A DNA stretch of 64,000 nucleotides from Oscillospiraceae bacterium (GTDB lineage: Bacteria > Bacillota > Clostridia > Oscillospirales > Oscillospiraceae), in contig CACZDN010000016.1 in assembly GCA_902779945.1 (NCBI GenBank), positions 168,903 to 232,902 on the forward strand, given 5' to 3'. Numbering within the stretch: position 1 is the first letter of the stretch; every line of letters starts with the position of its first letter. A program made the position numbers and the translations under genes. A model generated the notes under the pieces. It had not been told where the DNA came from and did no database searches. It saw nothing but the letters and a program-made list of their open reading frames with translations. Shown here one piece after another: positions 1 through 64,000 of the stretch.

Positions 1-588
1 GACTCAGCGCCGCTTCTCGCGCCGCGCAGCTTCCCCTTCCGTATGCCGGTCCTCGGCGCGGGCGGGCGCGGTCTCACCGCGGCGGAGCGCGGCGTCGCCA
101 CGCACAAGCTGCTGCAATATATGGACTTCTCCGCAGCAAAAAACCGCGAGAGCATCAAAAAGGAGGCCGAACGCCTCTGTGCGCGGGGCTTCCTCTCCGA
201 GAGGGAGGCGCAGGCCGTCAACCTCAGCGCGGTCGAAAAGCTGTTTCGCTCCGGGCTCGGCAGGCGTATGCTCGCCTGTGATAATCCGCTGCGGGAGTTT
301 CGCTTCTCTCTGCTGCTGGACGCGGACAGGCTCTACCCCGGTGCGGAGGGCGAGGAGCTTCTGCTCCAGGGCGTGGTGGACTGCTGTCTGGAGGAGGACG
401 GCGCGCTGGTGCTCATCGACTACAAGACCGACAACGTGCGCACAGACGAGGAGATCGCCGCGCGTGCCGAGCACTACCGCGGCCAGCTTGAGGCCTACCG
501 CAGCGCCCTGACGCGCATCCTCCGAAAGCCCGTCAAAGAGGGCCTGCTCTTCTTCCTCGCCCCGGGCCGGGAGGTCCGGTTGTTCTGA
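1..588 (+). CDS. addA: AddA helicase-nuclease, C-terminal part (cut by window start)
   Basis: The reading frame is open from base 1, so the 5' end lies outside the window. The visible 195 residues match the C-terminal nuclease domain of AddA, the helicase/nuclease subunit of AddAB, which processes double-strand breaks in Firmicutes in place of RecBCD. Supporting motifs are LTAAERGVATHKLLQY, typical of the start of this domain, and the PD-(D/E)XK signature GVVDCC...LVLIDYKTDN, where the Asp of VVD and the D-x-K of DYKTD are the expected metal-binding and catalytic residues. The protein ends a few residues after FFLAPGREVRLF, as AddA usually does. No downstream partner gene follows; the next 900 bases are repeats. 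Confidence 0.88.
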   Translation, partial: DSAPLLAPRSFPFRMPVLGAGGRGLTAAERGVATHKLLQYMDFSAAKNRESIKKEAERLCARGFLSEREAQAVNLSAVEKLFRSGLGRRMLACDNPLREFRFSLLLDADRLYPGAEGEELLLQGVVDCCLEEDGALVLIDYKTDNVRTDEEIAARAEHYRGQLEAYRSALTRILRKPVKEGLLFFLAPGREVRLF

Positions 589-610
589 AGCCGCGGCGGC
601 ATAATTGATT

Positions 611-673
611 ATAACGGACTCGTAACTCCCGTTTAAACCAACTCGGCGGGCCCCCGTGAGTCCTCCGATTCGG
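611..673. repeat. Repeat unit, copy 1 of 2 (about 63 bp)
   Basis: The stretch starting ATAACGG and containing CTCCCGTTTAAACCAACTC is repeated about 200 bases further on, with moderate divergence in the second half. The second half is an imperfect inverted repeat here and a much better one in the other copy. It is non-coding on both strands as far as can be judged. It lies just after addA. Confidence 0.6.
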
Positions 674-813
674 AAAGGAAGAAGGGGCCTGTGGATGTGA
701 AGCTTTCCCGGACAAGCCTTGAACGTCGCGTGTTCCTCGCGCGTCGCTTTGCTCTTACGGAAACCGCGGAAATGGAGCGGAACTGCGTTCTTCTGACGTT
801 GGTCCGAGTGTTC

Positions 814-877
814 ATAACGGGCTCAAAGCTCCCGTTTAAGCCAACTCAGAGGTCCCCCGCAAGACCTCCGAGTTGGG
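814..877. repeat. Repeat unit, copy 2, with strong hairpin at 841-876
   Basis: Second copy of the ATAACGG...CCCGTTTAA unit. Bases 841-876 form a near-perfect hairpin: CCAACTC and GAGGTC on the left pair with GACCTC and GAGTTGG on the right around a short CCCCGCAA loop, with one mismatch. No T-run follows on either strand, so it is not a standard terminator. Confidence 0.6.
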
Positions 878-1082
878 AAGGAAAAACAACACCATCGGTC
901 GACCGGACGCCGCCTCGCGGCGGCTGGTGACCTTATGGTGTTGTTTTGACGTGTGTTGGTGAGCACCAAACGATACGCCCAACCAACCATAACACGTTTA
1001 TACACGATTTGGTTACGGATGTCAACATTTCGAGAAAGTGACACATGCTGACACAGAAAAAAGGAACCCCGCAGAAACAATT

Positions 1083-1230
1083 TAGGCAACACCGCACAAT
1101 CCGCCTTCGGCGCCTCCTGGAAAATATGTGTCCTGATTTCGTCACTTTTTCTTGAGGTACACAAAGTACATCTGCGAAAAAGTGCCTTTATCAGAACCCA
1201 AATTTTCTCAGGTTATGCGGTGCTGCCTTT
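1083..1230. repeat. MITE-like dispersed repeat, copy A
   Basis: About 148 bp bounded by inverted ends: AGGCAACACCGCACAAT on the left and TTATGCGGTGCTGCCTT on the right. The interior shares long blocks with the copies at 18635-18799 (inverted) and 23086-23205, including CTTGAGGTACACAAAGTACA and a CTCCTGGAAAAT block. It has no coding capacity of its own. The size, terminal inverted repeats and multiple copies fit a miniature inverted-repeat element mobilised in trans. Confidence 0.7.
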
Positions 1231-1485
1231 ATGATCACGGCTCAACTGAACGAGAAGCTATTGCCCTGCTATTCAGTATATTTCAACAATAAGATAACTC
1301 GTTTTCCCACGTATTATGCTCTATATCTTTGCTCTCGTAGCTTAAAGCCTAATGCATACGGCACTCTTTCAAGGATGATCTGCTCGGGAAAAAGCAGTTT
1401 TGGGTATTGGATAGGCTCAGAAAAAATAGTAGCATATTGTCAGGCAGGCCCGGGATGGGCAAAATAACAGTAGGAGGATTAAGGA

Positions 1486-1980
1486 ATGAATCCAGATACC
1501 GCCAATTATACTATGACTGGTTTCGGCCTCTATGTTCCGTCTTATCTTGCGGAACAACTGCAGCATTTGGACTTGACCACACTTGCGCTTTACGAGAGCC
1601 ATCTCAGAAACTCCGGCAAAGCAGCGGCGACTATTGAAAAGTACACGCGCTTTATACAGTGCTTTATTTTGTCTCTTGGCGACCACTATTTGTCAATCGC
1701 ACTTGTCAGGGCCTGGCTGGAGAGCATGAAAAAGACCAAGCACATCAACACAGTCAATAACGCAGTCTCGGCTTTGAACGGTTTCTTCAAATGGTTGGGG
1801 CGAGCAGACTGCGTCGTCTCCTTCTTCCCTTACCAGGAACCGCAGTTCCGTGAAGACAGGCGCAATCTGGAAAAGGCAGACTTTGACCGTATGCTTGATA
1901 AGGCGGACGTGAGAATGAGGGCGATTCTCCTGACTTTCTATGGCACCGGCATCCGCGTGAGTGAGCTCCAACAGCTTTCG
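1486..1980 (+). pseudogene. Tyrosine recombinase (integrase), 3'-truncated
   Basis: The start is supported by AGGAGGATTAAGGA before ATG. About 165 residues resemble a XerC/D-type integrase: an N-terminal SAM-like core-binding domain (residues about 25-110: helices rich in LYESHLRNSGKAAATIEKY) and the beginning of the catalytic domain, including the first active-site arginine in GTGIRVSELQQL. After LQQLS the frame runs into unrelated sequence and stops eight codons later, so the remaining catalytic residues (H-R-H/Y) are gone. The break at about 1980 coincides with the broken end of a WYL regulator gene on the other strand. This is a remnant, not a working recombinase. Confidence 0.8.
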
Positions 1981-2117
1981 ATCCGGCGGCGCTCATCGTC
2001 ATAGCTGCGCGCGCTCTTCTTCGTATAATCCTCGCGGCTTTTGAAGCCGTAGATATAGAATTCCCGCATATAATCACGGATCTTCCCGAAGTTTTTGATC
2101 AGTTCACTGTAAGCCAC
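1975..2117 (-). pseudogene. N-terminal fragment of a WYL-type regulator
   Basis: A GTG start preceded by AGGAGGTGAAGAC opens a frame of about 48 codons reading AYSELIKNFGKIRDYM...KSARSYDDERRRIES. From family knowledge this is the characteristic opening of a group of clostridial WYL-domain transcription regulators, whose wHTH and WYL domains should follow for another 250 residues or more. Here similarity ends at the junction near 1978, where the frame passes into the integrase remnant on the opposite strand. The two broken genes therefore meet tail to tail, as expected after a deletion or element excision. Confidence 0.65.
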
Positions 2118-2229
2118 GTCTTCACCTCCTGACGTTTTCATTATTTTCTGTCAGCCGTGCAGATGGTCAAATTCCCTGTTTTTTTAAATTATTGAATACA
2201 CGAAAACCAGAGTCCTTACCAGTTATCTT

Positions 2230-3609
2230 CTAGTATACAGGCAGCTGATACAAATTCTCACCACTGTAATAGGTATATCCGTTCTCCTGCTCTGCATATC
2301 CGTTAGCAGCAATGAAGCCCAGTCGAACGACATTCAGCGCGTCAATCTCCCAAACCTGGCCTGCTTCCCTGTGGATTTCATCAAGCGTCATCGGATTCCG
2401 GTAATACTTCGCCTCAAAGATCTCATATTCGTCCCCGAACGCGAGAGCTACATCAAACTCACCGTTTCGATGGCGGACAGGGTCATCGTAGTAATAGGTG
2501 CCGATGTTCGTGATTCCGGGAAGTTTGCCGCTTTTCGCAAGCTGAGAGAAAAAGCTCCGGCACAGTTCTTCAAACCGGTGTGGGACAAACTCGGACAGCA
2601 GCGTAGGAGAGACGATCTGTTCAAAGAAGGTGCGCGCGCCGATCATTTGCAATGAGCTCTTGTTGGGGTAAACATAGGCATAGTAAAAGCGTATCAGATT
2701 ATCATTGATCTCATAACACTTCTTTTTGGCGTCGTTGGGCCTGTTGATTGGAGCGACCTGTCGCACCAGTTCCATGGAAGCCAGGGATTTCATCTGCTTG
2801 GCAAGATTCCCCGTGCTGTTGGATTGAAGCTTGTTCTCAAGCTCCGTATACCTTTTCTTGCCATTGCCGAGAGCTGCCAGAATGCGCTCCGCATTTACGG
2901 CATTGGTGTAATCGGAGAGCAAAATATTGAATGCATACAGATTGACCGGATTGCTGGGGGTCAGGATCGTACGAATGATGTTCTCTTCGAGTGTTTCCTC
3001 ATCGTGTATCTGTTGGAGAACGAAGGGCGAACCGCCGAAAACACTGTAGAACGCAATCTTTTCATAGGGCGTCTTGGAGGGATAAAAGGCCGCCGCTTCC
3101 CGGTAGTTTAACTCCTGCAAATGGATAATCAGACCAAAGCGCCCATAAAGAGCATCTTTTTCTTCCAACAGGTTTTTCATGACACTGATCTGTGAGCCGG
3201 AGAGGATCAGGCTGATGTTGCCGAGCTTTGTATCCACGATGCTCTGGAAAACAGAATCGATCTTTTGGGATTCAACAAAGGTGCTCAGATAGGGATATTC
3301 GTCGATGACAACAACAAACTCTCTGGGAAGAGAATTCAGAAACGTAAAAACATCCTGGAATGTATCAAATGAGGACGCAAAAGGCAGCACACGCTCCGCA
3401 AGCAGCACCTTCACAAAGGCATCCACATTTTCCTTCATAGTTCCCTTGATGCACTCATAATAAATAGCTGTTTTGTCCTGCTGCTGCAGGGCCTCCTTGA
3501 TCAGCCGCGTTTTGCCGACACGGCGTTTCCCGTAGAGAAGCGCAGCGTGGTTGCTTCTCTTCATTGCAGATGTGAGTTGAGAAAGTTCCTCCGACCTCGC
3601 AACAAACAT
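2230..3609 (-). CDS. AAA-type ATPase with DUF234-like C-terminus
   Basis: 459 residues, start supported by AGGAGGGCCCCTT before ATG. The N-terminal half is a P-loop ATPase of the archaeal-ATPase group: Walker A in LLYGKRRVGKTRLI (about residues 24-37) and Walker B in VVVIDEYPYLS (about 100-110). Middle helices resemble the winged-helix segment of this family (ALGNGKKRYTELENKL). The C-terminal part (about 330-440), with GEFDVALAFGDEYEIFEAKYY, looks like the DUF234 nuclease-like domain, in which D-x(n)-E-x-K is the core. Such proteins are common in gut Clostridia and Bacteroidia; their substrate is unknown. It is flanked by remnants of mobile DNA and has no obvious partner. Confidence 0.82.
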   Translation of the reverse strand: MFVARSEELSQLTSAMKRSNHAALLYGKRRVGKTRLIKEALQQQDKTAIYYECIKGTMKENVDAFVKVLLAERVLPFASSFDTFQDVFTFLNSLPREFVVVIDEYPYLSTFVESQKIDSVFQSIVDTKLGNISLILSGSQISVMKNLLEEKDALYGRFGLIIHLQELNYREAAAFYPSKTPYEKIAFYSVFGGSPFVLQQIHDEETLEENIIRTILTPSNPVNLYAFNILLSDYTNAVNAERILAALGNGKKRYTELENKLQSNSTGNLAKQMKSLASMELVRQVAPINRPNDAKKKCYEINDNLIRFYYAYVYPNKSSLQMIGARTFFEQIVSPTLLSEFVPHRFEELCRSFFSQLAKSGKLPGITNIGTYYYDDPVRHRNGEFDVALAFGDEYEIFEAKYYRNPMTLDEIHREAGQVWEIDALNVVRLGFIAANGYAEQENGYTYYSGENLYQLPVY

Positions 3610-3730
3610 AAGGGGCCCTCCTTTTATGCTGATTCTAAATTCAGTGAATTTGATTTCAGTTAAATAATACTTGCAGAAACGGGATTTGTCAACTGTTTCT
3701 TGTGTTTGCGTACAGCCTCGGGCGGAGAGC

Positions 3731-3758
3731 TTGACACATATCCAGAAAATAGTATAAA
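3731..3758 (+). promoter_or_regulatory. Sigma-A-type promoter for the GIY-YIG gene
   Basis: TTGACA (3731-3736), 16 bases, then TATAAA (3753-3758), in AT-rich DNA. The expected start of transcription is some 20 bases before the preferred ATG at 3787. Confidence 0.65.
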
Positions 3759-3786
3759 ATAAGAAAAAATGAAACGGGAGATCGTC

Positions 3787-4668
3787 ATGGCAAATAGAGG
3801 AAAAAGCATCAATCTATATCTAATGGACGGCAGTGCCGACGGGCGTATAAAATGCACATTAGCTAATTGGACAGGAATTGCTTATAGGATTCCACGTACC
3901 GATATAGAGCTATGCAAAGATCGGGACCATCTAAAGCAGAGCGGAGTATATTTTCTCTTTGGCGTATCAGATGAAACTGGAGAACCCGTTGTATACATAG
4001 GACAAGCGGGAGAACGAAAAAACGGTGAAGGGATCTTATACCGTTTGCAAGAGCACAAAAAGAATCCAGATAAAGATTATTGGACAGAAGCAGTCGTATT
4101 TACAACAGCCGGAAATACGTTCGGTCCAACAGAAATAAGCTATCTCGAAAACAGGTTTTGCAGCATTGCAGTTGAAGCGAAACGTTATATTGTAAAAAAT
4201 GCAAATGATCCGACCCAAGGGCATGTTACCGAAGAAAAGGAAAGTGAACTCGAAGAGTTTATTGACTATGCCAAAGTTATCATGGGTACGCTTGGGCACA
4301 AGGTCTTTTTGCCAATAAACGCGCCAGTTTCTTCTTCTGCGCAAAATGAACCGGATATTAATCAACAGCTTTTCCTTAAAACTTTGAAAGTAGACGCTTC
4401 CGGAAGAAGAGTCAGCGATGGATTTGTCGTTCTGAAAGGAAGTAAAGTTGCTCTAACACCGACCAAAAGCTGCCCAAACTGGACTAAACAGCTTCGTGCA
4501 CGTTATCAAGATAAAATCGATAACGGCGGTGTCTTAGTTGATGATTTGCCATTTACAAGCCCATCCGCTGCGGCGGGATTTGTAAACTACGCCAGCGCAA
4601 ACGGCCTGACATCCTGGCTTACTGCTGATGGAAGAACACTGAAAGCCTTAGAAGGAACAGGCGAATAA
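3787..4668 (+). CDS. GIY-YIG nuclease-domain protein with DUF4357-like C-terminus
   Basis: 293 residues from the ATG at 3787, chosen because ACGGGAGATCGTC precedes it; an upstream in-frame ATG at 3769 has no ribosome site. Residues about 45-130 hold a GIY-YIG fold: SGVYFLFGV followed by PVVYIGQAGE, then an Arg-containing helix (GILYRLQEHKK). The C-terminal 90 residues (ASGRRVSDGFVVLKGSKVA...SPSAAAGFV...NGLTSWLTADGRTL) match DUF4357, a small domain often found in restriction-like and GIY-YIG proteins. The likely role is DNA cleavage or defence-associated nuclease activity; this is inference. The gene stands alone between the DUF234 ATPase and sigG. Confidence 0.8.
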   Translation: MANRGKSINLYLMDGSADGRIKCTLANWTGIAYRIPRTDIELCKDRDHLKQSGVYFLFGVSDETGEPVVYIGQAGERKNGEGILYRLQEHKKNPDKDYWTEAVVFTTAGNTFGPTEISYLENRFCSIAVEAKRYIVKNANDPTQGHVTEEKESELEEFIDYAKVIMGTLGHKVFLPINAPVSSSAQNEPDINQQLFLKTLKVDASGRRVSDGFVVLKGSKVALTPTKSCPNWTKQLRARYQDKIDNGGVLVDDLPFTSPSAAAGFVNYASANGLTSWLTADGRTLKALEGTGE

Positions 4669-4706
4669 CGATACTCAATCAGGTTCGAGCTGAGTCGCAT
4701 CCCCTT

Positions 4707-4736
4707 GCATGAAATTTCCCGACCTGGGAAATACTA
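4707..4736 (+). promoter_or_regulatory. Probable forespore (sigma F/G type) promoter of sigG
   Basis: GCATG (4707-4711), 18 bases, then AATACTA (4730-4736). This resembles the Bacillus sigma F/G consensus (G-x-A-T-A/G and CATwxTA) with one mismatch in the -10. It lies about 30 bases before the sigG start, with no good sigma-A alternative. Confidence 0.5.
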
Positions 4737-4767
4737 AAGACCACATCCGAAAAAAGGAGTGGTCGTC

Positions 4768-5544
4768 ATGCAGGGGAAGGTCGAGATCTGCGGGGTGAAC
4801 ACAGCGAAGCTGCCGGTGCTGAAAGCCGCCGAGACGCGCGCGCTGTTGGAAAAGGCGCGGGGCGGTGACCGGGAGGCCCGCCAGGCGCTGATTGCGGGGA
4901 ACCTGCGGCTGGTGCTGTCGGTGATCCAGAAGTTTTCCGGGCGCGGTGAGAGTATGGACGACCTTTTTCAAGTGGGCTGCATTGGCCTCATCAAGGCCGT
5001 GGACTGTTTTGATCTCAACCAGAACGTCCAGTTTTCCACCTACGGTGTTCCCATGATTGCCGGGGAGCTGCGGCGGTTTCTGCGGGATCACAGCGCGGTG
5101 CGGGTGTCGCGCTCCATGCGGGACACGGCCTACCGGGTCCTGCAGGCCAAGGAGAAGCTCACTGCCGAGACCGGGCGGGAGCCGGATGTCGACCGGATCG
5201 CCAGATACCTCGACATCCCGCGGCAGGAGGTCGTCTTCTCTCTCGAGGCCATCACTGACCCCGTCTCCCTCTATGATCCGGTCTACGCCGACGGGGGCGA
5301 GAACGCCACCGTCATGGACCAGATCGGCGACAGCCGCAACACGGACGAGCACTGGCTGGAGCAGATCGCGCTGGAGGAGGCGGTGCGCCGTTTGGACGAG
5401 CGGGAAAAGCGCATCCTCGCCCTGCGCTTTTACGACGGCCGCACCCAGATGGAGGTCGCGAAGGTTGTCGGCATCTCCCAGGCCCAGGTCTCGCGTCTGG
5501 AGAAAAACGCGATCCGCAGGATCAAGAAGGAGCTGGGAAGCTGA
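4768..5544 (+). CDS. sigG: Forespore sigma factor SigG
   Basis: 258 residues, close to the 260 of Bacillus SigG. The start is the ATG at 4768, after AAAAGGAG with a nine-base gap. The opening KVEICGVNTAKLPVLK is the conserved SigG N-terminus. Region 2 is clear (NLRLVLSVIQKF, DDLFQVGCIGLIKAVDCFD, FSTYGVPMIAGELRRFLRD), as are region 3 and region 4 (EKRILALRFYDGRTQMEVAKVVGISQAQVSRLE, a helix-turn-helix). SigG drives late forespore genes, including small acid-soluble spore proteins and germination genes. It normally sits after spoIIGA-sigE; here neither is adjacent, so the usual cluster is split or the gene has moved. A forespore-type promoter precedes it. Confidence 0.95.
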   Translation: MQGKVEICGVNTAKLPVLKAAETRALLEKARGGDREARQALIAGNLRLVLSVIQKFSGRGESMDDLFQVGCIGLIKAVDCFDLNQNVQFSTYGVPMIAGELRRFLRDHSAVRVSRSMRDTAYRVLQAKEKLTAETGREPDVDRIARYLDIPRQEVVFSLEAITDPVSLYDPVYADGGENATVMDQIGDSRNTDEHWLEQIALEEAVRRLDEREKRILALRFYDGRTQMEVAKVVGISQAQVSRLEKNAIRRIKKELGS

Positions 5545-5910
5545 GGGCAGAGGGGGCCCCCTCAGTCATGGCCTCGTGCGGGGTCGGCCATGACAGCTCC
5601 CCTTTCAGGAGAGCCGCTGTTTCCCTCTCTTTCACGGCTTCATGTTCCGTGACGATCCTGTTATTTTGGGCAAAGCGGAGTCGAATGCATAATGCCCGTT
5701 CACGCAGGGGCCTTTTTATGAAAAATACGGCGATTTCGTAGCTTGCTACGATTTCGCCGTATATTTCATGTAATTTGTGCATGATTGCTGTTGGGAGGAA
5801 CAACCCCTCCCCTGCGGTCATGTCGTATGGTTTGCCGGATATTCGGACTTTTTGAAGTCACTTTGCTTTTGCTCAGAATAATATGCCGGGGCACGGCCAA
5901 CGCCGCCTGT
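5545..5910. other. Intergenic region with hairpins
   Basis: No credible gene. Bases 5565-5594 form a perfect 9-bp stem (GTCATGGCC / GGCCATGAC), a candidate 3' end for the sigG transcript, although no T-run follows. Bases 5724-5765 form a long inverted repeat (AATACGGCGA...CGTAGC against GCTACG...CGCCGTAT) with a 3-bp internal mismatch. Neither is a textbook terminator. Confidence 0.5.
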
Positions 5911-7518
5911 CTACGCTGTTTTTTCCGTCTCCCCCTCTGCTGGAGCAACCGGCGCTCTCGCCTGATCCGACTGGCGGACGCATTTGTCCGCGACGCCGGC
6001 CAGAACCCAGAAGAGCGGCGAGACGATGGCAATGGAGAACACAAAGAACGAGTAGACCAGATAGCCCGCCATAGCGGCCAGCAGGATGAGCAGAACCGGG
6101 CATGCGACCGCCCTGCGCATGCAGCGGATCGCCAGCGAGATCAGAAATCCCAGATACAGCCCGAACCCCACAAGCCCCGTGCAGGCGGCGACGGAGAGGA
6201 AATCGTTGTGCGGAAAGTCGACCAGGATCTCAGAGCTGTTCATCAGGGCCTGGTATCCGGCGTCGTAGGGATAGAACAGACTGATGAAGCAGCCGGGGCC
6301 GCCGCCCAGAATGGGATTCTGGGCGATGAGCTTGAGCGTGCTCTTCCAGATGTAGCCGCGCAGCGAGCCGGCATGGTCCGACAACTCGCCGTGCAGCAGC
6401 TCGGACGCCTCGCGGATCAGCTGGTTGCTGCCGCTGTACCCGTACACGACGATCAGCCCGACGATGAGCAGCGCGAGCATGATGAGATAACCCACCCGCC
6501 GAATGGTGGACGGTTTGAGCTTCCAGGTCCTCTCATGCCGCTCCATGTACCACGCCAGAATGCCGAGCGCGACCGCCCCCAGCAGGAAAAGGAGCGCGGC
6601 GGCGCCGGGAGCAAAGCTGCGGTTTCTGCGCCAGGTGAAGCTCAGCGCAAACCCCAGAAACACGGGGACGAGGCCGATGAGCAGCCTGCGCAGCCGCCAG
6701 CGGCTCTCGACCAGCGTGGGGAGCATCAGCAGGACGATCAAGAAGCCGATCTTCGCGGTATCCACGTCGCTGAACACGGCGGTATAGGTCATGAAAAACA
6801 GAGCCGGCAGGAAGGAGCGCCGCTGATTTCCGTCCAGAATCACATAGCCGCACAGCAGGGAGGGGATCAGGATGCAGATCATGCCCGCGACGCAGTCCTG
6901 GTGCCCGATGGTCGTGAGAAATTCGGAGTTCCAGTAGTTGTAGGTGCCGGGATAGAGGATGGTGGAGCCAAAGCTCTGGACCATGGCAATGAAGCCCATG
7001 ATCGTCCCCATGACGCCGAGGCCGCTGATATAGGTGTCGGTATACTCCCCCCAGAAGGAGAGGAGCATGAACGCCAGCGCGTACATCAGCATGGAGAGCA
7101 CGCCCTCGTAGCGGCTCTGTCCGATAAAAAGGCGGGAGTACGGGGACGCGATGGCCGAGATGACACCCCACAGCACGTAGGCAAACAGCATCACCTGCGG
7201 CACGGTGATCTTCACTCTGCTCTTCTCCCGGAGATAAAAGCCGCGCTGTCTCCCCGGGATGTAGAGAAAGCCGATCACCAGGCACGCGAGCGCATACAGG
7301 CCCGTCATCCCGATAAAGAGGTAGAACTTCGTCTCGGTGGTATTGTAGTATGTTCTGGGGCTGAGCAGCAGCGGGAAGACGGTCAGGATGATGAAGGCGT
7401 AGATCTGACTGGCCCGCTCCCAGAAGGGGCAGTCCCTCCGCCGCTCCAGAGCGGCGCCCGTGCTGTTGCGGCAAAAGAATGCCTCGTTTCGCTGTTTTCT
7501 GATATAGCCTGTTTTCAT
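5911..7518 (-). CDS. O-antigen ligase/polymerase family membrane protein
   Basis: 535 residues from the ATG at 7518, which has GGGAGAAAGCGAC before it; a TTG 15 bases upstream overlaps the ribosome site and is less likely. About ten to twelve hydrophobic segments alternate with short loops, and a large periplasm-type loop follows SNQLIREASELLHGELSDHAGSLRGYIWKSTL. That loop contains R-G-Y and the downstream H-N-D-F (VDFPHNDFLSVAACTGLVGFGLYLG), the hallmark of the WaaL/Wzy (PF04932) family. The protein probably polymerises or attaches lipid-linked sugar repeats. The neighbouring sugar transferase would make the first lipid-linked intermediate, so the two form a small exopolysaccharide or cell-wall glycan locus. 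Direction and short spacing suggest co-transcription. Confidence 0.85.
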   Translation of the reverse strand: MKTGYIRKQRNEAFFCRNSTGAALERRRDCPFWERASQIYAFIILTVFPLLLSPRTYYNTTETKFYLFIGMTGLYALACLVIGFLYIPGRQRGFYLREKSRVKITVPQVMLFAYVLWGVISAIASPYSRLFIGQSRYEGVLSMLMYALAFMLLSFWGEYTDTYISGLGVMGTIMGFIAMVQSFGSTILYPGTYNYWNSEFLTTIGHQDCVAGMICILIPSLLCGYVILDGNQRRSFLPALFFMTYTAVFSDVDTAKIGFLIVLLMLPTLVESRWRLRRLLIGLVPVFLGFALSFTWRRNRSFAPGAAALLFLLGAVALGILAWYMERHERTWKLKPSTIRRVGYLIMLALLIVGLIVVYGYSGSNQLIREASELLHGELSDHAGSLRGYIWKSTLKLIAQNPILGGGPGCFISLFYPYDAGYQALMNSSEILVDFPHNDFLSVAACTGLVGFGLYLGFLISLAIRCMRRAVACPVLLILLAAMAGYLVYSFFVFSIAIVSPLFWVLAGVADKCVRQSDQARAPVAPAEGETEKTA

Positions 7519-7569
7519 GTCGCTTTCTCCCAAGTGCGCCCGGCAAAGCCGCCCGGCGCTTTTTTCAGT

Positions 7570-8997
7570 TCAGCGGCCGCTTGTGACCGGCTGCTTTTCT
7601 TTCTCGGATTTTGCCGTGAGGGTCTCGTCGTTTACAAACTTTCCCTTGAACACCGTCGCGAACAGGATCCAGAGGTCGAGCCCGACGCTCCAGTTTTCGA
7701 TGTACCAGATGTCGTGCTCCACGCGGTCCTTGATCGGTGTGTCGCCGCGGAAGCCGTGGATCTGCGCCCAGCCGGTGATGCCGGGGCGCACCTGATGGCG
7801 CACCATGTAGAGCGGGATCTCCTCTTTGAACTGGTACACAAAATGCGGGATCTCCGGCCGGGGGCCGACAAGGCTCATGCTCCCCGCCAGGACGCAGAAG
7901 AGCTGGGGCAGCTCATCCAGCGAGACCTTGCGCATAAACGAGCCGAGCCTGGTCCGGCGCGGGTCCTCCTTCCGGCTCCAGCCGCTGTTCTCCTCCGCAT
8001 TTACGCGCATGGTCCTGAATTTGAGAAGCGTGAACTCCTTCTTGTTCAGCCCCACGCGGGTCTGACGGAACAGGATCGGCCCCGGGGAGGAGAGCCTGAC
8101 GCCGAGCGCACACAGAAGCATGACCGGCGAGAGCAGAATAATCAGCATCAGAGAACCCAGAATGTCCATCGCGCGCTTGACGAAGGCGTTTGCAAAATTG
8201 TCCAGCGGGATACGTCGGATATTCAGCATCGGCAGACCGTCGAGATCGTCGAACTGCGGGTTCCCCGGCATGTAATTGGAGTAGAAGGGGATGATGGACA
8301 GCTTGACGCCCGCCTTTTCACAGCCTTCGATGACGTTGGACGTCAGCTCAAAATCCTCGATCTCCATGGCGGAGATCACTTCGTCCGGCTGTGTGCGCTC
8401 CAGGACCTTTTCCAGCGCCTCGTACCCGCCGAGATACGGCAGCGAAAACCCGGTCCCGGGTCTTTGCGCTATGTAGCCGAGCGTGTGAAAGCCCAGCTCC
8501 TGATCCGCCTGGGTCTTGTCCAGAAAGCGCTTTGCGGTGTCCCCGCCGCCGATGAGCAGCACATGCTTGAGATTCTTTCCGCGCCGGCGCATCGAATGCA
8601 GCGCCCTGCGCACCAGGACGTGCTTGCAGATGACCGCCCCCGTGCTCAGCAGGAAGAAGATTGCCAGCACCCAGCGGGAGTAATGCTCGCCATGGTCCAG
8701 AAAGAGCCAGCCCAGCAGCAGCAGGATGTCCAGAAGGCTGGCCTGCAGGAGCTTTGTCACCTCGGTCCGGATGCGCTGGATGCGGGAGCTCTGGTAGACG
8801 CCCAGGGCCGCGTAGGTGAAAACCTGGACCAGCGTGACGACGACCCCGATGCGGAGATAGTTTTCGAGCGGCACCGTCACGGTGCCGTCCATCGACACGA
8901 ACCTCAGCCAGAAGGCCAGCGGGAGCATGAGATATACGAGCACCGCGTCCGTGAGGACGTTCAGCCGGTTCAACAGCGTTTGATTCTCTTTGATCAT
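7570..8997 (-). CDS. Polyprenyl-phosphate sugar-1-phosphate transferase (WcaJ type)
   Basis: 475 residues if translation begins at the ATG at 8997 (AAAGGGAC upstream). The frame is open to 9126, but the extra residues look non-conserved. There are four or five N-terminal membrane helices (about 15-130), then a Rossmann-like CoA-binding domain (HVLLIGGGDTAKRFL), then a fifth helix (KRAMDILGSLMLIILLSPVMLL) and the bacterial sugar transferase domain. Its signatures are LLKFRTMRV, SLDELPQLFCVLAGSMSLVGPRPE and RPGITGWAQI. The enzyme transfers a sugar phosphate from a nucleotide sugar to undecaprenyl phosphate, the first step of polysaccharide repeat assembly at the inner face of the membrane. It lies upstream of the ligase/polymerase gene. 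Confidence 0.9.
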   Translation of the reverse strand: MIKENQTLLNRLNVLTDAVLVYLMLPLAFWLRFVSMDGTVTVPLENYLRIGVVVTLVQVFTYAALGVYQSSRIQRIRTEVTKLLQASLLDILLLLGWLFLDHGEHYSRWVLAIFFLLSTGAVICKHVLVRRALHSMRRRGKNLKHVLLIGGGDTAKRFLDKTQADQELGFHTLGYIAQRPGTGFSLPYLGGYEALEKVLERTQPDEVISAMEIEDFELTSNVIEGCEKAGVKLSIIPFYSNYMPGNPQFDDLDGLPMLNIRRIPLDNFANAFVKRAMDILGSLMLIILLSPVMLLCALGVRLSSPGPILFRQTRVGLNKKEFTLLKFRTMRVNAEENSGWSRKEDPRRTRLGSFMRKVSLDELPQLFCVLAGSMSLVGPRPEIPHFVYQFKEEIPLYMVRHQVRPGITGWAQIHGFRGDTPIKDRVEHDIWYIENWSVGLDLWILFATVFKGKFVNDETLTAKSEKEKQPVTSGR

Positions 8998-9242
8998 CGC
9001 AGCAGGACCGTCCCTTTCTTGCAGGAAGCATTCAACTTCTGTTTCATTTCGTTTTTCATCGGCCGCCGCAGAGGGACGGCGACCGACATTATAAATGATT
9101 TTAACACAGCGATTCCCATAATACAAGCATTTACCGCACGAAACTCACGGCGTCGCACCTGTCACCGCTGCGGTGCTCCGTCCCGGTGGACGGGTCGGCG
9201 CATTGACGCCTGGGAAAAAGCCCCTGCAGGCGGGCGAACAAA

Positions 9243-9282
9243 ACCCTGCCATCCTCAGCCCGCGCTCAGGATGACAGGGCTT
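9243..9282 (-). terminator. Terminator after livF
   Basis: On the minus strand CCCTGTCATCCT pairs with AGGATGGCAGGG around a GC-rich loop and is followed by TTTTG. It sits about 100 bases after the livF stop and before the sugar transferase region, so it should end the liv operon transcript. Confidence 0.7.
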
Positions 9283-9383
9283 TCTGCCTTCAGCGAAGGC
9301 ATGACGAGCTTTGTCTTCTTTCCTTTGAAGCTTCGTATGACCGCGCCAAAGCAGTCCGCCGGCGGCGGCCCCGGCGCTTTCGC

Positions 9384-10084
9384 TTACCCGCCGAGGTAGG
9401 CCTTCTGGACCTCCTCGCTGGCGGCGAGCTCTTTGCCGGTGCCGCTGAGGGTGATGCGGCCCGTCTCCATGACATAGGCGCGGTCGGCGATGGAGAGCGC
9501 CATTTCGGCGTTCTGCTCCACCAGGAGGATGGTGGTGCCGGCCTTGTGCAGGGCGGCGATGATGTCAAAGACCTGCTCGACCAGAATCGGCGCGAGGCCC
9601 ATGGACGGCTCGTCCAGCATCAGAAGCCTGGGGGTTGACATGAGGGCCCTGCCCATGGCCAGCATCTGCTGCTCGCCGCCGGAGAGGGTGCCCGCGATCT
9701 GTCTGCGGCGCTCCTTGAGACGGGGGAACTGCTCGAACACGCGCTCTCTGGCGCTCTCGATCCCGCCGACCGGCGCGGTGAACGCGCCCATGTCCAGATT
9801 CTCCTCCACCGTCATGCGGGTGAAGACGCGCCGCCCCTCGGGGACGTGGGCGATGCCCAGCTCCACAATCTTGTGCGGGGCCGTGGAGGAGATGGATCTG
9901 CCCATGAACTCGATGCTGCCGCCGCGGCTGCGCATGAGGCCGGAGACGGTCTTCAGCGTGGTGGACTTGCCCGCGCCGTTGGCGCCGATGAGGGTGACGA
10001 TCTCGCCCTCGCTGACCTCAAAGCTCACGCCCTTGACGGCGTGGATGGGGCCGTAGTAGACATTCAGGTTTTCCGCCTTGAGCA

Positions 10085-10088
<4 letters not shown>
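9384..10088 (-). CDS. livF: Branched-chain amino acid ABC transporter ATPase LivF
   Basis: 234 residues, the usual LivF length. Walker A is GANGAGKST (about 34-42), the ABC signature is LSGGEQQML (about 137-145) and Walker B is LLMLDEPSMGL (about 155-165); the switch His lies in the VEQN loop typical of LivF. One of two ATPases that power uptake of Leu, Ile and Val. Its start overlaps the livG stop by ATGA, so the two are translationally coupled. Last gene of livKHMGF. Confidence 0.95.
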
Positions 10089-10995
<907 letters not shown>

Positions 10996-10999
<4 letters not shown>

Positions 11000-12081
11000 G
11001 TATCCGCCGCCTCCTTCTTGTCTTTCCTGCTGAACTTCGCGCGCAGCTCTTCGCGATAGGTCTTGAGGACCGGGTTGTTGGTGGCGAGCATCACGACGAT
11101 CAGCACGATCGCGTAGATCAGCATACGGTAATTGGCAAAGCCGCGCAGTGCCTCGGGCAGGATGTAAAGGACCACCGTGGCGATGATGGAGCCCCAGATG
11201 TTGCCGAGGCCGCCGAGCACCACGAAGACCAGCACCAGGATCGAGGTGTTGAAGTCAAACTTCGTCGCGGCGAGGTTGGAGTAGTTCAGGCCGAAGAGCG
11301 CGCCCGCCGCCCCCGCGAGAGCCGCGCTGGTCACGAAGGCCATCATCTTGTAGCGGGTGACGTTGATGCCCACGGATTCGGCCGCGATGCGGTTGTCACG
11401 CACGGCCATGATCGCGCGGCCCTGGCGGCTGCGGATCAGGTTCTGCACGATGACGAGGGCGATCATCACGAGGATGAAGCCCGCCGTGAAGCTCGCGATG
11501 GTCTTGGTGCCGGTGGCGCCCTGCGCGCCCTTGATGATGACGCGCCCGCCCTCGAGGAGCTTGAGGTCGTTTGCGGTCTTGCTGCCGCTGACGTTGAAGA
11601 TGATGTGCAGGCCCTCGGAGTCCACGCCCACCAGAAGGCAGGTGATGAGCTCCTTGATGATCTCACCGAAGGCAAGCGTCACGATGGCGAGATAGTCGCC
11701 GGTCAGACGCAGGACCGGGATGCCGATGAGAAAGCCGATCACGGCAGCGAAGAACGCCCCCACGATCATGGCAAGCGTCAGGCGCAGCCAGACGCTGGGG
11801 ATGACGTTCATGAGGCTCATCGCGGTGATGACGCCGGTGAAGGCGCCGACGCTCATGAAGCCCGCGTGGCCCAGCGACAGGTCGCCGAGGATGCCGACCG
11901 TCAGGTTGAGGGATACGGCCATGACGATGTAGCAGCAGATCGGCACCAGCAGGCCGGACTGGGAGCGGTTGAGGCTGCCGTTGCTCTTGAGCACGGAGAC
12001 CACGATGAAGGCGAGGATGACGGCGGCGTAGGTGATGAGATCGCTGCGCGCGCCCTTGGAAAGCTTTTTCATGCCTGGCAC
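10996..12081 (-). CDS. livM: Branched-chain amino acid permease LivM
   Basis: 361 residues with about nine or ten membrane helices. The conserved segments LSLGHAGFMSVGAFTG and IPVLRLTGDYLAIVTLAFGEI are the hallmark of the LivM/LivH (BPD_transp_2) family, and AVRDNRIAAESVGINV is the cytoplasmic coupling loop to the ATPases. An unusual polar loop (VSGSKTANDLKLLEGGRVIIKGAQG) extends an external segment. The start follows GAGGAGGTGCCAGGC inside the end of livH, four bases downstream of the livH stop. Confidence 0.94.
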
Positions 12082-12085
12082 CTCC

Positions 12086-12964
12086 TCAGACCTTTTCCTG
12101 CGTGTATTTGCCCAGCAGGCCCGCCGGACGCACCAGCAGGACGATGATGAGCACCGCGAAGACGATGGAGTTGGAAAGCTGCGTGGAGATATAGGCCCGC
12201 GCCAGCGCCTCGATCACGCCCAGCAGGATGCCGCCGAGGAACGCGCCGGGGATAGAGCCGATGCCGCCGAACACCGCGGCCGTGAAGGCCTTGATGCCGG
12301 GCATGGAGCCGGTGGTGGGCATGAGCGCCGGGGAGAAGGAGCACAGCAGCGCCCCCGCGATCGCCGCCAGGGCCGAACCGATGGCGAAGGTGAGGGAGAT
12401 GGTGCGGTTGACGTTGATGCCCATGAGCTGGGCCGCGCCCTTGTCCTCCGAGCAGGCGCGCATGGCCTTGCCCATTTTCGTCCGCCCGGTGAAGAGCGTG
12501 AGGGCGACCATGATGACGATGCAGCAGGCGACGGTCAGCAGCGATATGTAGGAGATGGAGAGCTGCCCGTCAAAGAGCTGCAGGGTCCCGCTGACCACGG
12601 GGGTGTAGGCCTTGGGGTTCGCGCCCCAGATCAGCAGGGCGGAGTTCTGGAGCAGATAGCTGACGCCGATGGCCGTGATGAGCACCGCCAGACTGGGCGC
12701 GGATCTCAGCGGGCGGTAGGCCAGCGCCTCGATCACGATGCCGAGTACGGTGCAGACCGCCATCGCGATCAGCACGGACACCAGCGGCGGCACGCCCAGA
12801 TTCTTGGCGGCGAGGAAGGACACATAGCCGCCGATCATGATGACGTCGCCGTGGGCGAAGTTCAGCATCTTGGCGATGCCGTACACCATGGTATAGCCCA
12901 GGGCGATGATGGCGTAGATACTGCCCAGGCTGATACCGCTGACCAGGTAGGCCAGGAATTTCAT
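12086..12964 (-). CDS. livH: Branched-chain amino acid permease LivH
   Basis: 292 residues from the ATG at 12964, chosen because AGAGAGGTG lies six bases upstream and MKFLAYLVSGISLGSIYAI is the usual LivH start. It is a membrane protein with about eight helices; conserved GYTMVYGIAKMLNFAHGDV and MRACSEDKGAAQLMGINV (coupling loop) are present. It pairs with LivM to form the permease channel. The 260 bases to livK contain a strong terminator, so livHMGF is probably expressed below livK. Confidence 0.94.
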   Translation of the reverse strand: MKFLAYLVSGISLGSIYAIIALGYTMVYGIAKMLNFAHGDVIMIGGYVSFLAAKNLGVPPLVSVLIAMAVCTVLGIVIEALAYRPLRSAPSLAVLITAIGVSYLLQNSALLIWGANPKAYTPVVSGTLQLFDGQLSISYISLLTVACCIVIMVALTLFTGRTKMGKAMRACSEDKGAAQLMGINVNRTISLTFAIGSALAAIAGALLCSFSPALMPTTGSMPGIKAFTAAVFGGIGSIPGAFLGGILLGVIEALARAYISTQLSNSIVFAVLIIVLLVRPAGLLGKYTQEKV

Positions 12965-13150
12965 AGGATGCACCTCTCTTGTCTGATTCGATAAAGAAGT
13001 GAGCTTCTCTATCGAGGACTCGCGCTTATCGCACGCGGCTTCCGGGGACAAGCCGTGTTTGGTCGGCGCGATTTTGAAAGCATTGCGTCATTGTTTTGCT
13101 TCAAAAAGCAGCGCGAAACGTCAATTTTTGCGTTCCTTTGCGAGGCAAAA

Positions 13151-13192
13151 AAATACGGCTTTGGCTGCCGGGGGAATGATCCCCCGGCAGCC
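13151..13192 (-). terminator. Terminator/attenuator between livK and livH
   Basis: Perfect 12-bp stem GGCTGCCGGGGG (13163-13174) with CCCCCGGCAGCC (13181-13192) and a six-base loop; on the minus strand it is followed after a short AAAGCCGTA by seven Ts. It lies 34 bases after the livK stop. Partial read-through would give more binding protein than permease, a common arrangement in ABC operons. Confidence 0.85.
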
Positions 13193-13225
13193 GGGATATC
13201 AATTGCGTGTTTTGATTAAATCAGA

Positions 13226-14368
13226 TCAGAACTCGGGAGTGACGTATACGCCGTCCTTGATGACGACGGCCATCGGGGCCTTGGAGACCTCGCCGGAGGC
13301 GGACCAGGTCATCCCGCTGCCGGTCACGCCGTCGACGGAGATGGTGGGCATGACCTCGATCAGGGCCTCGCAGATGGCGTCGGCGCTCATGTCGGGCGTG
13401 CAGCCGGCGGCCTGGAGAGCGGCCTTGAGGATGTAGGCGGCGTCGTAGCCGTCAGCAGCGAACTGGTTGGGGATCTCGCCGAAGCGGCTCTGATACTCGG
13501 CGACGAAGGCCTGGGTGCGGGCGTCCTCAGCGTCGGCGGAGAACGGGGTCAGGAGGAACACGCCCTCGGCGAGCTTGGTGTCGAAGCCCTCGACGGTCAG
13601 GATGCCGTCCATGCCGTCAACGCCGAAGAACTTGGGCGCGTAGCCCATGGCGTTGGCCTGCTGGAGGATGACGGAGGCGGGGGTGTAGTAGATGGGCAGG
13701 AAGATCAGGTCAGCGCCCGCGCCCTGGGCGGCGGTGAGCTGAACGTTGAAGTCGGTGGAGGTGCTGTCGGTGAAGGTGCCCTCGTAGACGACCTCGACGC
13801 CCTTGGCGGCGGCCTCGGTCACGAAGGTGTCGCGGATGCCCTGGGAGTAGGCGTCATCGTTGCGGTAGATCACGGCGACCTTGGCGCCGGGGAAGTTGGC
13901 GGCAAAGTAGTCGGCGGAGGCGACGCCCTGGTTGGGGTCGGTGAAGCAGACCTGGAAGGCGTTGTCCTTGTCGGCGATCAGGTCGACGGAGGAGCCGGAC
14001 GGGGTCAGCATGAACAGGCGCTCGTCAAAGGCCTGGGCCGCGACGGTGATGCCGGAGCCGGAGGTGACGGTGCCGGCCATGACCTGCATACCCCAGTCCA
14101 TCAGGGTGTTGTAGGCGTTGATGGCCTTGTCGCCGGAGTCGGCCTCGTCGTCCTGGGACATGAACTCAAACTGGAAGCCGTCGTCCATGGCGTTGATCTC
14201 ATCGACGGCGATCTGGATGCCGTTCATGACGGAGATGCCGTAAATGGCGGCGCCGCCGGTCAGAGGGCCGCTGGAGCCGAGCTTGAACGCGCCGTCGGCA
14301 AAGGCGGACGGAGCAGCCAGCGCAAAGACCATGGTCAGTGCGAGGATGAGTACAAGTGCTTTCTTCAT
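13226..14368 (-). CDS. livK: Branched-chain amino acid-binding protein
   Basis: 380 residues from the ATG at 14368 (AAAAGGAGAAACCACT upstream). Residues 1-25 form a signal peptide (MKKALVLILALTMVFALAA-PSAFA). There is no lipobox cysteine, unlike most Gram-positive binding proteins. The mature part is a type I periplasmic-binding fold: IKL-type start FKLGSSGPLTGGAAIYG, GIQIAVDEINA, the ligand loop FMLTPSGSSVDL and the GYDAAYILKAAL segment. It captures Leu/Ile/Val or a related amino acid outside the cell for LivHMGF. First gene of the operon. How it stays near the membrane without a lipid anchor is unclear. Confidence 0.93.
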   Translation of the reverse strand: MKKALVLILALTMVFALAAPSAFADGAFKLGSSGPLTGGAAIYGISVMNGIQIAVDEINAMDDGFQFEFMSQDDEADSGDKAINAYNTLMDWGMQVMAGTVTSGSGITVAAQAFDERLFMLTPSGSSVDLIADKDNAFQVCFTDPNQGVASADYFAANFPGAKVAVIYRNDDAYSQGIRDTFVTEAAAKGVEVVYEGTFTDSTSTDFNVQLTAAQGAGADLIFLPIYYTPASVILQQANAMGYAPKFFGVDGMDGILTVEGFDTKLAEGVFLLTPFSADAEDARTQAFVAEYQSRFGEIPNQFAADGYDAAYILKAALQAAGCTPDMSADAICEALIEVMPTISVDGVTGSGMTWSASGEVSKAPMAVVIKDGVYVTPEF

Positions 14369-14417
14369 AGTGGTTTCTCCTTTTCTGAAAAATTTTGGAT
14401 TGCGTGATAACTTATAC

Positions 14418-14450
14418 AAAAATCGGCCCCGACCAAAACGGTCGAGGCCA
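14418..14450 (-). terminator. Terminator after the small membrane-protein gene
   Basis: On the minus strand GGCCTCGACC pairs with GGTCGGGGCC (one mismatch) and is followed by GATTTTTG. It begins about ten bases after the stop of the 87-residue ORF and precedes livK. Confidence 0.75.
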
Positions 14451-14459
14451 ATCTGTGTA

Positions 14460-14723
14460 TCAGATTGAGGCCGCGAGGGGTTTTGATCGTCTCACAGGCG
14501 GGGTGCGAATCCATACGCGCAGAAGCAGGACGCCCGCCGATACGCAGGCAAGAATGCCGCCGGGAAGCAGGGAAACATCCCCGGAAACAAAAATTGACAC
14601 TGCAATCACAGTGTCAACCAGCAGGAGCAGGGCGGCGTAAAAAGCAGCGCAGGCGCAAGCGGACTCAAACGCCTGATCGCTTGAGCCGTTGGTGTTGGAA
14701 CGATTGCAGAAACGTCCGAACAT
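14460..14723 (-). CDS. Small membrane protein, unknown
   Basis: 87 residues; the start is supported by AGGGAGGGGGACGCGGCG before ATG, by a near-consensus promoter at 14754-14782 and by a terminator right after the stop. The protein has a short polar N-terminus rich in Asn, Ser and Cys (FCNRSNTNGSSDQAFESACAC), then two hydrophobic segments (about 27-48 and 53-70) joined by a short loop with SGD, and a basic C-terminus (RTPPVRRSKP). Not recognised. It lies directly upstream of livK, separated by the terminator, so a link to the LIV transporter is possible but unproven. Confidence 0.65.
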   Translation of the reverse strand: MFGRFCNRSNTNGSSDQAFESACACAAFYAALLLLVDTVIAVSIFVSGDVSLLPGGILACVSAGVLLLRVWIRTPPVRRSKPLAASI

Positions 14724-14753
14724 CGCCGCGTCCCCCTCCCTGAAAGTGCCTAC

Positions 14754-14782
14754 ACTTTAGCACGGCAAATCGAGGCTGTCAA
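14754..14782 (-). promoter_or_regulatory. Sigma-A promoter of the 87-residue ORF
   Basis: Minus strand: TTGACA (14782-14777), 17 bases, TAAAGT (14759-14754). Transcription should begin about 25 bases before the start codon. Confidence 0.75.
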
Positions 14783-14874
14783 GGCGCGAAAGTCAATTTT
14801 TATCAATCCTCCAACTTTTTTGCACGAGGCGGGAAATGCTTGTGAAAAATGACAGGAAAACTGCGCCGCGCCTC

Positions 14875-14903
14875 TTGTGCTTATCCCGCGGATATGGTAA
14901 ACT
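14875..14903 (+). promoter_or_regulatory. Candidate promoter of egsA
   Basis: TTGTGC (14875-14880), 17 bases, TAAACT (14898-14903). The leader to the ATG at 15074 is about 160 bases long. Confidence 0.5.
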
Positions 14904-15073
14904 GTAGCCAGAATTTCCATAAAATACGCGGCCGTTCAGTCTCTTTCATGCTGTGGCACGAAGCGGCGAAGCTGTTGTCCGACCCGCAGGGCTTTCAGAA
15001 AAGCGCCTTCGTCCGCGCGCAGGATGACGCGGAGCCCGACGCCCGCAAAAATTCGATTCGGAGGTAATGCCCT

Positions 15074-16312
15074 ATGATCATGGACTGCGAGAAATACACC
15101 GGCAAATGCGTCTGCGGACGCGAGCATACCCTGGAGACCCGCAAGGTCGTCGTTGCCGAGAAGGCGCTGGATCAATTCGAGGACTACATGCAGGAGCTTG
15201 GCCTGACCGGCCGCCGCACCGTCGTCTACGATGAGATCACCTGGAAGCTCACCGAGGGCAAACACGTCAAAGCCGACCAGAACATCGTGCTCGACCCCAA
15301 GGGCCTGCGCGCCGAGGACGTGCTCATCGAGAACATGATGAAGGACCTGGACAGGCCCGAGGTCATCGTGGCCGTCGGCGCGGGCACGCTCATGGACTTC
15401 GGCCGCTACCCGGCCTACAAGCTCGGCATCCCCTTTGTCGCGATCCCGACGCTCGCCTCCTCCGACGGCTTCACCGCGAACATCTGCTCCGCCATCATCG
15501 ACGGACAGAAGAAGTCCACCCCGATGTGCGCCCCCGTGCTGGTGGTCGCGGATCTGGACATCATCAGCGGCGCGCCCATGCGCCTCGTCTCCAGCGGCAT
15601 CAACGACATTCTGTCCAAGTACATCTCCCTCACCGACTGGCGCATCTCCCACCTGGTGGACGGCGAGTACTACTGCCCCATGGTGGCCGACCTGGCCGAG
15701 CACGCCCTCAAGCTCATGCGCGGCGCGGCGGACAAGCTCGCCGCCACCGGCGTCGTCGATCACGAGGCCATGACCATGGCCCAGATGGAGAGCGGCCTGA
15801 CCATGCAGCTTCTCAACCACTCCCGCGCGGCCTCCGGCGCGGAGCACCTGATGGCCCATCTCGTGGAGATGAAGCCTCCGCGCTTCGAGAATGCCGAGGG
15901 CATCCACGGCGAGTGCGTGGGCGTCGGCACCTTCCAGTGCATCAAGGAGTACCACCGTCTGGCCGGCATGAAGCCCAGCGCCAGGCCCTTCACCCCGCTG
16001 ACGAAGGAGTGGATCGTTGAGAAGTTCGGCGAGCGCCTGGCTCCCGGCATCATCAGGGAGAACGAGCACGACGTGCTCGGCACCTTCGACTCTCAGAATA
16101 TCGTAGACCACTGGGACGAGATCAAGGCCATGCTGGACGCGCTGCCCTCCGTCGAGGAGATGGAGAAGCTCTATTCCGCCTGCGGCTGCAAATACCTGCC
16201 CGAGCATATCGGCATCGACCCCTCCCTCGCCGACGAGATGCTGGACATCTCCGCCGCCATCCGCAACCGCAACACCCTCGTCAGAATGAAGAGAGTGCTG
16301 GACTTCGCGTAA
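15074..16312 (+). CDS. egsA: sn-glycerol-1-phosphate dehydrogenase (EgsA/AraM family)
   Basis: 412 residues; start at the ATG preceded by GGAGGTAATGCCCT. It belongs to the iron-containing-alcohol-dehydrogenase-like group of glycerol-1-phosphate dehydrogenases: VAVGAGTLMDFGRYPAYKLGIPFVAIPTLASSDGF holds the NAD-binding GGG-like turn and the conserved P-T-x-x-S-x-D. Metal-ligand candidates are Asp in GINDILSK, His in the SGAEHLMAHLVE segment and His in GIHGECVGVG. The enzyme reduces dihydroxyacetone phosphate to glycerol 1-phosphate, the stereoisomer used in archaeal lipids. In Bacillus the homologue feeds heptaprenylglyceryl phosphate synthesis. No prenyl-transferase partner is adjacent here, so the use of the product is open. 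Confidence 0.88.
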   Translation: MIMDCEKYTGKCVCGREHTLETRKVVVAEKALDQFEDYMQELGLTGRRTVVYDEITWKLTEGKHVKADQNIVLDPKGLRAEDVLIENMMKDLDRPEVIVAVGAGTLMDFGRYPAYKLGIPFVAIPTLASSDGFTANICSAIIDGQKKSTPMCAPVLVVADLDIISGAPMRLVSSGINDILSKYISLTDWRISHLVDGEYYCPMVADLAEHALKLMRGAADKLAATGVVDHEAMTMAQMESGLTMQLLNHSRAASGAEHLMAHLVEMKPPRFENAEGIHGECVGVGTFQCIKEYHRLAGMKPSARPFTPLTKEWIVEKFGERLAPGIIRENEHDVLGTFDSQNIVDHWDEIKAMLDALPSVEEMEKLYSACGCKYLPEHIGIDPSLADEMLDISAAIRNRNTLVRMKRVLDFA

Positions 16313-16399
16313 AGCCCATACAAATCCGACGACACCGCAGGGGCCGGCGCCCCTGCGGTGCTGTCTTGATCGTAATACTCTTCTCCAATAAGGCGCTGT

Positions 16400-16475
16400 G
16401 AAAGATTTCCGAGGCGGATTTGTGTCAGGCAAGGCAGCGCCCGCAGGGAATACTTTGTGTATTGCCAAGGGTTCA
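16400..16475. repeat. Degenerate fragment of the MITE-like repeat (copy E)
   Basis: The block containing GGCGGATTTGTGTCAGGCAAGG and ATACTTTGTGTATTGCCAAG resembles interior and end sequences of the copy at 18635-18799. Intact inverted ends are missing. It lies in the 280-base gap between egsA and the pyridoxal kinase gene, which holds no gene. Confidence 0.4.
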
Positions 16476-16594
16476 CACATATTGAAAGGTCCTTCGCTTG
16501 CGTTCAGGATGACAAATAAGCGTACGGCGGCTCCGCAGTTTTTGCGAATTCGCCGTACGCTTTGCCTTGCTTTGCGCAATGCCGCGCGGGCCGC

Positions 16595-17422
16595 TTATCT
16601 CTTCATGCGCTCGAGGAGATACGGCACGGCCTGCTCGAAGTTGACGCCGTACCAGCTGTGGTTCTCCTCCTGCAGGGTCAGGCGGATGCACTCGACCGTG
16701 TAGTCCGCGGCAAGGGCCAGGGCGTCGGGGATGGACATGCCGTTGACCAGCGCGCCCACCGCGGCCGAGGAGTAGATGTCCCCCGTGCCGTGGAAGCTCA
16801 CGGGCAGGTGCTCGGTGTAATACTCGGAGAAAACGCCGTCGCCGCTCAGGGACACGACGCCGAGACGGCCCTCCTCAAAGCTCACCCCGGTGAGGGCGGC
16901 GTTCTTCGCCCCGCGGGCAAGAAGACCCTCCAAAAGCTCCGTGATATAACCCCGGTCGTAGTCCTCGCGGTACTCCTTCCCCAGCAGGAAGCAGGCCTCC
17001 GTCAGGTTCGGCAGCACGAGATCCGCGCCCTCCAGCAGCTCCGCCATCTTGCCCGGAAAGTCCGGCCCGAAGCCCGCGTAGAGCCTGCCGTTGTCCGCCA
17101 TGGCCGGGTCCACGATGATCTTTGCGCCCTCGCCGAAGTCGCGGAAGTAGCGCTTGACGATGTCCACCTGGCGGAAGGAGCCCAGATAGCCCGTGTAGAT
17201 CGCGTCGAAGCGGAAGCCCTGCTGCTTCCAGTGCTCCGCGATCGGCTCCATCTCATCGGTCAGGTCGTGAAAGGTCCAGCCCTGAAACTGCGTGTGCGTG
17301 GACAGCACCGCCGTCGGCACCACCGCGCACTCGACGCCCATGGCCGAGATGATCGGCAGCGCCACCGTAAGCGAGCACTTGCCGAGAGCCGAAATATCCT
17401 GAATGCTGACGATTTTTTTCAT
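16595..17422 (-). CDS. pdxK: Pyridoxal/pyridoxamine kinase (PdxK/PdxY type)
   Basis: 275 residues from the ATG at 17422 (AGAGGTGAGTGCC upstream). A ribokinase-fold vitamin B6 kinase: VSIQDISALGKCSLTVALPIISAMG at the start, IYTGYLGS, the DPAMADNG motif, LPNLTEACFLLG, and the catalytic anion-hole segment FHGTGDIYSSAAVGAL with the base Asp in GTGD. It phosphorylates B6 vitamers in the cytoplasm to give pyridoxal phosphate. It is divergently transcribed from a MocR-type regulator with about 90 bases between them, an arrangement seen for B6 salvage genes controlled by PdxR-like proteins. Confidence 0.9.
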   Translation of the reverse strand: MKKIVSIQDISALGKCSLTVALPIISAMGVECAVVPTAVLSTHTQFQGWTFHDLTDEMEPIAEHWKQQGFRFDAIYTGYLGSFRQVDIVKRYFRDFGEGAKIIVDPAMADNGRLYAGFGPDFPGKMAELLEGADLVLPNLTEACFLLGKEYREDYDRGYITELLEGLLARGAKNAALTGVSFEEGRLGVVSLSGDGVFSEYYTEHLPVSFHGTGDIYSSAAVGALVNGMSIPDALALAADYTVECIRLTLQEENHSWYGVNFEQAVPYLLERMKR

Positions 17423-17434
17423 GGCACTCACCTC

Positions 17435-17482
17435 TTGACATTGGATGCCCCGGATTATACACTGGTACTGGTATGATGTACA
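17435..17482. promoter_or_regulatory. Overlapping divergent promoters, pdxK / mocR
   Basis: Plus strand: TTGACA (17435-17440), 17 bases, TACACT (17458-17463), reading towards the regulator. Minus strand: TGTACA (17482-17477), 17 bases, TATAAT (17459-17454), reading towards the kinase. The -10 elements overlap, and the tandem ACTGGTACTGGT sits across them, a plausible site for the MocR-type regulator, which usually binds direct repeats. Confidence 0.65.
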
Positions 17483-17513
17483 GGCCCAGTTTTATGCTTT
17501 TTTATAAGACCAG

Positions 17514-18581
17514 ATGAATTACACGATCGACAAAAACAGTCCCACCCCGGCTTATATGCAGCTCTACGCCCAGCTCCGGGCGGACATCCTCTCCGGCGCG
17601 CTGCCCTGTGGGGCGAAGCTGCCCTCCAAGCGCACGCTCAGCGGGGAGCTCGGCGTCAGCCTTGTCACGGTGGAGCACGCCTGCGCCCTGCTGGCGGACG
17701 AGGGCTATATCGAGGCGCGCCAGCGCAGCGGCTTCTACGCCGCCTTCGGCGGCGCGCCGCGCAGGGAGGAGCCGCTGCCGCCCCTGCCCGCGGAGCCGGC
17801 CCCTCTCGCGGCGCCGGAGGACTTCCCCTTCTCGGTCCTCGCGAAGACCATGCGCCGCGTGCTCACGGACTACGACCGGCGCATCCTACAGCGCTCGCCC
17901 GGCAGCGGCACGCCGGAGGTCCGCGCGGCGATCGCGGCCTATATCGCCCGCACCCGCGGCCTCACGGTCGAGCCCTCGCGCATCGTCGTCGGCGCGGGGG
18001 CGGAATACCTCTACGCGCTCATCGCCCAGCTCTTCGGCCGCGGGACGCGCTTTGCTCTCGAGGACCCGTGCTACGCCCGCATCCGCCAGGTATACGAGGC
18101 CAACGGCGCGCTCTGCGAGGGGCTCGCCATGGGGCCGGACGGCGTCGTCTCCCGCGCGCTGGAGGGCTGCACGGCCTCGGTCCTGCATGTGACCCCCTTT
18201 CACAGCTACCCCAGTGCGGTCACCGCCTCCGCCGGCAAGCGGCACGAATACGCCGCCTGGGCCAGGGCGCGGGACAGCTTCATCGTCGAGGACGACTACG
18301 ACGCGGAGCTCGCCTCCGTGACGAGGCACATCGAGACGATCTGCTCCCTCGCACCGGAGCGGGTGCTGTACCTGAACACCTTCTCCCGCAGCTTTGCCCC
18401 CTCGATGCGCACGGCCTACCTCGTCCTGCCGGAGGCCCTGGTCGAGCGCTTTCACGAGCGGCTGGGCTTCTACTCCTGCACGGTCCCGGTCTTCGAGCAG
18501 TACGTCCTCGCGGAATTTCTGAACGCCGGCGAGCTGGAGCGCTACATCAACCGCCGCCGAAGAAAGCTGAGACAGGCTTAA
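17514..18581 (+). CDS. MocR-type (GntR-aminotransferase) regulator, C-terminally truncated
   Basis: 355 residues against the usual 450-480. Residues about 10-75 are a GntR winged helix (MQLYAQLRADILSGALPCGAKLPSKRTL, LVTVEHACALLADEGYIEARQRSGFY). The rest is a type I aminotransferase-like domain (SGTPEVRAAIAAYIARTRG, IVVGAGAEYLYALI, FIVEDDYDAEL). Two oddities: the segment that should carry the PLP-binding lysine reads TFSRSFAPS, with Arg at position 292, and the protein ends at INRRRRKLRQA, about 100 residues early, shortly before a MITE-like repeat. DNA binding may survive; PLP sensing as in PdxR would be impaired. Its position opposite pdxK suggests it controlled that gene. Confidence 0.82.
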   Translation: MNYTIDKNSPTPAYMQLYAQLRADILSGALPCGAKLPSKRTLSGELGVSLVTVEHACALLADEGYIEARQRSGFYAAFGGAPRREEPLPPLPAEPAPLAAPEDFPFSVLAKTMRRVLTDYDRRILQRSPGSGTPEVRAAIAAYIARTRGLTVEPSRIVVGAGAEYLYALIAQLFGRGTRFALEDPCYARIRQVYEANGALCEGLAMGPDGVVSRALEGCTASVLHVTPFHSYPSAVTASAGKRHEYAAWARARDSFIVEDDYDAELASVTRHIETICSLAPERVLYLNTFSRSFAPSMRTAYLVLPEALVERFHERLGFYSCTVPVFEQYVLAEFLNAGELERYINRRRRKLRQA

Positions 18582-18634
18582 CCCATCGGGCGCGTTGATG
18601 CCTTTTGCCGCCGGTGGCGGCGTTGCTTTTCCGT

Positions 18635-18799
18635 TATGGCAACACCGCATAATTCGGCGAGAGCAAATTCCGAGAAAAATTGGGTTCTGACGAAGGCATT
18701 TTTTCCAGGAACACTTTGTGTATTGCAAGAAAAAGGCTCGAAGTCAGGGCGCAATTTTTCCGGGAGGCGCCGATGGCGGATTGTGCGGTGTTGCCTTAA
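18635..18799. repeat. MITE-like dispersed repeat, copy B (inverted)
   Basis: About 165 bp with ends TATGGCAACACCGCATAAT and ATTGTGCGGTGTTGCCTTAA. The interior block AAGAAAAAGGCTCGAAGTCAGGGCGCAA is the reverse complement of the corresponding block in copy C. It lies 54 bases after the truncated MocR gene, so its insertion or a deletion beside it may have removed the gene's 3' end. Confidence 0.75.
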
Positions 18800-18908
18800 C
18801 AAAATGCCGGAGTTTGTTGAGCTGTTTTTCATAATTATGTACTGTCAGCTCCGACAGCTCCCGAACCTTGCAATCAAAGAGAAATTCGTGGATTAGTTCG
18901 TATAAGTT

Positions 18909-18956
18909 CAAAAAATGCCCCTTTCCGCTTGAAACTTTTCAGGCGGAAAAGGGCAT
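18909..18956 (-). terminator. Terminator downstream of gap
   Basis: Minus strand: ATGCCC(T)TTTCCGC...TGAAA pairs with TTTCA..GCGGAAA.GGGCAT over about 18 bp, followed by TTTTTTG. A second inverted repeat (CGTATAGTTTC at 18979-18989 with GAAACTATACG at 19049-19059) lies between it and the gap 3' end. The 285-base gap between the MITE and gap holds no gene. Confidence 0.7.
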
Positions 18957-19056
18957 TAGGACAACGATTTCGCAAAATCGTATAGTTTCTCCAACAGACG
19001 GAGTCTTCTCTAACAGCGAATCGTTTTCACAATTGCCTCAGAAGTTCTCGAAACTA

Positions 19057-20169
<1,113 letters not shown>

Positions 20170-20375
20170 TCATAGCTTAAACATAATAACATATACTATT
20201 CACAAAAATCAAGGTCAAGTGATGCGGTTTTTGCATCTTCATGTGCCGAAAATTCGCCCGATACTTCTGTTTTTCCCCTATAAATATTGTTCATTTTGCC
20301 CAGAGCTGCTATAATATTCCTGCCGCCGCGGCGCGAACGGTCCGGCGAGCACACATGCCGTTGGGAGGAATCGTC

Positions 20376-21431
20376 ATGATCCAGCTGCCCGCAGAGGTCC
20401 TCGCACTGTCCGGAGAGCCCGTCCTGCTCGCGCGGGGCGGAAAGATCCTGTATGCCAATGAAGCCGCCTGTTCCCTGCTGGGGACGGAGCTGACGGGAGA
20501 GAGCATCCTGAAGCTGCTGGGGCCGGAGATCAGCGGGATGCAGGCACCCGCCTTTGTCGGTGAGACCGAGGTCCTGGGCCGGCGCATCCTGCTGCGCGTG
20601 CGGACGGCCGGGGGGATGCGCGTCTTCTTTCTCTCCCTCTGCACGCCGTCTCGCCAGCTCATTGGGGATGCCTTCTTCTACGCGGTGCGCGACGAGCTTA
20701 TGCATCTCGGCATCAGCGTATCCATCCTCCAGTCGCGCCTCAGCCCGGGGGACGCGGGCGCCCTCGCAGCGCTGGCCGGTATCCAGCAGAGCCTCTATCT
20801 CGTCAACCGCACGATGCAAAATCTCACGGTGATCCGCGGCGCGGAGGAGGCGAGTCTGCCGTTTCAGCCGCAAGAGCTGGACCTTGCCGCCCTGCTGCGG
20901 GATCTGATCGGGAGCGTCACCCTGTATTGCCCGAAGCCGGAGATCAGCTTCTCCGCGCCCGCGCACCTGGAGCTCTCCGGCGACGCAGGGCTTCTGGAGT
21001 TAATGGCGCTGAACCTGCTTTTGAACTGCATCCTGCACGCCGAGGGCTGCACCCGTATCCGCGTGTCGCTGCACAGCGCGGGAGAGCAGGTCATCCTCTC
21101 GGTGGACGACGACGGCTGCGGCATCCCCGGCGACCGGCTGCATTCCGTACTGGAGCGCTACCGCTTCGCGGGTTCCCTGCCGGAGCTGCGGCACGGCTCC
21201 GGTCTCGGCCTCACGGTGGTCCGGGAGATCGCGCGCCTGCACGGCGGGACCCTTCTGCTCGAGAGCCGCGAGGGCGTCGGCACGGCGGTGCGCGTCTCGC
21301 TCAGAACGGCGCCGCGCGGGACCGGCCTCCTGCTCGCGCCCGGCTCGGATTACGACAGAAGCTGCGAAACGGTCCTCACCGGTCTCGCCCCCTGCCTCCC
21401 GCTCGAGGCGTTCCTGAGCTGCGACAGATAG
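20376..21431 (+). CDS. Orphan sensor-kinase-like protein (PAS-like + HATPase)
   Basis: 351 residues from the ATG at 20376 (GGGAGGAATCGTC upstream); the frame is open further 5' but lacks a ribosome site. Residues about 10-60 resemble a small PAS domain (VLLARGGKILYANEAACSLLG). Residues about 230-325 form a GHKL ATPase: N-box LMALNLLLNCILHA, G1 VDDDGCGIP, and GSGLGLTVVREIARLHGGTL. The dimerisation helix region reads VRDELMHLGISVSILQSRL; there is no recognisable H-E/D-x-x-N/T-P histidine box. No response regulator is adjacent and no membrane helix is present. It is probably a cytosolic GHKL protein that signals by partner binding, or a divergent kinase. Confidence 0.78.
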   Translation: MIQLPAEVLALSGEPVLLARGGKILYANEAACSLLGTELTGESILKLLGPEISGMQAPAFVGETEVLGRRILLRVRTAGGMRVFFLSLCTPSRQLIGDAFFYAVRDELMHLGISVSILQSRLSPGDAGALAALAGIQQSLYLVNRTMQNLTVIRGAEEASLPFQPQELDLAALLRDLIGSVTLYCPKPEISFSAPAHLELSGDAGLLELMALNLLLNCILHAEGCTRIRVSLHSAGEQVILSVDDDGCGIPGDRLHSVLERYRFAGSLPELRHGSGLGLTVVREIARLHGGTLLLESREGVGTAVRVSLRTAPRGTGLLLAPGSDYDRSCETVLTGLAPCLPLEAFLSCDR

Positions 21432-21521
21432 TCATACTGATTTTTGACGGCGAAATCTGCGCCATGCTGTGTGAAAGACCTTGGCCGCGACAAACGAAGC
21501 TCGCTTCATTCCGCTTTTCCC

Positions 21522-21553
21522 CTCAAATGCAAAGCTGATGCTTTGCATTTGAG
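21522..21553. terminator. Perfect 14-bp hairpin after the kinase-like gene
   Basis: CTCAAATGCAAAGC and GCTTTGCATTTGAG are exact complements around a TGAT loop. There is no T-run on either strand, so termination is only a guess. Confidence 0.45.
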
Positions 21554-21617
21554 AGTACGGGCAGCGGAGTGAGCGAGCTTTTCTTTCTCCGGCAAATAAA
21601 CAATCGCAAACCGGAGG

Positions 21618-21638
21618 CTTGTGCGGTGTTGCCTTAAT
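21618..21638. repeat. Fragment of MITE-like repeat (copy D), right end
   Basis: GGCTTGTGCGGTGTTGCCTTAA matches the right end of copies B and C. No matching left end was found in the 190 bases up to the kinase-like gene. Confidence 0.45.
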
Positions 21639-21640
21639 TA

Positions 21641-22936
21641 TTACGCCACAGGTGCGAAGAGATAGTTGTGCTCCTGCGCGAAGGTGTCGGCCGCGCTCCG
21701 GGGCGTGCCGAAGACGATGAGCCTGTCCCTGTCGCCAAAGGCGTCGGGTGCGATTCTCGCCGTACCCGACGGGATGCAGACGGATTCAAAGCGGTCGCTC
21801 GCCAGCGCTTCGGAATCGAGCACTTCAAGCTCCGCAGGGAGGCGCAGATCCGCGCTCGTGGGATCGTTCAGGATCGCATAAGGCTCGTCAAAGCGCGTGA
21901 CCGTGCCGCGGCCGGCGTAGATGCCCCGGTCGATCAGGGCGACGTCGCCCGCATCGCTCTCGTCGTCGCCGTCGAGAAAGACTTCCCCGTTGTTGATCAG
22001 AAGCCCCTGTACCTGCACGGCAGCGCGATCGGCAGCGGCGCCGTATACGCTGAGCATGCTCCCCTCCGCGAGTTCCAGGGTCATTCCGTCCGGGACGGTG
22101 AAGACGGTGTCGGCCTTTTCACTATTCAAGATGAGAAGCTCCAGATCCGCGTCCAGCCTCCGGTCTCGGTCCAGGGTCCAGGGGAAGCTCAAAACCCGCG
22201 TCTCGCGGATGTGGGGGATGTGGAACATGGGATAATCCATGGAGGCTGTGACCTCCTCCTCGGTCATGAATACCAGAATATCCAGCACCGCGTTGTCGCT
22301 TTCGAAGGAAAATTTCTCCGCAAGCGTGTCCGGCTCCGCAGCGTCGACGGATTCCCACAGCGACAGCCACGCATCCAGCGTGATCATCATAAAGCCCCTG
22401 ACGTGGACAGGCTCCTCCCCGATGAGAAGCCTTTCGAACGCGTATAAGAAGCCGTCCACCGTTACCGTGCCGGTGCATTCCAGACCGGCGGCCTCCATCT
22501 CGCCTTCCCCGGATACGATGAGCGCCGCGCCGTCCGGCACGATGAAGATGCACTTATCCGCACGGACGTACAGGTTATCGGGGATCGTGAGACCCTCCGC
22601 GGGAACGGTGAAGCAGTGCTCACCCTCGACCTCGTACTCCGCAGGCTCGCTGTAGCTTGCGGCACACGCGGCGGCGAGCGCGGTCCAGGCGGAGTCGTCA
22701 AGATCGTAGGGATAGCCAAGGCGGGTGATCCGCCCGGTGCCGCTGTAGCCTGCGTCCGGGCCCAGGGCGATCTCGCCGGGTTCGCGACCGGGCTCACCAA
22801 GATTGATGCGGCCGTTGTTCACAAGGCTGCCGTTGAGCTGAATAACGGCGCCGCCGTCCGGCGTCCCGCGCGCAAAAAGCTCGCTGCTGTCGGGGATGGT
22901 CAGGGTCCTGCCCGCGGGGATAACGAGGCTGCCGTT
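21641..22936 (-). pseudogene. Surface-type protein, 5' part lost and frameshifted
   Basis: The open frame encodes about 430 residues of repetitive, acidic beta-rich sequence: short units such as VNNGRINLGEPGR, FTVPAEGLTIPDNLY, CTGTVTVDGFL, VQGLLINNGEVFL. The last 45 residues, RIAPDAFGDRDRLIVFGTPRSAADTFAQEHNYLF, are like the final repeat of BspA-type leucine-rich surface proteins. No signal peptide or start codon with a ribosome site is present. At the 5' edge, EIVF / KNGSLVIPAGRTLTIP would be continuous if one A were added to the AAAAC run near 22936, so a one-base frameshift separates the frame from its upstream part. Beyond that, similarity ends and a MITE-like copy follows. A decayed secreted protein. 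Confidence 0.65.
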
Positions 22937-23085
22937 TTAAAAACGATTTCCCCGCCGGGCTCGCGGCCCCTCTCCCCGGCGCGGGGAGAGGCAGGGCATA
23001 AAGTTGAAGGCGAAGGCGATAACGCCCCCGGCAATGAAAAACGTATGTCCATGCCGCAGGTCAGGCTTTGTGGTCTGCCGGGTAA

Positions 23086-23205
23086 TTAAGGCAACACCGC
23101 ACAATCCGCCTGCGGCATCTCCTGGAAAATTTGCGCCCTGATTTCGAGCCTTTTTCTTGAGGTACACAAAGTACATCTGCGAAAAATTATGCGGTATTGC
23201 CTTAA
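23086..23205. repeat. MITE-like dispersed repeat, copy C
   Basis: 120 bp with ends TTAAGGCAACACCGCACAAT and ATTATGCGGTATTGCCTTAA; the terminal inverted repeats match at 18 of 20 positions or better and are flanked by TTAA-like sequence. The interior is nearly the same as copy A (CTCCTGGAAAAT, CCTGATTTCG, CTTGAGGTACACAAAGTACA). It ends ten bases from the nucleoside kinase stop codon. Confidence 0.8.
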
Positions 23206-23214
23206 CAGTCCCTC

Positions 23215-24147
23215 TCAGTATTCGTAAACCCCGCCGCCGATGAATTCGCGCAGGAGGGCGTCGTCCGCGACCAGGTCCTCGTCGATGACGCCGAACAGCT
23301 GGAGGGCGGGCAGGACCTGCCGGAGCTCGTCGAAGCGCTCGATCCCTTCGGGCACGGACTGGAAGAGCTGGGTGGCCGTGCGGTTGAAGACCGGCAGCTC
23401 ATAGGCGAAGGAGGTGTCGAACTGGAAGTCCGCCTTGTCCTTAAAGGGCGAGATGTAGCTGAGCTCACCGCGGCGGACGTTGCCCCACATGCTCATGGTC
23501 TCCAGCGGGTCGGAGCCGCGGAATTTGTAGTCGCGCACCATGCGGCGCACGAGGCGGAACCAGGTGCGCTTGAAGACGACGCGGCCCTGGAACAGCACGT
23601 CGCTGCGCGCGGAGATGTAGAGCTTGAACGCCTCGGGGTGCACATCGGTAATCATGCTGTTGAGGGCGTGGATGCCCTCGAACACGACCAGCTCGTCCTC
23701 GCCCAGCTTGATGGACTTGGACGGCTCCTGAATGCGCATACGGCGCGAGAACTCATACTTCGGGACATAGATGCGCTCGCCCTTTGCCAGCTGCGAGAAG
23801 TGGCGGTTCAGAAGCTCCATGTCCAGGCACAGGGGCGACTCGAGATCCAGCTCCCCGTCCGGCGTGCGGGGCGTGGTCTGGTCGACGGTCTTGAAGTAGT
23901 CGTCCATGCCGACATAGTAGGTGTGGATGCCGCGCTTTTCCAGCGCCTCGGCGATCTTCATCGAGGTCGTGGTCTTGCCGGAGCCGGAGGGCCCGGAGAG
24001 CAGGATGATGGGGCTGTTCTTCCGGTTTTCGAGAATGCGGTTCACCGCCTCCTCCACGCGCCGGCGGTAGAGCTCGTCGCACTCCTCGATCAGACCCTTC
24101 GGGTCGCTGACGGTTCTCATGTTGATTTCGCTGAGTTGATAGGCCAT
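23215..24147 (-). CDS. Nucleoside (uridine) kinase-like protein
   Basis: 310 residues. Start at the ATG at 24147, with AAGGAGAGCATACAGA upstream inside hemZ; an alternative ATG at 24120 overlaps the hemZ stop. P-loop ILLSGPSGSGKTTTSMKIAEAL (about residues 48-69), then YYVGMDDYFK and DLESPLCLDMELL, the uridine-kinase family sites for nucleoside and Mg, and VVFEGIHALNSM (Walker B-like). Many clostridial homologues carry an additional N-terminal TGS-type domain of over 200 residues; here only the kinase domain is present. It probably phosphorylates uridine or cytidine in salvage. Coupled to hemZ by a 31-base overlap. Confidence 0.85.
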   Translation of the reverse strand: MAYQLSEINMRTVSDPKGLIEECDELYRRRVEEAVNRILENRKNSPIILLSGPSGSGKTTTSMKIAEALEKRGIHTYYVGMDDYFKTVDQTTPRTPDGELDLESPLCLDMELLNRHFSQLAKGERIYVPKYEFSRRMRIQEPSKSIKLGEDELVVFEGIHALNSMITDVHPEAFKLYISARSDVLFQGRVVFKRTWFRLVRRMVRDYKFRGSDPLETMSMWGNVRRGELSYISPFKDKADFQFDTSFAYELPVFNRTATQLFQSVPEGIERFDELRQVLPALQLFGVIDEDLVADDALLREFIGGGVYEY

Positions 24148-25637
24148 TCTGTATGCTCTCCTTCCATGAATTCCTGATAAAACGCCGCAATGCGCGCCTT
24201 GTCCGCGCAGGTCTTTTCGATGCTCTCGATGTATTCGAGGGGGTACTTGGGGGCCATGAGGCGGATGTTTCGCCCGCCGTCCGGCCGGATTAGCTTGGTG
24301 GAGCCGCCGCCGCCCATGGCGAGGATGCTCCTGAGCTCCTCCATGATGCAGATGTTGTAGAGGTTGACGCGCCCGTCCTTCGCCCAGCCGACGTTCTCGA
24401 AGCCGCCGGACATGAACTTCTGGCGGTATAGATAGTAGGGCGCGTAGCCCGCCGCCGTGAGCCGCTTCGAAGCGTAGTCCAGCATTGCGGCGACCTCCCG
24501 CGCGCCGGGGATGGGCGTCCGGTCCACGGTGATGCGCGAGCCCTTTTTGAGCGAGAGCGTGTGGACCGTGATGTTTTCCGCGCCGAGGGTCAGCACCTTC
24601 TCCAGCGTCTCGCGAAAGCCCGCCGCGCTGTCGCCCGGAAGGCCTGCGATGAGGTCCATGTTCACGTCGAAGCTGCCCGCCGCGCGCACCTTCTCGAGCG
24701 CCGCCACGATGTCCGCCGCCGTGTGCCGCCGGCCGATGATCTCCAGCACCCGGTCGCTCATGGTCTGGGGGTTGACGCTGACGCGGTCCACCCCGTGCGC
24801 GCGCAGGACGCGGAGCTTCTCCTCCGTGATCGTGTCGGGCCGGCCCGCCTCCACGGTGTACTCGCGCAGGGCGGAGAGGTCAAACGCCGTCTCCATCACG
24901 GCGCACAGGCGGTCGAGCTGGGAGGCCGACAGCGTCGTCGGCGTACCGCCGCCCATGTAGACCGAGACGGGGCGGAGACCGAGGGCTTTCACCTGCGCCG
25001 CCGTCGCCGCGATCTCCCGCTCCAGCGCTTCGAGGAAGGGCGCGACCAGCTTCATGCTCTTCTCCACCGACTGGCTGACGAAGCTGCAATAGGCGCAGCG
25101 AGTCGGGCAGAAGGGGATGCCGACATAGAGGCACACGTCCCGCGGGCCCATGGAGGCCTCGCAGCGCAGCGTCTCGCGCGTCGTGGCGAGGCACAGCCCC
25201 GCCCGCTCGGGGTTCACGTCGTAATCCGCGATGAAGCGGCGCAGGGCGGTCTTCTCGTCCGGTCCCGCGCAGACAAGTCCCGCGAGAAGCTTGCCGGGCC
25301 GCACGCCGGTGAGCGCGCCCCAGGCCGGCTTCGGCACGCCGGACTTGAGCGCGGCGCGATAAATGGCATTTTTGACCAGGCGCTGGCAGATCCGGTCCCG
25401 CTGCAGAGGGTCTGTCAGCGCCTCGTTCTGCGCCCGCGCCGCCCCGCGGAAGACCGTTTTCCCCAGGTACAGGGCGCAGGTCGCGCAGGTCAGGCGCTCG
25501 CCGCTGCTGAGACGGATCTCCATGCGGTCCCCCGCCGGGGGGCCTTCGGGATACTCGGGCCGCTCGTTCGGGAAGAGCGTGAGAAGCATCTGCTCCACGG
25601 CATATTGATAATCGTGTCCGTACAGGTACAGCTTCAT
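24117..25637 (-). CDS. hemZ: HemZ-type radical SAM protein (coproporphyrinogen dehydrogenase family)
   Basis: 506 residues; start after GGAGAATACG. A radical SAM enzyme with the cluster motif CPTRCAYCSF (C-x3-C-x2-C, about residues 176-183), glycine-rich VYMGGGTPTTL and the partner segments TVEAGRPDTI and RVSVNPQTM. The first 160 residues are the HemZ-specific N-terminal domain (LYLYGHDYQYAVEQMLL, CALYLGKTVF, WGALTGVRPGKL). The family is annotated as oxygen-independent coproporphyrinogen oxidase; the activity of clostridial HemZ is not certain, because several such proteins are HemW-like rather than true HemN. No other haem gene is nearby. Confidence 0.9.
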   Translation of the reverse strand: MKLYLYGHDYQYAVEQMLLTLFPNERPEYPEGPPAGDRMEIRLSSGERLTCATCALYLGKTVFRGAARAQNEALTDPLQRDRICQRLVKNAIYRAALKSGVPKPAWGALTGVRPGKLLAGLVCAGPDEKTALRRFIADYDVNPERAGLCLATTRETLRCEASMGPRDVCLYVGIPFCPTRCAYCSFVSQSVEKSMKLVAPFLEALEREIAATAAQVKALGLRPVSVYMGGGTPTTLSASQLDRLCAVMETAFDLSALREYTVEAGRPDTITEEKLRVLRAHGVDRVSVNPQTMSDRVLEIIGRRHTAADIVAALEKVRAAGSFDVNMDLIAGLPGDSAAGFRETLEKVLTLGAENITVHTLSLKKGSRITVDRTPIPGAREVAAMLDYASKRLTAAGYAPYYLYRQKFMSGGFENVGWAKDGRVNLYNICIMEELRSILAMGGGGSTKLIRPDGGRNIRLMAPKYPLEYIESIEKTCADKARIAAFYQEFMEGEHTEWPINSAKST

Positions 25638-25792
25638 CGTATTCTCCGCAATCGAAAGATATCAAAATTATACCAGACGTCCGCTCTCCTGACAACCGCA
25701 AAAGTGCGCTTTTGTAGATTTCCGTTTATTCCCAAAAGTACTGAAAGCCCGCGCCGCAGGCCGATAATTGAAAAAATTTTAGTAAAAAAGGG

Positions 25793-25822
25793 CTGGCATT
25801 TTTCTCCGTTTTGTTGTATTAT
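25793..25822 (+). promoter_or_regulatory. Candidate promoter of the CarD-family gene
   Basis: CTGGCA (25793-25798), 18 bases, TATTAT (25817-25822), in T-rich DNA about 45 bases before the start codon. Confidence 0.4.
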
Positions 25823-25866
25823 AACTTTGTGAGAATATTGGCTTCTTTGTGCTTGAGGGTGAAAAT

Positions 25867-26358
25867 ATGTATTCGGTCGGTGAAAAAGTCATCTATGGGG
25901 AAAACGGGGTCTGCACCGTTTCCAAGGTCGCGCCGCTGGAGGCCTCCGGCTCGTCGGACAAGCTGTTTTATCATCTGAAGCCTCTGATCGGCAGCGGTAT
26001 CTATTTTACACCGGTGGATTCCGGGGCGTTCATGCGGCCCATCATCAGCCGGGCCGAGGCCGAGGCCCTGATCGAGGCGATCCCCACGATTGAGCCCGCC
26101 ATCTGCCGCGACAACCGCTTTAACCATGTGGACGCGTTTTATAAGGAGCTGTTCCGTCAGCACAGCTGCGAGGCGCTGGTCGCCATCGTCAAGGGCCTGT
26201 ACCTGCGCATGAACGAGAAAAAGACCCGCAGCAGCCGGGCGGAGTCCACCATGAAGCGCGCCAAGGACATCCTGCACGGGGAGCTTTCCATCGCTCTCGA
26301 CATGGATGTGGCGGATGTGGAGGCCTACATCCGCGACCGCCTGCAGGAAGTAAAGTAG
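25867..26358 (+). CDS. CarD-family transcription regulator
   Basis: 163 residues from the ATG at 25867 (TTGAGGGTGAAAAT upstream; a GTG 18 bases earlier is less likely). Residues 1-60 match the RNA-polymerase-interacting domain shared by CarD and Mfd: MYSVGEKVIYGENGVCTVSKV and YHLKPLIGSGIYFTPVDSG, a Tudor-like fold. The rest is helical (AIVKGLYLRMNEKK, MKRAKDILHGELSIALDM), as in the CarD DNA-binding bundle. CarD proteins bind the polymerase beta subunit and stabilise open complexes. In Clostridia several paralogues exist, so the exact promoter set cannot be told. Convergent with ychF. Confidence 0.88.
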   Translation: MYSVGEKVIYGENGVCTVSKVAPLEASGSSDKLFYHLKPLIGSGIYFTPVDSGAFMRPIISRAEAEALIEAIPTIEPAICRDNRFNHVDAFYKELFRQHSCEALVAIVKGLYLRMNEKKTRSSRAESTMKRAKDILHGELSIALDMDVADVEAYIRDRLQEVK

Positions 26359-26443
26359 CTCTTTCCAAAGCGCACAAACCCCCGCACGGGGATGCGCATG
26401 ACAAGACGAAAACCGTTTTGAGACGGCCCGTTTTCTGCCGTTT

Positions 26444-26486
26444 ATCGCCGTAAGGGAGGGGACACAAGCCCCTCCCTTACGGCGAT
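26444..26486. terminator. Bidirectional hairpin between carD-like gene and ychF
   Basis: Perfect 18-bp stem: ATCGCCGTAAGGGAGGGG (26444-26461) and CCCCTCCCTTACGGCGAT (26469-26486), seven-base loop. It lies between convergent stop codons. T-runs are weak on both sides. Confidence 0.75.
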
Positions 26487-26490
26487 TGTA

Positions 26491-27564
26491 TCAAATATTG
26501 AAGCGGAACATGGTGACGTCTCCGTCCTGCATGACGTAGTCCTTGCCCTCGAGACGAAAGTGGCCCTTCTCCTTGGCCGCCGCCATGCTGCCGCAGGCCT
26601 TGAGATCCTCGAAGGCCACGATCTCGGCCCGGATGAAGCCGCGCTCGATATCCGTGTGGACCTTGCCCGCCGCCTTGGGGGCCTTGGTGCCGCGGACGAT
26701 GGTCCAGGCGTGTACGTCGTCCTCGCCGGCGGTGAGGAAGGAGATGTAGCCCAGCAGGTCGTAGGAGGTCTTGATGAGGCGGTCAAGCCCCGTCTCACTC
26801 AGCCCCAGGTCCTCCATGAAGACCTGTGCCTCCTCGGGGTCGAGACCGGCGATATCCTCCTCAAACTTGGCCGCCACCGGCAGCACCGCCGCGCCCCGCG
26901 CCTCGGCGAAGGCCTTGAGCGCCTGATAGTTTGCGCTGCCGTCGAGATCGGCCATCGCGCTCTCGTCCAGATTCGCGACGTAGATCACGGGCTTGACGGT
27001 CAGCAGGCCGCCGTCGACCAGGATGTCCCGGTCCTCCTCGGAGAACGCGAACTCGCGCGCGGGCTTCTCGCTCTCCAGGTGGGCGATCAGCGCCTCGCAC
27101 ATCTCCGCCTCGCGCTTGTATTTTTTGTCGCCGCCCTTGGCGTTCTTCTTCGCGCGCTCGAGCCGGCGTTCGGCGATCTCGATATCGGCGAGGATGAGTT
27201 CGAGATCGAAGGACTCGGCGTCGCGCACGGCGTCGGCCTTCTCGAGGAAGACGCTGTCATCGTCGAAGCAGCGCACGACCTCCACCAGCGCGTCCACCAT
27301 GCGGATGGCCTGGAAGACCTCGCGCCCCTTGCCGCCCGCGGCGACGCCCGGCACGTCCACAAATTCGATGGTGGCGGGGGTGTATTTCTTCGGGTGGTAG
27401 TACTCGGCGAGCCAGTCAAGCCGCTCGTCCGGCACCTTCGCCGTCCCGATGTTGGGCTTGGCGGAGGCGTTGGTATAGCTCCCGGTCTCCGCCTGAGACC
27501 CGGTCAGCGCGTTGAACAAAGTAGTCTTCCCCACATTGGGCAGACCCACGATCCCTAATTTCAT
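26491..27564 (-). CDS. ychF: YchF/OLA1 family P-loop ATPase
   Basis: 357 residues, typical length. Starts MKLGIVGLPNVGKTTLFNALTG (G1 P-loop); G3 region FVDVPGVAAGGKGREVFQAIR; NxxE-type G4 (the OLA1 group prefers ATP) near VANLDESA; C-terminal TGS domain from LLGYISFLTAGEDDVHAWTI to KGHFRLEGKDYVMQDGDVTMFRFNI. A universally conserved ribosome-associated ATPase linked to stress responses. Ribosome site AAGGAG lies 14 bases upstream. A mobile-element integrase gene begins 88 bases upstream in the same orientation, so the native promoter may have been separated from the gene. Confidence 0.95.
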   Translation of the reverse strand: MKLGIVGLPNVGKTTLFNALTGSQAETGSYTNASAKPNIGTAKVPDERLDWLAEYYHPKKYTPATIEFVDVPGVAAGGKGREVFQAIRMVDALVEVVRCFDDDSVFLEKADAVRDAESFDLELILADIEIAERRLERAKKNAKGGDKKYKREAEMCEALIAHLESEKPAREFAFSEEDRDILVDGGLLTVKPVIYVANLDESAMADLDGSANYQALKAFAEARGAAVLPVAAKFEEDIAGLDPEEAQVFMEDLGLSETGLDRLIKTSYDLLGYISFLTAGEDDVHAWTIVRGTKAPKAAGKVHTDIERGFIRAEIVAFEDLKACGSMAAAKEKGHFRLEGKDYVMQDGDVTMFRFNI

Positions 27565-27622
27565 TTTTGCCTCTTCTCCTTCAAAAAATCCAGTGTTTTC
27601 AACGGTTTGCGTGTTTTGCTGT

Positions 27623-27651
27623 TTTGGCGTCTACGCCATTTTTACGCCAAA
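27623..27651 (-). terminator. Hairpin after integrase stop
   Basis: TTTGGCGT (27623-27630) pairs with ACGCCAAA (27644-27651) around a 13-base loop, directly after the integrase stop. The T-run is short, so read-through into ychF is possible. The element end (att site) should lie between here and the ychF start, but no matching direct repeat was found elsewhere in the window. Confidence 0.45.
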
Positions 27652-28833
27652 TCAAACGGCCATGCTCTGTTCATACGCCTGCACGGCATCTGTGAGCGAA
27701 TCGTCTGTGACATGGACATACCTGTCCATCGTCGTCTTGATGCTCGCATGACCAAGCAATTTCTGAAGTATCTTCGGCTGCATCCCACTCTCAATCGCGC
27801 GGGTTGCGTAGGTGTGCCGGAGCGCGTGCATACAAAACCGTTCGATTCCAGCCTCGTCACAAAGTTTATAAAGATGCGTATCATAAGAGCTGTTCTTGGC
27901 AGGTTCTCCTGTGCGAAAATTTATAAACACAAGATCCCGCATTAAGAGGTATCTGGTATCACCGGTTCGCAAATCGACATACTCCAATACCTGCGAGAGC
28001 AATTCTGCCTCTTTCCTTGTCTCTCTCTCATTGTACGCAGCCCTCAAGACTTCATAGGCCCTGTTCGTGAGAGGGATTGTACGATAGCTGTGCTTCGTCT
28101 TGGGAGGCCCCGCCCGCCAGTAGCCGTCTCCATGGCGGTACTCCAGGGATTTGTTCACTGTGAGCGTCCGCTTCTTCCAGTTGATCGAATCCCACGTCAG
28201 GCCAATCATTTCCGCAGTTCTCAGCCCGGTCTCCAACAGCAGCACATATTGCCGATAATTATGAGAACGCTTCGCTACCTCAAGAAAAAGCTTCTGCTCC
28301 TCGACGGTAAGAAAATGAATGTCATCTACCGCACGGACGGGCTTCATGTATCTGACGCCATCCATCGGATGCTTCACGATAATATCGTTCATCACGGCAG
28401 CACGGAACATCGTGCCAATCGCGATATAGGTTTGACGAATGGTGGAGCCCGCATAGACAGGTTCCATGCGGTTGAGTATTGCTTTGCAGTGCATAGGCTT
28501 GACATCCGTGATCTTCATTTTGCCGATGACAGGCTGCGCATTGATAAGGTATCTTTCTGAATAATTTCTTCGCGTGTTGGGAGCAAGATCGCAGATGAGA
28601 TTGTCCATCCAAAACTGATACCACTGATCGACCGTCATATCTTCCGCTTTGGGAATACGACCATGCTTGTCTTCATAGATCGCGTCAGCAAGCCAATTAC
28701 GCGCTTCGGGAAGCGTTTCAAAGTATTTCTCAGGGCGAGAGCCGTCTTTTGCATTATATCTGGCTGAGTAAAGACCGTCCTTTCTCTGGTAGATTCCTGT
28801 TCCGCATTCTCTACCTTTTAGATTTTTGCCCAT
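27652..28833 (-). CDS. int: Tyrosine integrase, Tn916 type
   Basis: 393 residues; ribosome site AAGGAGTCAATGTA. N-terminal AP2-like arm-binding segment ([35 protein letters not shown]), SAM-like core-binding domain ([14 protein letters not shown]...[14 protein letters not shown]) and a complete catalytic domain: Arg in [14 protein letters not shown], His/Arg in [10 protein letters not shown], His in [10 protein letters not shown] and nucleophile Tyr in MDRYVHV. It integrates and excises the element with the help of Xis. Position next to ychF and the neighbouring xis mark this as the left end of the mobile island. It appears intact. Confidence 0.94.
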
Positions 28834-28930
28834 TACATTGACTCCTTTCTCTTTTTATTTGAAAAAAGAGTCCAATACAACTGGACTCATTGTAACATAC
28901 ATCGCTCTTTTTCTCAATAGTGTTAGGGCG

Positions 28931-29131
28931 CTAAATCATGAGCTTGTTATGGATGTACTCTTCAAACTCCTTGCGCTTTACCAATTTTCGACTGCCGACG
29001 AAGAGAACAAAGGGACAATTCGGTTGTTTCAACAGATTGTCGATCTTGTTAATGCCGATACTGCTGTACTCGGCAGCTTCCCTGATAGTCATTGTTACTT
29101 TCAAATTAATCGGTACTTTTTCTTCAATCAT
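28931..29131 (-). CDS. xis: Excisionase (Tn916 Xis type)
   Basis: 66 residues from the ATG at 29131 (GAGGTGAATCTG upstream). MTIREAAEYSSIGINKIDNLL is a winged-helix/MerR-like DNA-binding segment and PFVLFVGSRKLVKRKEFEEYI is the C-terminal strand and helix shared by Tn916-type excisionases. It directs the integrase towards excision. It lies 100 bases upstream of int in the same orientation. Confidence 0.88.
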   Translation of the reverse strand: MIEEKVPINLKVTMTIREAAEYSSIGINKIDNLLKQPNCPFVLFVGSRKLVKRKEFEEYIHNKLMI

Positions 29132-29162
29132 CAGATTCACCTCGCACCTCGCACCTCGACAA

Positions 29163-29200
29163 CAAAAATGCTCTCTGGCACACAATGCACCGGAGAGCAT
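29163..29200 (-). terminator. Terminator upstream of xis
   Basis: ATGCTCTC.GG (from 29168) pairs with CC.GAGAGCAT (to 29200); on the minus strand TTTTTG follows. It would stop transcripts coming from the sigma-like gene before they reach xis-int, a typical control point in Tn916-like elements. The next 140 bases hold nothing recognised. Confidence 0.7.
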
Positions 29201-29339
29201 CTTTTAATATTTGCAGTTTAATAATAGCACATGACAAATTGCGGAGTCAAGAGCAACAGGACGTGAGTTTCTTGGCAAAAATAGAGCAATAATAGTGCAA
29301 CACTAAGAGAGTGGTTCTGCAAGCCCTATATTTGCTGGA

Positions 29340-29831
29340 TTATTCCCAGCCACCTCCCTCCGCAAAGGAAACCATTTCTGCAAGCCTTTCTACAGCCTTG
29401 TCCCGAAGTCTTCTCGCCGTCCAGACAGAAATGTTCATAGTTGCTGCCGTTTCGCTCAAACGCTGTTTTTCAATATACATACGCCGCAAGACCATTTCTT
29501 CATTTGTTGTAAGAAGCCCAAGGTAGTAATCCACACGTTTGATCTTCTGCTCAAGCGGCAGAAGTCGGGCCAATATTTGACCTCTTATCTCAGAGTTCGC
29601 CCGCTCTGCAGCGTACTGATAGTTCATCGCAATATAAAGCGTCTTGTTTGAAACAGTACCGTTCGGTACCCCGCCGCCATCTCCATGAGCATAATTCATA
29701 GCCTCCAGCATATCCTCCGGTGTAACAGTAGTCGGGTGCTCAAGCTCATAACGTAGGATGCTGATCTTCCGCATCATGTCGGGATAGTCGTTAAGAACAT
29801 GTAAAACTCGTTCATGGTCTGTTTTGTTCAC
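29340..29831 (-). CDS. Sigma-70 region-4-like protein (phage/ICE type)
   Basis: 163 residues. The N-terminal half is helical (VLHVLNDYPDMMRKISILRYELEH; IRGQILARLLPLEQKIKRVDYYLGLL). The C-terminal 50 residues are a sigma region 4 helix-turn-helix: LTTNEEMVLRRMYIEKQRLSETAATMNISVWTARRLRDKAVERLAEMV. There is no region 2. This layout is seen in ArpU/DUF1492-like regulators of clostridial phages and conjugative elements. A separate region-2-like protein is encoded at 48878-49210 on the same island, so the pair could form a split sigma factor; that is inference. Confidence 0.72.
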   Translation of the reverse strand: MNKTDHERVLHVLNDYPDMMRKISILRYELEHPTTVTPEDMLEAMNYAHGDGGGVPNGTVSNKTLYIAMNYQYAAERANSEIRGQILARLLPLEQKIKRVDYYLGLLTTNEEMVLRRMYIEKQRLSETAATMNISVWTARRLRDKAVERLAEMVSFAEGGGWE

Positions 29832-30093
29832 TTCTAAACCTCCAATTTATGAAAATAGTATTTGAAAAGAACCATTTCAGGTGGAGATCTGCAAAGAACG
29901 AGTAATCGTGGCGATAGCAGAGTATCCATGGTATTACCGCAAAAAAGCGGTCACCGATCAGATAGAGAGAAAAGGTGATAGTTTATTATCTCACTAAAAA
30001 ACTTACGGATGTGCTGGTGCAAGAAAAGCATTAATTAATATTTATTTATTATAAACATTTACTTCTATAATTTCAATCTTTTGCGTTGAAAAC
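29832..30093. other. Non-coding stretch between operon A and the sigma-like gene
   Basis: About 260 AT-rich bases. On the plus strand bases 29880-29996 read as an open frame of 38 codons (KERVIVAIAEYPWYYRKKAV) with no start or ribosome site, possibly a gene remnant. No clear promoter was found. Confidence 0.4.
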
Positions 30094-30124
30094 CGCCCCT
30101 GCTGCGTGCGAACGCAACAGGGGC
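30094..30124 (-). terminator. Terminator of operon A
   Basis: Minus strand: CGCCCCTGTTGCG pairs with CGCAGCAGGGGCG around a TTCGCA loop, followed by GTTTTC. It starts ten bases after the stop of the last gene of the 12-kb operon. Confidence 0.75.
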
Positions 30125-30133
30125 GAAGACTAT

Positions 30134-31114
30134 TTACGCTGCTCTCTGAAATCGGATGCCGCTGGCGCGGAGGGAGAGCTCCTGAGACAGGAGCTTGAGG
30201 GATTCAAACTCCTCGCCCAGACCGTCCAGCTCGCGGCGGAGCACCTGCTCGTAGTGGCGCTTTTTCCCCTCCAGAGCGCCGATCTTCATGACCCAGCGCT
30301 CCATGATGGCGGGGCTTTGGCTGCCGCTCTTGATGAGGTAGTCCGCGCGTTCCTGGTATTCCGCGATCTCCTTCTTCACCGCGGCGTAGAATTCCTCGGT
30401 CATCTTGTCCCGCTGCTTTAAGTCGTCTATGATATAGATGGAGTTTGCCATGAGGCGGGCTTTCGTTCTGTTGAGGCTGCTGAGGGCCTCCATGAAGTCC
30501 TCGAAGATATCCACCTTCTCCATGCTGTGCCGGGGGACGAAGTAGAGATGTCCGTTGACGCTCATTTTCGTGGCCTCCAGGCCGCGGATATAGTTCAGGC
30601 AGATGGTCTCGATCTGCTTGCGGTTGGCGCAGACCTGATACAGCTCGAACAGCTCCTCGGCGCGGCGGCAGTAGGCGGCCGCGTCCACGTCGCTGTCATA
30701 GGCCAGATTGTCATAGCTGAACAAGCCGCTCTCCTTGTCGAAGCTGATGTTCGCCAGCTTCTCATACTGATTGGTCTCGCGGTTAAGCGTCTCCTTGACC
30801 AGCTCCCTGGACAGGACGCGCGGGGTGTGCTCGTTGTCGCGGCAATAGACCCGGTAGATCTGCTGCATACCGCTGTGCTTGACCACGATCCTCTCCTTGA
30901 TGTCCCCGGTGGCGCTCTTGAAGGCGTCGGAGGCGGATACGCGGCGGTCGCCGGCGTAGTAGATGCCCATGCCGGCGCAGAGCTCGGACAGCTTCTCCTT
31001 GTCGATCAGAATGTCGGAGAGGGAGAAATACAGGAGCTTGCCCAGCATGTTGTTCTTGTCGCCGGACGCCACGCCCAGCATGTCGTTCATGGAAATAACG
31101 TCGCTCATTTTCAA
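30134..31114 (-). CDS. DUF6744-like protein, last gene of operon A
   Basis: 326 residues, soluble and mainly helical with a coiled-coil-prone C-terminal half (AAVKKEIAEYQERADYL...LEGKKRHYEQVLRRELDGLGEEFESLK). The opening MSDVISMNDMLGVASGDKNNMLGKLLYFSLSDILID and the middle RRAEELFELYQVCANRKQIETICLNYIRGLEATKMSVNGHLYFVPR resemble the family catalogued as DUF6744, found in mobile elements of Clostridia beside Rad52-like and primase-like genes. Function unknown. The small helical ORF upstream is separated by seven bases, so it is part of the same transcript. Confidence 0.6.
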   Translation of the reverse strand: MKMSDVISMNDMLGVASGDKNNMLGKLLYFSLSDILIDKEKLSELCAGMGIYYAGDRRVSASDAFKSATGDIKERIVVKHSGMQQIYRVYCRDNEHTPRVLSRELVKETLNRETNQYEKLANISFDKESGLFSYDNLAYDSDVDAAAYCRRAEELFELYQVCANRKQIETICLNYIRGLEATKMSVNGHLYFVPRHSMEKVDIFEDFMEALSSLNRTKARLMANSIYIIDDLKQRDKMTEEFYAAVKKEIAEYQERADYLIKSGSQSPAIMERWVMKIGALEGKKRHYEQVLRRELDGLGEEFESLKLLSQELSLRASGIRFQRAA

Positions 31115-31121
31115 ATCCTCC

Positions 31122-31361
31122 TTACCAGTTTCTCAGCACTTCATCCAGTTTGTCATAGCGCCCCTGACACAGCAGGCCGCACTCATAGTGGAAGTTGATG
31201 TCCGTCAGCCGGTACTCGATGAGCTCCATAGCATGACGGTCGCCCTTCTTTCGCGCGGTCTCATGCCTGCGAAACAGGCTCTGCATGATGGTGGGCGTCA
31301 GGCAGTATTCATTCCTGCGGTTGACCGCGCGGACGCGGTCGCATTCTTTTTCTGTAAGCAT
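31122..31361 (-). CDS. Small helical protein, unknown
   Basis: 79 residues, basic and helical (ECDRVRAVNRRNEYCLTPTIMQSLFRRHETARKKGDRHAMELIEYRLTDINF) with three cysteines. The gene is packed between the primase-like and DUF6744-like genes with gaps under ten bases. Not recognised; the size and charge would fit an accessory DNA-binding or partner protein. Confidence 0.6.
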   Translation of the reverse strand: MLTEKECDRVRAVNRRNEYCLTPTIMQSLFRRHETARKKGDRHAMELIEYRLTDINFHYECGLLCQGRYDKLDEVLRNW

Positions 31362-31370
31362 AGCTTCTCC

Positions 31371-32432
31371 TTATGCCGCGGCGCGGGCGTGGTAATAATC
31401 GTCCACACCCTTGTACGCCGGGCTCCATACATATTTGGAATAGCGGATGTTCGGCAGGCTGCCGAGCTCCTTTCGGATCGCCAGCACCGCGTTTCGGACA
31501 TGGGGATTCGTGTTCTGATCCATATCCATCGCCTCTACCAGTTCCGTGACGCCGAGCGCCCTCACCGTCTCTTTGAGACCGTGGATCGCGTTGACGCCGC
31601 CGATGCAGACGAGCAGCGCGTCGTTGTCCAGGTAGCTCGCCACGTCGCCCTTGAGGGGGCCTTCCGTCAGAAATGCCCGTTTGCTCGCGGTGTTGCCGGT
31701 CACATGAATCCAGGAATAGCTGCGTGTGCCGTTGGGCATGCCCCGGCTGGAGAGCCAGCGGTACTTGCGGTCCGGGTCGGCCTCATCGTCGAGGCGGATC
31801 TTCAGGCCCTGGATGAGGCCGTCCTTGTCGCGGACGGGGATCAGGAAGCCGCTTGGCCCAGCAATCGTCCACTCGCCGTAGCAGGTGCGAAAACCGGGGA
31901 TGCCCTGCAAATTGTGGCCGCAGCCTCTGAGCAAACTTGCCAGAAGTCTGCGTCCGGCGTCCGTCTCCGGCATGGACCGATACTCGTTCTGTTCGATCCG
32001 TTCCTTCGAAAGGCCGCGGCCGATCAGGTTTTCCCGGTGCCGGTCGGACAGCGTCAGCAGGTGCAGCATATCCGTGTAGATCTCGCTGCGCTCCGCAAGA
32101 GAGCGAGGCGCGGCCTCTGTATATTGGGAGTCGGGCTGCTTCGGCATGGGATAGACATTGCCGCCCTCCTCCAGTTCCCGAAACGCCTCCAGATTGTCCA
32201 GCCCCTTCACACGGGCATAAAGCGTGACGCTGTTGCCGTGCGCGCCGCAGAGGACGCAGCGGTACTGATCGGTGGAGGTGTTCAGGAACAGATGGTATCT
32301 TCCCGCACCGTGGTCACCGCAGAAGGGGCAGCTCGCCTCAACCTCGCCCCGGTGAAGGGTACGGGGATTGAGGACGAGCCCGCACCTGTGAGCCGTGTCT
32401 ACGATGGGGATCTTTTGGTAGGCACGGCCCAT
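31371..32432 (-). CDS. Primase-like protein: CHC2 zinc finger + toprim (DUF3854-like)
   Basis: 353 residues. N-terminal zinc ribbon of DnaG/CHC2 type: ASCPFCGDH...YRCVLCGAHGNSV (two C-x2-C pairs, about residues 34-65). The middle FLIPVRDKDGLIQGLKIRLDD is the primase beta segment, and the C-terminal toprim-like part has FLTEGPLKGDVASYL and EAMDMDQN, where Glu and the D-x-D are the metal-binding residues. There is no helicase domain; a large helicase is encoded in operon B. It probably makes primers for replication of the element. Confidence 0.8.
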   Translation of the reverse strand: MGRAYQKIPIVDTAHRCGLVLNPRTLHRGEVEASCPFCGDHGAGRYHLFLNTSTDQYRCVLCGAHGNSVTLYARVKGLDNLEAFRELEEGGNVYPMPKQPDSQYTEAAPRSLAERSEIYTDMLHLLTLSDRHRENLIGRGLSKERIEQNEYRSMPETDAGRRLLASLLRGCGHNLQGIPGFRTCYGEWTIAGPSGFLIPVRDKDGLIQGLKIRLDDEADPDRKYRWLSSRGMPNGTRSYSWIHVTGNTASKRAFLTEGPLKGDVASYLDNDALLVCIGGVNAIHGLKETVRALGVTELVEAMDMDQNTNPHVRNAVLAIRKELGSLPNIRYSKYVWSPAYKGVDDYYHARAAA

Positions 32433-32444
32433 GAGCGCCGTTCC

Positions 32445-34307
32445 TTATGCCGCCATGGGCATTTCGTTTACAATGGGTTTCACCGCACGGATATTCAGAT
32501 CGGCGTTTCGGACGCACTTGGCCATGAGCACCTGTCCCGTAGGCCGGACGTTGTTGAGATCGTCCACCGACTCCATGTTGTCCACGAAGACGGGATAGTT
32601 TCGCCCAGTCAGGCGCTTCATGAGCTCGGAGACCTCCATGCCGGCGCGAATTTTCTCCGAGAGGGAGAGCCGGTCGTAACGGCGGCCGCTGTACTCGAAA
32701 CGGAACACGTCCTTCACCTCGCCCGTGCTTTTCACCACGTCGTAGAGAGAGATGGACACGCGGTTCATCTGCAGCTGAGCAAGGGTGAGCTCCACGCGCT
32801 TGGCGATGTATTGCAGCAGGCAGCCGACGGCCTCCTTTTGCTCGGCGATCTGTTTCTGTGCCGCCTGGATCTTGGCCTCAAATTCTTGCTCCGAGGGGAA
32901 GGTTGTGTTTTTCAGGGCGGAGAGCTCCGCCTCGATTTGCCGCAGCTCCTCGGCGCAGGCTTTCATTCGGTCATATTCCTCTGTGTTGAGATTTCCGTAC
33001 TCCAGATCGGAGGTGAGCGTCTGCATCCTCGTGCGAAGCTCCTCCAACTGATTCCGGCGCTGCGCGGAGGCGCGGCTGCCGCTTTCCAGCACCCTGCCGC
33101 GCTCCTCGGTGAGCTCGCGGACAGACTGCTCCAGCTTTGCCACGTCCTCCTCCTTGAATTTCTGAAAGGTCTCCAGAGATTGGGCGTCCATCGCCTTCAG
33201 CTCCTCCAGCTGGACGCGCTGCTCCTTGCCCTCGGCAACGATGCCGCTGACGCTCTGCTGGAAAGCCTTGCGCACGACGGGTACGTCTTCCTCAGACACC
33301 GCGCGGCGGCAGGTTGGACAGACGAAGCCGGGGACGATGGCCTTGCCCGCGCTGACTTCGGCGTTATACTTCGCGCCGAGAGCCTTCACGCGCTCGGTCG
33401 CCGCCGCGATCGCCTGCGTAAACTTGGATTCATAGGCGCTCGCGGAGCGTTCCGCTAGCTTTCGCGCCTGCTCATAGAGCCGCGCGTCCAGCTCATCCAG
33501 CCCGCTCTCATCGCTGTTGTCGTTGAAGAGCTCGCTGTACTGGGCACTCAGATCGGTGAGGGTGCTCTCCAGCTCGGCGGTGTCGATCCCGGCATAGCGT
33601 TTTGCCTCCAGCGCCTGCTTTTCTTCCGTCAGGCTGCCGCGTCTGGCTTCCAGCTCCGCGCGCCTGGTCTGTCCGTCCTTCTGCTGGGAGAGGGCCAGGT
33701 CCTGCTGCCCCTGGAGATAGATCACAGAGTTCTCCAGCTCCCGGATATCCTTGCGAAGCTGCTTGACGCGCCCCTCGGGGGACATGAGCGTTTCAGCCGG
33801 AAGTCTTTGCCGGATGGGGTCGGACAGCTCCGCGAGCACCTTTTCCTGCGGGATCATCGGGAGATAGCGCTGCAGGAGGTTCTTCCCGTCCTCGCCCAGC
33901 TCCTCAATGAAGTACAGGGGATTGAAGATCGAGAGAAACACGTCCTTTTCGCCGAACATCTCCGTCAGATCGAGCTGGCGAAGCTCCTGACCGTCATAGA
34001 CGATCCCGGTCCTGCTGCCCTTGTGGCTGCGCGTCAGTTCGTGCGAAACGCCCTTGTCGTCCACGAAGCGCATGGTGACGAAAAGCTCCGGATCTCTCTC
34101 GCTGTGCAGCCGGTCAATGTTCCGCTCCGCGAAGAACGGGAGGCCGGTGACAGCGTAGGCGATGGCGTCCGCGATGCTGGACTTGCCGCGGCCGTTGCCG
34201 CCGGTAATGACCGTGGGATTGCCGAAGCGCAGTTCCGTGGGCTGCGAAAACGACTTGAAGCCGGATAAGCGCAGGCCCGTGATCTGAAAACCGCTGATCT
34301 TTTCCAT
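32445..34307 (-). CDS. Rad50/SbcC-like SMC-type ATPase
   Basis: 620 residues. Walker A GGNGRGKSS (36-44) after a typical N-terminal strand (LRLSGFKSFSQPTELRFGNPTVI). Long coiled-coil arms follow (about 165-320 and 345-480), broken by VPGFVCPTCRRAV, a C-x2-C like a Rad50 zinc hook. The C-terminal lobe has RLSLSEKIRAGMEVSEL (signature-like) and PVFVDNMESVDDL (Walker B-like, with Asp but an unusual order of acidic residues). No SbcD nuclease lies next to it. It is followed downstream by primase and preceded by the Rad52-like gene, so a DNA-end handling role is likely. Confidence 0.82.
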   Translation of the reverse strand: MEKISGFQITGLRLSGFKSFSQPTELRFGNPTVITGGNGRGKSSIADAIAYAVTGLPFFAERNIDRLHSERDPELFVTMRFVDDKGVSHELTRSHKGSRTGIVYDGQELRQLDLTEMFGEKDVFLSIFNPLYFIEELGEDGKNLLQRYLPMIPQEKVLAELSDPIRQRLPAETLMSPEGRVKQLRKDIRELENSVIYLQGQQDLALSQQKDGQTRRAELEARRGSLTEEKQALEAKRYAGIDTAELESTLTDLSAQYSELFNDNSDESGLDELDARLYEQARKLAERSASAYESKFTQAIAAATERVKALGAKYNAEVSAGKAIVPGFVCPTCRRAVSEEDVPVVRKAFQQSVSGIVAEGKEQRVQLEELKAMDAQSLETFQKFKEEDVAKLEQSVRELTEERGRVLESGSRASAQRRNQLEELRTRMQTLTSDLEYGNLNTEEYDRMKACAEELRQIEAELSALKNTTFPSEQEFEAKIQAAQKQIAEQKEAVGCLLQYIAKRVELTLAQLQMNRVSISLYDVVKSTGEVKDVFRFEYSGRRYDRLSLSEKIRAGMEVSELMKRLTGRNYPVFVDNMESVDDLNNVRPTGQVLMAKCVRNADLNIRAVKPIVNEMPMAA

Positions 34308-34325
34308 GTTTTTCTCCTTTCCCGC

Positions 34326-35237
34326 TTACGCGGCCTGATCCAGAATCTCGAAGCTCTCCAGATAGTAGAACACGACGGAGTCCTTCTGCTTGAGCGTCTT
34401 GCGGACGTTGTAGAGCCTGGCGTCGATGCGGAGTTCCGGGTGGGTGCCGCGGGTGTAGGCCAGCAGCTTTTTCCCGTCCTGATCCACGAGCATGAGACTG
34501 GTGTTCTCGCCGCTCATGCCCTTCTGCACCTTGACGTCCGTCACGGTGTACTCCCAAACGGGAGACTCCGGCGCTTTCCTGTACTGCGCGAGATCCACGA
34601 CCTTGCCGCCCTTTTCTTCTTCCTTCTGTGACTGCGCGGGCTGAGGCGGTTTCTCCACCGCCCGTTCCTTCTCCGTCCCGCCGGGCGCTCTCTGCGGAGT
34701 GAGCAGAGACTGCACGCCGCCGGGCGCGGCGACCTTGAGCTTCAGCTTGGCCAGCATGTCCATGTAGGCTTTATCCAGCTTGGGACGCTCGGAGGGCTTG
34801 ATTACATAGCTCTTGCCCTTCTTCTCGATCCCGACAAAGACCGTGTCCATGTTGTACAGGACGCGGCCGATGCCCCACTGGACGGCGGCGCGCTTCATGG
34901 AATCGCTGAGTCCGCCCTTGACCGGCTCAATATCCGAGTCCTCGGCTCCGTCCCATTTGGTGATGAAGCCGCGGCCCTCGAAGTAGATGGAGATACCGCA
35001 GATCTGCGCCTCACGCTTGCCGGTACCGTGCCAGGGCTGGTACTCGTTGTACCAGTTCTGCGGGCCGACGACCTCATCCAGCCGGTTCTGGATTGCGCGG
35101 TTCGTCACATAGGGAACCGCGATGCCCTGCATGCTGCTCTCAAAGGCCATCTGAATCCGCCATTCCAGATCCTCCGCGGCGAAGGGCATGGCCAGCGCCG
35201 CCTGGATCTCACTCGTCGTTTTCTTCGTTTCGTCCAT
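34326..35237 (-). CDS. Rad52/22-family single-strand annealing protein
   Basis: 303 residues from the ATG at 35237 (GGGAGGTATCT upstream). The first 160 residues match the Rad52_Rad22 fold: MAFESSMQGIAVPYVTNRAIQNRLDEVVGPQNW, AQICGISIYFEGRGFITKWDG, and SDSMKRAAVQWGIGRVLYN, which is the characteristic A-x-x-W-G-I-G-R motif. A proline/lysine/glutamate-rich linker (about 185-225) leads to a small C-terminal domain (VWEYTVTDVKVQKGMSGENTSLMLVDQDGKKLLAY). It anneals single strands or loads onto SSB-coated DNA. It overlaps the E2-like gene by 29 bases. Confidence 0.85.
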   Translation of the reverse strand: MDETKKTTSEIQAALAMPFAAEDLEWRIQMAFESSMQGIAVPYVTNRAIQNRLDEVVGPQNWYNEYQPWHGTGKREAQICGISIYFEGRGFITKWDGAEDSDIEPVKGGLSDSMKRAAVQWGIGRVLYNMDTVFVGIEKKGKSYVIKPSERPKLDKAYMDMLAKLKLKVAAPGGVQSLLTPQRAPGGTEKERAVEKPPQPAQSQKEEEKGGKVVDLAQYRKAPESPVWEYTVTDVKVQKGMSGENTSLMLVDQDGKKLLAYTRGTHPELRIDARLYNVRKTLKQKDSVVFYYLESFEILDQAA

Positions 35238-35922
35238 AGATACCTCCCACAAAGTCTCCCAAGGTTTTCCCGTTGGGGATGAGGACGTCCGTATAGTAAT
35301 AGGCCGGTTCCTTGTCCTTCAAATGCTCCATCAGCTCCCTGTGTTTCAGACCGAGCTTGTTGTGACTGGGTGAAAACATATCGTCGTTGTCCGGGATGCC
35401 CAGCAGATAGCGCGGGAAATTCACCAGTGCCGACTGCTTTTTATAGCGCGGCAGCACGTTGTTCCCCGTGCATACGCGGGAATCTTCGTAGACGTTGGAA
35501 AAAGGATAATGGTACATAAGCGAGGCAGGCGTCGGTTTTTCATCGGCCACCACGCCGAGGGTGCAGCCGGCCACTCTGCCGGTATCCAGCAGACGTATGC
35601 CGAACACCAAACGCGGGATTGGGAAATTGAGATATTCCACATCCCCATAGGTCATGTCCGCCCTAAGCTCCGGGTTCCAGAGTACAAAGGTTTTCTCCCC
35701 TTTCCCGATAGTGACGGACAGACAGTGGTCCGGGAGCAGTCCGGTCTCAACCGTCTCGCTGTTCCTGTAACTCTCATTGAGCATGAAATACAGGTCGACG
35801 GGAGAGATCTCCTTAAAGGAAATTACCCCGTCGCGCTTGCGTTCCTCCACAATGATCTTGCCCGAATGGGGAGAGATGCGGAGGCAGATGTCGTTGCCGT
35901 ATTCTGTGTTTTCCGCTGCCAC
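35209..35922 (-). CDS. Predicted E2-like protein of the PRTRC-B / Prok-E2_D family
   Basis: 237 residues from a GTG that overlaps the TAG of the upstream gene and follows GGAGGAGGCCGC; an ATG 21 bases earlier is the alternative. The conserved core reads LNFPIPRLVFGIRLLDTGRVAGC...KPTPASLMYHYPFSNVYEDSRVCTGNN. In family terms, the P-x-L-x-Y-x-x-P-x-x-N-V-Y-x-x-x-x-V-C block is the signature of the PRTRC system protein B family, predicted to have an E2 (ubiquitin-conjugating) fold with the Cys after RV (residue 151 from the GTG) as the thioester candidate. Partners in this operon are a ThiF/E1-like and a JAMM protein. The biochemical role has not been shown for this family. Confidence 0.7.
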   Translation of the reverse strand: MAAENTEYGNDICLRISPHSGKIIVEERKRDGVISFKEISPVDLYFMLNESYRNSETVETGLLPDHCLSVTIGKGEKTFVLWNPELRADMTYGDVEYLNFPIPRLVFGIRLLDTGRVAGCTLGVVADEKPTPASLMYHYPFSNVYEDSRVCTGNNVLPRYKKQSALVNFPRYLLGIPDNDDMFSPSHNKLGLKHRELMEHLKDKEPAYYYTDVLIPNGKTLGDFVGGIYGRNEENDE

Positions 35923-36485
35923 TACGCGGCCTCCTCCATACAATGTTTCGGAAGAGAAACGATCTTGTCCGACCGCTTCTCTATGATCTGTTTCATGTGT
36001 TCGTTTTCCCGGATAAGGTAGTGCATCAGGTCTGTGAGCGCGATCACCAATCCCCCGGGCTCCCAGTATCCCTCCGCAAATTCAAGCTGAATCTGCGGGC
36101 TGTTGCCTTCATAACGGATCGTCATGTCAAAGATCCCGCAGTTGCGGTCAGACAGGAAAAAGGTGACGATGTCCTCAAATCTCCTTCTGACAGCCTGAAC
36201 TGAACAGGGATGCGCCTCCATGAGCTTCGCGCTGAAATCCAGATATTCATCGAAGACTGTGTCATAGATACACATGAGCTCTGAGCCGCTCATCTCATCA
36301 TATTCCGAGTAGCAGTCATCAAAAATTTCTTCTATAGAATAGTAGATGAATTCCAGAATCTGTTCCGTCGAAAACTGTGTCTCGCCCGCGACAAGCCGCG
36401 CCGCCCGTTCCGGTCTGTACATCTGCACAAAGCGCAGCAGTCTCAGGACGCCGAGAATGTCGTACTCATAATCGTTGTCGTACAT
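35922..36485 (-). CDS. Acidic helical protein of operon A, unknown
   Basis: 187 residues, strongly acidic, rich in Tyr, Glu and Asp (MYDNDYEYDILGVLRLLRFVQMY; YYSIEEIFDDCYSEYDEMSGSELMCIYDTVFDEYLDF). Predicted mostly helical with a short beta segment (FDMTIRYEGNSPQIQLEFAEGYW). It ends with KHCMEEAA*, whose TAG overlaps the GTG of the E2-like gene, so the two are translationally coupled. Not recognised. The coupling makes a role as partner or substrate adaptor of the E2-like protein plausible; this is inference. Confidence 0.65.
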   Translation of the reverse strand: MYDNDYEYDILGVLRLLRFVQMYRPERAARLVAGETQFSTEQILEFIYYSIEEIFDDCYSEYDEMSGSELMCIYDTVFDEYLDFSAKLMEAHPCSVQAVRRRFEDIVTFFLSDRNCGIFDMTIRYEGNSPQIQLEFAEGYWEPGGLVIALTDLMHYLIRENEHMKQIIEKRSDKIVSLPKHCMEEAA

Positions 36486-36494
36486 AGGCAGCCC

Positions 36495-36794
36495 TCAGAA
36501 AAAAGCGCGCTTCTCCCGCGGCGAGGCCTGGATGAGCTTGAGCATCTTGTTGAAGCCCTTTTGCCAGCCCTGTTCCATACCCCTGTAGTGATCTTCCGAC
36601 CACTCCATGGCGGTATGACACAGATCGAAAGCGTTCAGATCCAGCTTCGTGAGGTCGATGGTCTCGCCTCTGCGCAGCCTGTCGAACACCTCTGTTTGCA
36701 GATACTCGCTGTGCTGCGGTTTTTCGCAGTACGGGATCTTTTCCGGGACGGAATGGAGAAGCTCCGTGAAAATCTCAGGATGAAATTCAAGCAT
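36495..36794 (-). CDS. Small protein of operon A, unknown
   Basis: 99 residues from the ATG at 36794, which lies five bases after the stop of the upstream gene; the frame is open further 5' but that part is antisense shadow. Helical, with LRRGETIDLTKLDLNAFDLCHTAMEWSEDHYRGMEQGWQKGFNKMLKLI. Not recognised. Spacing on both sides is under ten bases. Confidence 0.6.
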   Translation of the reverse strand: MLEFHPEIFTELLHSVPEKIPYCEKPQHSEYLQTEVFDRLRRGETIDLTKLDLNAFDLCHTAMEWSEDHYRGMEQGWQKGFNKMLKLIQASPREKRAFF

Positions 36795-36798
36795 GGCT

Positions 36799-37326
36799 TT
36801 ACCCCAGATCGACGACGCGGACCACGCAGATGGCGTAATCCGCCACATGGCTGATGATGTGCTGTTCCTCCGCCTCGGAGATAAACGCTTTGCCCTGTTG
36901 GGTGTAGTACACGCCGTAATCTGGCAGCACGATGCCGCCCTCCGCGAGCACCTTCCAGGCCAGGTGGAACATGAGCGATTCATTCTCCTTGTCGATGACA
37001 ATCGGAATAACACGCTTGCCGGTGTCCGCCTTTTCGATCTCCTTGAGCAAAATGCCGAGGTGGAAGTCCGTGGCCTTCTGCTGCGTGTGCTGGGCCTCGG
37101 CATAGAGATTGAGGAAGTTCAGAGGATCTTCCCGCCCCAGAACGATGCCGAAGGCGTTTTTGATCTCGCTGTCCCAGGCCTTCTGTACCGGGAAAAAACT
37201 CCCGTAGTATTTGCCCAGATACTTTGTGAGCAGGCTGGTCACGGTCGCCCACACCTGTGTTTTGAGGCTGTCGCCGTTCTGTCTTTCATCGACCGGAACG
37301 ATGACCGCCAGGTTGTTGGATTTCAT
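36799..37326 (-). CDS. Unknown protein of operon A
   Basis: 175 residues. Begins MKSNNLAVIVPVDERQNGDSLKTQVWATVTSLLTKYLGKYYGSF, continues with a helical middle (FLNLYAEAQHTQQKATDFHLGILLKEIEKA) and ends with beta strands (RVIPIVIDKENESLMFHLAWKVLAEGGIVLPDYGVYYTQQGKAFISEAEEQHIISHVADYAICVVRVVDLG). Not recognised. The gene is between the methyltransferase-like gene (13 bases) and the 99-residue ORF (four bases). Confidence 0.65.
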   Translation of the reverse strand: MKSNNLAVIVPVDERQNGDSLKTQVWATVTSLLTKYLGKYYGSFFPVQKAWDSEIKNAFGIVLGREDPLNFLNLYAEAQHTQQKATDFHLGILLKEIEKADTGKRVIPIVIDKENESLMFHLAWKVLAEGGIVLPDYGVYYTQQGKAFISEAEEQHIISHVADYAICVVRVVDLG

Positions 37327-37338
37327 AGTGTCCTCCTG

Positions 37339-38733
37339 TCATGTCAACGACTTGAATCCTTGGGGCGTCAGAATGTTGAAGATCATCTTGTTGGTGACGA
37401 CCTCCCGGATCTCCGCGCCCATGTGGCTTCCCTCCGCGCTGAATTTGTCCTCGCTTTCCGTATGGACGACCTTGACGATGCGGCCTTTGATAATGTGCGG
37501 ATGTTCGCACTCGATGAGGCCGTTGATCATGCCGGAGCCGCCGATCAGACCGATCTGCCCGATGGAGAGCGGCAGGAGCGGATGCTTTACGCCGCTATCA
37601 AGCTCGCTGCGGGCCATGAGCTGTTCAAAGCTATTCGACCGGCGCAGCTGCTGCTCCAGTTCCCGCTCGTTGAAGATCTCGCCCTTGAAAACAGAAACCT
37701 CCGTCTGTACTGTGGGCAGCGCATAATGCCCTTCCGGAAGCTCGACGAGGCTTGGGATCGTTTCGGGACTCACGGCAAATCGCTCCAGCCAGAGACTGTC
37801 GCCGGGTTCCGCTGCCTTACGCTTGCGGACGCCCATGACGGCTACCTGACGGAAGCGCTTGAACTCCGCGTCCGTAAAACGCCAGACCGTGAGATCGTCG
37901 AAGTTATCTGCCAGCACCCGGCAGATGTCCGGGGTGAGGCGGTAATACGGGATCACATAGATCAGCAGGCCGCCCAGCATGAGGGTATGGATGCTCTCGA
38001 TCAGGAAACGCTTCTCATGGCGGGACTTGCCGCCGTTGCCGTTTAATACGGACAGATACGGGGGATTCAGAAACAGAAGATGGAAGGCGTCATGGCTGAC
38101 GGTGCTGTGAAAGAAGCTGCCGAAGCCCACGCGATGGAGCCGCGTCTGGGCCTCCTCAGCCCTGTTTTGATCCAGCTCCACGCCGTAGGTATAGCAGTTG
38201 TTCCCCTGGGCGAGCTGCCGGAGCGCCTTGCCGCAGCCGCAGCAGGGGTCCAGCAGATTGGTGGTGACGCCGTCGGGAAAGGTGATGCCCCGGAGTATCA
38301 GGTCGATGTTGTCCGGGTCCGTGGGATAGTAGCCCAGCTTGATCTGGTTCATGAGGCGGCCCACCACAGCGGCGTTGACGGTATCTCCCGCGGGGATGCG
38401 CGAGGCAAAGCCCTGCAGCACGTCATAGACGCTTTTGTAGTTGGTACTCATAAGATCAAAGCGGGAAAGTCCCTGGCCGAGCTTACCGGCCAGACCGGCA
38501 AGCTCGTATTCCTCCACTTCCATCAGCAGCAGTCTCGTGTCGTAGAGCGCCTTTTCGAGAGCGCCCTTTGCCTTCTTCAGTTCCAGATAACTGTCCTTCG
38601 CGGCGGCCATATCCGCCTGCCGGTACTTTTCCACCTTGGCGCGGCTCAGCACCATCGCCTTGGACTGCCGGAGGATGCTGTTTCTGAGCTCCGCCAGCCG
38701 TTCGACGGCGTAATGTTTCTCCTGCGCTTCCAT
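37339..38733 (-). CDS. DNA methyltransferase-like protein (DUF6094 type)
   Basis: 464 residues. The SAM-binding motif is LLDPCCGCGKALRQLA (about 178-193), the acidic second motif lies in YGVELDQNRAEEAQTRL, and the catalytic N-P-P-Y is in FHLLFLNPPYLSVLNGNGG (about 255-262), the signature of N6-adenine methyltransferases. An N-terminal helical extension of about 130 residues precedes the catalytic domain; the C-terminal 150 residues may read DNA. There is no restriction gene beside it. It could mark element DNA or counter host restriction. Stable location inside the E1/E2/JAMM operon is the notable point. Confidence 0.8.
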   Translation of the reverse strand: MEAQEKHYAVERLAELRNSILRQSKAMVLSRAKVEKYRQADMAAAKDSYLELKKAKGALEKALYDTRLLLMEVEEYELAGLAGKLGQGLSRFDLMSTNYKSVYDVLQGFASRIPAGDTVNAAVVGRLMNQIKLGYYPTDPDNIDLILRGITFPDGVTTNLLDPCCGCGKALRQLAQGNNCYTYGVELDQNRAEEAQTRLHRVGFGSFFHSTVSHDAFHLLFLNPPYLSVLNGNGGKSRHEKRFLIESIHTLMLGGLLIYVIPYYRLTPDICRVLADNFDDLTVWRFTDAEFKRFRQVAVMGVRKRKAAEPGDSLWLERFAVSPETIPSLVELPEGHYALPTVQTEVSVFKGEIFNERELEQQLRRSNSFEQLMARSELDSGVKHPLLPLSIGQIGLIGGSGMINGLIECEHPHIIKGRIVKVVHTESEDKFSAEGSHMGAEIREVVTNKMIFNILTPQGFKSLT

Positions 38734-38736
38734 GCC

Positions 38737-39441
38737 TTACGCGGCCTTCTGCGCGATGGTTTCCGTGGCAAAGTCAAAGACGGGCGCGTTCTCCTCCGGC
38801 GTACCGGGGATCAGGCGCAGGGTATAGCCCGCCTCCCGCGACAGCTTGAAGAGACCGACGATGCGGTTGAGCTCTTCGTCTTCCTCTTCTGCCGCAGGAT
38901 TCGTTTCCTCTTCGTCAAGGGGAGGCTCCATGGGATCGTCGTCCACCGCGCTTTTCCTGTAGAAAGGTTCAAAGTCCGCGTCCAGCACCTCGCCCTCCGC
39001 GGGCTTCGCGAAGAGCCTTGCGCGAAGGGAGCGAAAGAAGGAAGCAATGAGCATCCCCAGCAGGCTTGTATGGACGCGGGGCAGGTGGATGATCTCGTCA
39101 GCCTTGGCCTCATCCACGTCACTCAGGGCCACGGTCAGCTTGCCCGTCTCCACATAGGCGGTGGAGAGGAAGCAGCTCACGGCCAGCGACTCGGAGGCGT
39201 AGACCTCCGGCGCGTCGATCCGCTTCGCGGCAGCGCGGACGCAGACGACCGCGGCGGCCTCGATCTCTCCGATGCTGATGTCATCGGCATAGACCGTGCT
39301 GGCGCTGATAACGCCTTTGCCGCTGATGACCTTGGCTTTGACGCCGTAGACCACCTTCAGGCAGCCGTCCACAACCAGGTTTTCGGTCACCAGGGATTCG
39401 TACTTTACGGTTTCTCCCGCGGGGATATATACAGTTTTCAT
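38737..39441 (-). CDS. Beta-helix-like protein of operon A, unknown
   Basis: 234 residues. The first 120 are a run of short beta strands with regular hydrophobic spacing (YIPAGETVKYESLVTENLVVDGCLKVVYGVKAKVISGKGVISASTVYADDISIGEIEAAAVVCVRAAAKRI..APEVYASESLAV), like bactofilin or other right-handed beta-helix folds. After a basic helix (LLGMLIASFFRSLRARLF) comes an acidic stretch (DDDPMEPPLDEEETNPAAEEEDEELNRI) and a short C-terminal domain. No family assigned with confidence. Three bases separate it from the methyltransferase gene. Confidence 0.6.
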   Translation of the reverse strand: MKTVYIPAGETVKYESLVTENLVVDGCLKVVYGVKAKVISGKGVISASTVYADDISIGEIEAAAVVCVRAAAKRIDAPEVYASESLAVSCFLSTAYVETGKLTVALSDVDEAKADEIIHLPRVHTSLLGMLIASFFRSLRARLFAKPAEGEVLDADFEPFYRKSAVDDDPMEPPLDEEETNPAAEEEDEELNRIVGLFKLSREAGYTLRLIPGTPEENAPVFDFATETIAQKAA

Positions 39442-39454
39442 GATGATCTTCCTT

Positions 39455-40222
39455 TCATGCCGCTTTTTTCTTTATGGTTTGTTTTTGCAGAACGGTCTGC
39501 ATCCTTACGGTATTGGTGGAGAAATCCGTCTGCCGGACAAGGCTCTCCCCGTGGGTAAGGATGTTGTAGACCATATCCACCACGGCGGTGGCCGCGGTGA
39601 TGTTGGCCGCCATGCTCTGGGGATCGGACTGAGCCGCTTCCGCGCAGGAGAGCTCCGTAGGGAACTTGTCCGTCGCCTTCAGAAGCTCCGGGTGTACGCC
39701 GCCGATGGGCTTGAAAAACGTATGCCCGTTTTTCCTCACGCCGCAGACCACCTGGCCTGAGAACTCACCGTTGCCGCTGTCGATGTAGATGAGGTCCTGC
39801 GCCTGACAAAAAGCCTGATGGCAGAGCTGCCGGGACTTGTTGTTGTCCACGGCGCCGATCAAGATCACCATCTCTTTGACAAAGCGGTAAACGTGCGGGT
39901 CAAGCTGCCATTCTCTCGGCATGATGAGCGCCTTGAGCGTTTCAAGGTTCTCCACGAAGTTCGGGACATACTCGGCCTCCATGCCAAAGACGGAAGCGTA
40001 GCGCTCCGCCAGGACGCGGGCCTTGTTCTCGCCCAGATCGGCGGGGGAAAAGTTCTGCCGGATCAGATTCTTCTGCTCCACGATGTCGCCGTCGCAGAGG
40101 ATAAACCTCGCCGGACGGCCCAGTGCGTACAGCAGGCGGTAGAGGTGCGGCGCGATATGCCCGCCCGTTCCGCCGGCGCCGAGCATCACGATTTTGACCG
40201 GTACGTCAGTGGGATACTTCAT
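39455..40222 (-). CDS. ThiF/E1-like adenylyltransferase (PRTRC-ThiF type)
   Basis: 255 residues from the ATG at 40222 (GAGGATCTGGACG upstream, inside the JAMM gene). Rossmann core: KIVMLGAGGTGGHIAPHLYRLL (GxGGxGG, about 10-31), FILCDGDIVEQKNLIRQNFSPADLGENKARVLAERY (nucleotide-binding Asp and the NxxRQ-type Arg), and LIGAVDNNKSRQ (about 121-132), all diagnostic of E1/ThiF/MoeB adenylating enzymes. A possible thiol donor is Cys193 in TELSCAEAAQSDPQS. It would adenylate the C-terminus of a ubiquitin-like protein. No free ubiquitin-like gene was recognised nearby. Overlaps the JAMM gene by 17 bases. Confidence 0.87.
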   Translation of the reverse strand: MKYPTDVPVKIVMLGAGGTGGHIAPHLYRLLYALGRPARFILCDGDIVEQKNLIRQNFSPADLGENKARVLAERYASVFGMEAEYVPNFVENLETLKALIMPREWQLDPHVYRFVKEMVILIGAVDNNKSRQLCHQAFCQAQDLIYIDSGNGEFSGQVVCGVRKNGHTFFKPIGGVHPELLKATDKFPTELSCAEAAQSDPQSMAANITAATAVVDMVYNILTHGESLVRQTDFSTNTVRMQTVLQKQTIKKKAA

Positions 40223-41513
40223 CGTCCAGATCCTCAAACATGCTCTTCCGTCTGGAGGCCAGACGGGACTCCTTCTTCTTGCAGGTGACATGCTCATGCC
40301 AGTCCTTCGGATACTCCCGCTCCAGCCCCTCGATCACCGTTGCCGGGTCGATGGGGACGAAGCTCCCGCCGCAGAAGATGCGCGCCTTGATTTCCGGGAA
40401 GAAATGATCGAGCTCGCCGAGCACCAGATACAGGCCCGTTTCGCTCTCATCCCAGTCGTCCTCTGCCGAGAAGAACGCCTCCATGCTGTTGTGGCTGTGG
40501 ATATCCGCATAGCGGATGAAGCGGCTCTCATCGTCGTAGGGGCAGTCACGAAGATCGGCGTCCAGATGGGATTTCTGTACCGTCTGCTTGGGGACATAGG
40601 CGAAAAACTCCTGCTCCAGCTTGTCCCAGTAGATCAGGGCCAGCGCTTCATACTCCTCATGCTCCTGCATGAAGGAGCGGAAGAAGGCGATGATCTGCCC
40701 GATCAGGGACAGCGGGATCAGGGGCAGAGCCGGGATAAACCCGGCCCTTGCCGACTGAAACTCAGTCACTTTGTTTTTTGGGGCAATAAACTCACCCTGC
40801 TCTGTCTTTCTCATCTCATAGAACTTGCCGTCGTTCGCGGGGAAAAGGCAGATCACTTTGTCCGACTGCCGGGCTTCCTCGGCGCTGCCGAAAACGCCCT
40901 TGTACGCCGCGTTGCCCTTCGATTTCATGGTAACTCTGGGCTTCACGAAACAGTCCGGGTTCTTGTCTTTGGATTTCCTCAGCATCTCCAAGAATTCGCG
41001 GGACCGCTCCACGCTCTCCTTCATGGAGGCGATGGTCGTGCCCTCCGGGTCCTTCACATCCTTGCGGATCGTGCCGTACTCGATGCTCCAGGTGACGTAC
41101 TTGCCCGCCTCCAGATCTGTAAAGTCCTCGGACTTGCGGATGCGGAGCTCCTCAAAGGTCATGGAGGTGTCCTCGATGGTCTCCTTCGCGCCCTTGTGGT
41201 AGAAGATGGGCAGCTTGTCATAGAGCCCCTTCTGGGTGTTCTCCTGGGTCTTGGTCTCGATCGCGGCGGAGATCGGATCGGGAATCTCTTCCTTCTTCTC
41301 CGGCTTTGCCTTCGGCGCTTTTTTCTCCGGCGCGGGCGGGGGCGTTTCCGCCGCTTTCTGCTCCGCGGGGGCCTCCTGCTTCTCGGCTGTCGGTTCCTGC
41401 GCGGGTTCCGGGGTCTCAAAGGGATTCTCGCTGCTTGCTCCACCGCCGAAGATCGCCTCAATGTCAAGGCCGTCGTCCTCCAGTTCGGTGAATACGCTGT
41501 CGCTTTCGTTCAT
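40206..41513 (-). CDS. JAMM/Mov34 metallopeptidase-domain protein (PRTRC-A type)
   Basis: 435 residues, first gene of operon A. Residues 1-95 are a disordered, Pro/Glu/Lys-rich tail. Residues about 100-235 form an uncharacterised domain (LPIFYHKGAKETIEDTSMTFEELRI, VTWSIEYGTIRKDV, VICLFPANDGKFYEMRK). Residues about 240-400 hold a JAB/MPN domain with a complete zinc motif: H339-x-H341, seven residues, S349, two residues, D352, in ADIHSHNSMEAFFSAEDDW; the partner Glu probably lies in the EHEEYEALALIYW strand-helix. Such proteins remove or process ubiquitin-like modifiers. Its neighbours are the E1-like and E2-like genes. Confidence 0.82.
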   Translation of the reverse strand: MNESDSVFTELEDDGLDIEAIFGGGASSENPFETPEPAQEPTAEKQEAPAEQKAAETPPPAPEKKAPKAKPEKKEEIPDPISAAIETKTQENTQKGLYDKLPIFYHKGAKETIEDTSMTFEELRIRKSEDFTDLEAGKYVTWSIEYGTIRKDVKDPEGTTIASMKESVERSREFLEMLRKSKDKNPDCFVKPRVTMKSKGNAAYKGVFGSAEEARQSDKVICLFPANDGKFYEMRKTEQGEFIAPKNKVTEFQSARAGFIPALPLIPLSLIGQIIAFFRSFMQEHEEYEALALIYWDKLEQEFFAYVPKQTVQKSHLDADLRDCPYDDESRFIRYADIHSHNSMEAFFSAEDDWDESETGLYLVLGELDHFFPEIKARIFCGGSFVPIDPATVIEGLEREYPKDWHEHVTCKKKESRLASRRKSMFEDLDDEVSH

Positions 41514-41533
41514 GATCGCTCCTCTTTCCGGAC

Positions 41534-41572
41534 AAAAAAAGACCGCAACCGCCCAAAGGCAATTACGATCTT
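41534..41572 (-). terminator. Attenuator-type terminator in the operon A leader
   Basis: Minus strand: AAGATCGTAATTGCC pairs with GGCGGTTGCGGTCTT over 15 bp (four are G-U pairs), followed by TTTTTTT. It lies between the 100-bp leader and the first gene, only 20 bases before the start codon. On the plus strand the same positions are C-A mismatches, so the structure is specific to the operon transcript. The copy at 54626-54664 is equivalent. Confidence 0.85.
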
Positions 41573-41592
41573 CTTTGTCCTATATTATTTTT

Positions 41593-41692
41593 CAGTTCGT
41601 CCAGTTGAGCGAAGGCGCAGTACACCTCCTTACAGACAGTCTTATTTCCTAACCTGCTTCGCCCTAACTTGCATCTCCCTGAAATACGGACA
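41593..41692 (-). promoter_or_regulatory. Operon leader/promoter repeat, copy 1 (100 bp)
   Basis: These 100 bases are identical to 54683-54782. The minus strand contains two GTTAGG repeats, an AAATAAGAC -10-like region, a strong AAGGAGG Shine-Dalgarno sequence and a GCGAAG / CTTCGC inverted repeat around it. After the Shine-Dalgarno a GTG opens a 20-codon frame that stops in the terminator stem (a possible leader peptide in this copy only). No sigma-A -35 is evident. Confidence 0.8.
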
Positions 41693-41732
41693 TGGAGGTG
41701 TAAACGCTACACCTGCGCGATTTCCTAGGCCG

Positions 41733-41980
41733 TTGGCCGTTCAAAATGATATCCGCGCTCTTTAGAGCCACGGTACCGCGATCATAGTTTTCCCGCTCCA
41801 TCAGCATATAGCCCGTGTTAATGGTTGAAACCGCAAACATGCTGATCCCAGTATTCGTCAACACTTTTGCGATCCGTGAGAGAATACCAACGAGTCCGAA
41901 ATCAAGCTCCCCAACAATATGAGAGGTTTTCTATCCATCCTCACGTTCAATAACAAACTTTATGCCGAAGGAATAATAGG
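41733..41980 (-). pseudogene. ACT-domain protein remnant with in-frame stop
   Basis: The minus strand reads GELDFGLVGILSRIAKVLTNTGISMFAVSTINTGYMLMERENYDRGTVALKSADI, a good match to the C-terminal half of a small two-domain ACT protein. Upstream, in the same frame, VIEREDG is followed by TAG where family members have Trp, then KTSHIV. Further 5' the similarity fades. A premature stop and lost 5' end make it a pseudogene. It lies immediately upstream of the operon A leader and ends about 40 bases before it. Confidence 0.65.
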
Positions 41981-42022
41981 TTAGCCATGGTACAGGGCTT
42001 GTTCGTGTTTTTTCAACACTTC

Positions 42023-42051
42023 TTGACATTAGTTGTGACATCAATTATAGT
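42023..42051 (+). promoter_or_regulatory. Promoter of the DAC-domain gene
   Basis: TTGACA (42023-42028), 17 bases, TATAGT (42046-42051). The predicted start of transcription (about 42058) lies after the upstream ATG at 42054, which supports the ATG at 42087 as the real start. Confidence 0.75.
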
Positions 42052-42086
42052 GAATGACAAGATTATTTCAAAGCGTGGAGGACACC

Positions 42087-43544
42087 ATGGCTCAAAAAGC
42101 AGAGAATATCCCCGCATGGGCGGCGATTAAATGGAAAGGGAATAAGCGTGGCCTCGACGAATTCAAGGCTTTCATCAAGGACAAGTTATTGCCGATCTTG
42201 GGGATAAAGAGTGAAAATCCCCAGATTTCCGATATAGCGCGTCAAGAGCGCATCACAATGAGCGCGAGCAGAGACGGGAAGTACCGGGTCGATTTCTCTT
42301 CAGGAAAGCGCGCGGTGTACATCGACCCTGTCCCTACGGAGTTGACGGGCTTCATCAAGAATATGGGTGCCGAGATCATTAATGCCTTTCTGGAGATCTC
42401 CTGCTTTTATGTAGACAACAATACAATTCGCAATCGTTATCCCAATGAGGTCACCTATGAGAAAGTTGTAGATGCAGCCATCGAGAACGGCATTTGCCGC
42501 TACATCGCTGGGTCCAATTTCGAGAGTTTTATCCGGCTTGTTAGCAGCTTGGAGACTTGGGCGGTGAAGACCTATGAGGGGAAAAAGGTCAGTTTCGGTT
42601 TCATATTCGATCCATTGCGGGAGGACGGAATTCCCTTGGGTAAAGACAAGTCGTGGCTGGATTTCCTCCAGAACGACTATGCTGCCCCACTTAGTGACGG
42701 CATCCATTCCCTTATTGAGCTGAACAAGAACTGTGAGCCTTGTGGCTATCTCTCCTTGACCCAGGATGGCAGGGTGAAAGGCTATAAGTTGGACAACGAC
42801 GCACCATATCGCTTTGCTCAGGTGATTCAGACCTATGTTACTGGCAACAGGGTAGGCGTCTTTCTACTCAACAATGGAGACATCGTTTTGGCAAAAGGCG
42901 GGGCCGTCAGAGTGATCAAGCGTAATCTCAAATGGCTCAACATCAGCTTTGAGGCTTTCACTGGCTTTATTACTGTCGAGTTGAACAAAAAAATTGGCAA
43001 AAAGCTGCTTAAGTCCATATACGCCTCTGTTCTTGACGTGTCCTTTTCCCATACAGGTGGCATCATCGCCTGGGTTCAGAACGAAGGAAAATGGAATGAG
43101 CTAACTGCGTCCGAAGTTGACAAGGAGGCCGTCATCGATCCCTGCGATGATCTGTGTATTAATACCGACGACAAGATCATGGAGACGATGAAAAAAGCGC
43201 GGGGAAAAATGCAGGAAAAAGAAGAAAAGGAGTTTGAGAAAGAGATTGAGATGCGCCTGCTCAAGCGGAAGGTAGTCAAGGCTCTGGTGGGTGACGAGAC
43301 CTTTCCCAAGTTAGACAGGAAGCTCAGGGCTGAACTAATCGCCATGGATGGAGCTTGTGTCGTCGACTGGAAAGGGAGAGTTTGCGCGGTGGGTGCCATA
43401 ATCCAGAACGACAGCGGTTCTGCTGGCGGGGGCAGGACCGCCGCGGCAAAAAAACTATCCAAGTACGGCTTTGCGGTCAAGGTCTCAACAGATGGCTATA
43501 TCGAGGCCTTTGTGAAGGAAAAGAACGTGTATTCAGTCAAATGA
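42087..43544 (+). CDS. Probable sensor domain fused to a DisA/DAC-type diadenylate cyclase domain
   Basis: 485 residues from the ATG at 42087 (GTGGAGGACACC upstream). Residues 1-300 form a large unknown domain (PVPTELTGFIKNMGAEIINAFLEISCFYVD; FIFDPLREDGIPLG). Residues about 305-475 look like a DisA_N (DAC) domain: SVLDVSFSHTGGIIAWVQ at its start, a helical insert rich in Lys/Glu, then D421-G-A in IAMDGACVVDWKGRVCAVGAII, and GGGRTAAAKKLSKYGFAVKVSTDGYIEAF. Canonical enzymes have DGA and RHR; here the second motif is GGR-TAAA, as in divergent DAC domains that follow dedicated sensor domains in predicted conflict systems. It may make c-di-AMP or a related signal. It is divergent from operon A. 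Confidence 0.6.
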   Translation: MAQKAENIPAWAAIKWKGNKRGLDEFKAFIKDKLLPILGIKSENPQISDIARQERITMSASRDGKYRVDFSSGKRAVYIDPVPTELTGFIKNMGAEIINAFLEISCFYVDNNTIRNRYPNEVTYEKVVDAAIENGICRYIAGSNFESFIRLVSSLETWAVKTYEGKKVSFGFIFDPLREDGIPLGKDKSWLDFLQNDYAAPLSDGIHSLIELNKNCEPCGYLSLTQDGRVKGYKLDNDAPYRFAQVIQTYVTGNRVGVFLLNNGDIVLAKGGAVRVIKRNLKWLNISFEAFTGFITVELNKKIGKKLLKSIYASVLDVSFSHTGGIIAWVQNEGKWNELTASEVDKEAVIDPCDDLCINTDDKIMETMKKARGKMQEKEEKEFEKEIEMRLLKRKVVKALVGDETFPKLDRKLRAELIAMDGACVVDWKGRVCAVGAIIQNDSGSAGGGRTAAAKKLSKYGFAVKVSTDGYIEAFVKEKNVYSVK

Positions 43545-43634
43545 ATCAAGGGATGGCAGGTATAGGGTTTGGTGGAGCAGCATATACTGGATAAGCGTGT
43601 TGCTTGCGGGAGTAAAAATGAAGTAAAAAAGCAA

Positions 43635-43663
43635 TTGACAAATGATTTCCCAAAGAGTATAAT
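43635..43663 (+). promoter_or_regulatory. Perfect-consensus promoter of a short transcription unit
   Basis: TTGACA (43635-43640), exactly 17 bases, TATAAT (43658-43663). Both boxes match the sigma-A consensus in all twelve positions. The unit ends at the terminator at 43778-43816, giving an RNA of about 145 bases. Confidence 0.85.
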
Positions 43664-43690
43664 ACAACGCAACATGTAAAAGGTGGCGTC

Positions 43691-43786
43691 GTGATACTGT
43701 CATGCGCGCCAGATTGTTTGATCCTACTATGTGATTGGATGGATCATACAAGCACGGCAGGTTCTACACCTGTACAGAAAGCCTGA
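43691..43786 (+). CDS. 31-codon small ORF in the short transcript
   Basis: A GTG start lies four bases after AAAAGGTGG. The peptide is 31 residues with three Cys and a hydrophobic core (SCAPDCLILLCDW) and a polar tail (MDHTSTAGSTPVQKA). The stop codon falls in the first arm of the terminator. A second, shorter frame (ATG at 43700, MRARLFDPTM) overlaps it. It could instead be a non-coding RNA. No match to a known peptide or RNA family was recognised. Confidence 0.45.
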   Translation: MILSCAPDCLILLCDWMDHTSTAGSTPVQKA

Positions 43787-43816
43787 GGCATTGAGTCCTT
43801 TGGCTTTCTTTTTTTT
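43778..43816 (+). terminator. Terminator of the short transcription unit
   Basis: AAAGCC..AGG pairs with CCT..GGCTTT around an ATTGAGT-containing loop and is followed by CTTTTTTTT. The 136 bases after it, up to the acetyltransferase gene, show no gene. Confidence 0.88.
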
Positions 43817-43952
43817 GCATGTACGGCTCAAAACATGACTGCGAACCCTGATTATTCCTATATTCGGTAAATGATTGCCTCCTAAAAGATTGTTGTATTG
43901 CTTCTTTCTCTGTTTTGCGATATACTCAAGTTGGGAAGAGAGATGATGTCCT

Positions 43953-44474
43953 TTGACATACGGCTTTTTTTCCTATGGAAGTCTCACCAGTACCAAAGAC
44001 CAAATTCCCGTTCAAATTGAACTTGCGACCCGTACTCAGCTTGATACTGTCCATGCAGATCCAAAATGGCAGACTGATTGGTCATCTGAGCATCTTGCCG
44101 ATCCAACGATTGACAAGTATGCTGTTACAACGGAAGACGGGGAACTGATTGCGCTTGGCGCATATCAGGTTCAAGATCGTAAAACTCATGTGATTATCGT
44201 ATATGCTGAAAGCGCGCTGCACAGCAATCCGACCATGCATTCCCATGAAGATCGTAAATACTTTGGAATCGGGCAGCTTCTTATTGCCTTTGGCATCAAA
44301 TATTCTATTGACAAAGGATGTCTTGGCGTAGTTGTATTTGAGGCAAAAACAGACGATCTCGCGCGTCATTATGAAAGAGATTTTCATGCCATACGTATCC
44401 CGTCCCTTGGTGAAGGGGTGAAGCGGTATACGCTATGCAAGCGCTACGCCGAAGGCACGTTTTTTCGTGGATGA
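43953..44474 (+). CDS. GNAT-like N-acetyltransferase
   Basis: 173 residues from a TTG; GGGAAGAGAG lies a little far upstream and the start is uncertain. An ATG at 43942 opens a different frame (MMSFDIRLFFLWK), so a small 5' frameshift is possible. The core is a GNAT fold: LIALGAYQVQ..THVIIVYAESAL, then RKYFGIGQLLIAFGIKYSIDKGCLGVVVFEAKTDDLARHYERDFHAI, in which R-x-x-x-G-I-G is the acetyl-CoA-binding loop. Substrate unknown. Probably cargo of the island together with desulfoferrodoxin. Confidence 0.65.
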   Translation: MTYGFFSYGSLTSTKDQIPVQIELATRTQLDTVHADPKWQTDWSSEHLADPTIDKYAVTTEDGELIALGAYQVQDRKTHVIIVYAESALHSNPTMHSHEDRKYFGIGQLLIAFGIKYSIDKGCLGVVVFEAKTDDLARHYERDFHAIRIPSLGEGVKRYTLCKRYAEGTFFRG

Positions 44475-44603
44475 AGTTACCCGGGTGACTTGAGCTCACA
44501 TGCACGGAGAAAAGGCAGAGCCCAGCTTTTCCACTATTGTTAAGTCTGGTATCTCTGCATAATGGAACGATAAAGATTATCAAATCGGAAGGAGACGAAT
44601 AAG

Positions 44604-44978
44604 ATGACCTTTTACAAATGTGAACACTGTGGAAACATCATTGCCTACGTTCATGACTCCGGCGTCCGCTGTCAATGCTGCGGTGAGGAAATGAAACCCC
44701 TCATTCCGAACACCACGGATGCCGCCGGTGAAAAGCATGTGCCCGTCATTGCTGTTGATGGTAAGACCGTCACAGTTACTGTTGGCGCTGTAGAGCATCC
44801 CATGCTGGAGGCCCATTACATTGAATGGATTCTGCTTGAAACGAAAGAAGGCCGCCAGCGGAAAGCACTGAAACCCGGCGAAAAGCCTGTAGCTGCCTTT
44901 GCTCTCACAGAGGGTGATGAGGTTATCGCCGCATACGAATACTGCAATCTTCACGGACTCTGGAAAGCGGAGATATAG
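44604..44978 (+). CDS. Desulfoferrodoxin (superoxide reductase)
   Basis: 124 residues; GGAAGGAGACGAATAAG before ATG. Class I layout: an N-terminal rubredoxin-like FeCys4 site (YKCEHCGNII...GVRCQCCGEEM) and the catalytic Fe(His4)Cys centre with ligands in EKHVPVI, VEHPMLEAHYIEW and YCNLHGLW. It reduces superoxide to peroxide without making oxygen, which suits an anaerobe. Its place inside a mobile island suggests oxidative-stress cargo. It is followed by the operon B terminator. Confidence 0.93.
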   Translation: MTFYKCEHCGNIIAYVHDSGVRCQCCGEEMKPLIPNTTDAAGEKHVPVIAVDGKTVTVTVGAVEHPMLEAHYIEWILLETKEGRQRKALKPGEKPVAAFALTEGDEVIAAYEYCNLHGLWKAEI

Positions 44979-45075
44979 ACCAAACGCTGATCAATCTCTA
45001 TCTGACCGACTGTGCGGCGCAGAAGAGACAATTGGCTGTTTCCTGGAATTAAGAAGATTACGGTTATACATCCAT

Positions 45076-45123
45076 AAAGCAAACCGGCCGGTACTGCTCA
45101 AATTGCAGCACCGGCCTTGCTTT
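45076..45123 (-). terminator. Terminator of operon B
   Basis: Minus strand: AAAGCAAGGCCGGT.CTG pairs with CAG.ACCGGCC..TTTGCTTT around a TTTGAG loop. It overlaps the stop of the last gene. The 3' arm ends in a weak T-rich tract. It may serve both strands. Confidence 0.7.
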
Positions 45124-45400
45124 ATACCCTGTTTACTTCTCCCTTCGTCAGCACGTCCAGCATGATCCGGGCGCCGAGCTTGAAGCCCGTGATGTAGGTT
45201 TCGCAGTCAGTGACAAGCGCGAGTTCATCCCGGTCTTTCCGGTATTCCTCGAAGAGCATCTGCTGCTCCTCGCTGAAGGAATTCTCCAGCGCCTTTTCGC
45301 TTTCGTCGGAGCGCGCGAGCGCCTCCCGATACTGACGGTTGTGGATATACGGTTTTTCCATCTGGAGATCGTTGCTCCAGAGCTCCTCCAAAATTTGCAT
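45122..45400 (-). CDS. DUF6809-like small protein, last gene of operon B
   Basis: 92 residues, acidic and helical: MQILEELWSNDLQMEKPYIHNRQYREALARSDESEKALENSFSEEQQMLFEEYRKDRDEL...YITGFKLGARIMLDVL. This pattern fits DUF6809, a small family common in clostridial mobile elements and of unknown function. It begins about 16 bases after the VWA gene. Confidence 0.7.
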   Translation of the reverse strand: MQILEELWSNDLQMEKPYIHNRQYREALARSDESEKALENSFSEEQQMLFEEYRKDRDELALVTDCETYITGFKLGARIMLDVLTKGEVNRV

Positions 45401-45415
45401 ATCTCTCCTCCATTC

Positions 45416-47008
45416 TCAAACTGCCAATTCGCTGATCACGCTGCGGACAATATCCTCGCCGCAGAGCTGGCTGGTCCTGTAGATCTTCCGGCAGAAGGGC
45501 GTCAGGCTGAACTCCATGCCGGGGCAGCCCATGTCGAGCAGGATGCCTGTCACGCTGAAATTCTTTTCTATCTGCTTATGTCGAAAGGTTTCCGCGAAAG
45601 CCTCCGGCAGCTCACACTCGCCGTCCGTCAGAAAAACTATGTCGGCGTTTTCAAAGCCGCCTTCGTCCATGAGCTTCAGGGCCTCGGTCAGCGGGGTCTC
45701 AAAGTTCGTGCCGCCGCCGAGAAAGGTCTCCGCCGCGCGCAGCTTATCCTCCTTGCCGTATTCTCCCGGAAGAAACAGATCGACCTTGACGCTGGATTGG
45801 GACGCGAAGTGGATCAGCGCGAATTTGCGCTTTCCCTCCTCCGCAATTTCCAGCAGCGTCATGGCCAGCGCTTTCCCCCAGGCGGCGGGGTTGCCTTCGG
45901 TGGACGCGGATTCGTCCAGACAGCAGATAATGTCGCCCATGCCCTTGTTGACAGGCTCGCGGCGGCGGTACTGCTTGATCTGCCTTTGCTGGTATTTCCG
46001 CAGAAACAGAGGAATTGTCTGCGGCATGGCCAGCATGGAGAGCTCCGAGGTCAGCGCGCGGCCGATGTCATTGCCGAGCTCCAGCGAGTAAGTCTCGCCC
46101 CGGCCATAGACGTATCCGTTCTTTCGCCCCTGGGATAAAAGCTCCCGGAAGCGGCCGAGATATTTGGACACATCCCGAAGAGCGGGGCTTTTCCGCACTC
46201 TCGCCAGCAGTTCCATGTTCATCGGCGTTCGCTTGCATTCCGCGGGGTCGTCACTCCAGGAGGAGAGGATCGCGCTCGCTTCCTCCGCCCGCTCCTTTGC
46301 CGAATGTATGGCGGCGGACAGGGCTTCGGACAGCTCGTCCTTTTTCTGAAGCATTGTGTTTTCTACGATTTTGGACACCGCTTCGACCTGCCTCTCCTTT
46401 CGCACAAGCTGATTTGCCGCCGAAAGGATTTCCTTTTGCAGCGGCTCGGACGGAGTCTTGCCCGAAGGCGCCAGCTCCAGCAGATCGCTCAACTTTTGGG
46501 CCGCGTCCTCCTCGGCGTGCTCCAGCTTTTCCAGCGTGTTCATGGAGCCCTTGTCTCCGCCGAGATCTGAGAGCAGGTCATCCAGATTCTCCGCCGTGCG
46601 GGAAATAAACTCGCTTGCCGCCTCGTAGGCCAGCAGCTCGCGGCCCTCGCAGACATTCTTCAGCGTCGGGTAGTCCTCCTGCTCAGTAACGCCGTCCAGA
46701 AGGCGGGTGTTGAATTCTCTCGCCGCCGGTGAGAGTTTTTCCTCCGGATTTCTCCGCTGCGTTAGGGAATAGAAGCTCTGAAAGATATCCTGCGACAGAG
46801 CGGGGAAAGATTTGAGCTTTTCGGAGGCAATAGCCTCAACCGTGTCCAGCTCCGTATCCTCCTGCCGCATGTCCGAATAGATGCTGTCGTCCAGCCTGGT
46901 GGAGCGGAGCACACGGTCAGTCTTTTCCTCCTTCCGACGAGCAAGGGTTTGCAGTCTGTCCCATGAGGCGGACATGACCGCCTCAAAGCTGTGAAAGGGA
47001 TTGATCAT
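45416..47008 (-). CDS. VWA-domain protein (MoxR partner, ViaA-like)
   Basis: 530 residues from the ATG at 47008 (GGAGGCAGCT upstream). Residues about 1-310 are helical, with a coiled-coil-like stretch (MNTLEKLEHAEEDAAQKLSDLLEL). Residues about 335-500 form a von Willebrand A domain with an intact MIDAS: DESAS (D-x-S-x-S) in IICCLDESASTEGN, Thr in LGGGTNFETPL, and Asp in FLTDGECELP. Proteins with this layout work with MoxR-type AAA ATPases as metal-dependent scaffolds or chaperones (RavA-ViaA is the best known pair). The MoxR gene lies two genes upstream in the same operon. Confidence 0.85.
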   Translation of the reverse strand: MINPFHSFEAVMSASWDRLQTLARRKEEKTDRVLRSTRLDDSIYSDMRQEDTELDTVEAIASEKLKSFPALSQDIFQSFYSLTQRRNPEEKLSPAAREFNTRLLDGVTEQEDYPTLKNVCEGRELLAYEAASEFISRTAENLDDLLSDLGGDKGSMNTLEKLEHAEEDAAQKLSDLLELAPSGKTPSEPLQKEILSAANQLVRKERQVEAVSKIVENTMLQKKDELSEALSAAIHSAKERAEEASAILSSWSDDPAECKRTPMNMELLARVRKSPALRDVSKYLGRFRELLSQGRKNGYVYGRGETYSLELGNDIGRALTSELSMLAMPQTIPLFLRKYQQRQIKQYRRREPVNKGMGDIICCLDESASTEGNPAAWGKALAMTLLEIAEEGKRKFALIHFASQSSVKVDLFLPGEYGKEDKLRAAETFLGGGTNFETPLTEALKLMDEGGFENADIVFLTDGECELPEAFAETFRHKQIEKNFSVTGILLDMGCPGMEFSLTPFCRKIYRTSQLCGEDIVRSVISELAV

Positions 47009-47067
47009 AGCTGCCTCCGTTTTCAGCAGGCGGGAAGGCCGAAGCCTCCCCGCCATGATTTTGATGT

Positions 47068-47460
47068 TTACTCAAAAGCGCCGGGGTTGAAGTCGTCCGG
47101 GATACCGAAGCCGTCGCTGTCGCCGCCCTTCTTGCCGTCGGGCTTGGAGTCGCCGAAGTACATGTTGTCCACGACGACCTCCGTGCTGTAGCGCTTGTTG
47201 CCCTCCTTATCCGTCCAGGGGCGGATCTGCAGGCGGCCGCTGACAACGGCCATGCGGCCCTTGGCGAAATACTTGGCGGCGAAGTCCGCGGTCGAGCGCC
47301 AGGCCACGCAGTCGATGAAATCCGTTTCCTTCTCGCCGTCCCTGCCACCGAAGTCGCGGTCACAGGCCAGCGTGAACGAGGCTACCGATGTGTTGGCCTG
47401 CGTCGTGCGCAGCTCCACGTCGCGGGTCAGTCTTCCCATGAGTACAATGTGATTCAACAT
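47068..47460 (-). CDS. ssb: Single-stranded DNA-binding protein
   Basis: 130 residues. OB-fold SSB: MLNHIVLMGRLTRDVELRTTQANTSVASFTLACDRDF, DFIDCVAWRSTADFAAKYFAKGRMAVVSGRLQIR and YSTEVVVDNMYFG. The C-terminus is short (GFGIPDDFNPGAFE) and lacks the usual DDDIPF tip, though IPDDF is similar and acidic. Likely an element-specific SSB for replication with the helicase and clamp of the same operon. Confidence 0.92.
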   Translation of the reverse strand: MLNHIVLMGRLTRDVELRTTQANTSVASFTLACDRDFGGRDGEKETDFIDCVAWRSTADFAAKYFAKGRMAVVSGRLQIRPWTDKEGNKRYSTEVVVDNMYFGDSKPDGKKGGDSDGFGIPDDFNPGAFE

Positions 47461-47488
47461 AGTGTTTTCCTCCTAAAAATTTATTTTT

Positions 47489-48865
47489 TTACTGTAATGC
47501 TTCCAGCTGCGCCAGAGGGGCATAGGTGAAGCCCGCCTCCTCATGAGCGCTCTTGCTGATCTGTTCGAGGCCGTCCAGAAGCGACGCCGCCATGGCGGTC
47601 TCGCTGTCGCTCTGGGCGCCTGCCGCCAGCTCCTGCTGGCTGCGGTAGAGCCGCACAAGCTCGGCGCGCAGCTTGATGAGGGCCTTGTTGGCGGTGCTGG
47701 GCGTTGCGGCTGCCGATCTTGCGGCGTGGAAATCCTCTTCCGCGTCCAGTGCCATTTTTGCAATTTCATCCACCTTGGCTTGCATCGGATTGACGCAGAG
47801 GCGGTTGAGAACGGCGTCCACAGCAGTTCGATCCGCGGGCTTTTGCCAGAGATAGTTCCGCAGCACCAGCATATCCTGCGCCTGCACCTTCCCGTGCCCC
47901 TCCAGCCAGGCTTTGGCCTGGGCCAGCGGCGCGAAATTCAGATACTTGCGGTCGGATACGGTAATGCCGCTTCGGCGCAGCTCGCAGAGAATGTCGTCGG
48001 CCAGCTCGTTGATGCTGTCCGGCATTTCGACGGCCTTCACCTCCTGCTGCATGGCCAGCAGCTCATCCAGCGTGATCGTAGCGGAGATGCTTCCGCAGAC
48101 TCCGCTCTGCTTCCTTCTGAGAAGCGAAAGCCGGTTCCCACGATCCTCAATATCCGCGGTAATGACCTTGATCTGCAGGCGGTCATACAGCGCCTCCAAA
48201 CTTTTCTCCTGAGGATCGGCGAAGTTCGGGATTTCATTGGACGCTGTGAAGAAGGAGATCACGGGGATGTCGTAGGTATGTCCCTCGTTGGTGTAGCGCC
48301 GTTCGTTGAGCGCTGCCAGCAGAGAATTGAGGATGCCGTCGTTGGCCTTGAAGATCTCATCAAGGAAGACAATGTCCGCCTCAGGGATCTTTCCCGCGGT
48401 CTGTACGGTGGGTTCGCTGGGATGCAGCGCGGCAAAGGCGGCGCGATAGGCGTTGAGCCTGTCCGTAGATCGTTTGACCAGTTCATACGCGCCGTCGGCG
48501 TCTCCCGCTCCGTTGAGCTGACAGAGCTGCGCGTTCAGATCCTCCCTGAGATTCTGATAAACTGGATCGTCTTTCAGCGCGGCTTCCGGCACGGAGCCGG
48601 GGATCAGGCTGGACAGGTCGATTCGGCCGAAGAGCTGTTCCTCGTCGGCCTGCTTGGACATCTGCCGCTCAAACTGCCGCATGCCTGTGATCCGCTGACG
48701 GAACAGGTTGATGGAATGGCTCTTGGCCTGGCCGGGTTTGCCGAGGATAAAGAGATTGCTGCGGGTCAAAAGGGCAATGGCGATGCTCTCGACCAACTCC
48801 TGCCGCTCCGCAAGCTCTCCGTTGACCTCCGACATGACGGCCAGTATTTTGTCTCGCAATCTCAT
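47489..48865 (-). CDS. MoxR-family AAA+ ATPase (RavA-like)
   Basis: 458 residues. Walker A GKPGQAKS (42-49), Walker B DIVFLDE (164-170), sensor 1 TASNE (207-211) and the MoxR-specific insert FGRIDLSSL. The segment NDGILNSLLAALNERRYTNEGHTYDIP is typical of RavA-type MoxR proteins. The C-terminal 150 residues are helical. Such ATPases act with VWA proteins to remodel or insert metal centres in partner complexes. Whether the target here is the replication machinery, the E1/E2 system or a host protein is unknown. Confidence 0.87.
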   Translation of the reverse strand: MRLRDKILAVMSEVNGELAERQELVESIAIALLTRSNLFILGKPGQAKSHSINLFRQRITGMRQFERQMSKQADEEQLFGRIDLSSLIPGSVPEAALKDDPVYQNLREDLNAQLCQLNGAGDADGAYELVKRSTDRLNAYRAAFAALHPSEPTVQTAGKIPEADIVFLDEIFKANDGILNSLLAALNERRYTNEGHTYDIPVISFFTASNEIPNFADPQEKSLEALYDRLQIKVITADIEDRGNRLSLLRRKQSGVCGSISATITLDELLAMQQEVKAVEMPDSINELADDILCELRRSGITVSDRKYLNFAPLAQAKAWLEGHGKVQAQDMLVLRNYLWQKPADRTAVDAVLNRLCVNPMQAKVDEIAKMALDAEEDFHAARSAAATPSTANKALIKLRAELVRLYRSQQELAAGAQSDSETAMAASLLDGLEQISKSAHEEAGFTYAPLAQLEALQ

Positions 48866-48877
48866 ACCGGCACCTCC

Positions 48878-49210
48878 TCACGCGATCCCGAGGCAGTTCC
48901 TGCGAACAGTCTCGAAGGGGATGATATTGCCGAGGTCAAGCTCCAGAATCGCTGGGCGGCCGTGTGTCATGCTGCAGGACAGAAGCTCCGTTTTCAGCTC
49001 GGAGAAGAGATACGTTTTCAACTCTGCTTTGGAAGGGTCGAACCGATCCACTGCCTGCACAAGCCGGAGCGCAAGCTGCTGATACACATCCTCCCGCTCC
49101 ATGCGGGTCCTGCGGACGGCCTTGGGGTTTGCGGCCATTACGACGTCGATGCACCACAGGTACTCTTCCACCACGCGGTTGCGCTCTGCTATGCTGTAGT
49201 TCATTTTCAT
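48878..49210 (-). CDS. Sigma-70 region-2-like protein
   Basis: 110 residues; AAGGAGTTTCAAC before ATG. MEREDVYQQLALRLVQAVDRFDPSKAELKTYLFSELKTELL closely resembles sigma region 2 (D-x-x-Q-x-x-x-x-x-x-L-x-x-A-x-x-x-F-D-x-x-x, F-x-x-Y). There is no region 4 helix-turn-helix. It precedes the MoxR gene by 12 bases. Together with the region-4-only protein at 29340-29831 it could make a two-part sigma factor, as SigO/RsoA do in Bacillus; that pairing is inference. Confidence 0.65.
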   Translation of the reverse strand: MKMNYSIAERNRVVEEYLWCIDVVMAANPKAVRRTRMEREDVYQQLALRLVQAVDRFDPSKAELKTYLFSELKTELLSCSMTHGRPAILELDLGNIIPFETVRRNCLGIA

Positions 49211-49255
49211 GTTGAAACTCCTTTGTGTTTTGGGAGGGCAGGTTGCCCTCCAATT

Positions 49256-49771
49256 TTATTTGTCTGTTCCCGCGGGTTTGAATCCATAGACGATTCGGAA
49301 CCCGCGTTTTGTTTTATAGAAGAAGTGCTGTTTGATCCCGTCGTCGATCTCGTCAATCTCATGAAGCGCAATGGGTTCTAGCAGGAGTCCGCTCTCCGGC
49401 TCCGTCTCGCAGCGCCGCCAAAAGTCGTATGCCGACAGCTCGATCGTCTGCTCATGCCTCACCGCATAGCGGCTGGACATGGGTGGGATCTCCTTGCCGA
49501 AGGACTTGCAGAGCTGCTCATGGAGATACCATTCGTCAGCATTAACGAAACCGTAGACGCGGAGCTCGCAGGGATTCTTCCGCCTTGGACACCATGAAGG
49601 TATTTTATGCTTGGGGTCCCTGCCGCGAAAAAGGCGGGGACGCTTGCAGCCGAGGCAGTAATGCTCGAAGGGCTGCAGGCGGACGCCTCTTTTTAACCCG
49701 CTTGTTCGCTCATCATGATAATAGTTGTGCTCACAGCTTACGCAGGTGGGCTGAGGCAGCCGATCTCTCAT
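49256..49771 (-). CDS. Cysteine-rich protein, unknown
   Basis: 171 residues. The N-terminal half has paired cysteines that suggest zinc binding: PTCVSCEHNYYHDE, HYCLGCKRPRLFRG and SWCPRRKNPCELRVYGF. The C-terminal half is mixed (IELSAYDFWRRCETE; KQHFFYKTKRGFRIVYGFKP). Not recognised. Its start overlaps the stop of the next gene by four bases. Confidence 0.65.
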   Translation of the reverse strand: MRDRLPQPTCVSCEHNYYHDERTSGLKRGVRLQPFEHYCLGCKRPRLFRGRDPKHKIPSWCPRRKNPCELRVYGFVNADEWYLHEQLCKSFGKEIPPMSSRYAVRHEQTIELSAYDFWRRCETEPESGLLLEPIALHEIDEIDDGIKQHFFYKTKRGFRIVYGFKPAGTDK

Positions 49772-50048
49772 GGCATCACCTCACATTCCACCGGCACGAT
49801 CTCATAGCGGATAAACCATCCGGCGGCATAACCATCCTGCCAAGCCTCCCAGTGATCCGGCGTGTATTCCTCGCGGTAATCCGCAGGATCAAAAGGGATC
49901 TCCAAACACGCCTTTTCTTCCGAGACAAAGCTCATCATTTTCTCCTCAGCGCGTTCACGGGAAAGGTATCCTCCCATGGACTCCGCCGTGTAAAAACGCA
50001 CCTGTCCGCATGGACATTGGAACGGAGAACGACGTAGATTGTCATCAT
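49768..50048 (-). CDS. Small protein, 5' end unclear, possible frameshift
   Basis: The frame ending at 49768 encodes CPCGQVRFYTAESMGGYLSRERAEEKMMSF...DHWEAWQDGYAAGWFIRYEIVPVECEVMP, which looks like a real small protein with an N-terminal zinc-ribbon half. No start with a ribosome site is seen in that frame near the upstream stop. The expected coupled start (ATGATG overlapping the upstream TGA at 50045) opens another frame, MMTIYVVLRSNV, which diverges after about 12 codons. A one-base change near 50010 would join them. Alternative starts are a GTG at 50001 or an ATG at 49977. Confidence 0.45.
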
Positions 50049-50434
50049 GCGCTGCTCCTTTCGCGTTTCTCCTTCCGACAGAGCTCAATGAGCTGCTGGC
50101 ACTGCTCCATCTCAAAGCCGCCGATGTGGGCCATCGTCTCAGGAAGCCCCATCTGCTCCGCGAGCCAGCGGTAGGCTTTGGTGCGGCTCATGCCTTTCTT
50201 TTTCCAGAAGCCGTCGAATATCTGATGGGTCTCCATGCGCTTGAGCCGCAGCACCTCGTTGGCCACATTGCCCAGGGGACGTTTGGTCCCCTTGTGGCAG
50301 CCCACGCGGGCGTTACAGTTCTGGCACTGGTACAGCCATTCCTCAGACATTCCCAGGCGCTCGGCGGATTCTCCGTAAATGCTGCTTGCCGGGACGAGGC
50401 GGATCACGCCGCCGCAGTACCGGCAGATCTTCAT
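50045..50434 (-). CDS. Zinc-finger protein (DUF3268-like)
   Basis: 129 residues. MKICRYCGGVIRL and LYQCQNCNARVGCHKGTKRPLGNVANEVLRLKRMETHQIFDGFWKKKGMSRTKAYRWLAEQMGL match the zinc-finger family DUF3268 (two C-x2-C pairs followed by a helical part). The family is frequent in phages and integrative elements of Clostridia; role unknown, probably nucleic-acid binding. Confidence 0.82.
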   Translation of the reverse strand: MKICRYCGGVIRLVPASSIYGESAERLGMSEEWLYQCQNCNARVGCHKGTKRPLGNVANEVLRLKRMETHQIFDGFWKKKGMSRTKAYRWLAEQMGLPETMAHIGGFEMEQCQQLIELCRKEKRERSSA

Positions 50435-50455
50435 GCTCTTCAGCTTGCTCCCTCC

Positions 50456-51580
50456 TTATGCCGCCTGCGGCGCCGGGTCAGGGGCTTTCCTGACCGAGGC
50501 CGGCGCGCGGACGGTACTCTGAAAATAGTGGATGTTCTCCGACGCGACCGTCAGCAGACCGCTCTGCGCGATCCCCACGGTGGTCATGCCCTCGGACACC
50601 CGCAGGCACTCCATGAGCTGACGGCTGCGATACCAGAACTCGCCTTTGGGCGTACCGGTCAGCGGAATCACGCTCATGCTGTTGACCGCTTTGGCGTATT
50701 CGCTGTCGCAGCGCGTATAGAGAAGGTTCCCGTCGAAGCCCAGCATCAGCGTCCCTTCCGGGTCGATGGAGGCCGTGGCATACAGGGTCTCCCGCAGCTC
50801 CTCAATGTCCGCCAGAACGGTAAAACGGTTTTTGAGCTTGGCGATCAGCGCCTCCGTATTGATATACTCGCCGTCCAGAATACGCGCGCTGAAGAAGAGG
50901 TCCTTCTTCGTAAACACGATGTTCTTGCCGGTTGTGCCGACCTGGAAAACGTCCTTGTCGCTGCTGATCCGCGCGAGGGTTTCCAGAGAAGAGGCGGGGA
51001 CCATCATGGAGATGTCGCCCGTGCTCTTTTCGTCTCCTTTGGCGGTGGCGACGCAGCAGCCGTCGCTGCCGGCGGCCTTCAGCCCGTCCTTGGTGAACAT
51101 CAGATTCACACAGCGGAGCATAGGCTTTTCCGTGTTCTTTTTGTCCACAGCGAAGGCAATGCGCCTGACCATTTTGGGAAGGCCCGTGACGGGGATGGTA
51201 TCCTCCGGGAAAGGCATTTCGATCTGCGGAAAGCAGTTGCTCCCCATGATCGGGATCTGGTAATAGGCCGTGTCGCTTTTGACTGTGAGCACCAGGGTAT
51301 CGCCGTTGCGGGAGAGTGTGACGGACTCGCCGCCCAGATGCTCCAGCATTCCCACAAGGAGCCGGGCGTTGACGACGACGGCGTCCTCGCTCTCGCTTTT
51401 GCAAGGGAGGCCGATGCAGACGGCGATCTCCAGATTGGTGGCCGACAGGTTCATGTGCCCGTCGCTGCCCGCTTGAATGAGGATGCCCTTGAGCACCTCC
51501 AGCGGCGTGATGTTCGGCGCGACGGAAGCCGCCTGTTTTGCCGTGCGCAGCAGTTCCAGGCGGTTTGCGGTAACATTCAT
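50456..51580 (-). CDS. dnaN: DNA polymerase III beta clamp (element-encoded paralogue)
   Basis: 374 residues from the ATG at 51580 (GGAGGGAAAACACT upstream). Three-domain clamp: NRLELLRTAKQAASVAPNITPLEVLKGILIQAG...LSATNLEIAV; VNARLLVGMLEHLGGESVTLSRNGDTLVL; YYQIPIMGSNCFPQI; RCVNLMFTKDGLKAAGSDGCCVATAKG; and EFWYRSRQLMECLRV. The C-terminus is divergent (ASVRKAPDPAPQAA) rather than the usual hydrophobic end. A clamp inside a mobile island points to autonomous or replicative DNA synthesis by the element. The host gene should lie near the chromosomal origin. Confidence 0.87.
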   Translation of the reverse strand: MNVTANRLELLRTAKQAASVAPNITPLEVLKGILIQAGSDGHMNLSATNLEIAVCIGLPCKSESEDAVVVNARLLVGMLEHLGGESVTLSRNGDTLVLTVKSDTAYYQIPIMGSNCFPQIEMPFPEDTIPVTGLPKMVRRIAFAVDKKNTEKPMLRCVNLMFTKDGLKAAGSDGCCVATAKGDEKSTGDISMMVPASSLETLARISSDKDVFQVGTTGKNIVFTKKDLFFSARILDGEYINTEALIAKLKNRFTVLADIEELRETLYATASIDPEGTLMLGFDGNLLYTRCDSEYAKAVNSMSVIPLTGTPKGEFWYRSRQLMECLRVSEGMTTVGIAQSGLLTVASENIHYFQSTVRAPASVRKAPDPAPQAA

Positions 51581-51593
51581 AGTGTTTTCCCTC

Positions 51594-54500
51594 CTAAGCA
51601 ACAAGATCAAAGAGGCTCAACTGATCGCTCAGGATCATCTGCTTCTTTGATCGTTTCGGTTTGGATTCATTTGTCTCTTGCGGCGTCTCCGCTTCCACGA
51701 TCGGACGCGGAACAGGCATAAGCGCCGGTTCTTCGGGTACTGCGGGTTCTTCGACGACAACTTCCGTCTGGCACGGTCTGTGGTCCGTGTTGATGATCGC
51801 CATGCGCTTATACGCGGCGGCGATGTCCTCCACGTTGTCCTTGATCCCCAGCATCAGCTCCTTCGCCATCTGCGAGGTCATGTCCTTCACGTCGCTCATG
51901 GCGGCCAACCCCTCGTCGGAGAAGCTGCCCTCTATGATCCCGGCCACGGCGAGCTTGGAGGCCATGAGCTTCATGGCCTTGGCCTGCATGGTGCCGGCAT
52001 AGTAGAGCAGATAGACCTCGACCCTCGGCGCGGTCTGATTGATGCGCCAGGAGCGGCGGGACGCCTGCCGCAGCGTGAACAGGTTATACCCCATGCTGTA
52101 AAAGATGAGCGTGGTAAAGGCGTTTAGATCGAGGCCGGTCTCCACGCACTTGGGATTGGTAATGAGCACCTGCAAACCGGAGCTCACACGCTTCTCGACC
52201 CATTCCTCACGCTTTTCCGGGGTGATCTTCGGCAGCAGCACATCGGTCCTGATGCCCTCCTCCCGCAGCAGCTTTAGCAGCTTTTCCTGCGAGTCCGTCC
52301 TTGTCCAGCTCGTGTAGATGATTACGCGCCCGCCCTTTGCGACCTTGTCCTTTACGATTGCAAGGGTTTTCTCCTCCTTGGCAAAGCTTGTGTCGAAGTC
52401 CGCAAGATCGGCCGGGGTCACAATGGGCATGCCGTCGAGAGGATGCAGTACGGGCGGATGGCCGTAGGGCTGATCGGGATAGACGGTCAGAAGGTTCAGA
52501 TAGGCCGACAGGATCTTCCTCGCCGCGCCACGGTCGGAGCGCAGCACACGGGTCAGCGCCTTTTCCACTTCTTTATAGGCGTCCTGCACATCCTCCTCCA
52601 GCTTCAGCGGGACCGGGATCTCCTCATAGTCCGGCAGATCCTTGCCCATGTCCTCCAACCCGAGGAAGGCGGTATGCTCCAGCAGGAAGCGGGAAAACAC
52701 CAGCGGAGAGACGCCGGGGAGCTGCCGCGTTTTCGAGTTTGTCCTCGCGGCGCGGCGGTTGGAGTTGTAGTCCGGGTCTGCAACGGTATAGACCGTCTCC
52801 GTGACGCCGTACTCATCGTCGAACATACGGGGCTTGTTGTAGGGCTTGCCGTCCTTCAGCATGAGGCCGGATACGATGCGGTACAGCAGACGGAAGATAC
52901 CGGAGCTGTAGCCGTTGATGAGCGTGGCGGTCATGCCGATGAACTTGTCGGCCGCGCCGTAGAGTTCGGCCATAGCGTCGCCCTGTCCGCTGTCGTTGTT
53001 GTACTCGTGCAGCTCGTCGCAGAGCAGCGCGTTGACGCGCCCCCGATACCGCTTTTTGACGTAGGTACTGAGGGGAAAGCGCCGCTGCGCGCCTCTGGTC
53101 GGATAGAGCGCCTCCGGCTGGTCGATGATCGCCAGAAGCTGATCCCGCACGGTCTCGTTTTTTGTACGGTCCAGATGCTGTGCCGCGCTATGACGGTACA
53201 CCCAGCCGTATTTGCTGATCTTGATCCAGGGCAGTTTCCGCGTGTTGCCGACTGGTGCCCAGAGAACCGCGCCGCAGTTGGAGCACTTGTGATTTTTTCG
53301 GTTCTCGTTGATGAAGAAAAATTGATCCGCGTTGACAAGATACTTGGTGCCGTCGTCGCTGATCTCCATCTGAATCGGCTCCAGGCAGTCCGGGCAGAGA
53401 AAGCCCTTTTTGCGTCTGTTCCAAATGACGGCGGGATAGCGCATATAGCCGTCCCGCGCCTTCTCCTTGCTCATGATGGCATAGACGCTCTTGTCTCCGG
53501 AGGCATACATACCGTACAGCCGGTCGATCTCCGCCGGGCTTTTGACAATCATGCCGTAGGTGTCCGGCAGCGTCTCGCCGATCTCCCGCACCCATTTCTT
53601 TGTGATATGGGAGGGACACATGACCACGTTGAAGGTTTTCCTTCTGGAATAGAGCGCGCCGAGAGCAGTGGCGCCGATCTTTGTCTTGCCGCTGCCGCAT
53701 TCGGCCCGGATGATGGCGACCTTGTCCTTTCGGAGCTTGCGCCTGACGGACTCCGCGACGGCGAGCTGCGCGTCGTAGAGCGGATACCCGGCGGCGGAGC
53801 GGATGTAATCGTTCACCGCCAGCACCTCCTCCGAGAGCGGCTGTGACGCAGGATCGAACAGGGGCTCGAACTGATTGCGGATGCGATCCGCCACGGTTAC
53901 GCCGAAGGTGTTCAGATACTGCGTGACGGTGCCGACCTGCTCAAATCCGTCTGAGGAGTCGGAGCCTGAGCCGGGGATCTGGATGCTTCCGTCCTTCAAA
54001 CCCTGTTCCAGAGTCTTCACGACATTTCTGTCGTCCGGCATAAGCGTCAGCGCCCATGCGTCCATGCTACTTTTGAGGGCATAGACCTTCATGGGACGCA
54101 GAGACTTGTCCGCGATCAAGGCGTCGAGGATCTGCTCCCGAAAGGACGGGATCAGCGGGGCCGCGGTTTTGCGATCCAGCTCCTCGAAGAGCCGTTCGCG
54201 ATCCCCGGCCGGGCAGAAGATGTAGCAGGTTCGGGGCTGTTCTGTTTTTTCCTCGTCGTCGTTTTCGCTGTTGTCCGGGTTCTCCGCCTCCTGGGCCTCG
54301 TCGTTGGCCATCATCGTGGCAGTGGCATAGACGCCGTCATGGGCGAGCTGTTTGGTGTAACCCTTTCGGATACACTGAAAGCGGATGCTTTCGTCCCTGA
54401 TTGCTGCGTCGATCGCCGCGCCGCCGTGGATGGCCGCGGCCATAGCGTTCACCATCTCCGGGTATCCGCCGAAACGGATCGCCGTCATGGTTCTTTCTCC

Positions 54501-54599
54501 CCGCCGTTCATCCAGCACGAGCGTGTCCGCATAGGCGGTCAGCCGCACTTCGGCGCCGGGGTCATAGTAGCTGAGTTCGATGAGTCTGCTCTGTGACAT
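51594..54599 (-). CDS. Large SF2 helicase/ATPase, first gene of operon B
   Basis: 1001 residues. Residues 1-260 are an element-specific N-terminal region with an acidic linker (PDNSENDDEEKTEQP). Q-like motif and Walker A: PLYDAQLAVAESV...IIRAECGSGKTKIGA (about 299-306); motif II DELHE in LLCDELHEYNND; motif III MTATLINGYSSG; motif V-VI region TGLDLNAFTTLIFYSMGYNLFTLRQASRRSWRINQ. A zinc-ribbon-like insert (CPDCLEPIQ...HKCSNCGAVLW) lies between motifs I and II. It resembles SNF2-type translocases and may unwind or remodel DNA at element replication forks. Motif VI lies close to the C-terminal linker, which is rich in Pro and Glu. Confidence 0.84.
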   Translation of the reverse strand: MSQSRLIELSYYDPGAEVRLTAYADTLVLDERRGERTMTAIRFGGYPEMVNAMAAAIHGGAAIDAAIRDESIRFQCIRKGYTKQLAHDGVYATATMMANDEAQEAENPDNSENDDEEKTEQPRTCYIFCPAGDRERLFEELDRKTAAPLIPSFREQILDALIADKSLRPMKVYALKSSMDAWALTLMPDDRNVVKTLEQGLKDGSIQIPGSGSDSSDGFEQVGTVTQYLNTFGVTVADRIRNQFEPLFDPASQPLSEEVLAVNDYIRSAAGYPLYDAQLAVAESVRRKLRKDKVAIIRAECGSGKTKIGATALGALYSRRKTFNVVMCPSHITKKWVREIGETLPDTYGMIVKSPAEIDRLYGMYASGDKSVYAIMSKEKARDGYMRYPAVIWNRRKKGFLCPDCLEPIQMEISDDGTKYLVNADQFFFINENRKNHKCSNCGAVLWAPVGNTRKLPWIKISKYGWVYRHSAAQHLDRTKNETVRDQLLAIIDQPEALYPTRGAQRRFPLSTYVKKRYRGRVNALLCDELHEYNNDSGQGDAMAELYGAADKFIGMTATLINGYSSGIFRLLYRIVSGLMLKDGKPYNKPRMFDDEYGVTETVYTVADPDYNSNRRAARTNSKTRQLPGVSPLVFSRFLLEHTAFLGLEDMGKDLPDYEEIPVPLKLEEDVQDAYKEVEKALTRVLRSDRGAARKILSAYLNLLTVYPDQPYGHPPVLHPLDGMPIVTPADLADFDTSFAKEEKTLAIVKDKVAKGGRVIIYTSWTRTDSQEKLLKLLREEGIRTDVLLPKITPEKREEWVEKRVSSGLQVLITNPKCVETGLDLNAFTTLIFYSMGYNLFTLRQASRRSWRINQTAPRVEVYLLYYAGTMQAKAMKLMASKLAVAGIIEGSFSDEGLAAMSDVKDMTSQMAKELMLGIKDNVEDIAAAYKRMAIINTDHRPCQTEVVVEEPAVPEEPALMPVPRPIVEAETPQETNESKPKRSKKQMILSDQLSLFDLVA

Positions 54600-54625
54600 T
54601 CATTGACGTTCTCCTTTCCGCAACC

Positions 54626-54664
54626 AAAAAAAGACCGCAACTGCATTCCTGCAATTACGATCTT
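54626..54664 (-). terminator. Attenuator-type terminator in the operon B leader
   Basis: Minus strand: AAGATCGTAATTGCA pairs with TGCAGTTGCGGTCTT over 15 bp (three G-U pairs) with a four-base loop, followed by TTTTTTT. Compared with the operon A copy, the loop-closing pair is A-T instead of C-G, a compensatory change. Confidence 0.85.
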
Positions 54665-54682
54665 CTTGGTCAGATTATTATT

Positions 54683-54782
54683 CAGTTCGTCCAGTTGAGC
54701 GAAGGCGCAGTACACCTCCTTACAGACAGTCTTATTTCCTAACCTGCTTCGCCCTAACTTGCATCTCCCTGAAATACGGACA
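54683..54782 (-). promoter_or_regulatory. Operon leader/promoter repeat, copy 2 (100 bp)
   Basis: Identical over all 100 bases to 41593-41692 and placed the same way: leader, about 20-30 variable bases, terminator hairpin, first gene. In this copy the frame opened by the GTG after AAGGAGG does not stop in the hairpin, so a conserved leader peptide is doubtful. Identity ends abruptly at both borders. Confidence 0.8.
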
Positions 54783-54813
54783 CATACTAGAAACTGTGCC
54801 TTTCATCCGCTAA

Positions 54814-55185
54814 CTATTCACGCTGTTTTTCTAATATGTTCCTCATCTCTTGCAAAGTATCTCTGCTGATTGCGTCGCTTTCAATAAGTGTACTCAAAAT
54901 GATTGCGAGGTTGGGGGTAATACTATCCTTGAATTGATCAAGATAATAGTCTTCTACTGTGATCGTGGGCGAGTATAACCTGGCCCATACTTTTCCTGAG
55001 CGAACAAAGCCTTCTCCCTCAATAAGTCCTTTCTTTAGCATACCGTTAAGAAGAATATGGATAGAGTTGTCTTTCCAGCTCTTCTCAGTAGACCGTTCAA
55101 GAATGCCAGATCGGGAAAGCGGCATACCTGCATTCCATAAAACAGTCATTATCTCAAGTTCACATTTTGTCATGTAATAGTTCAT
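54814..55185 (-). CDS. BlaI/MecI-type winged-helix repressor
   Basis: 123 residues. The N-terminal winged helix is clear: MTKCELEIMTVLWNAGMPLSRSGILERS...WKDNSIHILLNGMLKKGLIEGEGFVRSGKVWARLYSPTIT, as in PF03965. The helical C-terminus (AIILSTLIESDAISRDTLQEMRNIL) mediates dimerisation in the family. BlaI/MecI need a BlaR1-type protease for release; none is present here. The gene lies 31 bases upstream of the operon B leader in the same orientation and could regulate it. Confidence 0.82.
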   Translation of the reverse strand: MNYYMTKCELEIMTVLWNAGMPLSRSGILERSTEKSWKDNSIHILLNGMLKKGLIEGEGFVRSGKVWARLYSPTITVEDYYLDQFKDSITPNLAIILSTLIESDAISRDTLQEMRNILEKQRE

Positions 55186-55294
55186 ATAATCTTTACTCCA
55201 TAGTGGTATCCTAACTAAATTGTTTTCAAAAATTTCTTTTTCTTTAATAAAGAAGGTAATTAAAACTGTAAAACAAACAAATTAATTGAGTATA

Positions 55295-55341
55295 TATCCT
55301 ATTAGGATACCGAGACTATTCTAACATATCCTTTTCGGATT
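55295..55341. promoter_or_regulatory. Pair of palindromic operator-like sites
   Basis: TATCCTATTAGGATA (55295-55309) is a perfect 15-base palindrome, and ATATCCTTTTCGGATT (55326-55341) contains the related ATCCT-N3-CGGAT. Their centres are 32 bases apart, three helical turns. They lie between the divergent BlaI-like and XRE genes, whose products are the likely binders. Confidence 0.6.
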
Positions 55342-55374
55342 TACAATAACATTTAAGAAGAGAGGGATGTAAAG

Positions 55375-55722
55375 ATGGAGTTAAATTACGAAGCTATTGG
55401 CATTAGAATTCAAAGACTTCGGAAAGAAAAGGGACTGACGCAGCAAAAACTTGCTGAGATGTCTGATCAAGACCCTTCCAACATCTCTCATATTGAGCGT
55501 GGAGCAACCAAACTCAGTCTGCCGACAATCGTCAGTATTGCAAACGCTCTGGATGTAACGGTTGATAATTTCTTATGCGATAGCTTGGAATCAGCAACTG
55601 CTCCATACGATAGAATTGCGACAGAAGTTTTATCTGATTGTTCTCATCGTGAGCGTATCATCATAACAGAGACGATGATTGCCGTGAAAGAAATCTTACG
55701 TAAAACTGAATCTACTGAGTGA
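55375..55722 (+). CDS. XRE-family helix-turn-helix regulator
   Basis: 115 residues; GAGAGGGATGTAAAG before ATG. AIGIRIQRLRKEKGLTQQKLAEMSDQDPSNISHIERGATKLSLPTIVSIANALDVTVDNFLCDSL is a textbook Cro/CI helix-turn-helix with dimerisation helix. The C-terminal 45 residues are helical. A terminator follows directly. The two palindromes upstream suggest autoregulation and control of the divergent BlaI-type gene. Confidence 0.88.
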   Translation: MELNYEAIGIRIQRLRKEKGLTQQKLAEMSDQDPSNISHIERGATKLSLPTIVSIANALDVTVDNFLCDSLESATAPYDRIATEVLSDCSHRERIIITETMIAVKEILRKTESTE

Positions 55723-55764
55723 AACGCTATTTTCAACCTCAATAGAGTTGAGATGGCGTTTTGC
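55723..55764 (+). terminator. Terminator of the XRE gene
   Basis: AACGC.AT.TTCAAC pairs with GTTGA.AT.GCGTT, loop CTCAATAGA, followed by TTGCTTTGC. The 185 bases to the next gene are AT-rich and hold nothing recognised. Confidence 0.7.
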
Positions 55765-55948
55765 TTTGCTTTAACATGTTTTTATGATACAATTTCCATT
55801 ATCATGATAATAGGAATAATGATTTATTTTCAAATTATTTAATATCCGACTATACTATACTACACTTGTGAAGACACATTTAGTCGAACCCTGCGAGAAC
55901 TATTCACTTACAATTCTTATTCTAAGCAATTAATGAGGTAACTGGATT

Positions 55949-56845
55949 ATGTTTTACACAAATCTTGATAAGAAGATAAGCGAAATACAAGAAGTGCATA
56001 CAATACCTACAATTTGCTCATGGTCTGATCTTCTCGGTTTTGCAGAGCCATATGTTAAGTCAAACTGGGAGCCGTGTGAAACAGAGTACAGAAAAATTGC
56101 GGAAAGACTTCGCAGTATGCAGATTATTTGCGCCAGGAACCTTGTAGCCATGGAGGAGAATGTAATAGTTTCCAATGACGCAATAATGCGAAACCTCAAC
56201 TTTGAAAATATTAATCACATTGAATTAATCAGCAGGTGGTTTCGCAGCTTGATTTATTTTCATATGGCAGTCAATACATGGGAGAAACGACATGGATATC
56301 CCGGTATGCGTACAGTTGTTGCAGGCGGCGAGCGGCTTTTACATAGCTTTGATGACGCGCGATTTGAAGACTTTATTTTCAACTACACAAAAAAAGATCC
56401 TGAGGGTGAAAGTTCACTCCCTCAGGAGATGCGAGACAGGATCGTCATGTATAGCCCTGCGGCATTTCAAATGAATACAGGTTTTTCAAAGAGCTATATT
56501 CTGGATGGCCTTGGCTCTAAGTATGGGCTGGAAGGTACCAATATTTATATTGACCAGTCCGTATTAAAATGTTTAAAACATACAGCGTATTTCCTTCGTA
56601 TTGAGCAAAGCCAAATCATACAGAAAGAAACAGATATGGGGATTCACTTTTCTATAGTCAATCCGGAAAATCATTGGTTTCACATGGGATTTGAACTCGG
56701 AAAACCATTGCAGGTTTCCTCGAAACGATTAAGCACGACCGTCTATAAGCTGCTATACTTTTATCCGTGGGACGAAGATCCAAAAGACTTTCGAATTGAT
56801 CCGGCAGCAGACTTTCCTTATCTTACAATACCTGTTTCTATTTAA
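55949..56845 (+). CDS. Unknown protein with a cyclase-like SDLLGF motif
   Basis: 298 residues; ATGAGGTAACTGGATT before ATG. Not assigned to a family. The segment IPTICSWSDLLGFAEPYV (about 22-39) resembles the first strand and metal-binding Asp of class III nucleotide cyclases (x-x-D-h-h-G-F), and MRTVVAGGERLLHS (about 120-133) sits where a second strand would be. No second catalytic Asp pair or transition-state Asn/Arg can be pointed out, so it may be a degenerate or unrelated fold. The C-terminal half is mixed alpha/beta. It lies between an XRE gene and a secreted-protein gene. Confidence 0.55.
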   Translation: MFYTNLDKKISEIQEVHTIPTICSWSDLLGFAEPYVKSNWEPCETEYRKIAERLRSMQIICARNLVAMEENVIVSNDAIMRNLNFENINHIELISRWFRSLIYFHMAVNTWEKRHGYPGMRTVVAGGERLLHSFDDARFEDFIFNYTKKDPEGESSLPQEMRDRIVMYSPAAFQMNTGFSKSYILDGLGSKYGLEGTNIYIDQSVLKCLKHTAYFLRIEQSQIIQKETDMGIHFSIVNPENHWFHMGFELGKPLQVSSKRLSTTVYKLLYFYPWDEDPKDFRIDPAADFPYLTIPVSI

Positions 56846-56849
56846 AACT

Positions 56850-56874
56850 GGGGATGCAGAAATACTGCATCCCC
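56850..56874. terminator. Bidirectional hairpin between convergent genes
   Basis: GGGGATGCAG and CTGCATCCCC form a perfect 10-bp stem with an AAATA loop, between the stops of the genes at 56845 and 56882. Confidence 0.75.
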
Positions 56875-56881
56875 GACAAGA

Positions 56882-57322
56882 TTAAATATAAATCCAATTT
56901 GTCTCGTAGATACGCGAATCATATTCTCCATTATTAGCAACATAGAAAGTCAAACGTGCCTTATAATAATGACCGTGCTCGACCGAACCAATTACAGAGG
57001 AAGTAATGAAATTTGCATCCATTTTTATCATATTGGGATAATTGATGTAGCTAAAAGTTTTAACCGTTGTGGCAGTCTCGCAATCATCTGATTCTTGAAG
57101 GAGAATAGTTAGAGTTCCAATAACATCTGAAACAACGTTTGCGCCAACAGAAAACCAAACCTGCGCTTGGCCATAGCTAGGAGAATTAATTCCAGCAACA
57201 TAATAGTCAATATATGCACTATTCCTAGGGGTATTGGGGAAAAAGTCAGCGTATGCAACAGGAGAAAAAATATTTGACAGCAAAAGTATAAGTGCAAGCA
57301 CTCGTACTGCACTTCTTTTCAT
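56882..57322 (-). CDS. Small secreted protein
   Basis: 146 residues with a clear signal peptide (MKRSAVRVLALILLLSNIFSPVAYA, cleavage after AYA). The mature 120 residues are beta-rich (IDYYVAGINSPSYGQAQVWFSVGANVV...YYKARLTFYVANNGEYDSRIYETNWIYI). Not recognised. It begins six bases after the anti-sigma-like gene and so is probably under the same ECF sigma control. Confidence 0.72.
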   Translation of the reverse strand: MKRSAVRVLALILLLSNIFSPVAYADFFPNTPRNSAYIDYYVAGINSPSYGQAQVWFSVGANVVSDVIGTLTILLQESDDCETATTVKTFSYINYPNMIKMDANFITSSVIGSVEHGHYYKARLTFYVANNGEYDSRIYETNWIYI

Positions 57323-57328
57323 GAATGA

Positions 57329-58192
57329 TCACCTTTCATTAATTGAATCAATCATCCGAAATAACTCCTTTTCCTGCAGGCTACATAGAATTGAACACTC
57401 ATTATTGTTGATGGCCCAAACCACTCTATAATAGACATCATTTTTCATTATATAAAACATAATACCATTGTGCGAATACTCCTTTACTTCACCATTTGAC
57501 TCAAATGTCCTATGAGGAGAGCTATCATTGGAGTATGAGTATATGCTCACTTTAACTTCCTTTGAAGCAGCCTTGCAGGTGGAGGAAAAGAATACCCCAA
57601 CCGGGACCTCAGATATCTCAACAAAATCTTCTTCATATCCTTCAGGGAGCCATGTTGGCAATATCGGGCCGGTTATTCCATAAGTATCAAGAGCCATGGA
57701 CAAATTTGGGAAAGGCCGATGGGTTTGGATTTCATCCTTCCTGTAAAATCCAAATGTATCCTGTGTCCACACCGCGATTGCGCCCCAAAGATTGTAACCC
57801 AGAGCATACGCTGTTACTGTTCCAGTCAAGAGAATGAGGCATATGGCTGCTGCAATGCTAACAATTTTTGTTAACGGCTTGCGCCAATGTCTACGAACAG
57901 TAGTCTCTGCTTTCTTATTCTTATCCAGATCATTAAACTGGTAAAGAGGTTCCTCGCTGTCGTATGGATAGTAATTCTCCTTGAAGGACTGCCATGCGGC
58001 TTTGACATCTACTATATTTTCTTCTTTTTCTCTATTGGCAAGCACCCCCATTATATATAATATAGCGTCCATATCAGATTCCTCATCCTCGGCCAGCATA
58101 GAGTCTTGGCGGATGATTTCCCTCAACTCTTCTGTACTGAGTTTATCAAACCGGGAGAAGTCTCTTGGAATGCTATTCTTAGATTCGAGCAT
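57329..58192 (-). CDS. Membrane anti-sigma-like protein with DUF4367-type domain
   Basis: 287 residues; an AGGAGGAAAAAGG site precedes the ATG. The N-terminal 110 residues are cytoplasmic and acidic (EELREIIRQDSMLAEDEESDMDAILYIMGVLANRE), then one membrane helix (IVSIAAAICLILLTGTVTAYALG, about 110-132). The outer part ends with a DUF4367-like domain: LPTWLPEGYEEDFVEIS, HNGIMFYIM, VVWAINNNECSILCSLQEKELFRMIDSI. Proteins with this architecture beside ECF sigma genes act as anti-sigma factors or sensors. 54 bases after the sigma gene. Confidence 0.8.
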   Translation of the reverse strand: MLESKNSIPRDFSRFDKLSTEELREIIRQDSMLAEDEESDMDAILYIMGVLANREKEENIVDVKAAWQSFKENYYPYDSEEPLYQFNDLDKNKKAETTVRRHWRKPLTKIVSIAAAICLILLTGTVTAYALGYNLWGAIAVWTQDTFGFYRKDEIQTHRPFPNLSMALDTYGITGPILPTWLPEGYEEDFVEISEVPVGVFFSSTCKAASKEVKVSIYSYSNDSSPHRTFESNGEVKEYSHNGIMFYIMKNDVYYRVVWAINNNECSILCSLQEKELFRMIDSINER

Positions 58193-58246
58193 CCTTTTTC
58201 CTCCTTTTCATGTATGTAAGAACAAACTTCTATGGGGACACGTCCG

Positions 58247-58771
58247 TTAAATTTTTTCAAGAGTATTTCGCATTTTCTTTTTTATGCGCTGTATTCTCTT
58301 CTTGCATGTTTCCAATGGTATTCCAAATTCAGCCGCCGCTTCCTTGATCGAGTACTTATAGAGGACGATCATCTTTAGTAATCGATACTCTTCTGCTGAC
58401 AGAAGATCGGAATAAAGAATATCAACTTCACTATTTTCAACACGCGTGTTTACGTCTATCTGGTCTGCCGTCTTCTCCATAAAGTTCTCATCATAGATAG
58501 AAACAGAAGTAACAAACAATTTATTGAGGCTCGCAAGCTCTCTTTGCATGTTCCGAATGACATTTTTAAGCGTCAGCACTAACCACCCGCGCGGATTTTC
58601 GCTGGCCTTGACATCGTCAATTTTTGTACAAGCAATTCGAAATGTCTCCTGAACGGCTTCCTCTGCAAGAGATCGATTTGCCAGTACGGTATTTGCATAT
58701 GCCAAGAGTTTATTAAACATTTCTTCATATAATGCAGAGATAAACTGATCCTGATCCTTGTCCAATCCCAT
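58247..58771 (-). CDS. ECF-type sigma factor
   Basis: 174 residues from the ATG at 58771; GGGAGGT gives an eight-base spacing, while the ATG at 58777 is too close. Region 2: FISALYEEMFNKLLAYANTVLANRSLAEEAVQETFRIACTKIDD...ENPRGWLVLTLKNVIRNM. Region 4: LLSAEEYRLLKMIVLYKYSIKEAAAEFGIPLETCKKRIQRIKKKM. It probably drives its own operon (sigma, anti-sigma, secreted protein). Confidence 0.88.
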   Translation of the reverse strand: MGLDKDQDQFISALYEEMFNKLLAYANTVLANRSLAEEAVQETFRIACTKIDDVKASENPRGWLVLTLKNVIRNMQRELASLNKLFVTSVSIYDENFMEKTADQIDVNTRVENSEVDILYSDLLSAEEYRLLKMIVLYKYSIKEAAAEFGIPLETCKKRIQRIKKKMRNTLEKI

Positions 58772-58804
58772 GGCCATGACCTCCCTTCTCTCTATATGGA
58801 ATAC

Positions 58805-59161
58805 TCAGGTCGTGTGATTGGGAAAGACTCTGCTCTCAACAAGCAACTTGACCAGCTTTTCAGCAAGGATTACCGTATCTTCTGATTCTGTCCGGAGCAT
58901 CGCTTCGATATTTTTAATATGCCCCTCGCAGGAATCATTAAACAAAAGATAATCAGCGCTTATTCCCAGCGTCTTGGATAATTCAGCCAGAGTGTAAAGA
59001 CTCATTCCCTTCACGCCTCGTTCAAGATTTGCATAGAACGGCACACTAAGTCCGGCCTTTTCAGCGATTTCATCTTGTGTCATTTTCATGCTTAAGCGAT
59101 ATTCCCGAAGATTATTTCCTATCGTAAGCATAAGAGCCTTTTTATCTTTCACATCATCCAC
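58805..59161 (-). CDS. XRE-family regulator
   Basis: 118 residues. LTIGNNLREYRLSMKMTQDEIAEKAGLSVPFYANLERGVKGMSLYTLAELSKTLGISADYLLFN is a Cro/CI helix-turn-helix. The C-terminal helix (HIKNIEAMLRTESEDTVILAEKLVKLLVE) likely dimerises. Same strand as and upstream of the ECF sigma operon, 33 bases away, so it may share its transcript. Confidence 0.87.
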   Translation of the reverse strand: MDDVKDKKALMLTIGNNLREYRLSMKMTQDEIAEKAGLSVPFYANLERGVKGMSLYTLAELSKTLGISADYLLFNDSCEGHIKNIEAMLRTESEDTVILAEKLVKLLVESRVFPNHTT

Positions 59162-59342
59162 TCCTTTGGGGATGATTATATTTTCTGATAGGATAGCTTA
59201 AAATAATCTATTGGAATCGCTTTTATATTCTTTTGGAATATTAAAGGGCCAGTAACACAAAATTTATGTCACAATGCTAAGCCCTGTTAGCAGAAGATCG
59301 CATGAATTTAGCCAAAATTGCAATTTTAATTGCTTGTTTATA

Positions 59343-59371
59343 TTGACAATAAGAATTATTAATGATATTAT
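59343..59371 (+). promoter_or_regulatory. Promoter of the toxin-like peptide gene
   Basis: TTGACA (59343-59348), 17 bases, TATTAT (59366-59371). The leader of about 35 bases contains CGCCCAT / ATGGGGGCG, which would fold over the ribosome site. Confidence 0.7.
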
Positions 59372-59411
59372 TATAACTGTTAGTAGCCGCCCATTTAATG
59401 GGGGCGATATA

Positions 59412-59510
59412 ATGGAAACAAATCTAAACTATAACGATATAATGTTAATAATACAAGTTTTCTTGTTAATTATTGCATTAATTGATCTCTACTATACTTC
59501 AGGGAGGTAA
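59412..59510 (+). CDS. Small hydrophobic peptide, putative type I (holin-like) toxin
   Basis: 32 residues: a polar start (METNLNYND), one membrane helix (IMLIIQVFLLIIALIDLYY) and a short tail (TSGR). Size, single helix after an acidic/Asn start and the I-x-x-x-L-I-A-L-I pattern resemble the TxpA/PepG-like holin-like toxins of Firmicutes. The ribosome site GGGGGCG is in the 3' arm of a leader hairpin, a known control feature of type I toxins. An antisense antitoxin RNA would be expected on the minus strand over the 3' end, but no convincing promoter for it was found. Confidence 0.55.
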   Translation: METNLNYNDIMLIIQVFLLIIALIDLYYTSGR

Positions 59511-60054
59511 AGTTGAGATCAAGAAATATCGTTTTGGTTAAAGGTTTATGATAAGTTATAGGACAGTGCCCATTCTTTGTTCCCATTCGTGTTGGTGTTT
59601 TGGGAATTTCGCTAACTTAGGGAACAACTGGGCGTGCTACTAATTTTATGAAATTTAATGTTTCCTGCAATAATCTGCTTTTGAGTGTCCTGCATTTAAG
59701 AAATAGGTAAAGACAAGCAAAGGGATTTATTGCGATCTCTGACACCTTATGTTCTTTCTGTAAATACCTTGTTTAAGATAAGTTTAAAACCGAGTCAAGC
59801 TCATCGTGATCAGCATTGCGTTGAACTTGACTATTGTTTCGTGATTTTGTTATAAAAATATATTTGATTATCGCTATTTTGGCCTCCAAAAGTTAAGCAT
59901 TATTTGCTCAGAAGCATTGATTATTATAATAGAAATAACCATAGAACTTGGAAATCATCTGAGAATGCCAAGGAAACAGATTAACAGCCTGTGCGTTTTG
60001 CGCATAGCAGGAATCGTATTAAAAGTGAGCGTTATTTTGAAAGGAGCTGACATA
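59511..60054. other. Intergenic region with inverted repeat 59568-59633
   Basis: GCCC..TTGTTCCC on the left pairs with GGGAACAA..GGGC on the right around a 35-base loop that itself contains GGGAATTTC. It could be the 3' end of the toxin mRNA or part of an antisense RNA. The rest is AT-rich without a credible gene; the frame open from 59917 has no ribosome site before the ATG at 60055. Confidence 0.45.
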
Positions 60055-60789
60055 ATGTCAGAAAAAACTACCGGACGAGGTCTGATTGGCGGGAAAAAGG
60101 AGAAAACCGTTCAAACGAAGCAACTCTTAATACAGGGACACTTGCTCCGGTGGGAGGGCGTGATAATTCAAATCAGCAATATCTCGTTGATCACAAGCAC
60201 AAATTTGAATCCTCCCGGGTTTCCTATCTGGGCTGCTATCGCGGTACTGGCAGGAATAGTCCTGTTAAAGCCAATTTGGTATGTAGGCCTTATAGCTTTG
60301 GCAGTTGGCGGATTTTCAATCTACTCATGGTATTCAGAATATGAGCAGGCAAAAGATCATAAGTATTTAAACATCCTGTTAAACTCAGGCTTCACCTACT
60401 CTATCCTTTTTTCAAACGAAGCTTTTCTCGATGAAGTAATGTGTGTATTTGCCAACATCTTTGAGAACGGTGAGGAATATAGCACGAATTACTATATTGA
60501 TATTAAAGACAGCACAATTGAAAACGGAGTTGTTATTAATAACGAGTACATATATGAGCAAAGCTCTATCAACAAAGAGCTTCTTTTAGAGATCCAGAGA
60601 CTTGCTGCAAGCATTGAAAAGACGGAACCACTTATAGCAAAAACACTTGGAGAATTAAAACATGCCCTCGAGGTCCAAAACAAACCACGGATTTCCACAT
60701 TAGTCGCGGAACTTTCGACAGGTACAATAGCTTCCTTCTTGGCAAATATCGCCAGTTCTACCTTGCTAAGCTTTCTCGGGATACGTTAG
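60055..60789 (+). CDS. Membrane protein, DUF6232-like, unknown
   Basis: 244 residues from the ATG at 60055 (AAAGGAGCTGACATA upstream). A basic cytoplasmic start (TTGRGLIGGKKEKTVQTKQL), a short beta stretch (HLLRWEGVIIQISNISLITS), two adjacent membrane helices (about 56-73 and 75-92), then a soluble part with TYSILFSNEAFLDEVMCVFANIFENG and a C-terminal amphipathic region (SLLAELST.., SFLANIASSTLLSFLG). The layout is reminiscent of DUF6232 proteins. Function unknown. Confidence 0.6.
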   Translation: MSEKTTGRGLIGGKKEKTVQTKQLLIQGHLLRWEGVIIQISNISLITSTNLNPPGFPIWAAIAVLAGIVLLKPIWYVGLIALAVGGFSIYSWYSEYEQAKDHKYLNILLNSGFTYSILFSNEAFLDEVMCVFANIFENGEEYSTNYYIDIKDSTIENGVVINNEYIYEQSSINKELLLEIQRLAASIEKTEPLIAKTLGELKHALEVQNKPRISTLVAELSTGTIASFLANIASSTLLSFLGIR

Positions 60790-60949
60790 TTGTTCTAGTC
60801 GAATTATTTTTAATACGCATGGATATCGAGGTAAACCGTCCTTTCATTCTGACGGTCATTACCCCAGATGAGAATAGAACGCTTTTCCGTATATAAGATA
60901 TGTCAGTACAACCGATATAAATGAAGCAAAAATGAAAGAAGTTCAAACT

Positions 60950-61195
60950 ATGGCCTACTTCAATCCCAGAGATTATTTCCCGACTCTGCAGGAGTGGATT
61001 CGTTACGGATGCGACATTACTTGGGATGACTACAGCATCATGAAGAACCATGGTGACTATGTCCAGCTGATGTTCCCATCCTCTGCTGCCAAGGGCCACG
61101 ACACCTATGACCTCTACCACGATGATAACGGCCGTATGACGAAGGCTTACGGGCATCCTGGCAATGCTGGATTTGAGGGGTGGAAGTACTACTAA
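60950..61195 (+). CDS. Small acidic protein, unknown
   Basis: 81 residues from the ATG at 60950; another ATG 18 bases upstream is equally possible, as neither has a strong ribosome site. Rich in aromatic residues and Asp/Gly (MAYFNPRDYFPTLQEWIRYGCDITWDDYSIM; YDLYHDDNGRMTKAYGHPGNAGFEGWKYY). Its GC content is higher than that of the flanking DNA. Not recognised. A hairpin follows. Confidence 0.5.
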   Translation: MAYFNPRDYFPTLQEWIRYGCDITWDDYSIMKNHGDYVQLMFPSSAAKGHDTYDLYHDDNGRMTKAYGHPGNAGFEGWKYY

Positions 61196-61202
61196 TCGGA
61201 TA

Positions 61203-61241
61203 GAGACCGGGCATAAGCAGACACAGCACATGCCCGGTCTC
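61203..61241 (+). terminator. Hairpin after the small acidic ORF
   Basis: GAGACCGGGCAT and ATGCCCGGTCTC form a perfect 12-bp stem with a 15-base loop, eight bases after the stop codon. No T-run follows. Confidence 0.55.
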
Positions 61242-61326
61242 AAAACGAGTCTGGGTGTTTCCTGGTGTTTCCAAAGCAGCAAGCGGGGTTTTTCTTCTGC
61301 AATGTCAGAAACAAAAGAGGTATACT

Positions 61327-61374
61327 AAAAAAAGGAGGACTTTCCAGAGTGTGAACCACTCACGGAAAGTCCTC
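61327..61374 (-). terminator. Terminator after the recombinase fragment
   Basis: Minus strand: GAGGACTTTCC pairs with GGAAAGTCCTC, then CTTTTTTTAG. It begins two bases from the fragment's stop codon. Confidence 0.85.
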
Positions 61375-61375
61375 G

Positions 61376-61603
61376 TTATATGCACATTTTTGACCATTTG
61401 TGGGCTATCACCTGTATCCATTTTGGTTTTTTCATTTCCGCACAGATCTCATAGATGGGAAAACCGCGCTCCCGGCAAAAGTCCTGCAGCATCATCTTTT
61501 GAGTCTCGATGCTGACGCTCTCGCCCGCCTGTTCGTCGTCCTTGCTCAGTCGACAATAGATTGCTGCGCTGTAAATGCTCTGTTCAAGCTTCACTTGTTC
61601 CAT
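61376..61603 (-). pseudogene. Serine recombinase, N-terminal fragment
   Basis: 75 codons starting after AAAGGAGTATTGG. SAAIYCRLSKDDEQAGESVSIETQKMMLQDFCRERGFPIYEICAE is the N-terminal catalytic start of a large serine recombinase (Tn4451/TnpX group), with Tyr-x-Arg-Leu-Ser, where Ser is the nucleophile. After about 50 residues similarity ends; the expected YVDDGYSG segment and the remaining 450 residues are missing and a terminator follows. It is a deletion remnant of a second mobile element. Confidence 0.8.
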
Positions 61604-61781
61604 CCAATACTCCTTTCCCGGAACAAAGTGAATCCTGAGATTTGTCGGTTGATTTCATTATACCTGGGCTTTCGCCCAGCGTCAATGCGGCAGTATCTGA
61701 CAGGAACACCGCCGCAAAGACGTCGCTCGGGCTTTGCTTGCCTGCGTACTTCTCATGAACGATCAGCTTGACTTTTCTCAT
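61584..61781 (-). CDS. Small ORF upstream of the recombinase fragment
   Basis: 65 codons; GGAGGCAAGC before ATG. It begins RKVKLIVHEKYAGKQSPSDVFAAVFLSDTAAL; short ORFs with this kind of start commonly precede serine recombinase genes in clostridial elements. The last 30 residues (GESPGIMKSTDKSQDSLCSGKG) look non-conserved, so the natural 3' end may have been altered. It overlaps the recombinase start by 20 bases. Function unknown. Confidence 0.5.
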   Translation of the reverse strand: MRKVKLIVHEKYAGKQSPSDVFAAVFLSDTAALTLGESPGIMKSTDKSQDSLCSGKGVLDGTSEA

Positions 61782-61795
61782 GCTTGCCTCCTTGT

Positions 61796-61831
61796 AAAAA
61801 ACAGTTGGAGGGAGAGATTATCCCCTCCAAC
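61796..61831 (-). terminator. Terminator upstream of the recombinase remnant
   Basis: Minus strand: GTTGGAGGG pairs with CCCTCCAAC, then TGTTTTTTAC. It would end transcripts arriving from the RHS/immunity region. Confidence 0.7.
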
Positions 61832-62094
61832 CGTTTCCTAACAAGAAGGATGAAATGTACCCCTGGATTTGAGAACTAATGGATTGTGTCTGAAATACTG
61901 AGTTTACGTGCTATGTACCGGCAAGCATCGCCTTTTGGGGACAAAAGGCTTATTGTTGGGATAATCCAAGACTCTTAAGGTTTTAGGTGTAATCCCAAGG
62001 AATGTTGAGGTAATTAATCGCGTTGCTTGCGGAAGCGCTTTCTGCAATACTTGAATGGCTGTGAATAGAGAAAACAATCATGATGTGAGTATCG
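61832..62094. other. Intergenic, nothing recognised
   Basis: AT-rich, no frame with a ribosome site on either strand and no clear repeat. Confidence 0.5.
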
Positions 62095-62502
62095 CTATTT
62101 TCCATTCCTGTATCTTGATCTCATTAGAGAATCAACTTGAAAACGGATAATTAGACAAAGAAGACCTTTTAATGCAATTAGGGAAAAAATGAGGACTTTG
62201 TTTTGTATACCATACAGCATATAAACTGCAAGCAAAAATACATATTGTGGGACAAGTGATAATAACTCCACTAAATAAATCCAATGATATACATCAAACG
62301 CTAATATATGGCTTTTTAGAAAAGATTTGATAAAGCCAAGGAAAACACGATCTTGTAAAGATTGTTGACTGTATATCTCCCTTGCAGTTTTCCGATTTCT
62401 TGCGCCAATTAAAAAGTCATTTAAAAACCTTCGCAAAGAGCTAATTGCAATGGTATCTAAAAGAGCTAAAAGAACAACATACGAAACGACAACTTTGGTC
62501 AT
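62095..62502 (-). CDS. Membrane protein, candidate immunity protein of the RHS toxin
   Basis: 135 residues with about four hydrophobic helices (KVVVSYVVLLALLDTIAI; FIKSFLKSHILAFDVYHWIYLVELLSLVPQYVFLLAVYMLY; VLIFSLIALKGLLCLIIRF) and a basic tail (SRYRNGK). Not recognised as a family. It follows the RHS gene after 15 bases on the same strand and is AT-rich like the toxin tip, the usual arrangement for toxin-immunity pairs. A membrane immunity protein suggests a toxin that acts at the membrane; this is inference. Confidence 0.6.
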   Translation of the reverse strand: MTKVVVSYVVLLALLDTIAISSLRRFLNDFLIGARNRKTAREIYSQQSLQDRVFLGFIKSFLKSHILAFDVYHWIYLVELLSLVPQYVFLLAVYMLYGIQNKVLIFSLIALKGLLCLIIRFQVDSLMRSRYRNGK

Positions 62503-62517
62503 ATAAGCATCACCTTT

Positions 62518-64000
62518 TTACTCGAGATATGATCTGACTATGTTTTTGATGGTAACAACTGTAGTACCTACAGAAGATTTTCCTAAAGATTCAAGCAGCG
62601 GTTTGAAAACATAATCCCCACCAAGTCTATGTGCTGTTTTTGCGTAATAGCTTCGTGCCTGCGGATCAAAAAAACCTCGTTTAAAAAGCTGCTTTCCCGC
62701 TGCCATAATGCCGTCTGAATTTCCATAACTGGCACCATTGCCGCCCCAAGCACCACATGCTAAACCAACAGCACCATCTATTAACATATCTCCAACGTCA
62801 AAGGACTCCTTCTTTTTTGAAATATAAATATGATTTGCTTGCTGGGCAGCATTAGATGTCATAGCTATCGTTGCACTACCAACAGCTTGTACAAAGACAC
62901 CCGCCCCACTTGCTGCCAATGCACCGCCACCTGCACCAGCAAGAAATCCGATAGCTATGTCTATAGCGTCCCCACCGCTTACTGCCGCAGAGACGGCCCC
63001 AATAATTCCTCCAATGGCTGCCCCAACAACAATATGCCAGAACTCTCCGCCATCGTCTGCTCTGATAACCGGATTATTCCCGCAATAGGCAAACAGATTA
63101 ACACTTGCGAAGTCGCTGTTGGCACCAAGATTAGAGGCATCATCCGCATTAATCCACCGGCAAATCTCAGGATCGTAATAACGGCTGGATACATAGTAGA
63201 ACCCCGTCTCGGCGTCGAAGTAATAGCCGCGGTAGCGGATGGGGTTGACGCTCGCCATCGTGCCGCTGGAGCTGAGCAGCTTGCCCCAGGCGTTGTAGCT
63301 GTAGTTCGCGACCTCCGTCCCGCTGGCGGTGAGGATCTTCACCACGTCGCCCTGCAGGTTCGTCACATAGTAGTAGAATACAGGCGTGGCACTCGACGAG
63401 GACTTGTACGAGAACGCATACGGCATGCCGCTCTCGTCGTAGAAGAATTCCAGCTCCTTTCCGTCCCAGTACTCAGATACCAGCTTGTTCCCCTGCCACA
63501 CATAGCGGTGTTCCACACCGCCCACCGTCTTCGTCTGCCTCAGCCCGTCCACATCGTAGGTGTAGCTCGCGACCGTGCCGCCGGAAGAAGTGGTTATCAT
63601 GGCCAGACGCCTGCCGTTGACCCAGGTGAAGTTGTTCCCGTTGTACCAGTGCGTGGGATTGCCTATCTGGTCATACGTGATCGACTGCCCGCAGTACGCC
63701 GTCAGCAAATCCTTCCAGTTGCTGTCGCCGTAGGTGTAGGCGTAGGTGTTCACCCCGTCGCTGACCGAACGGATGTTGCCGTAGGTGTCGTAGGTGTAGG
63801 TGTAGGTGACGCCGTTCACCGTCTCCGTCAGCATCTGTCCGTGACTGTCATAGGTGTAGCTTGCCGGAGTGGTGCCGCCGATGGCCGTGATGTTGCCGAC
63901 GTTGTCATAGGTGTAGGTGTAGCTGTTGAGCGTGGTATTGCCCTTCTGGTTGGTCAGGCCGCCCACCAGCATCGTCGTGCTGTTGGTCCCGGCGCCCGGC
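62518..64000 (-). CDS. RHS-repeat protein with variable C-terminal tip (cut by window end)
   Basis: The frame is open to the window edge; 494 residues are visible. From about 63180 upwards it encodes YD/RHS repeats (YTYDNVGNITAIGG, YDSHGQMLTETVNGV, YTYDTYGNI, YDQIGNPTHWYNG) and ends with the RHS core GYYFDAETGFYYVSSRYYDPEICRWINADD. The last 190 residues after NPV are a different, AT-rich tip: a Gly/Ala-rich hydrophobic stretch (FWHIVVGAAIGGIIGAVSAAVSGGDAIDIAIGFLAGAGGGALA) and a polar end (FKRGFFDPQARSYYAKTAHRLGGDYVFKPLLESLG). Typical polymorphic toxin architecture; the activity of the tip is not recognisable. Confidence 0.88.
   Translation of the reverse strand, partial: PGAGTNSTTMLVGGLTNQKGNTTLNSYTYTYDNVGNITAIGGTTPASYTYDSHGQMLTETVNGVTYTYTYDTYGNIRSVSDGVNTYAYTYGDSNWKDLLTAYCGQSITYDQIGNPTHWYNGNNFTWVNGRRLAMITTSSGGTVASYTYDVDGLRQTKTVGGVEHRYVWQGNKLVSEYWDGKELEFFYDESGMPYAFSYKSSSSATPVFYYYVTNLQGDVVKILTASGTEVANYSYNAWGKLLSSSGTMASVNPIRYRGYYFDAETGFYYVSSRYYDPEICRWINADDASNLGANSDFASVNLFAYCGNNPVIRADDGGEFWHIVVGAAIGGIIGAVSAAVSGGDAIDIAIGFLAGAGGGALAASGAGVFVQAVGSATIAMTSNAAQQANHIYISKKKESFDVGDMLIDGAVGLACGAWGGNGASYGNSDGIMAAGKQLFKRGFFDPQARSYYAKTAHRLGGDYVFKPLLESLGKSSVGTTVVTIKNIVRSYLE

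Follow-up and report, generated by a model that had tools for sequence, protein, structure and literature searches.

A predicted ubiquitin-like modifier fused to a JAMM protease, in a mobile island that probably encodes a complete conjugation cycle

An Oscillospiraceae bacterium carries genes for E1-like, E2-like and JAMM proteins close together in a window of 64,000 nucleotides (the whole stretch of DNA analysed). The original prediction took these genes to be an activate-transfer-remove set related to PRTRC, and suggested that a modifier could hide either in residues 100-235 of the JAMM protein or among several small proteins. The question raised by this locus is which product is the modifier, and what it might be attached to.

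The genes belong to a mobile island of a gut-type bacterium. The left end of the island lies at an integrase gene, and synteny comparison did not find its right end. All reading frames named in the prediction exist and lie on the minus strand, which carries a tight run of 13 genes from 41513 to 30134 (ORF coordinates). The JAMM/ThiF, 187-aa protein/E2 and E2/Rad52 pairs overlap, matching the partial overlap originally described, and the remaining gaps are 3-18 bases. This spacing suggests that the run is a single transcript. Four promoter-like sites were present in 41400-42100 against 1.1 expected, one of them on the minus strand (42071-42044, 11/12 match).

27652..28833, minus strand: tyrosine integrase, adjoining ychF at the left island end (Pfam 7.7e-30; synteny)
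30134..31114, minus strand: DUF6744 protein, final gene of the run (Pfam 2.3e-115)
31122..31361, minus strand: 79-aa protein of unknown family (ORF)
31371..32432, minus strand: primase-like protein with CHC2-type zinc finger (PHROG DNA primase 2.3e-11; Pfam 0.0021, below cut-off)
32445..34307, minus strand: Rad50/SbcC-like ATPase, CxxC hook by eye (AAA_23 1.6e-14; PHROG SbcC-like 6e-23)
34326..35237, minus strand: Rad52/Rad22 single-strand annealing protein (Pfam 1.9e-15; PHROG Erf-like 1.1e-47)
35209..35943, minus strand: Prok-E2_D E2-like protein, 244 aa (Pfam 2.8e-12, above cut-off)
35922..36485, minus strand: 187-aa protein directly 5' of E2 (no Pfam match above cut-off)
36495..36794, minus strand: 99-aa protein (profile match to a like-positioned operon gene of Firmicutes plasmids)
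36799..37326, minus strand: 175-aa protein of unknown family (no Pfam match above cut-off; in 12/55 loci)
37339..38733, minus strand: DUF6094 methyltransferase, 464 aa (Pfam 7.3e-173)
38737..39441, minus strand: 234-aa repetitive protein, bactofilin-like by eye (no Pfam match above cut-off; in 31/65 loci with room)
39455..40222, minus strand: E1-like/ThiF adenylyltransferase, 255 aa (Pfam ThiF 9.7e-16, above cut-off)
40206..41513, minus strand: putative Ubl-JAMM fusion protein, 435 aa (sequence, alignment, domain model)

The core observation of the prediction, a ThiF/E1-like protein, a Prok-E2_D protein and a JAMM protein in one run, was borne out, and in the alignments the catalytic residues of all three are conserved. 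ThiF C193 is kept in 82/84 rows, and D126 and R131 in 84/84. The E2-like protein scores 47.1 bits against Prok-E2_D (PF14460; gathering score 25), a family matched at E <= 0.1 by all 46 members of E2 set A7. Its previously noted candidate cysteine, C158, is present in 58/58 rows, counting the window and its own-genome duplicate (L001), and a histidine follows at position 194 in 12/58 or as H207 in 34/58. For the expected E2 fold the outcome was mixed: the predicted model is confident, yet no E2 was among the 50 PDB matches listed by Foldseek. The JAMM protein has the exact metal motif originally reported, a pattern seen in 7 of 20,000 shuffled versions of its sequence, and H339, H341, S349 and D352 are each found in 67/67 rows with letters there, window included.

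35470-35472, minus strand: candidate active-site C158 of the E2-like protein (conservation)
40458..40499, minus strand: JAMM metal motif HSHNSMEAFFSAED, residues 339-352 (exact H-x-H-x7-S-x2-D)

The small proteins fared poorly as modifiers. By profile, the 99-aa protein matches a Bacilli/Firmicutes plasmid operon partner (hhalign probability 80; its two other pairings were below 1), not a ubiquitin-like protein. The 175-aa and 187-aa proteins gave the Pfam results listed above, and the former is sparsely distributed; the latter is a possible, weak counterpart of the gene preceding E2 in Bacilli, at an hhalign probability of only 3. The other proposed location stood. The JAMM protein comprises a tail (residues 1 to ~100) rich in E, P, A and K and judged disordered by composition, a Ubl segment (~102-200) ending P-x-V-x4-K-G, a linker/JAB-N region (201 to ~284) and the JAMM domain (~285-395).

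40914..41210, minus strand: predicted modifier domain, residues 102-200, ending PRVTMKSKG (alignment and AF2 model)

K199-G200 is kept in 67/69 aligned long homologs, window included, the exceptions being one with RQ (L068) and one from a viral contig that is without the domain (L089); P192 is kept in 66/68 rows. Viral contigs yielded one distant relative, whose JAMM frame is without the Ubl domain. An AF2 model of residues 96-205 had a mean pLDDT of 89.6 and the ubiquitin-like element order bb-a-bb-aa-b, with confidence below 50 from residue 200 onward. About 48 of the 50 Foldseek matches listed contain what, from their titles, we take to be a ubiquitin-fold domain, at weak E-values (best 0.016; none <= 0.001 among those 50). 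Prok_Ub was absent among the best 25 of 29 Pfam families for 60 window-clade members, one of which matches Pfam ubiquitin at 0.075. Of 398 genomes, three had a PF14454 match at E <= 0.01 and none had one above cut-off, and a PDB sequence search gave no useful match.

The end of the domain is paralleled by unnamed Ubl-JAMM and Ubl genes on Bacilli plasmids (L005, L094-L101, L107, L108, L111). Their Ubl ending and ThiF are similar to those of the window, and the systems checked share an E2-D protein and a ~110-aa partner with it; unlike that of the window, their Ubls are without a helical insert, and both fused and free forms occur. P-x-V-x4-K-G or a close variant terminates four free Ubl genes (..GAKKG*), and seven fused proteins run from a similar glycine straight into JAMM; L107 deviates in having no proline and L101 in being one residue longer. 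L111 has a free Ubl gene ending ITGGAKG*, followed by a separate JAMM gene. Of nine Bacilli Ubl proteins scanned, three reach E < 0.01 against Prok_Ub or ThiS, none of them clearing the cut-off, and matches to window-clade proteins are individually marginal (best 7.7e-4). In profile comparison, a Ubl end at residue 200 scored 34.7-43.4 over 58-59 columns across eight boundary choices, two of which (34.7 and 34.9) barely exceed the six control tails (33.9-34.4); an end at 158 scored 34.3 over 35 columns. Global hhalign with the insert left in aligned the Ubl end near 158. We rejected an end at KDPEG158, without the insert: G158 is present in just 32/67 rows, the comparison mostly prefers 200, and the last strand of the AF2 model is 188-194. 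From the alignments and the model, it is very probable that residues ~102-200 of the JAMM protein are the modifier being sought.

Because a similar ending closes free Ubl genes in Bacilli and elsewhere continues into JAMM, the fusion looks like a self-processing tag-protease precursor that would feed an E1-E2 cycle. The domain might instead be a permanent docking or autoinhibitory part of the JAMM protein, left uncut, with E1 and E2 using another modifier such as a host ThiS/MoaD-type protein; use of endogenous ThiS/MoaD is considered in the consulted part of Iyer et al. 2006 (PMC1779556). Such a role fits the many non-conjugated ubiquitin-fold domains among the Foldseek matches listed and the fusion seen in 68/69 aligned long window-clade homologs, with no free copy in the loci examined. 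However, a docking domain would have no need of the conserved K199-G200 at the point where free relatives terminate, and the L111 Ubl is a free gene, so we consider an uncut domain unlikely.

We favour the precursor, and propose that the island probably encodes a complete ubiquitin-like conjugation cycle in which the modifier precursor carries its own JAMM protease, a judgement that covers five steps and excludes the targets. Sequence, conservation and the model show step 1, translation of the 435-aa protein as tail-Ubl-JAMM. In step 2, JAMM would cleave in cis or in trans after K199-G200, since free Ubl genes end at the matching site, leaving a modifier with a C-terminal glycine. In the consulted parts of the sources, BilA is processed by a JAB protease (review, PMC11354881), and Cap3 cleaves after the C-terminal glycine in a linear fusion, a single glycine sufficing for cGAS (PMC10097602). 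In step 3, ThiF would adenylate the modifier glycine and pass it on, probably via C193 because of the conserved residues. The E2-like protein would accept the modifier as a thioester on C158 and transfer it to targets (step 4), from which the JAMM half may also remove it (step 5).

Step 3 would read differently if ThiF formed a Ubl thiocarboxylate for sulfur transfer instead of protein tagging. The ThiF family itself, hits to ThiS from a pair of Bacilli Ubls (0.00044 and 0.074, neither reaching the cut-off) and PAPS-reductase-family genes near ThiF in 3/21 annotated plasmid regions (L099, L100 and L106) are consistent with this. Against it, no rhodanese or sulfurtransferase Pfam match was found among the 24 window proteins scanned, and the cassette has, besides JAMM, a conserved E2-like protein, neither of which to our knowledge is a usual component of ThiS/MoaD pathways. 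A sulfur carrier is thus very improbable.

Type 6d operons, listed for low-GC Gram positives too, have separate JAB, E1-like and E2-like genes, a Ub-like protein with a conserved C-terminal glycine and a diverging helical protein, and an absolute histidine downstream of the cysteine is stated for their E2s, in the consulted text of Iyer, Burroughs and Aravind 2006 (PMC1779556). The window shares the three separate genes in one operon and the conserved E2 cysteine. However, the type 6d Ub-like protein described there is a small standalone gene, whereas that of the window makes up the front half of the JAMM protein and contains a helical insert; its conserved glycine is internal to the fusion, the downstream histidine is not kept (12/58 rows), and the run includes Rad52, Rad50-like and primase-like genes. 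Among PRTRC models (NCBIfam TIGR03735-TIGR03738), the best were protein A for JAMM (TIGR03735, 6.9e-12; 45.3 bits, below the cut-off of 101.8), protein B for E2 (TIGR03737, 5e-10; 39.1 bits, below 131.45) and ThiF (TIGR03736, 1.1e-28; 100.2 bits, below 144.75). No ParB family Pfam match was found among the 24 window proteins scanned, as originally noted, and protein C does not occur as a gene of its own. The predicted relationship is supported as a gene set: the cassette resembles type 6d/PRTRC while missing three PRTRC cut-offs. BilABCD and CBASS Cap2/Cap3, as far as the consulted accounts describe them, share the E1, E2 and JAB logic, with a protease that processes or cuts after the C-terminal glycine of the modifier. 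BilA is free and two-domain, whereas the window Ubl has one modelled domain fused to JAMM; in type II CBASS, Cap2 is an E1-E2 fusion that conjugates cGAS, whereas E1 and E2 are separate genes here. We know of neither Bil nor CBASS in an operon with Rad52 or clamp genes, and of no job assigned to PRTRC/6d gene sets, described since 2006. Titles and opening abstract text of the PRTRC papers listed revealed no Ubl-JAMM fusion, and further searches, which covered mainly open-access journal papers, found nothing of the kind in print.

A gene-neighbourhood survey, which the prediction had called for, found the expected co-occurrence. JAMM lies upstream of or beside ThiF in 72/72 loci with enough flank (a single JAMM-ThiF ORF in 2 loci), E2 lies downstream of ThiF in 41/50, and Rad52 accompanies the cassette in 39/49 loci with room. 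Nine of the 50 loci with room have no E2; all nine are also without Rad52, and eight without the methyltransferase. Further genes lie upstream of the run.

45416..47056, minus strand: VWA protein (Pfam scan)
47068..47460, minus strand: SSB (1.8e-32)
47489..48865, minus strand: MoxR AAA ATPase (Pfam scan)
50456..51610, minus strand: DnaN sliding clamp, near the run (Pfam scan)
51594..54599, minus strand: helicase carrying QLSLF, a clamp-binding motif, at residue 993 of 1001 (Pfam scan and motif)

These partners also bear on whether the whole cassette serves as a defence island against phages or plasmids, with the tag as effector or sensor. The related CBASS Cap2/3 conjugation acts against phage, in the part consulted of PMC10097602, and PADLOC matched the methyltransferase to mad2 (5.8e-16) and the Rad50-like ATPase to LmuB (9.6e-14). 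However, ThiF matches PADLOC E1-E2 models over only ~70 residues, JAMM and E2 match no PADLOC model at E <= 0.001 (10 proteins scanned), and the partner genes encode replication and annealing proteins (DnaN, SSB, Rad52, primase-like). We judge a defence role decidedly unlikely.

For the conjugation cycle, possible targets are hinted at by the Bacilli tails. QxxLF, a general clamp-binding consensus (PMC12309361), occurs in 8/12 Bacilli modifier tails against 0.08 expected; the pattern was applied after the sequences had been seen, and the twelve tails, those examined out of 27 records listed and others, are mutually related. A stricter clamp pattern was found in 4/9 tails against 0.02 expected, and QxxLF in 0/30 controls, which are operon partners and not disordered tails. 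This suggests, but does not show, replisome targets. As a feature of window-clade tails the motif was not supported, QxxLF occurring in 3/65 against 0.78 expected, with no clear enrichment, and Q[LMIVFA]x[LM]F in 5/86 against 1.9. Since the cassette genes travel with clamp, SSB and Rad52 genes and Bacilli modifiers bear clamp-binding peptides, we tentatively suggest that element or host replication/repair proteins, first the sliding clamp, SSB or Rad52, may be the targets. More speculatively still, the system could be a mobile-element counterpart of PCNA ubiquitination, in which a self-releasing modifier, tethered to the clamp by its QxxLF tail (Bacilli) or by a clamp-encoding cassette (Clostridia), would tag the clamp or Rad52/SSB and steer element replication or annealing repair, until removed by the JAMM protein with which it was born.

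The location of the modifier, its likely end and the repeated association with clamp, SSB and Rad52 genes turn the function of PRTRC/6d systems into a matter of defined assays. A tag born joined to its own protease would be an unusual means of balancing tagging and untagging.

A run of thirteen minus-strand genes spans 41513 to 30134, neighbours overlapping or lying 3-18 bases apart, with VWA, SSB, MoxR, DnaN and helicase genes upstream on the same strand.

Genes of the run, in order
40206-41513, minus: JAMM protein, 435 aa
39455-40222, minus: ThiF (E1-like)
genes 3-7, minus: 234-aa protein, DUF6094 methyltransferase, 175-aa, 99-aa and 187-aa proteins
35209-35943, minus: E2-like protein
34326-35237, minus: Rad52
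genes 10-13, minus: Rad50/SbcC-like ATPase, primase-like protein, 79-aa protein, DUF6744 protein

The original prediction of an E1-like/E2-like/JAMM operon had its reading-frame coordinates right and did not state the strand. Its ThiF/E1-like protein was confirmed by a Pfam match over the cut-off (9.7e-16), a retained nucleotide loop and conservation of D126 and R131 (84/84 aligned) and C193 (82/84). Its JAMM motif also held, with H339, H341, S349 and D352 all present in the 67/67 rows having letters at those positions. In loci L030 and L047 one open frame joins JAMM and ThiF (724 and 741 residues). Five other loci (L035, L039, L069, L016, L033) apparently have JAMM, ThiF or DnaN split across at least two frames, and these appear to be decayed or frameshifted copies.

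The product of 35209-35943 is E2-like, judging by its sequence. It exceeded the Prok-E2_D cut-off (2.8e-12), the same model matched 46/46 members of its relatives (set A7) at E <= 0.1, and C158, P147 and N150 were each conserved in 58/58 rows of an alignment that takes in the window, its genome's own duplicate (L001) and the distant L005, L006 and L008. We take the stretch PxPxxxF..YPFSNV..C, by eye, to resemble the classical E2 signature. The structural check of this part of the prediction gave a mixed result: the AF2 model was confident (87.4, pTM 0.71), but there was no E2 among the 50 PDB matches that Foldseek listed. Four viral models matched at E <= 0.001 (A0A7R7G2H5, A0A6J5P0Y8, A0A6J5MFC0, A0A172Q0C7; best 5.4e-11, all <= 4.5e-5, TM 0.33-0.61); three are named phage proteins and none of the four carries an E2 name. 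The E2 identity therefore comes from sequence and not from fold search. In locus L019 the 187-aa gene sits between two E2-like genes within one cassette.

A candidate ubiquitin-like modifier (Ubl) lies within the JAMM protein, at residues ~102-200. Profile comparison mostly supported a predicted end at residue 200, helical insert included, with scores (single pairs, without database calibration) of 34.7-43.4 over eight boundary choices, versus 34.3 for an end at 158, which was rejected; six control tails scored 33.9-34.4. AF2 modelling of residues 96-205 with 60 sequences gave b8-11 b14-17 a25-33 b45-51 b54-58 a66-74 a77-85 b93-99, with pLDDT < 50 from residue 200 onward. The predicted fold would have the ubiquitin element order with a larger second helix. 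Foldseek matches listed were chiefly FERM, RA, PB1, Elongin B and UBL proteins, the best of them at E 0.016 and none at <= 0.001.

Bacilli plasmids also carry free Ubl genes, with a long polar tail.

C-terminal ends of free Ubl proteins
L005: ..IVPVVSGAKKG
L096: ..IIPIVSGAKKG
L100: ..VVPIVSGAKNG
L101: ..IIPNVTKAPKKG
L111: ..LFPRITGGAKG

A similar ending is followed directly by JAMM in seven other plasmids (L094, L095, L097, L098, L099, L107, L108), that of L107 lacking the Pro. In Proteobacteria and Deinococcus, the PRTRC C proteins finish with GTKG, GAKG or YKG, one carrying a short extension. The window JAMM protein reads ..FVKPRVTMKSKG200-NAAYKG across this point; K-G at 199-200 is conserved in 67/69 aligned long homologues (L068 has RQ and L089 lacks the Ubl domain) and P192 in 66/68. 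Among nine scanned Bacilli Ubl proteins, two matched Prok_Ub (0.0054, 0.00057) and two ThiS (0.00044, 0.074), all under cut-off. A profile of the nine, searched against 12,680 ORFs, gave JAMM-family proteins as all of its best 40 matches (best E 7.7e-4 once its own L005 was set aside). A cyanobacterial plasmid Ubl (L102:7540-7950) reads ..AGTKG and then has a long C-terminal extension, by eye unlike JAMM.

Relatives of ThiF were collected by a one-genome-per-species scan with a three-member alignment. The best 80 of 87 were nearly all titled Clostridia or Bacillota; the remainder comprised a few titled just 'bacterium' and one Opitutales.

Co-occurrence at loci with enough flank; the loci are related, so the counts are not independent events
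JAMM with ThiF: 72/72
Methyltransferase: 52/61
E2: 41/50
Rad52: 39/49
Rad50-like: 39/49
Primase-like: 33/44
99-aa: 32/53
187-aa: 31/52
234-aa: 31/65
175-aa: 12/55
DnaN anywhere downstream of ThiF: 25/77
VWA: 18/49
SSB: 16/45
MoxR: 10/41

A DnaN frame occurred in 16/30 loci having 9 kb either side. The E2-less loci look incomplete or rearranged, because 9/9 also lack Rad52 and 8/9 the methyltransferase. L007 (MT835919.1), filed as a bacteriophage, is mostly this cassette, and in it DnaN separates ThiF from the 234-aa gene.

Across 21 annotated plasmid regions (flanks 6-15 kb; unannotated L004 outside the count), clamp or clamp-loader genes lay near ThiF in 6 by raw count: DnaN in L008, L094, L103 and L107, DnaX with delta-prime in L098, and delta-prime in L095. 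Rad52 and DnaN adjoin the module in L107. PMC12309361 gives QxxLF as the consensus for clamp binding. This motif was present in 8/12 Bacilli modifier tails, free or fused (L005, L094-L097, L099, L100, L111), versus 0.08 expected from shuffles, and in 0/30 other proteins of the same operons; in 7 of the 8 it starts within the first 17 residues. In window-clade tails it was not clearly present (3/65). The window helicase (51594-54599) ends ..SDQLSLFDLVA, with QLSLF, which fits that consensus, at residue 993 of 1001. The gene directly before the cyanobacterial Ubl gene (L102:7238-7528) ends ..TQLNLF, a clamp-type motif.

The island's integrase adjoins ychF. Similarity to the window breaks off at 27564, 27585 and 27604 in three genus members, and carries on across the integrase as far as 29123 and 29082 in two others. 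The start of ychF (27564-27604) looks like a site at which related integrases insert elsewhere in the genus. A search within the window found no tRNA, nor was a right end of the island found. An E2 homologue turned up in 2/99 related genomes, a count that takes in the genome of the window itself. A 496-aa gene with no family assigned (42054-43544, plus) is oriented away from the JAMM operon and, among loci compared, occurs only in the window and near-identical L009. Outside the operon, 62518-63972 (minus) encodes a product with YD-type repeats, by eye.

The window system is related to type 6d/PRTRC systems and would work alike. However, its proteins reached none of three curated PRTRC cut-offs, no ParB gene was found among the 24 window proteins scanned, as originally predicted, and the downstream His typical of type 6d E2s occurred in 12/58 rows. 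It is therefore classed not as a PRTRC system but as a variant of the type 6d/PRTRC kind. The open literature searched yielded no description of a Ubl-JAMM fusion or of a clamp tie for these cassettes. Precedents for the protease steps are BilA, processed by a JAB enzyme (PMC11354881), and Cap3, which cleaves after a terminal Gly, one Gly being enough in CBASS (PMC10097602).

From sequence, conservation, predicted fold and co-occurrence we infer all reactions of a modification cycle. Translation would give a tail-Ubl-JAMM product, from which JAMM would free the modifier at G200; E1 would activate the freed modifier, E2 would pass it on, and JAMM would undo the tagging. First in line as candidate targets would be the clamp, SSB and Rad52.
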